Below, in pieces: positions 1-43,313 of a DNA stretch of 43,313 nucleotides. The DNA is taken from the NCBI GenBank assembly GCA_012720075.1, contig JAAXZE010000204.1, forward strand, positions 1-43,313. The letters are read 5' to 3'. The notes beneath the pieces were generated by a model. The model saw only the letters and a program-made list of their open reading frames with translations. It did not search any database and was not told the origin of the DNA. The stretch comes from Clostridia bacterium. Lineage in GTDB: Bacteria > Bacillota > Peptococcia > Peptococcales > BICA1-8. Position 1 is the first letter of the stretch. The number at the start of each line of letters is the position of its first letter. Made by a program: the position numbers and the translations under genes.

Positions 1-5
1 TTAAT

Positions 6-207
6 CCGGCACTTAATTGAAACTATTAATTTTGTATCTTTTAAATAAAAAATAATAAATATAAATAAAAGAATAATTAAGAACGTAACTATATTTTCAA
101 TTAAGTGCCGGGGAGTTTTGATAATTCCCGAAGCCACCGAGTTCATTCCTAATAATTGTTTGAGCTAGCTTTTCGTTGATAATAAATTTGGTTTGTTAAC
201 AAGCTGA
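6..207. repeat. ~200 bp intergenic repeat, copy 1, with 17-bp inverted repeat CCGGCACTTAATTGAAA (6-22 / 95-111)
   Basis: Near-identical to 36581-36779 in the same orientation; internal inverted repeat read directly. Confidence 0.9.
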
Positions 208-240
208 GGATAACCTTTTTTCAATGGTTATCCTCTTTTT
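206..240. terminator. Hairpin GGATAACC-loop-GGTTATCC followed by T-rich tract, at the 3' end of the minus-strand ykvI-like gene
   Basis: Perfect 8-bp inverted repeat with T tract on + strand and A-rich flank. Confidence 0.6.
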
Positions 241-254
241 AAATATGTTCTTTC

Positions 255-1349
255 TCATTTAAAAGTTAACTTGTTTCTATCGGCCAAAACCTTTACGGTT
301 ATGGTTATTAACACAATAATTCCAAGGTATCCGGTATAAGGATAAACTGTGCCGATTAGCATTCCGAAAGGCAGCTGTCCGCCGAAAAAGGCGAAAATTG
401 ATAAGACAATGACGGCAATTTTGTTTCTGTTAGTGCCCTCTTTGCCTATTTTGTTGGCGGAAACCCAAAGCATGGGAGCGGCGGTACTGAATATTTCACA
501 TAGCAATATTATTGAAAAAATCATTCCAAAGGCCGGCGTAATTAAATCGGCAAAGTACAAGTTGGGAATGGCAAGATGGGCAATATCACCTATATAGGCC
601 AACAAGGCCAGGTTCAATAGGAGGCCGGAAGTCATCAATGCAACGGATCCTATTACGGCACCCAGTACTGCTTCTTTGCCGGTGGCAGCCCCTTTGCCCA
701 TTTCCGCCAAGAAAGGAATGGAGCCGGTTACGTTGTAAGCCACATATAAGATACCGGCCAGCCACCAGGCGCTGGGGGAACCGGTGGCTCTCGGCAGTTC
801 GCCTACTTGTTTCATGGCTTCTGAAACATTGGCCAAACCCCCGGGGTTGTTAATCAGGGCCACCAGGGCAATTATAATGGGAAAAATTATGGTCAGGGGG
901 CCAAGACTGCCGATGATATCAACCAGTCTTTTCAAGCCGAACATGTTGGTAATCATTACTAAAAAAGCCATAAATGCGGCACCCATATAATGGGGTAAGC
1001 CGAAGTATTGATTCATGGGTGCCCCTGCTCCGGAAATCATTACTACGACAACGGCAAAGAGGAAAACCGGTATGAAGTATTCCAAAAAGGTTCCCAAGAT
1101 TTTACCGCAGTAGTAACGAAAAGGATTGAAATAATAGTTATTTCTGTTATCAAATCCATATTTCATTATAAGGGCGCCGCTCCAGGCAAATAAAAACATG
1201 CTGATGAAAATGCCGCCAATACTCCAAATGCCATAGGCCGTAAAAAATTGCATGACTTCCTGTCCTGTGGCAAATCCTGAGCCAATCATAAAAGCAGTAA
1301 AGGCTCCGGCAAACTTTATGATTCTTAACCAACTGGTACGCTCTCCCAT
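255..1349 (-). CDS. YkvI family membrane protein / putative amino-acid-type transporter
   Basis: 364 aa polytopic protein; N-terminal GAFTAFMIGSGFATGQEVMQFF typical of YkvI-like APC-type proteins. Confidence 0.7.
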   Translation of the reverse strand: MGERTSWLRIIKFAGAFTAFMIGSGFATGQEVMQFFTAYGIWSIGGIFISMFLFAWSGALIMKYGFDNRNNYYFNPFRYYCGKILGTFLEYFIPVFLFAVVVVMISGAGAPMNQYFGLPHYMGAAFMAFLVMITNMFGLKRLVDIIGSLGPLTIIFPIIIALVALINNPGGLANVSEAMKQVGELPRATGSPSAWWLAGILYVAYNVTGSIPFLAEMGKGAATGKEAVLGAVIGSVALMTSGLLLNLALLAYIGDIAHLAIPNLYFADLITPAFGMIFSIILLCEIFSTAAPMLWVSANKIGKEGTNRNKIAVIVLSIFAFFGGQLPFGMLIGTVYPYTGYLGIIVLITITVKVLADRNKLTFK

Positions 1350-1378
1350 GAGTTTCCTCCAAGCTATAAAATAACGTT

Positions 1379-2470
1379 TTATTTCATTAGTAATTTTTCA
1401 GCATCATGCAAACATTCCATTAAAAGGGACATATTTTTATGGACATGTAATCTTATGCAATTTTTCCCCAGCCCCTCATAGCATGTACAGGAAACGGCCC
1501 GGACTCCTGTTTGTTCTAATACTTTACAAAGATCTATTTCTTCGTTTTCGCAATAGAGCAGGGATATAGGAGTATAATCGGAAGTGTGGGCCATATTTAT
1601 TACTTTTAAGCCTGCCCGCAAAGTTTTTTTCGCTTCATGAACCCGCTTCTTTGTTTGTTCAATCCAGTCGCTCTCCAGAAGCCTAAGAGCAATGTATTCG
1701 GCAATAGTGCTTTTGGAAAAAGGAAGATTTACTTTGTTTACCAAATCTATTACTCCTTTTTGGGCAATGATATAGCCCAGTCTAATGCCGGCCGCCCCAA
1801 AGCCTTTGGAAAAAGTTCGGACTACTGCAAAGTTATCGTATGTATTAACCAGTTTGCCGGCCGAGTTTTCATTGTCCATGTAGTCACCATAGGCTTCATC
1901 GATAACGACAAAACTATTCCGGGCTTGAGCTTCTTTTATAATTTTTTCGATAATATCCAAGCCGATAATCTGACCGGTGGGGTTATTGGGATTATCAATA
2001 TAAATATAAGCAGTTTGATATTTAGTCATTGTCTCTAAAAAAACATCGGGATTAAATTTATAATTTTCTTCCTTTCTGAGGTATACCGGACGGTATTGGG
2101 CGCCATATGTTATGAAATCGTCTACCACTGCAGTAAATTGGGGAGCGATGCCCAGAATTACTCTACCTTCCTTTAAAATCATCCGGTTTAAGGCCACAAC
2201 CGCTCCGATGGACCCACAGGTCAGGGTAATATTCTCGGGAGCAATCTGAAAACTTTTAGAATAGTAACGGGCGATGGCTTCTTTTAATTCCAGGTCCGAA
2301 TGGGGATAAAGGGCGATATTTGTAAACAGGTCTCTGGGGCAATCAAGACCGGGCCATGTTCCATACGGGTTTGAACCCATTGAACAGTCGATTTTATAAT
2401 CAAAATCCGCCAGATGTTCTGCATAATCGTTTCTTTCTTGGTTCAAGATGAATTTATTAATACCGTACAT
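1379..2470 (-). CDS. Class I/II PLP-dependent aminotransferase (histidinol-phosphate aminotransferase-like)
   Basis: Motifs DNPNNPTGQ, VIDEAYGDY, RTFSKGFGAAGIRLGY; start placed at ATG 2470 because GGAG lies just upstream (ORF track start is 2509). Confidence 0.8.
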   Translation of the reverse strand: MYGINKFILNQERNDYAEHLADFDYKIDCSMGSNPYGTWPGLDCPRDLFTNIALYPHSDLELKEAIARYYSKSFQIAPENITLTCGSIGAVVALNRMILKEGRVILGIAPQFTAVVDDFITYGAQYRPVYLRKEENYKFNPDVFLETMTKYQTAYIYIDNPNNPTGQIIGLDIIEKIIKEAQARNSFVVIDEAYGDYMDNENSAGKLVNTYDNFAVVRTFSKGFGAAGIRLGYIIAQKGVIDLVNKVNLPFSKSTIAEYIALRLLESDWIEQTKKRVHEAKKTLRAGLKVINMAHTSDYTPISLLYCENEEIDLCKVLEQTGVRAVSCTCYEGLGKNCIRLHVHKNMSLLMECLHDAEKLLMK

Positions 2471-2544
2471 AAGAACCATCTCCAGCAACAAATTTTTGGT
2501 TTTGATCACCTATAAATCTTATTCTACCATCCTACAACCTGGGT

Positions 2545-2830
2545 TTAGAAAATTAAAAACCTTTCATCCCGGGTTTAGGGACGAAAGGTTATTCCGCGGT
2601 ACCACCCTTATTGGTCAAAAAAATGACCCGCTTGGCAGGATACTAACAGGTTAAAGCAAAAAGCCGTAAATACCCTCTTCCTTATAACGGTGGAAGCTCC
2701 GGTTTCACCTACTGGTGACTTTTCAGCGAAACAACTCCGGAGGGAACTTCATTTTAACCTGGTTACCGGTTTCCAGCATATCCGGCTCTCTGTAAACTTT
2801 AGTTAAAACTACTTTCCTCTTTCACGGATT
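2545..2830 (-). promoter_or_regulatory. T-box leader (tRNA-sensing riboswitch) with terminator, upstream of aminotransferase-ykvI operon
   Basis: Minus strand contains AAGGGTGGTACCGCGG T-box core (complement of 2594-2609) followed by AACCTTTCGTCCC...GGGATGAAAGGTTTTTAATTTT terminator; upstream AGAGAGCCGG stem I-like elements. Confidence 0.9.
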
Positions 2831-3044
2831 TTATTTATTTTTGTCAATTTGAATACGATTATAAGGTTAATAATAATATTTGTCAACATGTTAAAATTTT
2901 AGAAGAAAAAAGACAATTGGATATTTTTGTTCCCAGGTATATAAACCAAAAGGGGAAGAAGTCATATAATGCAGGATTATTTCCGGATTTGTAGAAATAC
3001 CAAAACTATTAAAAACTGGTAACAGTAAATGGGGAGGAGCGGCT

Positions 3045-4055
3045 GTGAGGATATTATTAGCTGATGACAATGACGGCAGCCGGACAAGCGTAGCCGATTT
3101 TTTGCGCAAGATTGGCTATGAGGTTGATGAATACAAAGACGGTTATAGTGCCTTGAAAGGCTTTTTGGTAAATAATTATGACATGGTTTTGTCGGATATA
3201 AAAATGCCTAACATGACCGGTATTGAGCTATTAAAGGCAATATCCGCTTCTCCATACAAAAATGATGTTGATGTGGTCTTGTTTACAGGCCATGGAGATT
3301 TGGATTTTGCGATCCAGGCCTTACGCCTGGGGGCCTATGACTATTTGTTAAAACCTTTGAATATTAAAGAACTGGTAGAAGTAACCGAAAGGGTTGCCAA
3401 GCGGAGAAATGAAGAGCGGAAAAAGATTAATATTATGTTCCTTCATAACAATTCTTTGTTTTGCGAAGGTTTAAAATACATCTTTAGCCGGTCTAATAAA
3501 TTTAATCTCATCGGAGAGGCTGAAACTTTTGGAAAAGCCTTAAATCTTCTGCAAACTGTAAAAGTGGATGCGTTACTTATAGACATGGATCAATTTAGAA
3601 ATGATACAGAGAAATATTGTAAAGAAATCAAAGAAAAATTTCCCCGTTTGAATATTATTCTTCTATATTCCCACGATGGTTTATTATCTAAGGGTATGAA
3701 AGAATGCTGCAATCTTTGGATTAACAAAGATACTGATGCCAATAATATTACCTATATGTTGGAACAGATAGAAAAGGGCAAAGAAGTAGCCAATTTTGTT
3801 GTATCAAATGCCGTTACTGACGAAAAAAAGGAAAAGCTGCAAAGGCTGACTTCCAAAGAATATCAGGTTCTGGCGTTATTGGTCCAAGGCCTGACAAACA
3901 AAGAGATTGCGGAAAAAATGTTTATCAGCCAATCAACGGTCAGGACTTATGTATCCAAAATTTTAGAAAAACTGGAGGCTCCCAACAGGGCAGCGGCGGC
4001 GGCCTACGGGGCAAGGTATATAAAGCCGTCTGAACAGGCTGATTTAGAAAAATAA
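3045..4055 (+). CDS. Response regulator: N-terminal receiver, second receiver-like domain, C-terminal LuxR HTH
   Basis: LLADDNDGSR, DMVLSDIKMP, LFTGH, YLLKPL; second Rossmann-like domain (INIMFLHNNSLFCEGL...ALLIDMDQF); LTSKEYQVLALLVQGLTNKEIAEKMFISQSTVRTYVSKILEKL; GTG start after GGGGAGGAG. Confidence 0.85.
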   Translation: MRILLADDNDGSRTSVADFLRKIGYEVDEYKDGYSALKGFLVNNYDMVLSDIKMPNMTGIELLKAISASPYKNDVDVVLFTGHGDLDFAIQALRLGAYDYLLKPLNIKELVEVTERVAKRRNEERKKINIMFLHNNSLFCEGLKYIFSRSNKFNLIGEAETFGKALNLLQTVKVDALLIDMDQFRNDTEKYCKEIKEKFPRLNIILLYSHDGLLSKGMKECCNLWINKDTDANNITYMLEQIEKGKEVANFVVSNAVTDEKKEKLQRLTSKEYQVLALLVQGLTNKEIAEKMFISQSTVRTYVSKILEKLEAPNRAAAAAYGARYIKPSEQADLEK

Positions 4056-4068
4056 GGGGTAGGCGGAG

Positions 4069-5790
4069 ATGAGGAAAAAGCTGGTGCGATATTATTGGGG
4101 GAAAACCCGGCAAGAAATTAAACAAACTCTGGATTTAACAAAAAAAAGACTGGACGAGATAGAATTATTGCTAAAAGGTACGGCAATTGTTTTAGAAAAC
4201 TGCTCTTTTAAACAAATGGCCAAACAAATCTTTGATTTGTGCCAAGAACTAATTGGGGCTACCGCCGGTTATGTAGCCCTAGTATCGGAAGAGTGTCGAG
4301 AAAATGTAGCTCTATTTTTGGATACCGGTGAAAGTGCCTGTACCCTGGAGCCCAAATTGCCTATACCTCTCCGTGGTTTGCGAAAGTATGCCTGTCAAAG
4401 TGGAAAAACAGTATTTGAAAACAATTTTACTGAAAGTACGTATTATAAATATTTGCCCCAGGGTCATATAGCGATAGAAAATGTTTTGTTTTCCCCTTTG
4501 GTTACCAAGGGCAAGGTAGTGGGTTTATTAGGTCTGGCCAATAAAAAGAACGGTTTTTCCGATTATGATGTGAATTTGATACAGTCGTTTAGTGAACTGA
4601 TGGCTTTAGCTTTAGATAACAGCAGAAAAATGGACATTTTACATGATAATGAAGAAAGGTTTAAAGCTGTTTCCCAGAGGAGTGAAAACCGCTTTAGAAC
4701 AATTTTTGAGAATGCTCCTGTGGGTATAGTTTTGGTGGACCCTAATACCATTATTTCTTTAGCAAATTCTGCTTTTTGTAAAATGGTGGATTATACAAAA
4801 CAAGAGTTGGAAAATAAGACTATGTTCGATATCAGCCATCCCGAAGATTTGGTAATTACTGCAAGTTTTTTAAAAGAAGCGGCTTTAGGGAACAAAAATT
4901 ATTTTTATTATAAAAAGCGTTATATTTCAAAAACGGGTAAGATTGTCTGGGCTAATGTAGCCATCTCGGTGTTAAAAGATATAAATGGCAATATAGAAAA
5001 TTATCTGGTTATGGTTGAAGACATAACCCAAAAGATTGAGGCTGAAGAACAGCTGGCTAAAGCCAGGAGGAAAGCCGCCGTTGATGAGAAACTGGCCGCC
5101 CTCGGTACTTTGGCGGCAGGAATTGCTCATGAAATTAACCAGCCCCTTAATTCCCTAAAGGTTAATGTGGACAGTATTTTATATTGTTATGAAAAGTTCG
5201 GAAAGATCGATGAAGGTGAACTGATTGCTAAGCTAAAATCAATTTCTCAGGAGACCGAAGGAATCAGCTCAATCATCAATAATGTGCGGTCTTTTGTCCG
5301 TAATGAAAGAAGTCTTTCCGTTGAACCTTGCGACATTAATAATATTATTGAAAATGTGCTGCAAAAAATGGAGAAAGAGTTAAAAGATAATAAAATTATC
5401 CTGGTTAGAAACTTAAAGGACATTCCCTGTATTAAAGGAAATAGAACCGGTTTGGAGACGGTGGTAGTGAACCTTTTGAATAATTCCGTCAAGGCTTTTA
5501 AAAGAACAGTCAATAAACAAAAGGAGATTGCCGTCAGTACTTTAGTTGAAGAAAGAAATATTTATATAGAAATAAGCGATAATGCTACCGGTATAAATGA
5601 AAGCATATTGGATATGATTTATGATCCCTTTTTTACTACCGGGGCCGTTAATGAGGGCATGGGTTTAGGGTTGACAATGGTTCATTGGGTGGTCAAAAGG
5701 CATCAGGGGAATATTGAGATAACAAACAATAATCAGGGAGGAGTAACCTGCAGGATACAGATCCCCATTTTGCCGGAGGAAAACCTATAA
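4069..5790 (+). CDS. GAF-PAS sensor histidine kinase
   Basis: GAF-like N-terminus, PAS (RFRTIFENAPVGIVLVDPNTIISLAN), AAGIAHEINQPLNSLKV H-box, GLGLTMVHWVVKRHQG G-box. Confidence 0.9.
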   Translation: MRKKLVRYYWGKTRQEIKQTLDLTKKRLDEIELLLKGTAIVLENCSFKQMAKQIFDLCQELIGATAGYVALVSEECRENVALFLDTGESACTLEPKLPIPLRGLRKYACQSGKTVFENNFTESTYYKYLPQGHIAIENVLFSPLVTKGKVVGLLGLANKKNGFSDYDVNLIQSFSELMALALDNSRKMDILHDNEERFKAVSQRSENRFRTIFENAPVGIVLVDPNTIISLANSAFCKMVDYTKQELENKTMFDISHPEDLVITASFLKEAALGNKNYFYYKKRYISKTGKIVWANVAISVLKDINGNIENYLVMVEDITQKIEAEEQLAKARRKAAVDEKLAALGTLAAGIAHEINQPLNSLKVNVDSILYCYEKFGKIDEGELIAKLKSISQETEGISSIINNVRSFVRNERSLSVEPCDINNIIENVLQKMEKELKDNKIILVRNLKDIPCIKGNRTGLETVVVNLLNNSVKAFKRTVNKQKEIAVSTLVEERNIYIEISDNATGINESILDMIYDPFFTTGAVNEGMGLGLTMVHWVVKRHQGNIEITNNNQGGVTCRIQIPILPEENL

Positions 5791-5809
5791 ATTTTCACCA
5801 GGCTATGGG

Positions 5810-5852
5810 AAAGCCACTGAAAAATCGCCGTAATTTTTCAGTGGCTTTTTCG
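5810..5852 (+). terminator. Intrinsic terminator
   Basis: GCCACTGAAAAAT...ATTTTTCAGTGGC followed by TTTTTC. Confidence 0.9.
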
Positions 5853-5889
5853 TTTAAATGAGACTGTTTTTTCTTTAAATCACTAAAAA

Positions 5890-5927
5890 TAGATAAATGT
5901 CTATAAAATATTAGACGAATGTCTATA
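5890..5927. promoter_or_regulatory. Tandem palindromic operator-like sites
   Basis: TAGATAAATGTCTATA (5890-5905) and TAGACGAATGTCTATA (5912-5927), 22 bp apart. Confidence 0.5.
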
Positions 5928-6023
5928 GCAAAAAATGTCAAGTATTAATAAAATGAGAAAAGGAAGAATTATGTCATTTTTTGTTGAAAGATTGAATGAA
6001 TTATAATTTACTAAACGGTGGTA

Positions 6024-6197
6024 ATGGATAATATGCCTGCAAAAAATTCATTACTTCAAGAAATAGAAAATAAAAGACAACAGTTAAATGATTTATATAA
6101 AAATGAAAAATATCTTTTAAGCAAAGTTTTATTGGAAAAAAGTAAAGAGCTTGATAAATTAATACTAAGGTATCTAAAGTTATTTGAAAAAAAATGA
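6024..6197 (+). CDS. Spo0E-like aspartyl-phosphate phosphatase family small protein (57 aa)
   Basis: MDNMPAKNSLLQEIENKRQQLNDLYKNEKYLLSKVLLEKSKELDKLILRYLKLFEKK; IExKRxxLN...LLxKSxELDKLIxxY pattern; preceded by GGTGGT; shorter than the ORF track cutoff. Confidence 0.7.
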   Translation: MDNMPAKNSLLQEIENKRQQLNDLYKNEKYLLSKVLLEKSKELDKLILRYLKLFEKK

Positions 6198-6233
6198 CGG
6201 GATACATTAGTTTTAAAAAGGTGTGTTGTTAAC

Positions 6234-6617
6234 GTGGAAAAACAAAGAGAGTTTATACTTTATGGATTGGGGGATTTTCCAAAAATACTAGATGAAATAG
6301 CGAAAATTACCAAAGGTATTTTGGACGAATTTGATTTGCAGTTGATACTTTCAGAATCCTTGTCCAATGCTTTTATCCATGGGAACAACAGCGATGATAC
6401 CAAACCCATTTATTTACGGTTAAAGTTGGAAGACGAGTTAATAAGATTTGAAATTGAAGATTCCGGGGCGGGAAAAAAAGAGTTTAAGGTGCCGGAAGAA
6501 ATTAGTGGTGAAAATATATTAGACGATCACGGAAGGGGACTTTTTTTACTCAAGTGTTTTACTGACAGCATGGATTTTTATAACAATACACTGTTCCTGA
6601 CGAAAAAATGTCGTTGA
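6234..6617 (+). CDS. RsbW-like ATP-binding protein / anti-sigma factor-type kinase (HATPase_c)
   Basis: LSESLSNAFIHGN, IEDSGAG, DHGRGLFLLKCFTDSMDF; GTG start. Confidence 0.8.
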   Translation: MEKQREFILYGLGDFPKILDEIAKITKGILDEFDLQLILSESLSNAFIHGNNSDDTKPIYLRLKLEDELIRFEIEDSGAGKKEFKVPEEISGENILDDHGRGLFLLKCFTDSMDFYNNTLFLTKKCR

Positions 6618-6668
6618 AATAAAGAAAAGCATAATTTTTTTTGTTTTTCCGGAAATTTGAGATGATTT

Positions 6669-7340
6669 TTGGTGGCGAGAACAATGCATGATGATGTAGG
6701 GCAACTTTTAAAAAGAATATGGAGTAAAGAATACAAGTTTCGCGAAAAAGACCTGGATTATTTAAGAGGTATTTTTCTTATTAAAAACCTCATCGATACA
6801 AATGATCATTATACTTACACCCATTCCATACAAGTTTCCCGTTACGCATATTTAATCGGACGGGCGATGAATATGGGCAAAACTCAGTTAGAGGAACTTT
6901 TATTAACGGCTTTGCTGCATGATATCGGCAAATCCCGGTTATCTGTCGGTATTATTTTAAAAAAAGAGCCATTAACCCCAGAGGAATATGAAGAAATAAA
7001 AAAGCATGTCTATTGCGGTGCGGAAATTGTAAGAAATTATAAATTTTCCGAGGGCCTGTACCGGAATATCCTTTACCACCATGAAAGATGGGATGGCAAG
7101 GGTTATCCCTTGGGCTTAAAAGGCAAAAAGATACCGTTAATATCCAGAATAGTGACCGTAGCCGATTCTTTTGATGCCATGACTACCAATCGGCCTTATA
7201 AAGCCGGAATGTCTTTAGATGTCGCATTGGAAGAATTAAGAAAACATTCCAATAAGCAATTTGACGGCGAGATAGTACAAGTTTTCATTAATATGATACA
7301 AAGAGAAAGGGATTGGAGGAAAAGTTTACTGTATGGGTGA
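6669..7340 (+). CDS. HD-GYP domain protein (putative c-di-GMP phosphodiesterase)
   Basis: LLHDIGKSRL, HHERWDGKGYPLGLKGKKIPLISRIVTVADSFDAMTTNRPYK; start codon uncertain (TTG/GTG/ATG). Confidence 0.85.
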   Translation: MVARTMHDDVGQLLKRIWSKEYKFREKDLDYLRGIFLIKNLIDTNDHYTYTHSIQVSRYAYLIGRAMNMGKTQLEELLLTALLHDIGKSRLSVGIILKKEPLTPEEYEEIKKHVYCGAEIVRNYKFSEGLYRNILYHHERWDGKGYPLGLKGKKIPLISRIVTVADSFDAMTTNRPYKAGMSLDVALEELRKHSNKQFDGEIVQVFINMIQRERDWRKSLLYG

Positions 7341-8790
7341 ATATGGCGAGGATATCAAATCCCAACTGGCGCAATTAAAAACAGCTTTAAAGGAAAGTGA
7401 AGATAGATACCTGAGCTTATATTACAATAATCATCTGATCATGATGTTAATTGACCCGGAAAGCGGCGACATCGTTGATGCCAACCCCGCTGCCTGCAAT
7501 TTTTACGGTTACACCAAAGAAGAAATGACGGGTAAAAAAATATTTGACATTAATATGCTCAACAAAGCGGAAGTTTTAGAAAAACTGAAGCGGGCAGTTA
7601 AAGAAAAACGAAATTATTTTCATTTTGTTCACCGATTAAAAAACGGAGAGCCAAGAAATGTTGAGGTTTACAGCGGTCCTATAACTATAGGGGGAAGACA
7701 GGTCTTATATTCCATTATTCATGATATAACCGACAAGGTAATGATGGAGAAATCCTTGGTTGAAAGCGAACAGCATTACCGAAGCCTTTTGGAATTAGCC
7801 CCTTATTGTATCTTGGTTTATTATGACTACAAAATCGTATTTGCCAATCAGACGGCTGCTCAAATGCTGGAGGCTGAAGAATCCCAATTAATAGGGCTAA
7901 ACGTATTAGACCTCTTTCCTCCCGAATACCGGGAAACTGCCCGGAAAAGAATAAAAAACGTTTTAATAAACAAAGCTCCTAATTCCCTGATGGAGTATAC
8001 TCTATTAACCCTGAAAGGAAAACCCATTTATGTTGAAGCCCGTTCCAATTTTTTTCTGTACAAGGGTAAACCTGCGGTGCAAACTATTTTTATTGATATA
8101 ACCGAGAGAAAAAAAGAACTGGAAAGGGCGGCCCGGATACAAAGACAGCGATTGTCAACGGAGTTTCCTTTAAAGGATAAAGGGAAATTGGAAGTTATTT
8201 ATAAACCGGCTAATTTTATTAGCGGCGATTTTTTCCATTTTTATCAGGCAAATGACCACCAGGTGGTGGGATTGTTAGGAGATGTAATGGGCAAAGGAAT
8301 AGCCGCCGCATTATGTAATTCGGCCCTTAAAGTATTATTTTACGACATTGTAGGAAAGATTAAAGAACCTGCCCAAATCCTGGATGCTTTGAATAAAGAA
8401 ACTCCCAAGTATTTAGACGATAATTATGTGGCAGCCTGCTGTTTTTCCTTTGATTTTAAAGAAAAGACTTGTCAGATTGCCGCGGCGGGGATTAGCCATT
8501 ATTCGGTAAAATCCGCTGAGAGATACTTCTTTGATGAAATAATAACCGGTTCCTTTTTGGGTATGTTCAAAGATTCATGCTTTGAAAGTAAAAATATTCA
8601 TTTCAAAAAAGGAGATGTGTTTTATTTTTATACCGACGGTTTGGAAAATCTGTTTGGGCAGAGCTGGATAAAAAATAAATTTGCTTCCTTTGATACCATT
8701 AAAGAGCAAAAAAAATTTATCAATAATTTAACCATGGATAACCAGGCTTTAGACGATGACCTGACCTGGTTGGCAGTAGAAATACTCTAA
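7333..8790 (+). CDS. PAS-PAS-PP2C (SpoIIE/RsbU-type) phosphatase
   Basis: Two PAS domains; [53 protein letters not shown]. Confidence 0.85.
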
Positions 8791-8819
8791 AAATATTTAA
8801 TGTTAGGAGAGACGCAACG

Positions 8820-10820
8820 ATGGGCCTAAGGTTTAAAATGGTATTAAGTTTTATAACATTAATAACCATTTCGGTTTCCGCCTTAGGGTTTATCTCGTAT
8901 CAAATGGCGGCTGATTCTTTACAGGCGACTATCGAAGAACAGCTTAGGGAAATAACCGGTCAAACGGCTGAAATAATGGAGCAGACTTTAACAAATGCCG
9001 AAAACATGTTATCCATCGCCCATGGGGCTCCGGCCTTAATGAAAATTCTTTCCGACAGGGAAGATGAGTTAGCCAGGGAAGAAGGGTTTAGTTATTTAAA
9101 TAATTTGCAAAAAGAACATAATACCATTTTTGAAAACCTGGTTTTGGTAGATGCTACAGGAAAAGCGGTTTTGGACAATATCAATAAGGTGAGTGATATT
9201 GATTTAAAGGACAGGGATTATGTGCAAAAAGCCTTGCGGGGAGAACGGACCCTTAGTGATGTCATCTTTTCCGCATTGACCGGTGAACCGGTCATAGGGA
9301 TTGCTATGCCAATTGTTTCAGAAAATAATGTTTTAGGAGCTCTGATAGGCACGGTAAATTTTGGGACCATAACCCAACACGCCGCCAATATTAAGATAGG
9401 GGAAAACGGTTATGCCTATATGATACGAAGAGACGGAGTTTTCGTTTATCATCCCCAGAAGGAGAAGGTCCTAACCGAAAACTTGGGGGATACCGATAAT
9501 GAAGAGCTAAAATCCCTTGTGGCCATTATGCTGGAAGGCCAAGGGGGAGAGGGCTTTTATACTTACGAAGGTGTTTATAAATTTGTTCGTTTTGAGCCCG
9601 CCGCTAATTGGGTTTTATGTATAACCGCCAACTACGACGAATATATGGCCGCCGCTAATCAGATAAAATTAAGGACATTTTTGATTGTAGGAGCATTTTT
9701 GGTCCTGGCGGTAGTTGTATCAATTTTTATCGCCAACAATATAGTAAACCCAATAAAACAGTTGCAAGTTCTGATGGAGAAGGCAGGAAACGGCGATCTT
9801 ACGGTTAAATCGGCAATAAAAACCAGAGACGAGATCAGGGACCTGGGAGAATCCTTTAATAAGATGATCAGCAGTCAAAAAGAAATAGTCGGACAAGTTC
9901 GTAAGGCTGCTATGGAGTTGTCCGCTTCTTCCCAGGAGATGGCGGCCTCCTCAGAACAGGCCAGTTCTGCTACCCAGGAGATCAGCGCAAGTATTCAGCA
10001 GGTTGCCCAAGATGCCGACAAACAGAATAAAGCGGTTCTGGAAGTTTCTAAATCTTTAGTCCAGCTTTCCAGTCTGGTTCAGTTGGCTCAGGACAAAGCA
10101 GTTAAAGTTAATAAAAATTCGGAAGAAACAATGGATACGGCTCAAAAAGGGCGCCAAAAGGTCGAAGACACAGTGAGGGCAATGGAAACCATTAGTGTCA
10201 GCTCCCGGGAGACAGCTGACGTTATCAGGGAATTAAACAGTCTTTCGGTAAAAGTGGGTGAAATAATAACAACCATCAATGCCATTGCCGAGCAAACCAA
10301 TTTGCTGGCGTTAAATGCTGCTATCGAAGCTGCACGGGCAGGGGAGCATGGCAGGGGTTTTGCGGTAGTTGCCGAAGAAGTCCGCAAACTGGCGGAGGAA
10401 TCCAATGAAGGAGCCACAGAAATTGCTGCCCTGGTTAATCAAATGATGAAGCAGACTGAAACGGCTGTTGAATCCATGGACAGAGGCAAAAAGGCCGTTG
10501 ATAACGGCGTGAAAGTCGTTCAGGATACTGACCTGGCTTTTTCAGCCATAATTACAGCAGTGGAAGAAACGGTGCATGATATTAAAGAAATAGTTGACAT
10601 AACCAATGAAGAAGTGGCAACTTCCGACCAGGTGGTACGTCTAATTGACACCGTTGCTTCTATAACGGAAAGTACCGCGGCCAGTTCCCAGGAAGTTTCG
10701 GCTGCCACCGAGGAACAAACGGCGGCGGTACAAACGGTAGCATCGGCTGCAGAGGAAATCAGTGCCTTAGCTAATTCTCTGGATGATTTAGTAAAGATTT
10801 TTAGAATAGACAAAAACTAA
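8820..10820 (+). CDS. Methyl-accepting chemotaxis protein with periplasmic Cache-type sensor
   Basis: N-terminal TM, Cache motifs ([12 protein letters not shown]), [43 protein letters not shown] hairpin tip. Confidence 0.95.
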
Positions 10821-10833
10821 AAGAGGTGCAAAG

Positions 10834-11148
10834 ATGAGCATAATACTGGAAAAATCCACGGATATGTTTCGATTCATTATTAATGGGCCTTTTGCCGCTG
10901 AAGAGGCAGCATATTTCAGGAAAGAAGCATATAGATTTTTGGAAAATGATAGTAAGAAAATTTTGGTTGATTTTAGCAATTGCAATTTTATTGACAGCAC
11001 AGGATTAGGCATGCTGGTTTCTGTATATAAAAAATGTGCTGAGAAAAATGCCAAATTAGTCATTGCTTCCATAAAGGATGAGAAGGTCTTTAAAGTATTT
11101 CAACTGACCCGCTTGGATAAAGTCTTTGAATTCTGCGAATCCTGTTAG
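10834..11148 (+). CDS. STAS-domain anti-sigma factor antagonist
   Basis: ILVDFSNCNFIDSTGLGMLVSVYKKC. Confidence 0.9.
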   Translation: MSIILEKSTDMFRFIINGPFAAEEAAYFRKEAYRFLENDSKKILVDFSNCNFIDSTGLGMLVSVYKKCAEKNAKLVIASIKDEKVFKVFQLTRLDKVFEFCESC

Positions 11149-11157
11149 GTCTTATTA

Positions 11158-11200
11158 TTTAAAAACCTCCAAGTTCCAATGGAAACGGAGGTTTTTTCTC
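11158..11200 (+). terminator. Intrinsic terminator after STAS gene
   Basis: AAAAACCTCC...GGAGGTTTTTTC. Confidence 0.8.
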
Positions 11201-11223
11201 ATCAAAGTTTTTTTCTCTTGTCG

Positions 11224-11251
11224 TAAATAAGAAAAGTTGAATTAGCGATAA
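11224..11251 (+). promoter_or_regulatory. Candidate sigma-D/FliA-type promoter upstream of MCP
   Basis: TAAA-N16-AGCGATAA (consensus TAAA-N15-GCCGATAA), upstream of MCP at 11302. Confidence 0.4.
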
Positions 11252-11301
11252 ATAGAAGTTATTTCTGAAAATTTGATTTTAAAAATGGGGGACATGAATT
11301 T

Positions 11302-13308
11302 ATGAAATTTAATTTAGCCGGAAAAATTGGATTTTATTTTGGTATTCTCGTTTTAATTGTGTGTATGGGACTGGGGTATACCTCGTTTAAATTCTCATCA
11401 GATATTACTATAAGTGAAGCAGAAAAATCATTACAGTTATTGGCAAAAGAAGGGGTAAATTATATAGAGGCCGTAATTCAGGGTAATATTAATACTTTAG
11501 AGGCCATTGCCAACAGAGATGAAATAAGAAGTATGGACTGGGATACCCAGTTCCCGGTTTTAGAACGGGAACTAGCCAGGTTAAAAGAAAAGGGGTATTT
11601 GGGATTAGGGGTTGTTTTCCCTGATGGAACAACAAAATATACAGATGGTTCGGAAGCCAATCTGGGAGACCGGGATTATGTCCGGGAAGCCTTTGGTGGA
11701 AAAAGTAATGTTTCCGATGTAATAGTAAGTAGAGTAACCAATTCTACGGTATTAATGTATGCCATCCCTATCTATGATTTTGAAGGAAAGATAGAAGGAG
11801 TTTTGGTTGCCCGCCGCCCCGGGGATGCCCTTAATGACATCACCAGTGACATGGGTTACGGGCGGAACGGATATGCTTATATAATTGGAGCCAACGGGAC
11901 AATGTTTTCACATCCCAAGTTAGATTATATATTGGAACAAAGAAATGTTCTAACGGAGATAGAAAATAACGGCGAATTAAAAAGCTGGGCGTTAGCTGTG
12001 CAGCAAATAGGATTAGGAAATTCAGGGGTTTCTAAGTATGAACTTAATGGGTCCCAAATCTATATGGGACTGGAGGTTTTCCCCAGTACCGGATGGAGCT
12101 TAGGGGTTGTTGCCATGGAAGAAGAACTTTTAGATCAATTAAATTCTCTTAATAAGGTCATGCTCAGCGTCTCCATTGTGTTTGTTTTGCTAGGCATTGG
12201 ATTGGCGGTGTTTATAGGAAGATTAATAGCCAAACCGATAAATCTGGCTACCGCCTATGCGGTAGAAATGGCTTCCGGGGACTTTACCCAAGACATTCCG
12301 GAAAAATTTTTAAAACGCAACGATGAAATCGGAGAACTGGGCAAGGCTTTCAATACAATGACCCTGAACTTCCGCGGGATGATAGGGGAGATTAATAAAA
12401 AAGCCCAGGAGCTGGCAGCTTCCAGTGAAGAGATGTCGGCAATAGCTCAAAGCTCCTCGGCAAATATGGAAGAAGTCTCGGCTTCTACCGAAGAAATTTC
12501 TGCAGGCTTAGAAGAAGTTTCGGCAGCTTCGGAAGAAATTTCCGCTTCCAGCCAACAGATGAATGCCTCCACCGGTCAATTGGTTGAGAATATGAATCAT
12601 GGAATTAAACTGGCCGAAGAAATAGAAAATAAATCGGCCAAAATCCGGAAGGAAGTGGAGGAAAGCCAAGAAAAAGCCCAAAATATATATATGGAACTGG
12701 ATAAAAGATTAAAAGAAAGCATTGAAAAAGCTCAAATAGTAAATGAAATTTCCAATATGGCCAATCAAATCGCAGGCATTGCGGAACAAACCAATCTTTT
12801 GGCCCTAAATGCAGCCATAGAAGCCGCCCGGGCAGGGGAACAAGGCAGAGGTTTCGCAGTAGTTGCGGAGGAAGTTCGTAAACTGGCCACCGCTTCAACG
12901 CAAACCGTCGCTAATATTCAAAACCTGACCGCCCAGGTCCAAACCAACATAAAATCTTTAATTGCTGATACTAACGAATTATTAAGATTTATGGCTACAA
13001 ATGTAAACAGCGATTATAAAAAGTTCTTAGAAACCGCCGAAGAATATAAAAAAGATGCCGATGTTTTTTATGATTTAACAAGTCAGGCTTCTCAGATGGG
13101 TGAAGAGGTGCTTCAGGCCGTTAATGAAGTTACCAAATCCATAAATGAAATTTCCACGACCATTAGTCAAAGCGCTGAAGGAGCCGCTCAAATAGCCAAA
13201 GGCACCGATGAAACTGCCAAATCAATGATTGAAATTAATCAGGCTTCAGATAATTTAGCCAGAATGTCCGAAGAATTAACAAGATTAGTGGGGCAGTTTA
13301 AAATATAA
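11302..13308 (+). CDS. Methyl-accepting chemotaxis protein with Cache-type sensor
   Basis: [15 protein letters not shown] Cache motif; [40 protein letters not shown]. Confidence 0.95.
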
Positions 13309-13328
13309 AATTTAATTTCTATACATTT

Positions 13329-13355
13329 GTCCAGGCTTGAGCCTGGGCTTTTTTA
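13329..13355 (+). terminator. Intrinsic terminator
   Basis: CCAGGCTTGAGCCTGGGCTTTTTT. Confidence 0.7.
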
Positions 13356-13518
13356 TGTCTTTGCCAGGCAAAATTTTATGAAAAGGCCGAAGCTGTAACA
13401 AAAGAAAGCAGTGCTTTTGTCTGTTTCAGAAAAATTGGTATTTGTAGTACAATATAACCGGTTGGAAAAATTCGGGCTGTTTCTATAAACCCTTGAAAAA
13501 ATGCGAGGAGGAATGGGG

Positions 13519-14691
13519 ATGAAATCTCTGATTAAAAGAAGGGAATTGGGCAATACCGGCCTTTATGTTTCAGAATTAAGTTTTGGAGCCATGAATTTAA
13601 GAAAACTGGAAACGGAAGAGGAGGCCTTGGACATTTTAAATTATGTTTTAGATCAGGGGGTTAATCTTATTGATACGGCTAGGGCTTATAGCGCAACCAA
13701 CTCCCAGGGCCGGTTGATGGAAAGCGAGGTTCTGGTAGGTAAAGGATTAAAAAACAGAAATGATTTGAAGGAACCCATAGTAATAGTGACCAAGGGCCAT
13801 AGTTATACTCCCGAGGAATTGGAGGAAAACTTATTTACCAGCCGGACCAAGCTGGGTGTTGAAGGCAAGGGTGATTTAAAGATAGGAAACAATGCTGTTA
13901 TACTGGTGTATCTCTTCCATGGCCTTAATGAAGAAAGATGGGCAACCATGCAGAATTCGGGGGTTCTGAAAAAGGTACAGGAATATAAAAGAGAAGGAAT
14001 TGTTAATTTCATCGGTTTTTCAAGCCATTATGGCGATACCGTTGAGATAAAGAAAGCTGTTGACACAGGTTTATTTGATGTAGTTGAGCTCCCCTACAAT
14101 ATATTTAATAGGAGCTTGGGCGAAGACGGAGAATTAAATTTGCTGAAGTATATTCATGATAAGGAAATAGGTCTCATCAATATGAAGGCCTTTAACGGCA
14201 ATATAATGCCCGCCATTTATAATGTAATAAAGGACTTTATCTCCATTGATTACCCCACCATGTTGAACTTTTGCCTTACCAACCCTTATATTTCCACGGT
14301 AGACGCAGGAGCTATGAACGTGGAACAATTTGCCCAGGATGTTAAAGTTGCCGCAGGTCCCCGCCTTACCCAGGAGGAAATAACTAAATTTAAACAGGAA
14401 GCCGACAAAATTTCTTCCCTTCTGGAAAACATTTGCCGAGATTGTCTCCACTGCGTAGAAAAATTTCAATGTTCGGCAGGTATTGATTTTCCAGCCATAA
14501 TGGCCTTATATTCCAGGTATACGGTCAGCGAAAAGCTGGGAAGAGATGTAACTGAATTCAAAGAAAGATATAAGGAGTTTGCATTAAATGCCTCTGACTG
14601 CATTCAATGCGGCCAGTGTGTACCCTGGTGCGAGTATAAGCTAAATATTCCTGAGGTCTTAAGGGAAGCTCACCAGGCATTTATTAAATAG
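13519..14691 (+). CDS. Aldo/keto reductase with C-terminal 4Fe-4S-type cysteine motifs
   Basis: RRELGNTGLYVSELSFGAMNL, GVNLIDTARAYS; C-terminal CRDCLHCVEKFQC and CIQCGQCVPWC; start at ATG 13519 after GAGGAGG. Confidence 0.85.
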   Translation: MKSLIKRRELGNTGLYVSELSFGAMNLRKLETEEEALDILNYVLDQGVNLIDTARAYSATNSQGRLMESEVLVGKGLKNRNDLKEPIVIVTKGHSYTPEELEENLFTSRTKLGVEGKGDLKIGNNAVILVYLFHGLNEERWATMQNSGVLKKVQEYKREGIVNFIGFSSHYGDTVEIKKAVDTGLFDVVELPYNIFNRSLGEDGELNLLKYIHDKEIGLINMKAFNGNIMPAIYNVIKDFISIDYPTMLNFCLTNPYISTVDAGAMNVEQFAQDVKVAAGPRLTQEEITKFKQEADKISSLLENICRDCLHCVEKFQCSAGIDFPAIMALYSRYTVSEKLGRDVTEFKERYKEFALNASDCIQCGQCVPWCEYKLNIPEVLREAHQAFIK

Positions 14692-14810
14692 ATTTTTAAG
14701 CTTTCATTTATGGTAGTGCCACATGGCGAAAATGTAATTAATATATTTGAAAAAATAGAAGGATTTGCCTTTTTTTTGAAGAATAAGAAGAATGAAACTA
14801 TATTTCAGTT

Positions 14811-14965
14811 ACGGCTCGCCGAGCCTATTATCTAAGTCCGGGCTGGAGGATATGGTTATAGGCCATTGTGGGTATAATGGGAAACTATTATGCCTCCTTT
14901 GGAAAAGGGGAGCGTTTTTATAGCGTTGTTTTGGGCTGACCTTTCCAAAGGTCAGCCTTATTTCT
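14811..14965 (+). promoter_or_regulatory. Moco/Tuco-like riboswitch candidate with terminator, in the leader of the sigma-54 activator gene
   Basis: CCGAG (14819-14823); stem GCCTAT/ATAGGC enclosing 11-nt tetraloop-receptor-like CTAAG...TATGG (14832-14836/14851-14855); ATAATGG-GAAA-CTATTAT tetraloop stem (14874-14891) directly followed by GCCTCC (14892-14897); terminator GGCTGACCTTT-CC-AAAGGTCAGCC and competing antiterminator CCTTTGGAAAAGG (14896-14908) with CCTTTCCAAAGG (14940-14951). Confidence 0.65.
14934..14963 (+). terminator. Terminator of the riboswitch-like leader
   Basis: 11-bp perfect stem GGCTGACCTTT/AAAGGTCAGCC followed by TTATTTCTCT. Confidence 0.7.
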
Positions 14966-15012
14966 CTGACTAAGGAAAAGATTGAGTATTTTTTATTAAG
15001 GCGGTGTGTACT

Positions 15013-17028
15013 ATGGGCAGTGCTACAAGGGATAGCCATGATAAAATCTATCTCCAATGGGAAAAGTTTATAAAATCCGGCGGGCAAGACCGATCCTTGG
15101 ATATTAGGGTCAAAATTTTGGAATCATGGAAAAGGTGCTTCCGTCAAAAAGTCGATCCCTATGATGAAAAAATCCACCGTTCTTTAAAGGGAAATAAACT
15201 AAATAAATTACTGCGGGATAATCAGTGGCTTATTGATATAGCTAAGCCCTTCATGGCCAATCTTCATAAGTTTGTTAAAGGGTCCGGTTTTGTGGTTGTG
15301 TTAACCGATGACAAGGGATATATTATGGAGTTGTTTACCGATGAAGGCACCAAACAAAACCCATTGACAAAAAATTTCTTTATCGGTGCCAGCTGGCGTG
15401 AAGAGGAAGCGGGTACTAATGCCATAGGAACGGCATTAGTTTTGGGGGAACCCATTCAAGTTTCCGGCGCGGAGCATTACTGTCAAAAACATCATTGTTT
15501 AACCTGTTCGGCTGCTCCCATTTTTGATACCAACGGAAAAATCATTGGTATTTTGGATATGTCGGGAGCATCCCATGCCGCTCATTTACATACCCTGGGA
15601 ATGGTTGTAGCAGCTGCCGAAGCTATTATGGCTCAGATTAAAATCAGACGGAAAAATTCCGAGTTAGCCTTAATAAACACCCGGTTGACCAATTTTTTTA
15701 ATATGGTATCTGACGGGGTTTTATTGGTTGACAAAGATGAAGTAGTAGTGGAATATAACCCAGCCGCCAAGGTTCTTCTGGGAAGGGAGAAACAAAACAT
15801 TATTGGAATTCCTGTTAAAAAACTGTTCGATTATCGTTCCTCGGTTCAAAGAGAGAAAATCGATATTAACCATCGTTACAGTGATGTAGAAATTATGGTT
15901 GAGACCAAGGATGGATTGTGTTGTTGCCTGGTTTCCGGTGAGCCTATCGTTAATGAGCGAGGTGAAGTGACCGGCGGTTTAATGATTTTGAGACCCATCA
16001 AACAAGTGCAAAATTTGGTCAATAGATTTAGTGGATATATGGCAGCTTTGGATTTTAATGATATTGTCGGAGAAAGCCCCGAAATACAGGAAGTTATTAG
16101 ACTGGCCAAATTAACCGCCAGTAGCAGTTCCAATGTTTTACTGCAGGGAGAAAGCGGGACCGGAAAAGAAATTTTTGCCCAAGCAATACACAATGGCAGT
16201 GAGCAAAGAAACGGACCGTTTATACCTGTTAATTGTGGAGCAATTCCCCGGGAACTGATTGGCAGCGAGTTATTCGGCTATGAAGAGGGAGCATTTACCG
16301 GGGCTAAAAGAGGCGGCAAGCCGGGAAAATTTGAATTAGCCAATGGCGGTACCCTTTTTCTGGATGAAATAGGGGATATGCCCTTAGATCAACAAACGGC
16401 TTTGCTCCGTGTAATACAAGAAAAAAAGGTAGCCCGTATCGGCAGTGACAAAATGATTCCCGTTAATGTTCGTCTGATATGTGCTACAAATAAAAATTTG
16501 CGCCAGGAAGTAGAAAAGGGAACTTTCCGGGAAGATTTGTTTTATAGACTGAATGTAATTTCTATTATAATTCCTCCATTGCGTAATCGGGTGTCGGACA
16601 TTCCATTGCTTTTTGAACATTTCTTACAAAAGTTGACCCGGGATTGGGGCTATAAATTTTATGTGGAACCGGAAGTGCTGGAATGTTTGAAGCGGTATTC
16701 CTGGCCGGGCAATGTAAGAGAATTGCAAAATATTGTGGAAAGGGCGGCCCTTCTGGCTGAAAACGGGATTATTACCGTTAGGAATTTACCTCCGGAGATT
16801 ATTGAGAGCTCCGGTCATTATTCATTGTCCTTGACATTAGCGAACTATTCCCACCAAAATATAAAATGCCGTCAAGAAAGACGGAAAACGGCCAATGAAA
16901 TAGAAAAATACAAAATTATTAATTTGCTAAACAGCTTTGGAGGTAATGTCAGTAAGGTCGCAAAAGAAATGGGGGTTTCCCGTAAAACCGTTTACAATAA
17001 GATGCGCATCTATTCCATCAAAAATTAA
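15013..17028 (+). CDS. Sigma-54-dependent transcriptional activator (AcoR-like; GAF-PAS-AAA+-Fis HTH)
   Basis: GESGTGKE, GAFTGAKRGGKPGKFELANGGTLFLDEIGDMPLDQQTALLRVIQ, C-terminal NVSKVAKEMGVSRKTVYNKMR; ORF track start is GTG 15004, ATG 15013 more likely. Confidence 0.92.
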   Translation: MGSATRDSHDKIYLQWEKFIKSGGQDRSLDIRVKILESWKRCFRQKVDPYDEKIHRSLKGNKLNKLLRDNQWLIDIAKPFMANLHKFVKGSGFVVVLTDDKGYIMELFTDEGTKQNPLTKNFFIGASWREEEAGTNAIGTALVLGEPIQVSGAEHYCQKHHCLTCSAAPIFDTNGKIIGILDMSGASHAAHLHTLGMVVAAAEAIMAQIKIRRKNSELALINTRLTNFFNMVSDGVLLVDKDEVVVEYNPAAKVLLGREKQNIIGIPVKKLFDYRSSVQREKIDINHRYSDVEIMVETKDGLCCCLVSGEPIVNERGEVTGGLMILRPIKQVQNLVNRFSGYMAALDFNDIVGESPEIQEVIRLAKLTASSSSNVLLQGESGTGKEIFAQAIHNGSEQRNGPFIPVNCGAIPRELIGSELFGYEEGAFTGAKRGGKPGKFELANGGTLFLDEIGDMPLDQQTALLRVIQEKKVARIGSDKMIPVNVRLICATNKNLRQEVEKGTFREDLFYRLNVISIIIPPLRNRVSDIPLLFEHFLQKLTRDWGYKFYVEPEVLECLKRYSWPGNVRELQNIVERAALLAENGIITVRNLPPEIIESSGHYSLSLTLANYSHQNIKCRQERRKTANEIEKYKIINLLNSFGGNVSKVAKEMGVSRKTVYNKMRIYSIKN

Positions 17029-17039
17029 GCTGCTTCCCT

Positions 17040-17105
17040 GAAAAAGTGTTACCTTAATGTAAAAAAAGTGTTACCAAATTTGCATTAAGGTAACACTTTT
17101 TTTAC
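17040..17105 (+). promoter_or_regulatory. Three phased GTGTTACC half-sites (candidate enhancer/UAS for the sigma-54 activator), also a 19-bp-stem terminator-like hairpin
   Basis: GTGTTACC at 17046 and 17068, inverted GGTAACAC at 17089; spacing 22 and 21 bp; stem AAAAAGTGTTACCTTAATG/CATTAAGGTAACACTTTTT with T tract. Confidence 0.6.
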
Positions 17106-17215
17106 AATTTTACTTTTAATTTATTAAGTGTTTATCCCATATTATTTTTTAAAAATTCAAACAAAATGCGGGGTTTTTGGGAGTGTTTATAATAACCCGC
17201 GGCTTTTTTTATTCA

Positions 17216-17232
17216 TTGGCACATTTTTTGCA
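17216..17232 (+). promoter_or_regulatory. Sigma-54 (-24/-12) promoter
   Basis: TTGGCAC-ATTTT-TTGCA, matching TGGCAC-N5-TTGCW exactly; downstream of activator gene and upstream of the Mo-hydroxylase cluster. Confidence 0.8.
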
Positions 17233-17333
17233 TTTTTAAAATTATGGAATGACAAGTTTTCTTCTGCGTGGGATAACTTAATAGATCCTGCGGCTGAAAA
17301 AGAAATACGGTGCGTTAATTTTGTGCGGTTTTG

Positions 17334-17373
17334 TAGCAAAGCACTGGTTTCTTTTCGGTGCTTTGCTTTTTTG
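17334..17373 (+). terminator. Terminator/attenuator hairpin inside the leader between the sigma-54 promoter and the MoeA-like gene
   Basis: GCAAAGCAC...GTGCTTTGC followed by TTTTTT. Confidence 0.75.
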
Positions 17374-17439
17374 GCTTTCGGAAAAATTCATTCTTATTTA
17401 AATTGTTTAGAAATCAACCGGAAAAGGAAGTGAAAAAAC

Positions 17440-18465
17440 ATGAAAGCAGTACCGGTATATGAGGCTGTGGGGATGATTCTTTGCCATGATATCACGGAGA
17501 TCGTGCCCGGCAAGGTAAAGGGGAGGGCCTTCAAAAAAGGTCATATTGTAAGACAGGAGGATATACCTAAGCTGCTAAATCTTGGCAAGGAAAGACTTTA
17601 TGTCTGGGAAATGAATGAAAACGTCATTCATGAAGATGAGGCAGCAATAAGGATCGCTAAGGCGGTTGCCGGGCCCGTGGTTAATATTACCGAGCCTTCC
17701 GAAGGCAAAGTGGAACTGAAATCAGACATTACCGGTTTGCTTAAAATTAATACTTTGGCTTTGGAGGAAATTAACGATATTAATGAGATTGTAGTAGCAT
17801 CAATTCATTCCAATCAAATGGTGAAAAAAGGGGAAAAATTAGCCGGCTGCCGGGTAGTTCCCTTGATCATAGATAAAAAGAAAATTGAAGAAGTAGAAAG
17901 AATCGCCCAGTTGTATTTTCCTTTGTTTGAGGTTAAACCATTGAAATCCTTCAAGGTTGGAGTGGTGACAACGGGAAGCGAAGTTTACCATGGACGGATC
18001 GAAGATAAATTTGGCCCTGTTATCAGAAGAAAGGTTGAGGAAATGGGCAGCCGGTTTTTAAGGCAAATTTTTGCCAACGATAACGTCACCATGATTGCTG
18101 AAGGGATTCAGCAGTTGATTAGTGAAGGGGCGGAGTTGATTATTACAACGGGTGGGATGTCCGTTGACCCCGATGATGTAACTCCTGCCGGTATTAGAGC
18201 TGCCGGCGGCAAAGTTGTGGTTTATGGCGCTCCGGTCCTTCCCGGTTCCATGTTTATGCTGGCTTATATCGATGATGTACCTGTTTTGGGTTTGCCTGGG
18301 TGTGTAATGTACCATAGAACAACGGTTTTTGACCTGATTTTTCCGCGGATATTAGCAGGGGAAAAAATAACCCGTAAGGATGTAACCCGCTTGGCCCATG
18401 GTGGTTTATGCAAGGTATGTGATCCTTGTACCTATCCCCATTGCTCCTTTGGAAAAGGTTATTAA
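17440..18465 (+). CDS. MoeA/MogA-like molybdopterin-binding protein with C-terminal cysteine cluster
   Basis: VVTTGSEVYHGRIEDKFGPVI, ELIITTGGMSVDPDDVTPAGI, PVLPGSMFMLAY; C-terminal CKVCDPCTYPHC. Confidence 0.85.
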   Translation: MKAVPVYEAVGMILCHDITEIVPGKVKGRAFKKGHIVRQEDIPKLLNLGKERLYVWEMNENVIHEDEAAIRIAKAVAGPVVNITEPSEGKVELKSDITGLLKINTLALEEINDINEIVVASIHSNQMVKKGEKLAGCRVVPLIIDKKKIEEVERIAQLYFPLFEVKPLKSFKVGVVTTGSEVYHGRIEDKFGPVIRRKVEEMGSRFLRQIFANDNVTMIAEGIQQLISEGAELIITTGGMSVDPDDVTPAGIRAAGGKVVVYGAPVLPGSMFMLAYIDDVPVLGLPGCVMYHRTTVFDLIFPRILAGEKITRKDVTRLAHGGLCKVCDPCTYPHCSFGKGY

Positions 18466-18519
18466 GTTTTTAAGGCATAATTGCCTTGAAAAGTAAAAAA
18501 TAAAAAAGGAGTTGAGAAA

Positions 18520-21276
18520 ATGCTGAAAAAGGTCTTGAACATCAATGGTTTGCCCAGGACATTGATTGTAGACCCCGAAGCCAGTCTAGCTAAAGTATTG
18601 CGGGAACAGCTTCTCTTAACCGGCTGCAAAGTGGGCTGCAATCAGGGACATTGCGGAACGTGTTCTATCATCATGGATGGCGAGGTTGTTCGTTCTTGCA
18701 CCGTCAAAATGAAAAGGGTCCCCGACGAAGCCAGAATCACTACAATTGAAGGCTTGGCCACTCCTGATAACCTGCATCCGTTACAGGTGGCCTGGATGGC
18801 CCACGGCTGTGCTCAATGCGGTTTCTGCAGCCCTGGTTTTATCCTGTCGGCCAAAGTTCTTCTGGACAAAAACCCCAATCCTACCAGAGAAGAAGTTCGG
18901 GCTTGGTTCCAAAAGAATCGAAACGCCTGCCGTTGTACCGGCTACAAGCCATTAGTTGATGCCGTTATGGCTGCCGCCAAAGTAGTTCGCGGTGAAATGC
19001 GCAAGGAAGATTTGCTTTTCAAACCGGTAGGCAACAAAATCTACGGCACCACCTATCATCGTCCCTCCGCTCTGCAAAAAGTAACGGGAACCTGGGATTA
19101 TGGCGCCGATGTAAACCTGCAGATGCCTCCCGGAACCTTACGTCTGGCTTTGGTACAGGCAGAAGTATCTCATGCCATTATTAAAGGTATTGATACTTCT
19201 GAAGCAGAGAAAATGCCTGGAGTTTATAAAGTGATTACCCACAAAGACGTTAAAGGCAAAAACAGAATAACCGGTTTGATCACCTTCCCGACTAACAAAG
19301 GTGATGGCTGGGATCGGCCCATCCTTTGTGACGAGAAAGTATTCCAGTATGGTGACGCTATAGCCATTGTGGCTGCCGACACTGAAGAACACGCCCGGGC
19401 AGCGGCTAAAAAAGTAAAAGTTGATTTGGAAGTATTGCCGGCTTATATGAGCGCCCCTGCCGCTATGGAACCCGATGCCATTGAAATTCATCCCGGAACG
19501 CCTAATGTTTATTATGAACAAGGCATTGTCAAAGGTGAAGATACTAAGCCCATCATGGAAGATCCCGATGTGGTAACGGTAGAAGTCAATACTTACTGTA
19601 GCCGTCAGCCCCACCTGGTCTTGGAGCCTGACTGCGGTTGTGCCTATTTTGATGAAGAAGGTCGTTTGACCATTCACTCTAAGAGTATCGGTTTGCACTT
19701 GCATCACGCCATGATTTGCCCCGGTATCGGCATTGAACCGGAAAAATTACGGCTGGTGCAGAACCCGACCGGTGGTACCTTCGGTTACAAGTTTAGTCCC
19801 ACTAATGAAGCGTTATTGGGAGTAGCTGCATTAGCAACGGGAAGACCGGTAACCCTAAACTTTGATATGTACCAGAACATTACTTACACCGGTAAACGTT
19901 CACCGGGCTTTGTTAAATGTAAATTGGCCGCTAACAAAGAAGGAAAATTACTGGCTATGGAGACCGATTGGACTATTGACCACGGTCCCTACTCCGAATT
20001 TGGTGATTTATTGACATTAAGGCTGGCTCAGTTTATAGGTGCAGGGTATGACATTCCCAATATTCGAGGCAAAGGACGAACCGTATGTACCAACCATGCT
20101 TGGGGCTCGGCATTCCGCGCCTATGGTTCGCCGCAATCATTCCTGGCTTCGGAAATCGCCATGGATGAACTGGCCGAAAAATTGGGCATGGATCCCCTGG
20201 AACTCCGTTTGAAAAATGTTTATCGTCCTGGTTCAACAACTCCAACCCAACAAGAACCGGAAGTTTATTGCTTAGAAGAAATGCTTAACATACTGCGTCC
20301 TCGTTGGGAAGAAGCGAAAAAACGTTGTAAAGAGTTATCCACTCCGGAAAAGAAACGGGGTGTTGGTTTATCCATCGGTATGTACGGCTGCGGACTGGAC
20401 GGTCCCGATGGCTCTGAAGCATGGGTAGAGTTGACTAAAGACGGAGTTACCGTAGGTTGCAGTTGGGAAGATCATGGTCAAGGTGCAGACATAGGTGCGC
20501 TGACCCATGCCCATGAGACCCTGCGGCAGGCAGGTTTTAAACCGGAACAAATCAAGTTGGTCTTAAATGACATGGCCTATACTCCTAACAGCGGACCCGC
20601 CGGTGGAAGCCGTTCTAACGTAATGACCGGTAACGCTATTCGGGTAGGCTGCGAAATGTTACTAAACGCCATGCGTAAGCTTGACGGCACATTCCGTACT
20701 TATGAAGAAATGGTAGCAGAAAACATTCCTCTCCGCTATGAAGGAAAATGGGCTGCCTCCATGTGTACCCCCTGTGATCCTGAAACAGCTAAAGGTGAAC
20801 CATTCGGCAACTATGTTTACGAAGTATTTATGCCTGAAGTAGAAGTAGATATGAAAACCGGTAAAGTTACAGTGGTTAAATTCACAACCATTGTCGATGC
20901 CGGAGTAATTACCAATAGAACGGTTACAGACGGGCAAATTTACGGCGGCTTAGCCCAAGGTATTGGACTGGCTTTGAGCGAGGACTTTGAAGATCTGGAA
21001 AAACACACTAATTTAGTAAAATGCGGTCTCCCCTTTATCCAAGATGTTCCTGATGACATAGAAATAATCTATGTTGAGACTCCTCGGGCCACCGGACCAT
21101 ACGGCTCTTCCGGAATAGGCGAAGGTCCCTTGACTGCTCCGCATCCGGCCATATTAAATGCTATTTATAATGCCTGCGGTGTTCGGATTTACTCCGTACC
21201 TGCTTTGCCGGAAAAAGTCAAAGCCGGCTTGGAAGCTTTGGAAGCCAAAAAGAATGCTACAGCTGACAAAGAATAA
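18520..21276 (+). CDS. Molybdopterin-dependent aldehyde oxidoreductase (xanthine oxidase family; 2Fe-2S domains fused to Mo-binding domain)
   Basis: GCKVGCNQGHCGTCSIIMDG and CAQCGFCSPGFIL/CRCTGYKPLV 2Fe-2S motifs; large Mo-binding domain with GGTFGYKF, FRAYGSPQ, GPYGSSGIGEGPLTAPHPAILNAI. Confidence 0.93.
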   Translation: MLKKVLNINGLPRTLIVDPEASLAKVLREQLLLTGCKVGCNQGHCGTCSIIMDGEVVRSCTVKMKRVPDEARITTIEGLATPDNLHPLQVAWMAHGCAQCGFCSPGFILSAKVLLDKNPNPTREEVRAWFQKNRNACRCTGYKPLVDAVMAAAKVVRGEMRKEDLLFKPVGNKIYGTTYHRPSALQKVTGTWDYGADVNLQMPPGTLRLALVQAEVSHAIIKGIDTSEAEKMPGVYKVITHKDVKGKNRITGLITFPTNKGDGWDRPILCDEKVFQYGDAIAIVAADTEEHARAAAKKVKVDLEVLPAYMSAPAAMEPDAIEIHPGTPNVYYEQGIVKGEDTKPIMEDPDVVTVEVNTYCSRQPHLVLEPDCGCAYFDEEGRLTIHSKSIGLHLHHAMICPGIGIEPEKLRLVQNPTGGTFGYKFSPTNEALLGVAALATGRPVTLNFDMYQNITYTGKRSPGFVKCKLAANKEGKLLAMETDWTIDHGPYSEFGDLLTLRLAQFIGAGYDIPNIRGKGRTVCTNHAWGSAFRAYGSPQSFLASEIAMDELAEKLGMDPLELRLKNVYRPGSTTPTQQEPEVYCLEEMLNILRPRWEEAKKRCKELSTPEKKRGVGLSIGMYGCGLDGPDGSEAWVELTKDGVTVGCSWEDHGQGADIGALTHAHETLRQAGFKPEQIKLVLNDMAYTPNSGPAGGSRSNVMTGNAIRVGCEMLLNAMRKLDGTFRTYEEMVAENIPLRYEGKWAASMCTPCDPETAKGEPFGNYVYEVFMPEVEVDMKTGKVTVVKFTTIVDAGVITNRTVTDGQIYGGLAQGIGLALSEDFEDLEKHTNLVKCGLPFIQDVPDDIEIIYVETPRATGPYGSSGIGEGPLTAPHPAILNAIYNACGVRIYSVPALPEKVKAGLEALEAKKNATADKE

Positions 21277-21304
21277 TTTATAAAAAAATTATTAATAAAC
21301 CTAA

Positions 21305-21345
21305 AACGAAATGAATGTTCTTTCATTTCGTTTTAGGTTTCCTTT
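21305..21345 (+). terminator. Terminator-like perfect hairpin after the aldehyde oxidoreductase
   Basis: CCTAAAACGAAATGAA-loop-TTTCATTTCGTTTTAGG. Confidence 0.7.
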
Positions 21346-21435
21346 TAAAAGAACAAATTTAGTCAGAAATTAGTTATGGTGAAAGGTTATCCAGAAGGAG
21401 TATTACCACCCATTAATAAAGAAAGGGGGAAAAAA

Positions 21436-23766
21436 ATGGATCAAAACTTGTTACGCCAGCGGGAAGCCAAGTGTGTTCAAGAAGAACCCCCTGGATGTAC
21501 TACTGCTTGTCCTGTCCATGTAGATGTTCGGGGAATAGTGGATGCCATTAGAAAAAATGATTATAAAACAGGTTTATTGTTATTCAATAAAGTGGTGCCT
21601 TTTCCGCGGATTATCAGCAGGATCTGCGACCAAGTTTGTCAAAAGGGCTGTAAGCGAAAGGAAATTGACGAGGCAATTGCTGTCAATGCTTTAGAAAGAA
21701 TTTGTGTTGATAACATGGGAGAACCCAAGGCCAGTTCTATGGCAATAAAAGCCAAAAAGGATAGGGTAGCGGTAATAGGCGGCGGCCTTAGTGGGTTAAC
21801 GGCCGCATTGGAATTGGCCAAAAAGGGGTATCTGGTAGTACTTTATGAAGCCACGGACCGTTTAGGAGGAAGCCTTTGGCATACTCCCGAAGAAAAACTG
21901 CCGCGGCGATTGATAGAAGATGATTTTATCCAACTCAAAAATAATCCTTTTATTGAAATAATCTACAACACCCCAATTAGCAATGACCGGAGCTCAAATC
22001 CCGCTTTTGACAGTATCTGCGCTGATTTTTCCGCAGTTTATTTAGGGATAGGTAGTAAAGAGGTCCTTTCTTTGAATTTAGGTCTTGATGTTGACCAAGA
22101 GGGCAAGGTGGTAATTGATCCCTTAACCTTGCAAACCAGTCATCCTAAAGTCTTTGCCGGCGGCAGCCTTTATCTTGGCGAAAAGGGAAAATCGCCTATA
22201 ACCTCCATATCCCATGGAAAAATTGCCGCCAATTCCATTGACAGACTTTTGCAAAAAGCTTCTTTAACGGCCAACCGGGATAAAGAAGGCAGCTATCCCA
22301 CCCTTCTTTATACTAATGTAAAGGGGATAGAACCCCAGGAAGCAGTAAAATGTTCAGACCCAATTAAGGGTTATAACAGGGAAGAGGCCTTAAAAGAGGC
22401 CCAACGCTGTATAATGTGTGAATGTCTGGAATGTGTAAAAGTTTGTGAATACCTGGCCCATTACCGTTCATATCCCAAACGTTATGTCCGGGAAGTATAT
22501 AATAACCTATCCATTGTAATGGGCATTCACCACGCTAATAAAATGATAAATTCCTGCAGCCTGTGCGGTTTGTGTGAAGAAGTGTGTCCCAACGGATTAA
22601 ATATGGGGGAAATATGCCAGGAAGCCAGGCGGATAATGGTAAAAAGAGGCAAGATGCCGCCATCGGCTTATGATTTTGCCTTAAGGGATATGGCTTTTAG
22701 CACCGGCGAAAAGTTTGTCTTAAATAAACATCAACCGGGTTTTAATGTTAGCAGAATGGTTTTCTTTCCAGGATGCCAGCTTAGTGGTTCATCTCCCCAG
22801 TATGTAAGAAAAATTTATAAATACCTCTGCGAAAAAATTGACGGTGGTGTCGGTCTCAGTCTGGGCTGCTGCGGTGCTCCCGCTGACTGGGCAGGTCAGG
22901 AAGAGTTATTTTCGGAAAACCTGGAAAATATCAAAAGTCGTTGGCTGGAGCTAGGAAAGCCGAAAATTATCACCGCTTGTCCTACCTGTTTCAAAATATT
23001 TAAGGAGCGGTTGCCCCAAGCAGAAGTGGATTATATTTGGCGTATTTTTGAACAGTATGGTCTGCCGCCCATGGCTAAGAGTGAACCTAGAAAACTGGTA
23101 ATCCATGATGCTTGTACGACCAGGCATGAAGACTGCTTGCATGAAAGCATTAGAAATATTTTGCTAAAATTAGGGCACCAAATAGAAGAACTGGAAAACA
23201 GTCGCCAGACTACCGGGTGTTGCGGCTACGGGGGATTAATGATGTTTGCCAACAGGGAGTTGGCTCAACAAGTGGTAGACCGGCGGATCAAGGAAAACCA
23301 GGCTGATTATCTGGTATACTGTGCCATGTGCCGGGATAATTTTGTCGCCCAAGGGAAAAAAACCTATCACCTGCTGGATTTAATTTTTGGAGAAAATGAA
23401 CAGGATCGTGCCCGGCAATTGGGACCGGATTTTTCTCAAAGGCATGAAAACAGGGCCAGGTGTAAGATTGCCTTCCTTAAGGAGATTTGGGGTGAAAATG
23501 TGGCTGAGGAGAAAATGGATATTAAGCTGATTATTCCTGAAGAAGCAAGAAGAATTTTAGACGACAGAAGAATTCTGATTGAAGACGTCGCTAAAGTCAT
23601 TCAGTATGCGGAAGAAACCGGCAATCGTTTAAAAGATACTTTGACCGGTCGTTATATTGCTTACTTTAAACCTGTTGCGGTAACTTACTGGGTGGAATAT
23701 TCTCCTCAGGAAGAGGGCTTTTTAGTGCATAACGCTTATAGTCATAGGTTGGAAATAAGTGGATAG
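21436..23766 (+). CDS. Fused pyridine-nucleotide-disulfide oxidoreductase / Fe-S dicluster / HdrD-like CCG-domain protein
   Basis: GCTTACPVHVDVRG, VAVIGGGLSGLTAALELAKKGYLVVLYEA, CSLCGLCEEVCPNGLNMG, CCG-domain motifs FFPGCQLSG...LGCCGAPADW, CPTC, TTGCCGYGGLM; start at ATG 21436 after AAGGGGG. Confidence 0.85.
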   Translation: MDQNLLRQREAKCVQEEPPGCTTACPVHVDVRGIVDAIRKNDYKTGLLLFNKVVPFPRIISRICDQVCQKGCKRKEIDEAIAVNALERICVDNMGEPKASSMAIKAKKDRVAVIGGGLSGLTAALELAKKGYLVVLYEATDRLGGSLWHTPEEKLPRRLIEDDFIQLKNNPFIEIIYNTPISNDRSSNPAFDSICADFSAVYLGIGSKEVLSLNLGLDVDQEGKVVIDPLTLQTSHPKVFAGGSLYLGEKGKSPITSISHGKIAANSIDRLLQKASLTANRDKEGSYPTLLYTNVKGIEPQEAVKCSDPIKGYNREEALKEAQRCIMCECLECVKVCEYLAHYRSYPKRYVREVYNNLSIVMGIHHANKMINSCSLCGLCEEVCPNGLNMGEICQEARRIMVKRGKMPPSAYDFALRDMAFSTGEKFVLNKHQPGFNVSRMVFFPGCQLSGSSPQYVRKIYKYLCEKIDGGVGLSLGCCGAPADWAGQEELFSENLENIKSRWLELGKPKIITACPTCFKIFKERLPQAEVDYIWRIFEQYGLPPMAKSEPRKLVIHDACTTRHEDCLHESIRNILLKLGHQIEELENSRQTTGCCGYGGLMMFANRELAQQVVDRRIKENQADYLVYCAMCRDNFVAQGKKTYHLLDLIFGENEQDRARQLGPDFSQRHENRARCKIAFLKEIWGENVAEEKMDIKLIIPEEARRILDDRRILIEDVAKVIQYAEETGNRLKDTLTGRYIAYFKPVAVTYWVEYSPQEEGFLVHNAYSHRLEISG

Positions 23767-23777
23767 GGGCGAGAAAG

Positions 23778-23984
23778 ATGAACAAAGAAAACAAGCAGCA
23801 AATTAATATTATTTGTGATAAATGCGGTATTCCTCTTACGCCGGGAAAGGTTACCTTATCCTATTTAGGCAGCAGTTTTCCTGTTGAACTGCCTAAATGC
23901 TCCCAATGCGGGCTGGTGTTTATCCCTGAAGAATTGGCCCGAGGCAAAATGGATCAGGTAGAAAAAGCGCTGGAAGATAAATAA
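23778..23984 (+). CDS. Small CxxC...CxxC redox/zinc-ribbon protein (DVU_1557-like)
   Basis: CDKCGIPLTPGKV...LPKCSQCGLVFIPEELARGKM, position in cluster. Confidence 0.7.
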   Translation: MNKENKQQINIICDKCGIPLTPGKVTLSYLGSSFPVELPKCSQCGLVFIPEELARGKMDQVEKALEDK

Positions 23985-24003
23985 TTGGGAGCGGTTAAGG
24001 TTT

Positions 24004-24684
24004 ATGAAACTTATAGACGGAGTTTTGCGTCCGGGGGGACTGGAAATTACCCAAAGACTTTTAGAATATTGCCAATTTAAATCCGGTGACAGGGTGGTTG
24101 ATTTAGGCTGCGGTGTAGGTACCACTGTGGAGTACCTCCGAAATGTCCATTGCCTGGAAGCAAGGGGTATTGATTTGTCCAAAGAAGCGGTGGAAGCGGG
24201 AAAAAATCGCTGTCCTGATTTGCCGTTAATAGAAGCTTCTGCTGAGGCACTGCCTTTTGTTAACCATTCCCTGGATGGTGTTCTGGCGGAATGCAGTTTA
24301 TCGGTAATGCAATATAATAGCAGGGTCCTGGCGGAAATTAATCGAGTTCTGGTAAAAGGGGGAAAATTGGCCGTTTCTGATTTGTATATTCGGGATGAAG
24401 GTACTCATTCACCATCATGGTTGGGAAAGGAAATTAATTGTCTGACCGGAGCAAAAAATTATGCTCAGTTAGAACAGATTTTAAAAAACCATAATTTTAA
24501 GATTTTGGTTTGGGAAGACCGGTCGGAATGCTTAAAAGAGTTTGTGGTTCGCTGCATAATGGAATACGGTTCAATAGAAGGATTTTGTCCATGGTGTTCC
24601 AAGGGGGATAACGACGGTCAGACTTCTCCCTTGAAAAAATCTTCAATAGGATATTTTTTGCTGGTGGCCCAAAAAACCGACTAA
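24004..24684 (+). CDS. SAM-dependent class I methyltransferase (TrsM / DVU_1556-like)
   Basis: VVDLGCGVGTTVEYL, ARGIDLSKEAVEAG, LIEASAEALPF; C-terminal CPWC. Confidence 0.75.
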   Translation: MKLIDGVLRPGGLEITQRLLEYCQFKSGDRVVDLGCGVGTTVEYLRNVHCLEARGIDLSKEAVEAGKNRCPDLPLIEASAEALPFVNHSLDGVLAECSLSVMQYNSRVLAEINRVLVKGGKLAVSDLYIRDEGTHSPSWLGKEINCLTGAKNYAQLEQILKNHNFKILVWEDRSECLKEFVVRCIMEYGSIEGFCPWCSKGDNDGQTSPLKKSSIGYFLLVAQKTD

Positions 24685-24732
24685 AGGCCTGAAATGGAAA
24701 ATTAAAGAGTATTGGGGAGGTAAGCGCGGACA

Positions 24733-25185
24733 ATGATGAATGAGGAGTTCTTTCGGATGGTAGAACTGTCCTACCAGGGCTTTTATTGCAGTCAAATATT
24801 AATAATGGACGCCTTGGAAAACCTCAACAAAAGTAACGAAGATTTGGTTCGAGCCATGGCCGGACTGGCGGGAGGAATCGGCTTTTCCGGAAAAAACTGC
24901 GGTTCCCTTACCGGGGGGGCTTGTGTACTGGCCTTGTATGCCGGGAAAGGTTCTCCTCAGGAGAAGGAAGACCCACGGCTCAATTTAATGATAAGTGAGC
25001 TGGTTCAATGGTTTGAAGAGGAGTGGGGAAAAACTTACGGCAGTATTGATTGCCAGGATATCCTGGAAGATAATCCCCAAAACAGGCTGCAGCGCTGCCC
25101 GCAGATAATTTTCCAAACTAATGAAAAAATCAAAGAAATACTTACCGCCAATGGATATAATTTGTCAGGAGAATTGGAGGAATAG
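24733..25185 (+). CDS. C-GCAxxG-C-C family protein (DVU_1555-like)
   Basis: GFYCSQ...MAGLAGGIGFSGKNCGSLTGGACVLAL...C...C pattern. Confidence 0.8.
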   Translation: MMNEEFFRMVELSYQGFYCSQILIMDALENLNKSNEDLVRAMAGLAGGIGFSGKNCGSLTGGACVLALYAGKGSPQEKEDPRLNLMISELVQWFEEEWGKTYGSIDCQDILEDNPQNRLQRCPQIIFQTNEKIKEILTANGYNLSGELEE

Positions 25186-25186
25186 T

Positions 25187-26248
25187 ATGAATAAACTGTG
25201 GGAACAAATGGTAAACCTTTTATCCTCAGGAAAAAGTTTTGTTGTAGCAACCCTATTTGATAAATCGGGTTCCGCTCCCCGTGTCTCCGGCGCCAAGATG
25301 ATAATTAAAAGCGACGGCTCAATTGCGGGAACCATAGGCGGCGGTAGATTGGAAGGGGAAATAAGGGAATTGGCCAAAGATATTTTTGAAACTAAACGTC
25401 CCCAGATCCGACTTATCAGCCTGACGGGAGCCGATGCAGCCCAGATGGAGATGATTTGCGGCGGAACGGTGAAAGTTTTGGTAGATTATATTGAAGCCTT
25501 GGATCCGGTAAACCTGGAAATCTGCAGGGATATTGTCGATGTTATTAATAATAGGGGAAAGGCATGGTTAATAACTGCCTTAGGTACGGAAGGCCACAAT
25601 AAGGATAAAATACAGCGGTGTCTGGTAAAAGAAAATGATGCCTTGATCGGACAATTGGACTGTGACCAGGAGTTTTTAAAGAAGCTTATTTCCGGTCCGG
25701 CTAAAATAAGTATCCATTCGGAAACTTTAGAAGATCAGCGCATTTTTGTCGAACCAATACAAATAACCAAAACATTGTATATTTTCGGCGCCGGGCATGT
25801 TGCTCAACAAATTGCGCCGCTGGCGGAAAAGGTTGGTTTTAAGACCGTTGTCCTTGATGACCGGCAGGAATACGCCAATAAAGAGCGTTTCCCGGGTTCC
25901 GAAATAATTTTATTGGAATCTTTAGCCGACCCTCTGCCCCAATTGGATATTGACGAGGACAGTTACTTGTGCATAGTGACCAGGGGCCATCTCCATGATA
26001 AAAGGGTTTTAGAACAGGTGTTAAGAACTCCTGCTGCTTATATCGGTATGATCGGCAGTACAAGAAAACGGGATAAAGTTTATGAAAAACTGGAAGAACA
26101 GGGCTTTACTAAAGAAGAATTAAGGCGGGTCCATAGTCCCATCGGCCTTGAGATTCTGGCGGAAACTCCGGAAGAGATTGCGGTAAGCATTGTTGCCGAG
26201 TTAATTAAAGTGCGGGCGGAAAAAGAAAAATGTCAAAAGAAAAATTAG
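25187..26248 (+). CDS. xdhC: XdhC-family molybdenum hydroxylase maturation protein
   Basis: VATLFDKSGSAPRVSGAKMIIKSDGSIAGTIGGGRLEGEI; FGAGHVAQQIAPLAEKVGFKTVVLDDRQEYAN; YIGMIGSTRKRD; start ATG 25187 with GGAGG upstream. Confidence 0.9.
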   Translation: MNKLWEQMVNLLSSGKSFVVATLFDKSGSAPRVSGAKMIIKSDGSIAGTIGGGRLEGEIRELAKDIFETKRPQIRLISLTGADAAQMEMICGGTVKVLVDYIEALDPVNLEICRDIVDVINNRGKAWLITALGTEGHNKDKIQRCLVKENDALIGQLDCDQEFLKKLISGPAKISIHSETLEDQRIFVEPIQITKTLYIFGAGHVAQQIAPLAEKVGFKTVVLDDRQEYANKERFPGSEIILLESLADPLPQLDIDEDSYLCIVTRGHLHDKRVLEQVLRTPAAYIGMIGSTRKRDKVYEKLEEQGFTKEELRRVHSPIGLEILAETPEEIAVSIVAELIKVRAEKEKCQKKN

Positions 26249-27363
26249 CGGCTTTAATATTAGCCGCCGGCTATTCATCACGAATGGGGGAGTTTAAACC
26301 TTTGCTTCCTTTAAACGGTGAACCGGTAATTGCCCGGACCGTTTCCTGTTTTCGTGCCGCAGGCATTACCGATGTTAGAGTTGTGGCAGGCTACCGGGCC
26401 AATGATTTATTGCCCCTATTGAATAGGTTGGGAGTAAAAACAATAATTAATGAAAAATTTGATTGCGGCATGTTTTCTTCAGTCCTGACCGGTCTACAGA
26501 CTTTTGACAGTGAGCTGGAAGGTTTCTTTTTAATGCCCGGGGACATACCCCGGGTTAAAAGTCAGACCATAGAGACACTTATTGCAAAATATAAACAGTC
26601 CGACTACCGTGTTTTTTATCCCACATATCAAGGCAGGCGGGGTCATCCCCCTTTAATTACCAGGCCTTGCTTTAGCCGGATTTCGGCCCAGGATTATTCC
26701 GGAAACCTGCGCTTGGTGCTGCAGGAATTTGAAAATGAGTCTTGTGATGTTGAATGTACTGATGAAGGGGTTTTAATGGATATGGATACCCCGGAAGACT
26801 ATCAAAAAATTATCGGGGCGGCATTAAAAAATAAGATACCGACAGTTTCCGATTGTCAGCGGTTGTTCTCCCGGTATCAAGTGCCCGAAGGGATAATGAG
26901 GCACGGCCGGGCTGTAGCCGATGGAGCCCAAAAAATAGCCCGGCATTTGAATGAACGGAGAGGCTTTATGCTGGATATTGAGCTCATAACTGCCGCCGGG
27001 CTGCTCCATGATATTGCCAAGGGCCAGCCCAACCATGCTCAAAAGGGGGCAGCCATTCTTGTGGAAGAAGGTTTTCCGGCTGTGGCCCAGGTAGTAGAGG
27101 CCCATATGGACTTAAGTATCGATTATGGGAAGGACCATCCAATAGATGAAAAAGCGATTATTTACTTAGTAGATAAAATTATTCACCAAGAAGATATTGG
27201 AAGTATTGAAGGACGATTTTCTAAGGCTTTTGAAAAATATGCTGACAATGAAGAAATTCTGCAAAATATTAAAAAGAGACAAGAACAGGCCCTTTTTCTT
27301 AAAGAGAGAATTGAAGATTTATTAGATATTGAAAATTTATATTCGTTTTTAGCAAAAAAATAG
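26230..27363 (+). CDS. MocA/MobA-like nucleotidyltransferase fused to HD domain (DVU_1551-like)
   Basis: ALILAAGYSSRMGEFKPLLPLNGEPVIART; MPGDIPRV; C-terminal HD motif AAGLLHDIAKGQPNHAQKGA. Confidence 0.85.
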   Translation: MSKEKLAALILAAGYSSRMGEFKPLLPLNGEPVIARTVSCFRAAGITDVRVVAGYRANDLLPLLNRLGVKTIINEKFDCGMFSSVLTGLQTFDSELEGFFLMPGDIPRVKSQTIETLIAKYKQSDYRVFYPTYQGRRGHPPLITRPCFSRISAQDYSGNLRLVLQEFENESCDVECTDEGVLMDMDTPEDYQKIIGAALKNKIPTVSDCQRLFSRYQVPEGIMRHGRAVADGAQKIARHLNERRGFMLDIELITAAGLLHDIAKGQPNHAQKGAAILVEEGFPAVAQVVEAHMDLSIDYGKDHPIDEKAIIYLVDKIIHQEDIGSIEGRFSKAFEKYADNEEILQNIKKRQEQALFLKERIEDLLDIENLYSFLAKK

Positions 27364-27409
27364 TTTTGTCTCTGAAAACAGGCCAAGTTTTTTATAAAGG
27401 AGTAAAGCT

Positions 27410-28798
27410 ATGGCAAAAGAGATCATTTTGGGAAATACCGAAAGTGTTTGCCCCCAATGCTTAAAAAGGATTCCTGCTCAAAAGGTTATTGTTGGTGCAG
27501 ACGTATATTTAACAAAAGAATGTCCGGAGCACGGCAAATTTCGGGTTCTGATTTGGAAGGGCAGTGAGCCGCCTTATGCTGATTGGGCCAATACAAAGGT
27601 GCCTGCAGCACCAAAAGTGTGTTTAACCAAAGTTGAGCAGGGTTGCCCCTTTGATTGTGGTCTTTGTCCGGAGCATCGGCGGGATACTTGCTGCTTGCTG
27701 CTGGAGGTGACTAAGGGTTGTAACCTCCATTGTCCCATTTGTTTTGCCGATGCCGATAAGGCTTGTGACAGCGACCCCGATTTGCAGGAAATTGAAAGCT
27801 GGTATAAAAGCCTATCAGAAAACGGTCTTCCTTATAATATTCAGATTTCCGGAGGGGAACCAACCGTAAGGGATGACTTGCCCCAAATAATTAAGCTTGG
27901 CCGGAAATATGGTTTTTCTTACATCCAGTTAAATACCAACGGTTTGCGGATGGGACGTGAACCCCGTTTTGTAAAACAGCTTAAGGAGGCCGGTCTAAGC
28001 TCCGTATTTTTGCAGTTTGACGGAACTAATGATGAAATTTATAAACAAATACGGGGGAAGGCTTTATTGGATGTAAAAACTGCGGCCGTGGAAAACTGCG
28101 CTAAAGAGGGGATTGGGGTAGTTCTTGTGCCCACCCTGGTTCCCGGTGTTAATATGGATAATATCGGAGAGATTATCAACTTTGCTGTTTCCTGTATGCC
28201 TGCTGTAAGAGGAGTCCATTTTCAGCCCATAAGCTATTTCGGCCGTTATCCCATGAGTCCTCCAGAGACCCGAATAACCATCCCGGAAATATTACGAGCT
28301 ATCGAAAATCAGACTAACGGTAAAATTAAGGCCGCCAATTTTCTGCCCCCTGGAGCGGAAAATGCCTACTGCTCTTTTCACGGCAATTTTATTTTAACTG
28401 AAGAAGGAGAACTTAAACCCTGGAACTCTTTGCAATCCGGTAAATCATGTTGTCAGCCTATAGATGCCAGAGAAGGGGTAAATAAATCCAGGGATTTTGT
28501 GGCAAGACAATGGGCGGGTCCCGGAAATCCGACTTTGGAAAACGGCTGTGGCTGCTCCTGCCCAAATCAAATAGATGAGTTGTCTGAAATAAATGTGGAT
28601 AGTCTGGATCGGTTTTTGACCCGGGTTCGGGATTTTACCCTGGCTATTTCGGGAATGGCCTTCCAGGATGCTTGGTCCCTGGATCTGGACCGCCTGCGGG
28701 ACTGCATTGTTCATGTCTTTAGTGCTGATAAAAGAATTATTCCTTTTTGCGCTTATAATCTAACGGCGCAAAACGGCAACAGCCTTTATCGTAAATAG
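27410..28798 (+). CDS. Radical SAM protein (TrsS-like)
   Basis: CPQCLKRIPA; CPFDCGLCPEHRRDTCCLLLEVTKGCNLHCPICFADA radical SAM CxxxCxxC; QISGGEPTVRDDL. Confidence 0.85.
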   Translation: MAKEIILGNTESVCPQCLKRIPAQKVIVGADVYLTKECPEHGKFRVLIWKGSEPPYADWANTKVPAAPKVCLTKVEQGCPFDCGLCPEHRRDTCCLLLEVTKGCNLHCPICFADADKACDSDPDLQEIESWYKSLSENGLPYNIQISGGEPTVRDDLPQIIKLGRKYGFSYIQLNTNGLRMGREPRFVKQLKEAGLSSVFLQFDGTNDEIYKQIRGKALLDVKTAAVENCAKEGIGVVLVPTLVPGVNMDNIGEIINFAVSCMPAVRGVHFQPISYFGRYPMSPPETRITIPEILRAIENQTNGKIKAANFLPPGAENAYCSFHGNFILTEEGELKPWNSLQSGKSCCQPIDAREGVNKSRDFVARQWAGPGNPTLENGCGCSCPNQIDELSEINVDSLDRFLTRVRDFTLAISGMAFQDAWSLDLDRLRDCIVHVFSADKRIIPFCAYNLTAQNGNSLYRK

Positions 28799-28808
28799 AG
28801 GTGGAGTA

Positions 28809-30146
28809 ATGGAAATTAAGGAAATGGCCCCTATATCCCTTGATAACTGGATCAAGGAAAAGATAGGTTTTAACACCGAAAGGATTTCCCTGCAGGATAT
28901 AAAAGAATATCAATTAAAGAAGATAAGGCAAACCATTGATTATGTTTGCCAAAACAGCACCTTTTATCGTAAGCGTTTAGAGGGTTATTCGGGTCAGAGT
29001 CTAAACCGGTTGGACGATTTGGCAAAACTCCCCTTTACCTATCCTCAAGATTTAAGGAGTAACGCTCTGCAAATGCTCTGTGTGTCCCAAAGTGATATTG
29101 AGCGGGTAGTCACCCTTGATAGTTCCGGTACAACCGGGGAGCCAAAAAGATTATATTTTACCGCCGATGATCAGGGGTTAACCGTTGATTTTTTTATGCA
29201 GGGCATGTCTCTCTTGACTTCTCCGGGGGAACGGGTTTTAATCCTTTTACCCTGTGAACGGCCCGGGGGCATTGGAGATTTATTATTTAAGGCTTTGGTG
29301 CGGCTGGGTGCCGAACCTATAAAGCACGGTCCGGTGACCGGTTTGTCTGATGCTCTGCAGAAACTATCCGAAACCCGGGCTTCCGTTTTGGTGGGCATAC
29401 CGATTCAAGTATTAGCTTTGGCCAAATATTGGCAATTAAAAGAGAGCACAATTCCTTTGAACCTTAAACGAATGGTGCTAAGCACTGATTATGTTTCCCA
29501 GGCGGTTATTCAGGAAATCAAGAGAATTTGGGGCAGTGAGGTTTTCCGATATTATGGAATGACCGAGATGGGACTGGGGGGAGGCATCGAATGCCGGCAT
29601 CATCAAGGCTATCATTTGTATATGGGGGATTTTGTCTTTGAGATTGTCGATCCCCTTACAGGAGATGTTTTACCTCCTGGGCAATATGGTGAAGTTGTTT
29701 TTACTACCCTGACCAGGAGAGGAATGCCTCTGGTGCGATACCGCACCGGAGATATCTCGCGGTTTCTGCCCGGAAACTGCCCGTGTGGTTCGGTATTGCC
29801 CAGGCTGGATAATATCAAGGCCAGAAAAACGGGAATGGTTAAACTGACTGAGGATAGTTTTATCACAATAGCCCAATTGGATGAAATTTTGCTGGCTGTA
29901 CCCGGAGTTATTGATTTTACCGCAGTTGTTTCCAATCTTCCCGGAAAGCCGACTTTGGAAATAGAATTAATAATGTTGGACCGGAACATTGATCAATGGC
30001 AAGTTATAAATGAACTTTGCCAAACTGAGCCAATTGGAAGGGCATACTTAAAAGGAGCGCTGAAACTAAATCTAAAAGCAACCTATTATTCCGAAAAGAC
30101 CGTACTTCAAACCGGAAAAAGAACCATCAAAGTATTAACATCTTAG
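28809..30146 (+). CDS. AMP-dependent (phenylacetate-CoA ligase-like) ligase (DVU_1553-like)
   Basis: LDSSGTTGEPKRLYFT, YYGMTEMGLGGGIEC, VRYRTGDISRFLPGNCPCGSVLPRL. Confidence 0.8.
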   Translation: MEIKEMAPISLDNWIKEKIGFNTERISLQDIKEYQLKKIRQTIDYVCQNSTFYRKRLEGYSGQSLNRLDDLAKLPFTYPQDLRSNALQMLCVSQSDIERVVTLDSSGTTGEPKRLYFTADDQGLTVDFFMQGMSLLTSPGERVLILLPCERPGGIGDLLFKALVRLGAEPIKHGPVTGLSDALQKLSETRASVLVGIPIQVLALAKYWQLKESTIPLNLKRMVLSTDYVSQAVIQEIKRIWGSEVFRYYGMTEMGLGGGIECRHHQGYHLYMGDFVFEIVDPLTGDVLPPGQYGEVVFTTLTRRGMPLVRYRTGDISRFLPGNCPCGSVLPRLDNIKARKTGMVKLTEDSFITIAQLDEILLAVPGVIDFTAVVSNLPGKPTLEIELIMLDRNIDQWQVINELCQTEPIGRAYLKGALKLNLKATYYSEKTVLQTGKRTIKVLTS

Positions 30147-30166
30147 ACTAAGACAAGGGTGATTAC

Positions 30167-30805
30167 ATGGACCAAAAAACCATTTATCTGGTCAGGCATG
30201 GAAAAATTAAAACAGATACCCAAAGGTGTTATATCGGCCAAATTGATTTACCCTTAACCGGGGAAGGTTTTCAGCAGGCAAAAGCTTTAAGCAATAAATT
30301 GGGCCGGCTTAAAATTGAGGCCGTGTATTCCAGTGACTTGTCCCGTTCCAGGGATACCGCCAAAGAAATAGCTCTGAAGCATGGGTTGATTCCTCAGGAA
30401 AGAGCCGATTTGCGGGAAATTAGTTTGGGCAAATGGGAAGGGGTGACTTTTGCCGAAGTATCAACCCGTTATCCGGAAGAATTTAAACGGCGCGGGGAAG
30501 ATATCGGGTATTTCAGACCGCCGGGGGGAGAAAGTTTTGCCGATTGCAGCCAAAGAATAGTGGCTGCTTTTCAGGACATCCTGAAAACACCCTTTCAAAA
30601 TATTGTGATAGTCGGTCATGCCGGAATAAACCGGGTATTGATTTGTCATGTGCTGGGACTGCCTTTGGACAATCTTTTCAGGATATCCCAAGATTATGGC
30701 TGCTTAAATGTAATAATTGCCGGAAAATTTGGTTATCGGTTAAAGCTGCTTAATGCGCCGGTCTTTTCAAAAGAGACTGTAAATGAAAATCAAGAGGAAG
30801 GATGA
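30167..30805 (+). CDS. Histidine phosphatase family protein (CobC/phosphoglycerate mutase-like)
   Basis: IYLVRHGKIKTD, YSSDLSRSRDTAKEIA, IVGHAGINRVLI. Confidence 0.9.
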   Translation: MDQKTIYLVRHGKIKTDTQRCYIGQIDLPLTGEGFQQAKALSNKLGRLKIEAVYSSDLSRSRDTAKEIALKHGLIPQERADLREISLGKWEGVTFAEVSTRYPEEFKRRGEDIGYFRPPGGESFADCSQRIVAAFQDILKTPFQNIVIVGHAGINRVLICHVLGLPLDNLFRISQDYGCLNVIIAGKFGYRLKLLNAPVFSKETVNENQEEG

Positions 30806-30810
30806 AAAAT

Positions 30811-30972
30811 ATGAAAGAATTAATTTGTCCGTTATGTACCAGTGAAAATAACCAGGTTCTTTACAAATGTGTAAGATGTTTTACTGTATATTGCAGGAAG
30901 TGCGAAGATACCGGTAATGGCAGTATTTGTCCAAAGTGCGGGATGTCTCACCGGATGATTCTTACACCGTAA
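30811..30972 (+). CDS. Small zinc-ribbon-like protein (53 aa)
   Basis: MKELICPLCTSENNQVLYKCVRCFTVYCRKCEDTGNGSICPKCGMSHRMILTP; four CxxC pairs; GGAAGG upstream; below ORF track cutoff. Confidence 0.75.
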   Translation: MKELICPLCTSENNQVLYKCVRCFTVYCRKCEDTGNGSICPKCGMSHRMILTP

Positions 30973-30990
30973 AAGGGAGGGTTAAGGAAA

Positions 30991-31434
30991 ATGAGTGAAT
31001 ATATGAAATTATTAAAAAAAGAAATTGATGCTCTGACTGCAAAGATGTCGGAGAAACTGGTTCAACAAGAAGTAGAATTTGATGAGTTGGTAAATCTTTG
31101 GCTGGAATTACAACATTATTATCTGGATACGGCCGCTGACAGTTTTAAGAAACTGGTAGAGGAGCATTATCCGGCAGAGTTGGAACAGGTTGAGATTTTG
31201 GACCGCATTGAAGCCAATTCCGTTGTAATAGAAGTTATTGATAAAAACACCAGGCAATTATTTAGGCGTATTCTTCCCTTAGATTATCTGGAAACTGATA
31301 ACGGAATAGTTCTCTACGGAGAGACGGTAGATGGGCAGCCTACCCAAATAGCATTTTTATCCGATCTGGCCCTTTCCAAAATTAATGATGTGCAAGGAAA
31401 GGGGTTGGATAAACCTCGCTGTAAAGATCATTAG
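30991..31434 (+). CDS. Hypothetical protein
   Basis: 147 aa ORF with AAAGGGAGG RBS, co-directional with cluster. Confidence 0.7.
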   Translation: MSEYMKLLKKEIDALTAKMSEKLVQQEVEFDELVNLWLELQHYYLDTAADSFKKLVEEHYPAELEQVEILDRIEANSVVIEVIDKNTRQLFRRILPLDYLETDNGIVLYGETVDGQPTQIAFLSDLALSKINDVQGKGLDKPRCKDH

Positions 31435-31511
31435 AAAAAAATTGGTTTTCTTAAATTGCCTCCCCAATATTTTGGTTTAAAAATCCCAAATATGACCCAC
31501 CGGTTGGAAAG

Positions 31512-31540
31512 TAAGGAATAATTAATCATAGGGCCGATAA
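31512..31540 (+). promoter_or_regulatory. Candidate sigma-D/FliA-type promoter upstream of cytochrome/heme-MCP pair
   Basis: GCCGATAA (31533-31540) matches the -10 consensus exactly; weak -35 TAAG with 17-nt spacer. Confidence 0.4.
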
Positions 31541-31756
31541 AAAGGTGAAGGGATAAATAATTGAAAAATAATTTTTAAAAAAGGTTTAGAAATAGGAAAT
31601 CCGGTGTAATAATGGAAATGGGTGAATATTTTGCCAAGTATGGGGTTATAAGGCTTATTTTTTTGCCAATAAACTTGGCGAAATTTGTAGGAATTTTCTT
31701 ATTTTTTATGACGGGAGGACTACAAATACACATAACCAGTTTAAGCAAAAAAGGAA

Positions 31757-32797
31757 GTGGTGAGTCTGAAAAGAATTGTTTTTTTATTAACAGTTATTAT
31801 TATCTTTTCCGGTTGTGCTAATAATTTTGTAAAAGATTTAGAGTTCAGGGAAAAAACAGGATTAGGAAAAAGTAATGGGAGTCAAGACGGGATAACCATT
31901 TCCTATACCGATCAAATTACTGCGCAATGGATTGCTTCACCCCATGCCAAACCATTGGCAGCTACCGTTGGGAGAGACGAATGTATTAGGTGTCATGATG
32001 GCATGGCTTTTGCCCTCAAAATTGGACAAGCTCAAGACTTGGCTGCCAGTACGGGGCAGGATTGTTTGACTTGTCATTCTGGTTATGGAAGCCAATTAAA
32101 AGTCAGAGAGGTAATTGATATACCTGTAAAAAAGGATTTTATCGCAGGTATGGGAGCATTGTGCAGCAGTTGCCATAATAGTAATGGTGTGCCTGATATT
32201 AATGATCCCAGAAGGCCTTATCCCCATTATGGTCCTCAGGCTGATGTTTTGACCGGCTTTGGTGGCATCAGGGAAGCGGAGGACGTTCAGTATAATAATA
32301 CCTATGGGCATATCAGCTTGAGTGAAAGTTGTATTGACTGCCATATGCCTAAAAATAAAGAAGGTTTTATCACCCATACTTTTACAATGGAGCCGGAAAA
32401 TGCTGAGTTAGTCTGTGCCTCCTGCCATAATGGTGCCAAGGATTTTAATATTAAAGCCAAAATGGATTATGACGGAGACGGACTGATTGAGGGTTTGCAG
32501 GACGAGGTCTTGGAACTAATGGATATTTTAGAGGAAGCCATTAGAGCGGAATTAGGGGGCGGTTCCTTCGTGGCCTCCAGAGGTGTATTTCAGTTTTATG
32601 ATAACGAAGGAAAACTGCTGGAACAGGTTCCAAATAAGGTTTATCTTGCTGCCTATAATTATTATCTTATTAAGAATGACGGCAGTAAGGGCATTCATAA
32701 TCCATTGTTTGTCGTCCAACTCTTACAACAGTCTTATAAATCTTTGACCGGAAGGGATGTACCCGGTGCCGGTCTAGTACGGGATATTGGAGAGTGA
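31757..32797 (+). CDS. Multiheme c-type cytochrome, predicted lipoprotein (5 CxxCH)
   Basis: [10 protein letters not shown] lipobox-like; CIRCH, CLTCH, CSSCH, CIDCH, CASCH; start codon uncertain (GTG 31757/31760). Confidence 0.85.
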
Positions 32798-32801
32798 GCT
32801 G

Positions 32802-34550
32802 ATGAACAATCTAAGAAGAATTTTTGATGGAAATTTAATAATTAAATTATTGGTTCCCTTTATAATAGTTCTGTTTGTGTCTACCTTTTGCGGAGTGTAT
32901 TTAATTATTGATTTTTTAAATAGTAAACCTATAGATCAAGAAATCAGCAGGCTGAGAAGTATATCTCTCCAGTTGCAATCCATCTGGGATAACATGGAGG
33001 ACAGTCAACTGCATATCTTAAGACAATCCAACATAAATGCCTATAATGCCGGAAATATAGTCATGTATGATGCCCTGGCTACCGTTGAAAGATTTTCTGA
33101 AAAAATGCAAGCGGAGAATACCACTGTCAGGATTAGCGCCCCGGAACCCTTAAATACTGAAAATATCACTGATGAGTGGGAAAACAGCGTTGTGCAAGCC
33201 TTTAGAGAAAATAGGGAACTCCTTGACGGCAGCGAGATTATTAATGACGGAGAGCATACTTATTTAAGATATGCCATGCCTATTGAGCTGAAAAGTTCTT
33301 GTTTGTCTTGTCATAGCGGCAGTGCCGGTGATATTTACGGTGTGTTTAGTTTAACCACTTCCTTGGATTCCATAATCAGTCAGACTAAGATGATTACATA
33401 TTCAGTATTTGGAGGGGGAATTTTAATAATTCTTCTACTGGCATTCTTCATGTGGTTTATTTCCCGAAGGGTAATTAATAAACCTTTAGCGGATATAAAT
33501 AAGCAATTAGTGGAAATGAACTCCGGGGAGGGGGACCTAACCTATAGGTTAGTTGTCAAATCGGAAGACTTAATAGGCAGGATAGGTTTGGAATTTAATA
33601 GATTTTTAGAGTATCTGCAAAAAATGATCCTTAAAATCAACAGTTCTTCCCATGAGTTGGAAAAGGTGGCCGGCAATATTTCTTCCAGTATTGTGGAGAC
33701 CAGAAAAATATTAGCGAAAAATGCGGAACAAGTTGAAGCCCTCGCCAAGATTTCCTCTACTGTTGCTGATAATCTGCAGGAAGTACAGCGAGGTTCTGAA
33801 GAGGTGGCCAACAGTGCTTCGCAAATCTCTGTTTTGACCCAGGAATGTTTTAATGAAGCTGACAGTGTTCGGGAAGAGGCCGAAGAATCCGGACAGGGCA
33901 TGGAAGCCGTAGTTTCATCGGTTGAGGAAGTCAATCATAAGGTAAATCAATTAGAAGCGGTTTTTGAAATGCTTAATCAATCCTTTAACAAAATTTCCGG
34001 TTTTGTAACGGAAATTAATCAAATAGCATCCCAAACAAATCTTTTAGCCTTAAATGCCGCCATTGAAGCTTCTCGCGCCGGCGAACCCGGGCGGGGTTTT
34101 GCGGTTGTTGCAGAAGAAGTAAGAGAATTAGCAGAGCTTTCAGAAAAATCTGCCAGAGAAATTTCAATCATTATTGGCGAGCTTGGAGAAAAAACCAGGA
34201 TGGCCAATGATTATTTGAAAGTGTCCAGTAAAGCTGTAGAGAGCAGCCGCGAAAAGGTGGAAAATGTACAAAGGATGCTAAAATCCATTATCAATAGGAT
34301 TGCCCAAATAACAACAAGAATACAAGGAATAAGTGCTGCTTCCCAAGAACAGACTGCTTTGAGTGAGGAGATTACTGCAGCCATTACCGAAGTAACTAAG
34401 TTCAGTAATGAAACTGCGGCTTCCTCAGAACAGTTTAACTATTCCATACAGCAGCAATTACAATCAATTCAGGGCATTGAAGGAGAAGTTCTGGAACTAG
34501 AAAAAGTAGCCAAAACCGTTTTGGGGATGATAAACAAATTTAAAGTTTAA
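32802..34550 (+). CDS. Methyl-accepting chemotaxis protein with c-type heme-binding (DUF3365/Tll0287-like) periplasmic sensor
   Basis: Extracytoplasmic [64 protein letters not shown] 32802 preferred over track start. Confidence 0.85.
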
Positions 34551-34625
34551 TTTTATCTTGCTAGAAAAAACTATTGCTATTTATTAAATATTATAATATT
34601 ATATACTTGCAAACTTAATTTAATG

Positions 34626-34767
34626 TCTCCGAGGTTGTAACTCTAAGGATAATAATCTATGAGCTGCAATCATGGGTTTCTCCGGAAACGGAGAAGCCTC
34701 CCATAATGGAAAGGAGAAGTATAGCATATCGTCCTCCTCACCCTCTCCTTTTAGGAGAATTTTTTTT
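34626..34767 (+). promoter_or_regulatory. Second Moco/Tuco-like riboswitch candidate with terminator, upstream of aldehyde dehydrogenase
   Basis: CCGAG (34629-34633); stem GGTTGTA/TGCAATC enclosing CTAAG...TATGA receptor-like pair (34643-34647/34658-34662); TTCTCCG-GAAA-CGGAGAA (34678-34695) directly followed by GCCTCC (34696-34701); antiterminator AAAGGAGA (34710-34717)/TCTCCTTT (34744-34751) overlapping terminator TCTCCT-TTT-AGGAGA-T8. Confidence 0.62.
34744..34767 (+). terminator. Terminator of the aldehyde dehydrogenase leader
   Basis: TCTCCTTTTAGGAGAATTTTTTTT. Confidence 0.8.
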
Positions 34768-34857
34768 GCACCGATTTTTTTAATTAGGAGGGAAGAGATA
34801 GAAAGAAAATTGATTTTTTGAGGGATAATAAAATATCATTTAGTGGGGTGTGGTAAA

Positions 34858-36282
34858 ATGAAAAATTATATGATGTATATTGGCGGTCAATGGGTTGACA
34901 CAGCTAATAAAAAAGAAGTAATCAACAAATATACCGGTGAGCCTTTTGCCACTATAGCTCAGGCCAGTTTAGAAGACGTTGAGAAGGCTGTAAAATCTGC
35001 CAAGAATTCTTTCAATACGGTAAAATTAAGCCCCTATCAACGTTATGAAGTATTATATAAAACAAGCAGGCTGTTACTGGAACGCAAAGAAGAACTGGCC
35101 CAAATACTCTGCCTGGAGGTTGGAAAGCCCATCGGCGATAGCCGTGTTGATGTGGAAAGAGCGGCTCAGACATTTGAAATAGCTGCTGAAGAAGCCAAAA
35201 GAATTCATGGAGAAATGGTACCGGTTGAAGCAACGCCCGGTTCGGAAAACAGAATGGCTTTTACAATCCGGGTGCCTGTTGGAGTGGTTTGTGCCATAAC
35301 TCCCTTTAACGTACCTCTAAATCTTGTTGCCCATAAAGTGGCTCCGGCCATTGCCGCCGGTAATACTGTTGTATTGAAGCCTACCCAGGAAACTCCCATA
35401 GTAGCCGCTAAGCTTGTGGAATTAATGTTGGAAGCCGGTTTGCCCAAAGAACATATTAATTTAATATATGGAAGCGGCTCGGTTATCGGTGAAGCATTGC
35501 TGCAAAACCAAGATATAAACTTTTATAGCTTTACCGGAAGTCCTGCAGTAGGAGAAAGAATTAAACAGGTTATTGGTTTAAGAAAATGCACATTAGAGTT
35601 AGGAAGTAACTCCGCGGTAATAGTTCACGAAGATGCTCCGGATATTAAAAAAGCCGCTGTCTTGTGTGCCCAAAGAAGTTTTGCCAATGCAGGACAGGTA
35701 TGTATATCGGTGCAAAGGATTTATGTTCATGAAAATATTTATGAACAATTCTTAAATGAGATGAAAACCTATACCGAAACTTTAGTAGTCGGTGACCCAA
35801 TGGATGAAAGAACAAGTGTCGGTCCAATGATAAGTGAAAAAGAGGTGGAAAGAATTGACCAATGGGTTAAGGAGGCCATCCAACAAGGTGCCAAACTTGT
35901 GACCGGAGGGGAAAAAGTTGGTACACGGTTATATAAACCGACAATTTTAAGTGATGTTAAGAAGGATATGAAGGTTGTTTGTATGGAAACCTTTGCCCCC
36001 ATTGCCGTTGTTGTTCCATATAAAGATATTGATGAAGCCATTGCTTATACCAATGATTCCGAGTTTGGTCTACAAGCCGGGATTTTCACCTCCAGTCTCA
36101 ATATTGCTATGAAGGCCGCAAAAGAAATACAAACCGGCGGGGTAATTATCAATGATACCTCCATGTATCGGGCCGATGCAATGCCTTACGGCGGAGTTAA
36201 GAAGAGCGGCACCGGTAAAGAAGGACCCAAATATGTAATTGAGGAAATGACTGAGGAGAAAATTATTGTATTCAACCTTTAA
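34858..36282 (+). CDS. NAD(P)-dependent aldehyde dehydrogenase family protein
   Basis: PFNVPLNLVAHKVAPAIAAGNTVVLKPT, FTGSPAVGERIK, LELGSNSAVIV, FANAGQVCISVQRIYVH, METFAPIAVV; start at ATG 34858 after GGGGTG. Confidence 0.92.
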   Translation: MKNYMMYIGGQWVDTANKKEVINKYTGEPFATIAQASLEDVEKAVKSAKNSFNTVKLSPYQRYEVLYKTSRLLLERKEELAQILCLEVGKPIGDSRVDVERAAQTFEIAAEEAKRIHGEMVPVEATPGSENRMAFTIRVPVGVVCAITPFNVPLNLVAHKVAPAIAAGNTVVLKPTQETPIVAAKLVELMLEAGLPKEHINLIYGSGSVIGEALLQNQDINFYSFTGSPAVGERIKQVIGLRKCTLELGSNSAVIVHEDAPDIKKAAVLCAQRSFANAGQVCISVQRIYVHENIYEQFLNEMKTYTETLVVGDPMDERTSVGPMISEKEVERIDQWVKEAIQQGAKLVTGGEKVGTRLYKPTILSDVKKDMKVVCMETFAPIAVVVPYKDIDEAIAYTNDSEFGLQAGIFTSSLNIAMKAAKEIQTGGVIINDTSMYRADAMPYGGVKKSGTGKEGPKYVIEEMTEEKIIVFNL

Positions 36283-36370
36283 TTCCTGAGGCATCACATG
36301 ATTGTTAAATTCTAGATCCAGCTCTTTTGGAGCAGCTTGCATGATGATTTATATAGTGCCAGCTTGATGT

Positions 36371-36406
36371 TTGGAAAAGGCGGACCTGGGTGTCCGCCTT
36401 TTCCAA
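36371..36406 (+). terminator. Intrinsic terminator after aldehyde dehydrogenase
   Basis: GGAAAAGGCGGAC-CTGGGT-GTCCGCCTTTTCC. Confidence 0.8.
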
Positions 36407-36418
36407 TCTTTACCTATA

Positions 36419-36448
36419 AAGAACTGCGCCCCGAGGGGCGCAGTTTTG
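36419..36448. terminator. Hairpin AACTGCGCCCC-GAG-GGGCGCAGTT
   Basis: Perfect inverted repeat followed by TTT; shares GAACTGCGCCCCGA with the hairpin at 36778. Confidence 0.6.
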
Positions 36449-36580
36449 ACTGTAGACAAAGCTATTAATAAATTATTTAGCAATAATAAAACTATATGAT
36501 TATTATCAAAAGAAAAGCCTTAGCGAGAATGAATAAAAAGAACGCAGGTGGCTGAGGAATAGAATTATCAACTGTTTGAC

Positions 36581-36779
36581 CCGGCACTTAATTGAAACTT
36601 TCAATTTTGTATCTTTTAAAAAATAATGAATAAAAATAAAAGTATAATTAAGAAACGTAACTAAATTTTCAATTAAGTGCCGGGGAGTTTTGATAATTCC
36701 CGAAGCCACCTAGTTCATTCCGTAAAATTGTTTGAGCTAGCTTTTCGTTGATAATAAATATGGTTTGTCAACAAGCTGA
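36581..36779. repeat. ~200 bp intergenic repeat, copy 2 (18-bp terminal-type inverted repeat at left half)
   Basis: Near-identical to 6-207. Confidence 0.9.
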
Positions 36780-36803
36780 ACTGCGCCCCGAAGTGCGCAG
36801 TTC
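36778..36803. terminator. Hairpin AACTGCGC...GCGCAGTT at 3' end of minus-strand gene, abutting the repeat
   Basis: 8-bp inverted repeat between repeat end and stop codon of 36804..37631. Confidence 0.6.
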
Positions 36804-37631
36804 TTATATTTTAATATTTTTAAATTCTGCAACCTGGGCTTTGATAGCCCTTTCGGTTGGTAATCTTTCAATGCTGGAAGCGCCGAAGAAACCGATTACA
36901 CCCTGGGTTCTTTCTAAAACATAGCGGGCATCTTCAGGTTCAGCAATGGGACCGCCGTGACAAATTACCATAATATCAGGATTTATGGCTTTGCCTGCGT
37001 CATGGATTGCTTGAATTCTTTGGACGCAGTCATCCAGGGTTATAGCTGTTTTGGCGCCGATGGTGCCTTTAGTGGTTAGCCCCATGTGGGCAACGAGAAT
37101 ATCGGCACCGGCTTTAGCCATTTTTTCTGCATCTTCCGGCGAAAATACATAGGGTGTTGTTAATAAATCCAGTTCATGGGCTTTTTTAATCATCTCCACT
37201 TCCAAATCATAACCCATTCCCGTTTCTTCTAAATTAGCTCTGAAAACACCGTCGATCAAACCGACAGTGGGAAAGTTCTGCACTCCGGAGAAACCAATAT
37301 CTTTAAGCTGTTTTAAAAACACATCCATTAGTCTAAAAGGGTCTGTTCCGCAAACTCCGGCTAAAACCGGGGTATTTTTGACAACGGGTAAAACCTCACT
37401 AGCCATTTCTACAACAATGGCGTTGGCATCGCCATAGGGCATTAGTCCGGCTAGAGAACCACGGCCGGCCATCCTGTAGCGACCGGAATTATAGATGATG
37501 ATTAAGTCAACTCCGCCGGCTTCAGCGCTTTTGGCCGAAATCCCCGTACCGGCTCCTGCTCCGATGATAGCTCGGCCTTGAGCAATCTGGTCCTTAATCC
37601 TTTGTAAAATGACATCCCGTTTAATTGCCAT
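36804..37631 (-). CDS. Phosphoenolpyruvate hydrolase-like TIM-barrel protein
   Basis: [66 protein letters not shown]. Confidence 0.8.
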
Positions 37632-37633
37632 TT

Positions 37634-38854
37634 TTAATTTCCTCCCTCCAGCATACTGATAAGTTTTTTAGCCATTGCAACAGCAAATTGGGGGTCATTT
37701 ATATCGGTATCCATTTCTATTAATTCAACTTTATTTCTGTCAATTCCTTGACGCAATTCATTAAAGAGAGCTTTGTCCTCTTCGGGACCGTAAAAAGCCG
37801 CACCTTCTACGTCAATGGCCGATACTCCTTTCAAGGGTAAGAATAAAGCCGTCGGTCCTTGGGCAGCGTTGAGTTTACTGCAAATAATCTTGCCTAATTC
37901 TTTATTTTCTTCCACCGTTGTCCGCATCAAAGTGACAGTTGGATTGTGTTTATAAAGTTTTCTGTTTCTGAACTTTTCCGGGACAGTATCCATAGGCCCG
38001 AAATTTACCATGTCCAAAGCCCCTGTTGATACAACCTGGGGAATACCTTTTTTCCCCGCCGCTTCTAAGCGATGAGGTCCTGCGCTAAGGATGCCACCCA
38101 CCAGTTCATCACACCATTCGGTGATTGTAATATCCAAAACTCCCTTAATAAAGCCGGCTTCGATGAGACTTTCCATAGCCCGGCCACCCGTGCCTGTGGC
38201 ATGGAAAACCAGCACTTCATAACCATGTTCTTCAAGATATTCTCGGGCTTTGTTTACACAAGGAGTGGTCACTCCGAACATTGTAGCGGCAATCAAAGGC
38301 TTTTCCTCTTCTGCTTTTGGGGGTTCCCCTTTAGCCATACCGGCTATAGCAAAAGCAGCGTTAGCCAGGATCTGTCTGGATAAGCTGTTAATGCCGGAAA
38401 TGTCTACCACGGAATACATCATGGTTATGTCTTTGACCCCGACATAAGGACGGGTGTCGCCTGAGGCAACGGTACTAACCATGAGTTTAGGAACACCTAC
38501 CGGCAAAGCTTGCATAGCATGGGTACCGATAGTGGTCCCTGCCGTTCCTCCCAAGCTTATTATTCCCGCTATCTGTCCCTTTTGGTAAAGCTCCGTGACA
38601 ATTTTGGCCGCGCCCCTCATCATTACATCGATGGCTTCTCCCCGGTGATTTTTTGCTATCAATTCTTCCAAACTTACTCCACCGGCCAGGGCAACATCTT
38701 GGTTGGAAATATCAGGCTCAAAAAAAGGTTGGCCTTTGACCCCTGCGTTTATTACTATAGTCTGCATTCCGGTGCTTTCGATAATATCTTTGATATACTT
38801 GAATTCCTGGCCTTTGGTGTCTAAGGTACCTAAAATAACAACTTTCTTTTCCAT
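37634..38854 (-). CDS. UPF0261 / Tm-1-like ATP-binding domain protein
   Basis: [60 protein letters not shown]; usual neighbour of the PEP hydrolase-like family. Confidence 0.85.
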
Positions 38855-38884
38855 AAACTCCCCCCTTGAAATAATTAGTTGCTA

Positions 38885-39014
38885 ATATAACCTATACTCC
38901 ATAAATTGGTAAAATCCTGTTAAGCAACCAAAAATTATTTTAATTTTTTGAATTTGGAGAAAACCCTTCTCATTTTAGTCCCATTAATTTATGGAAAATC
39001 AATTTTGGTTATAT
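38885..39014. promoter_or_regulatory. Divergent promoter region with split inverted repeats
   Basis: ATATAACC (38885) / GGTTATAT (39007) and CCATAAATT (38899) / AATTTATGG (38986). Confidence 0.4.
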
Positions 39015-39134
39015 GGGGTATACACGTTCAATATTTTACAATGCTCCGCTGATATACTAACCTATAAATAGAATTAATACTTCTAATTATCCTTACAAAA
39101 TTTTTATTATCGCCAAAGGAAGGGAGAAAGAAAC

Positions 39135-41189
39135 ATGATGAGAAAACCGCTTACCAATAAAGTATTGGTATTGGGCGTCGACGGTATGGATCCAAGAATT
39201 AGCCGTAAATATTTGGCTGAAGGCAAAATGCCTAACTTGCAGAAACTAATCAACCGCGGTGCTGCCAGAGAGGATTTGAGGTTGCTGGGCGCAATTCCCA
39301 CCATTACTCCTCCCTGCTGGACTACTCTTGCTACGGGAGCTTACCCAGGAACCCATGGTATAACTTGTTATTGGAGGCAATCTCCGGAAAGCCTTGATGC
39401 AGTTGTTTATAATATGGACTCCAGAAATTGTACTGCCGAGCAGGTATGGAATATTACTGCCGAAGCCGGTATTAAGACATTGGTTTGGCATTGGCCCGGA
39501 AGTTCCTGGCCCCCGACCTCTCAAAGCCCCAACCTGAATGTTGTTGACGGGACTCAACCCGGTTCTGTTAACATGGGTATCGCTCAGTTAGACTGGGAAA
39601 AAATTATTGTTGCCACTCCAGATATTAAAGAAGTCCGCTATGCTCCCAGGGTAGAAAAACCCGCCGGCGTTGGCTGCATCATAACTGATTTGGAAGATAC
39701 GTTAGACATAAAGGATGAAGTAGATGATGAAATGATGGAACTTTGGTGGGGCGATAAAGCACGCCAAGGCGGAGAAATTCGCACTTATGTAATGGATGAT
39801 GAAGATACGGAAGTTGTTATAGGAAGCAAGGTTGCTTATGACATAGTCAATTCTCCTTTAAGAGAAGCCACAGGCTGGGCTAATGCTCCCGAAGGGGCAA
39901 AAGAATTTACCATATTGACTTCCGGCGGAGTTATGAGACGGCCTGCTCTGATCCTGAAAAACGAAGCCGGCGAATATGACCGGGTTGCCATTTACAAGAA
40001 TAAGAAAGAAACCGAGCCTATGCTTGTTCTTAAAAAAGGCGAAATGGTAACAGGCATCATTGACGATGTGATTAAAAATGAAGTCACCAAAAAGGGATGC
40101 CGTTCAATGAAAATTTTAGAACTGGATCCCGCCGGTAACATAGTTAGACTTTGGATCAGCAATGCCCTTGACATTTCCAATGACCAACTATGGCATCCCA
40201 AAGAACTTTATAAAGAGATTGTGGAAAATGTTGGTCATGTGCCTCCTGTAAGCTTAATCGGTGGAGAAGATGACGAATTAGTTAGGGAAATTTTCGAACC
40301 CTCCTGGGCTTTATACAATAAGTGGCAAGCTGACTGCATGAATTATTTGATCAAAACAAAAGGGTACAGAGCAGTATTCTCCCATCTTCACAATATTGAC
40401 TGTGCCGGTCATCAATTATGGCATCTGGCCAAAACTCTGCCTGAATGGTCCCATACCGATGAAAAAACTTATCAAGGATTTATTGAGAAGTTCTACCTGC
40501 AAACCGATGACTATATAGGAGAATTCTTACATCTCTTAGACGAAGGTTGGACTATTTTACTGGTAAGCGACCATGGCCTTATTGTTGGGGAGAATGTGCC
40601 ACCTATATTGGGTGAATACGGCGGCTTAAATACCAAAGTTATGGAAGAACTGGGTTATACCGTTTTGAAAAAAGATGAAAACGGCAACACCTTAAGGGAA
40701 GTTGACTGGGAAAAGACCAGAGCTGTTCAAATCCGCAGCAACTATATCTACATCAACCTTAAAGGCCGAGACAAATACGGTATTGTAGATCCCAAAGATA
40801 AATATGAGCTGGAAGAGCAAATAATCAACGATTTATATAATTACCGTGATCACCGGACCGGCAGACGTGTAGTTGGTATTTGTCTCAGAAACAAGGATGC
40901 CATGCTGCTGGGTACCCATGGCCCCGAATGTGGAGATATTTTCTTCACCATTGAAGAAGGACACAATAGACTCCATGGCGACAGTCTTTCCACTTCCGAG
41001 GGATATTTTGACACATCGGTTTCACCCATTTTTGTGGCAGCAGGTCCTGGCATCAAGGAAGGATTTGTAACTGATCGGATTATCCGGCAAGTTGATGTTG
41101 CACCTACCGTTTCTGCCCTGCTGGGTATTCGTTATCCCGCTCAATGTGAAGGAGCGCCGGTATATCAGATCCTGACGGAAGATATTTGA
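39135..41189 (+). CDS. Alkaline phosphatase superfamily / type I phosphodiesterase-nucleotide pyrophosphatase-like protein
   Basis: VLVLGVDGMDPRISRKYLAEGKMPNLQKLINRGA; TITPPCWTTLATGAYPGTHGI; LVSDHGL; APTVSALLGI. Confidence 0.85.
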   Translation: MMRKPLTNKVLVLGVDGMDPRISRKYLAEGKMPNLQKLINRGAAREDLRLLGAIPTITPPCWTTLATGAYPGTHGITCYWRQSPESLDAVVYNMDSRNCTAEQVWNITAEAGIKTLVWHWPGSSWPPTSQSPNLNVVDGTQPGSVNMGIAQLDWEKIIVATPDIKEVRYAPRVEKPAGVGCIITDLEDTLDIKDEVDDEMMELWWGDKARQGGEIRTYVMDDEDTEVVIGSKVAYDIVNSPLREATGWANAPEGAKEFTILTSGGVMRRPALILKNEAGEYDRVAIYKNKKETEPMLVLKKGEMVTGIIDDVIKNEVTKKGCRSMKILELDPAGNIVRLWISNALDISNDQLWHPKELYKEIVENVGHVPPVSLIGGEDDELVREIFEPSWALYNKWQADCMNYLIKTKGYRAVFSHLHNIDCAGHQLWHLAKTLPEWSHTDEKTYQGFIEKFYLQTDDYIGEFLHLLDEGWTILLVSDHGLIVGENVPPILGEYGGLNTKVMEELGYTVLKKDENGNTLREVDWEKTRAVQIRSNYIYINLKGRDKYGIVDPKDKYELEEQIINDLYNYRDHRTGRRVVGICLRNKDAMLLGTHGPECGDIFFTIEEGHNRLHGDSLSTSEGYFDTSVSPIFVAAGPGIKEGFVTDRIIRQVDVAPTVSALLGIRYPAQCEGAPVYQILTEDI

Positions 41190-41200
41190 TAAGTTGATAC

Positions 41201-41246
41201 CTGAGCAGCTATCAGGAAACAACCTCTGATAGCTGCTTTTTAAAAC
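41201..41246 (+). terminator. Intrinsic terminator after phosphodiesterase gene
   Basis: AGCAGCTATCAG...CTGATAGCTGCTTTTT. Confidence 0.8.
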
Positions 41247-41300
41247 AAATAAGCTCTGAAAGGACAAGAATTTTATCAGTTGCTATAAGGAGTGAAGGAT

Positions 41301-41627
41301 ATGTCTTTGCAACAATTAGATACAAATCTTTTTGAGGAAATTATCTATGATAATGCCGAACCGTGCTTGGTAATCTTTTCGAGAAAAAATTGCCATGTTT
41401 GTAAAGAAGTCTTGCCCATGTTAGAGGAGCTAAAGCCCCGCTATGAAGGCAAATTTGGTTTTTATTATGTTGATGTAGAAGAAAGCAAAAACCTCTTTGA
41501 AAGGTTCTCTTTAAAAGGAGTGCCCCAAATTTTGTTTTTTAACCACGGTATGTATAAAGGAAAAGTTGCCGGCAAAGTGGATGAAGACCAAGTAGAAGAA
41601 AAAATTGCGGAAGTTCTTGGTGCATAA
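41301..41627 (+). CDS. Thioredoxin family protein (active site CHVC)
   Basis: CLVIFSRKNCHVCKEVLPMLEEL, cis-Pro GVPQILFF; ATG at 41301 (ORF track start 41292 also possible). Confidence 0.8.
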   Translation: MSLQQLDTNLFEEIIYDNAEPCLVIFSRKNCHVCKEVLPMLEELKPRYEGKFGFYYVDVEESKNLFERFSLKGVPQILFFNHGMYKGKVAGKVDEDQVEEKIAEVLGA

Positions 41628-41654
41628 ATCAAGAGGTAGAGGGATGTGGATTAA

Positions 41655-42869
41655 ATGTCTAATATTAACGATTTGATCATTATTGGCGCCGGTCCTGCCG
41701 GACTTTCCGCTGCTATATACGGCGGCAGGGCTAAACTAAAAACTTTAGTAATCAATAAGGGGTCAATTGGCGGGTTGGTTGATACAACACGGGAAATCGT
41801 AAATTACCCCGGATATATTCAAATAAGCGGACCGGATCTCATGAAAGATTTTGAAAACCATGCCAAAAGTTTTGGCGTTGAGTTTCTTAAGGGGGAAGTA
41901 GTGAACGTAGATTTTTCCCGGGAAAATAAAATTTTTATAACCAAAAAAGGTGAGGAATTTATTGCCAAAGCGGTAATCATTGCTTCGGGAAGCGAGCCAA
42001 GGCAACTGAATATCCCGGGAGAAAAAAGATTGCGGGGAAGCGGAGTAGCCTATTGTGCTACCTGTGATGCCGAATTTTTTGAGGGGGAAGATGTTGTTGT
42101 TATCGGCAGCGGTGACCAGGCTATTGAAGAAGGCATGTATATTACCAAGTTCGCTAAAAAAGTAACGGTAATTGTTCTCCATGATGAAGGTATTCTCGAT
42201 TGTAACAAAGTGAGCGCTGAAAAAGCATTTAAAAATGAAAAGATGGAATTTGTTTGGAACTCAACCGTTGTAGAGGTCCTTGGTGACGAAAACGTAGATG
42301 GGGTACGGATTAAAAATCTGAAGACCGGTACCCTTTCGGAGCTGAAGTGCCAGGGTGTATTCTTCTTTGTCGGTATGGTTCCGTCTACCGGCTATCTGAA
42401 AGATAGCGGCATAAAGATGAATGAAAAAGGATATATACTTGTCAATGATCAGATGGAAACAAACATTCCGGGAGTATATGCCGTGGGAGATAATCGGGTT
42501 AAATATCTGCGGCAGGTGGTTACTGCCGCCAGTGACGGCGCGATTGCCGCAGTAGCTGCCGAAAGATATATTGAGGAAATCAATAGCTTTAACAGCAGTG
42601 TACTGCAAAGTGACAAAAAGGTTTTACTTTTGTTCTTTAACGCTTATCTTACTGAAAGTCTGGAATTCAGCTCTTTATTAGAAAAATTGAACGGTGAGAA
42701 GGGCAATGACTATAAGATTTTCAAAGTTGATTTGGCTTCCAAAAAATTCTTGGCTGAAAAATATGCGGTCAAAACGGCCCCCACAGTTGTTGTCCTAGAT
42801 CAAGGAAAAGAAATGATGCGTTTTGAAGGCCTGACGGAAAAAGAAAAATTAGAAGCCCGTTTTTATTGA
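41655..42869 (+). CDS. Thioredoxin reductase-like flavoprotein with C-terminal degenerate thioredoxin domain
   Basis: IIGAGPAGLSAAIYGGRA, CATCDAEF, VVIGSGDQAIEEGMY, GVYAVGDNR; C-terminal VLLLFFNAYLTESLEF...KTAPTVVVLDQG lacks CxxC. Confidence 0.88.
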   Translation: MSNINDLIIIGAGPAGLSAAIYGGRAKLKTLVINKGSIGGLVDTTREIVNYPGYIQISGPDLMKDFENHAKSFGVEFLKGEVVNVDFSRENKIFITKKGEEFIAKAVIIASGSEPRQLNIPGEKRLRGSGVAYCATCDAEFFEGEDVVVIGSGDQAIEEGMYITKFAKKVTVIVLHDEGILDCNKVSAEKAFKNEKMEFVWNSTVVEVLGDENVDGVRIKNLKTGTLSELKCQGVFFFVGMVPSTGYLKDSGIKMNEKGYILVNDQMETNIPGVYAVGDNRVKYLRQVVTAASDGAIAAVAAERYIEEINSFNSSVLQSDKKVLLLFFNAYLTESLEFSSLLEKLNGEKGNDYKIFKVDLASKKFLAEKYAVKTAPTVVVLDQGKEMMRFEGLTEKEKLEARFY

Positions 42870-42923
42870 ATTGATTCGGCATGTAAAGAAAGGTAATAAC
42901 CAACAGTTAGAGGAGCTGGTGCC

Positions 42924-43223
42924 ATGGAAAACATGAGCGGGGAAGCATTAGGCCTTGTTGAAACAAGAGGAATGGTTCCTGCCATACAAGCCGCAGACGT
43001 AATGTGCAAAACCGCCGATGTAGTGCTGGTTTCTTTTGAAAACATGGGTTCGGGGCTTGTCACAGTCATGGTTAGAGGTGATGTTCAGGCAGTCACATTG
43101 GCAGTGGAAAAAGGAGCTAAAGCTGCGGCTGCCATTGGTGAATTGACAGCTTGTCATGTCATGCCGCGGCCCGTCAGTCGGGTAGACAAAATAGTTGCAA
43201 AACATGATATTAATACGGATTAA
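42924..43223 (+). CDS. Bacterial microcompartment (BMC-H) shell protein
   Basis: EALGLVETRGMVPAIQAADVMCKTADVVLVSFENMGSGLVTVMVRGDVQAVTLAVEKGAKAA. Confidence 0.92.
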   Translation: MENMSGEALGLVETRGMVPAIQAADVMCKTADVVLVSFENMGSGLVTVMVRGDVQAVTLAVEKGAKAAAAIGELTACHVMPRPVSRVDKIVAKHDINTD

Positions 43224-43259
43224 CAGCTATGGTCCGGGAAAGGGGAATCCCCGTTTGCC

Positions 43260-43313
43260 ATGAGTGATGCTTTGGGGTTTATTGAAACATATAGCTTAGT
43301 ATCGGTTCTGGAA
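43260..43313 (+). CDS. Second BMC-domain shell protein, N-terminal fragment truncated by window end
   Basis: ATG 43260: MSDALGFIETYSLVSVLE, typical BMC N-terminus. Confidence 0.75.
   Translation, partial: MSDALGFIETYSLVSVLE

Follow-up and report, generated by a model that had tools for sequence, protein, structure and literature searches.

In a 43,313-nucleotide stretch of DNA from a Clostridia bacterium (contig JAAXZE010000204.1; the whole stretch is called the window here), an RNA of the Moco/Tuco riboswitch class (RF01055) that lacks stem P3 precedes the gene of a sigma-54 activator, termed REG. We consider it quite likely from the sequence that this RNA works by transcription attenuation, that it is off with cofactor, and that it controls REG and through REG a sigma-54-dependent gene cluster around a molybdopterin-dependent aldehyde oxidoreductase (AOR), which would replace tungsten-dependent aldehyde oxidation. 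Known targets of Moco/Tuco riboswitches are cofactor synthesis, transport and cofactor enzymes. New here is a dedicated sigma-54 activator as a predicted target, and this in distant lineages.

A P3-lacking Moco/Tuco aptamer precedes REG

The leader and its gene comprise the following features:
14776..14804, + strand: sigma-A-like promoter TTGAAG-17-TATATT with a predicted start near 14811 (consensus scan, 9/12)
14805..14926, + strand: P3-lacking Moco/Tuco aptamer, RF01055 (51.9 bits, gathering score 36; P2/P4 covariation)
14896..14908, + strand: predicted antiterminator 5' arm CCTTTGGAAAAGG, overlapping the conserved 3' core of the aptamer (pairs with 14940-14951, -14.3 kcal/mol)
14934..14957, + strand: intrinsic terminator hairpin, 5' arm and loop of which contain the antiterminator 3' arm 14940-14951 (-18.0 kcal/mol; terminator scan)
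15013..17028, + strand: REG, a GAF-PAS-AAA(GAFTGA)-Fis sigma-54 activator, ATG start, AAGGCGG upstream (PF00158, PF01590, PAS, PF02954)

The whole window was scanned against Rfam. Three matches exceeded the gathering score, a T-box and two RF01055 aptamers. The T-box leader (2574-2834, minus strand, 137 bits) lies before an aminotransferase-like gene (1379-2509, minus strand). The aptamer ahead of REG matched with an E-value of 1.1e-9 for the whole window and covered the model over its full length (1-135). No competing family came near its own cut-off at this leader, and an unrelated riboswitch class was rejected on this ground. A first-pass annotation, made from the sequence alone, had assigned the leader to the Moco/Tuco class and had proposed a covariance search with competing families as well as a covariation analysis; both came out in its favor. 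Across 45 RF01055 relatives 16 of the 20 predicted pairs in P2 and P4 had compensatory changes, and the leader folded better than shuffled sequences (z -3.6).

The elements on which that assignment was based are all in place: CCGAG, the CUAAG/UAUGG 11-nt tetraloop receptor in P2, a P4 capped by the GNRA loop GAAA, and GCCUCC directly after P4. A 3' GGAAA core is also present, and P1 contains some non-standard pairs. P3 is missing; in the RF01055 alignment its positions are deleted and a five-base linker, AUUGU, is found instead. The first-pass annotation had placed the feature at 14811-14965. The element is real, but the Rfam aptamer starts at 14805, and transcription is predicted to start near 14811. 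Sites like TTGAAG-17-TATATT were no commoner in this region than in shuffles; the main argument for the promoter is its position.

On paper, the leader is an OFF switch

The 13-nt arm 14896-14908 includes the conserved 3' core of the aptamer, and its pairing with 14940-14951 beat shuffles (p 0.016). The latter segment is also part of the terminator, as its 5' arm and loop. In folds of the growing transcript (co-transcriptional truncations) the antiterminator was favored at 14950; from 14957 on the best fold contained aptamer and terminator. The mutually exclusive antiterminator and terminator claimed initially are thus recovered. Antiterminator complementarity was present in three of three REG leaders, with differing sequences (duplex p 0.016, 0.018 and 0.021 against mononucleotide shuffles). 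In these leaders aptamer and terminator are compatible; aptamer and antiterminator exclude each other. The T run of the window's terminator is interrupted (TTATTTCTCT).

Because the 3' core of the aptamer can pair with the 5' arm of the terminator, an OFF switch is predicted; on paper, and by complementarity, REG would be off with cofactor and made at cofactor scarcity. With cofactor bound, that of tungsten more likely than that of molybdenum, the aptamer would keep its 3' core, the antiterminator could not form, the hairpin 14934-14957 would terminate and REG would not be made. With scarce cofactor the antiterminator would form and REG would be transcribed.

The opposite polarity, in which bound cofactor promotes REG so that the cofactor-dependent oxidoreductase is made only with cofactor present, is intuitive, as the AOR itself requires molybdopterin cofactor. 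We regard it as improbable since in three of three REG leaders the 3' core is consumed by the antiterminator, and the aptamer can coexist with the terminator but not with the antiterminator. A degenerate passenger would be a functionless leader that is carried along, with REG effectively constitutive. Such a view would accommodate that the REG leader has the lowest Rfam score among the three RF01055 RNAs of its genome, and that no RF01055 RNA precedes REG in G005 and UBA5324. It is very improbable, however, considering that receptor, tetraloop, core and the matched terminator/antiterminator are all intact and that the same placement is found in genome G098 and ahead of a distant REG in genome G134.

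REG and its predicted target promoter

Downstream of REG the following features were identified, all on the + strand:
17045..17097: GTGTTACC half-sites, two in direct and one in inverted orientation; probable REG site (UAS), possibly also a REG terminator (conservation)
17217..17232: predicted sigma-54 promoter TGGCACATTTTTTGCA (exact consensus match, the only one in the window)
17296..17370: putative second attenuator, antiterminator 5' arm 17296-17313, terminator 17336-17366 and T run (five leaders, four genomes)
17440..18465: MoeA-like protein of 341 aa, whose gene opens the cluster
18520..21276: molybdopterin-dependent aldehyde oxidoreductase, NF045668 (1666 bits, cut-off 1100)
21376..30146: AOR maturation genes, i.e. 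NF045663, DVU_1556 methyltransferase, DVU_1555, XdhC-type factor, DVU_1551 NTP transferase, TrsS radical SAM and DVU_1553 ligase (all above NCBIfam cut-offs)
30167..30805: histidine phosphatase, kept at the cluster end

REG has GAF and PAS domains, a sigma-54 AAA domain with GAFTGA (PF00158, 238.9 bits) and a Fis-type DNA-binding domain (PF02954), i.e. the AAA/GAFTGA-Fis combination of sigma-54 activators. The GAF, PAS, AAA and Fis helix-turn-helix arrangement is shared with AcoR/DhaR/PrdR-type activators. In contrast to these, REG expression is placed behind a riboswitch, and the curated NCBIfam cut-offs for DhaR (440.6 versus 551) and PrdR (411.5 versus 795) were not reached; both identities were rejected. 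Relatives of REG precede Mo-type AOR clusters in the window, UBA3933, UBA5324 and CTSoil_075, and tungsten AOR genes in Sporomusa, Pelosinus and Syntrophomonas; others, by eye, precede acetoin-dehydrogenase-like genes. Going by these gene neighbors, REG looks like an aldehyde/acetoin-type regulator.

The exact match to the sigma-54 consensus (TGGCAC-N5-TTGCW) lies between REG and the next gene, and most relatives of REG likewise have a -24/-12 site behind them. Repeats of the type GTGTTAC/GTAACAC, exact or nearly so, are located 80-175 bp upstream of the -24 site in the window, G005, UBA5324 and G098, and the repeat region is conserved in G005. The inverted repeat is the probable binding site of REG. 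That REG acts on the cluster via UAS and -24/-12 site is supported by conservation of both in G005, UBA5324 and G098, in line with the first-pass view that the sigma-54 activator governs a cluster of the Mo-hydroxylase type. REG would sense a signal of its own, probably an aldehyde-related metabolite via GAF/PAS, bind the half-sites and activate the promoter at 17217, thus turning on the MoeA-like/Mo-AOR maturation cluster.

Riboswitch and activator are combined in other lineages

Riboswitch-before-activator layouts are also found in at least two further lineages of bacteria. G098 has a REG with 72% identity to the window's, and ahead of it a P3-less RF01055 RNA (59.0 bits) with a strong terminator. 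Behind this REG come mod-type transporter genes, then the UAS, TGGCATGATACTTGCT, the attenuator, the MoeA-like gene (75%) and the AOR (84%). In G134 a P3-less RNA (74.0 bits; locus L279, 15044-15163, minus strand) lies ahead of a 51% REG relative, a copy which in the REG tree branches outside the starred clade that contains window and G098. Divergent from it is an NAD-aldehyde dehydrogenase gene, preceded by a TGGCATGGATATTGCT sigma-54 site and then a 68.4-bit P3-less RF01055 RNA with terminator (15464-15581, plus strand). Should REG act on that promoter, the switch would control the activator as well as its target, and a coherent feed-forward loop would result. Among 149 surveyed RF01055 RNAs that of the window was the only one ahead of a sigma-54 activator; this count understates the frequency, as the survey covered mainly high-scoring RNAs and the G098 and G134 cases were outside the sample.

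Three wirings of the AOR cluster

All main components of the DVU_1551-1559-type AOR maturation cluster (NCBIfam NF045663-NF045669) were above cut-off in the window, encoded at 18520-30146 behind the MoeA-like gene. Control appears to run through REG/sigma-54 and the attenuator, whereas in G183 and G264 the Moco RNA would act directly: P3-less RF01055 RNAs immediately precede the MoeA-like gene, the AOR and the rest of the cluster. In G001, G002, G053, G055 and G112 a Moco RNA is located before a MoeA-like gene and contains P3 wherever the P3 test could be read. The riboswitch-REG-sigma-54 wiring was found in the window and G098; REG and sigma-54 without riboswitch in G005/UBA3933 and UBA5324. 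Directly upstream of the close REG relatives in G005, UBA5324, SL1-B47, CTSoil_075, Pelosinus and Syntrophomonas STD2 no Moco RNA was detected. Because G005, a close relative, has REG and cluster without any RF01055 RNA, the circuit can evidently do without the riboswitch.

In Sporomusa malonica the RNA comes first, then the tungsten AOR, then REG. There, Moco RNAs (L083 7990-8099 and 14475-14585) lie before two near-identical tungsten AOR genes; REG is 112 nt behind the first, and the transcript may be shared.

A putative second attenuator is conserved before the AOR cluster

Past the sigma-54 site lies GAAAAAGAAATACGGTGC (17296-17313), which is able to base-pair with a terminator hairpin (17336-17366) over the hairpin's 5' arm and loop. 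This pairing is kept in five leaders of four genomes: the window (17296-17370), G005 (L047 7015-7095), UBA5324 twice (L080 12255-12329 and about 15645-15740) and G098 (L264, minus strand, near the MoeA-like start). The antiterminator beat shuffles in all five (p<=0.001). Compensatory changes were GAAATAC/TTTCTTT to GGAATAC/TTTCCT and GCAC/GTGC to GCGC/GCGC. A pattern search in 399 genomes returned two such leaders and one spurious site inside an apparent reading frame; Rfam returned only noise for 17244-17370. Conservation thus points to an unreported attenuator between sigma-54 promoter and AOR cluster.

Tungsten cofactor is the better guess for the ligand

The main text of Regulski et al. 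(2008; PMC2408646) proposes that the P3-lacking subclass senses the tungsten cofactor; direct ligand binding could not be shown there. Core sequence, P2 receptor, P4 GAAA loop and a terminator-type platform are common to that motif and the REG leader. The targets given are biosynthesis, transport and cofactor-using enzymes, and by a word search of the main text neither a transcriptional regulator or activator nor an aldehyde dehydrogenase is named as a target. In our 149-RNA sample tungstate-transporter genes followed 15 P3-less versus 1 P3-containing RNAs, ModA-type genes 2 versus 10 (Fisher p 5e-5; genes assigned from sequence motifs, uncorrected for relatedness among the genomes), in agreement with that paper. 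By eye, the aptamers nearest to the window's in the alignment precede tupB-like genes (G001/G002). From transporter counts and tupB-like neighbors, the REG-leader aptamer would more likely bind the tungsten than the molybdenum cofactor. One tungsten oxidoreductase of AFOR type, together with a ferredoxin-like partner, is encoded in the window's own genome; a TupA query against this genome gave no match. P3-less RNAs were also found ahead of two ModA-type genes and of MoeA-like genes; therefore absence of P3 is no proof of tungsten specificity. The layout could be used to test the proposal that RNAs without P3 sense the tungsten cofactor.

Aldehyde dehydrogenase genes behind RNAs of the same class

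Farther downstream the window contains, on the + strand:
34615..34732: second P3-lacking RF01055 riboswitch (72.3 bits)
34744..34767: terminator TCTCCT-TTT-AGGAGA and T run, with a 5' arm that is complementary to GAAAGGAGA of the aptamer (sequence, folds; p 0.15 for the duplex taken alone)
34843..36282: pterin-independent aldehyde dehydrogenase of NAD type (PF00171), start codon probably the ATG at 34858

Besides the window, RF01055 RNAs ahead of NAD-aldehyde dehydrogenases were found in G134 (L279) and G264 (L258), and apparently in G308 (L260), there by a scan for sequence motifs in which the standard receptor was optional. An OFF switch before pterin-independent enzymes fits a replacement of cofactor-dependent aldehyde oxidation at cofactor scarcity. 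B12 riboswitches precede B12-independent isozymes (metE, nrdAB), i.e. there too an OFF switch controls a cofactor-independent replacement enzyme, as proposed here for the aldehyde dehydrogenase. The ligand class differs, however, and in the window replacement would also run through an activator one step up.

The likely purpose, then, is that a shortage of tungsten cofactor turns on alternative aldehyde-oxidising enzymes in place of tungsten-dependent oxidation, probably the whole aldehyde-oxidising gene set via REG. Going further, P3-less switches may form a Tuco-sensing regulon for isofunctional replacement: they would silence the activator and its target (a feed-forward arrangement explicit in G134), Mo- or NAD-dependent aldehyde oxidation would be expressed only at tungsten-cofactor shortage, and the attenuator would be a third checkpoint of the AOR cluster. 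We advance this extended proposal tentatively. A serious rival, though on balance an unlikely one, is plain feedback on cofactor handling. The RNA would sense total Moco/Tuco without choice of metal, and surplus cofactor would lower REG and so shut genes for cofactor handling (MoeA-like, MocA-like NTP transferase, XdhC). Cofactor-maturation genes are indeed within the cluster, P3-containing as well as P3-less RNAs precede MoeA-like genes, and a P3-less RNA likewise belongs to the moeA/moaA operon of this genome. Plain feedback leaves unexplained, however, why the same RNA class precedes NAD-aldehyde dehydrogenases (window, G134, G264), enzymes that have no part in making the cofactor and do not use it. 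The replacement reading offers a model for how anaerobes choose among tungsten-, molybdenum- and NAD-dependent aldehyde oxidation.

Other Moco RNAs were encountered in the course of the survey. By eye, those of L109 and L125 (G048, UBA5324) are about 200-500 bases before MarR-like regulator genes, and L109 has two in series. Tandem and divergent arrays occur in L103/L122 (G057:C37), L178 (G125) and L259 (2134-2435 and 18729-19002).
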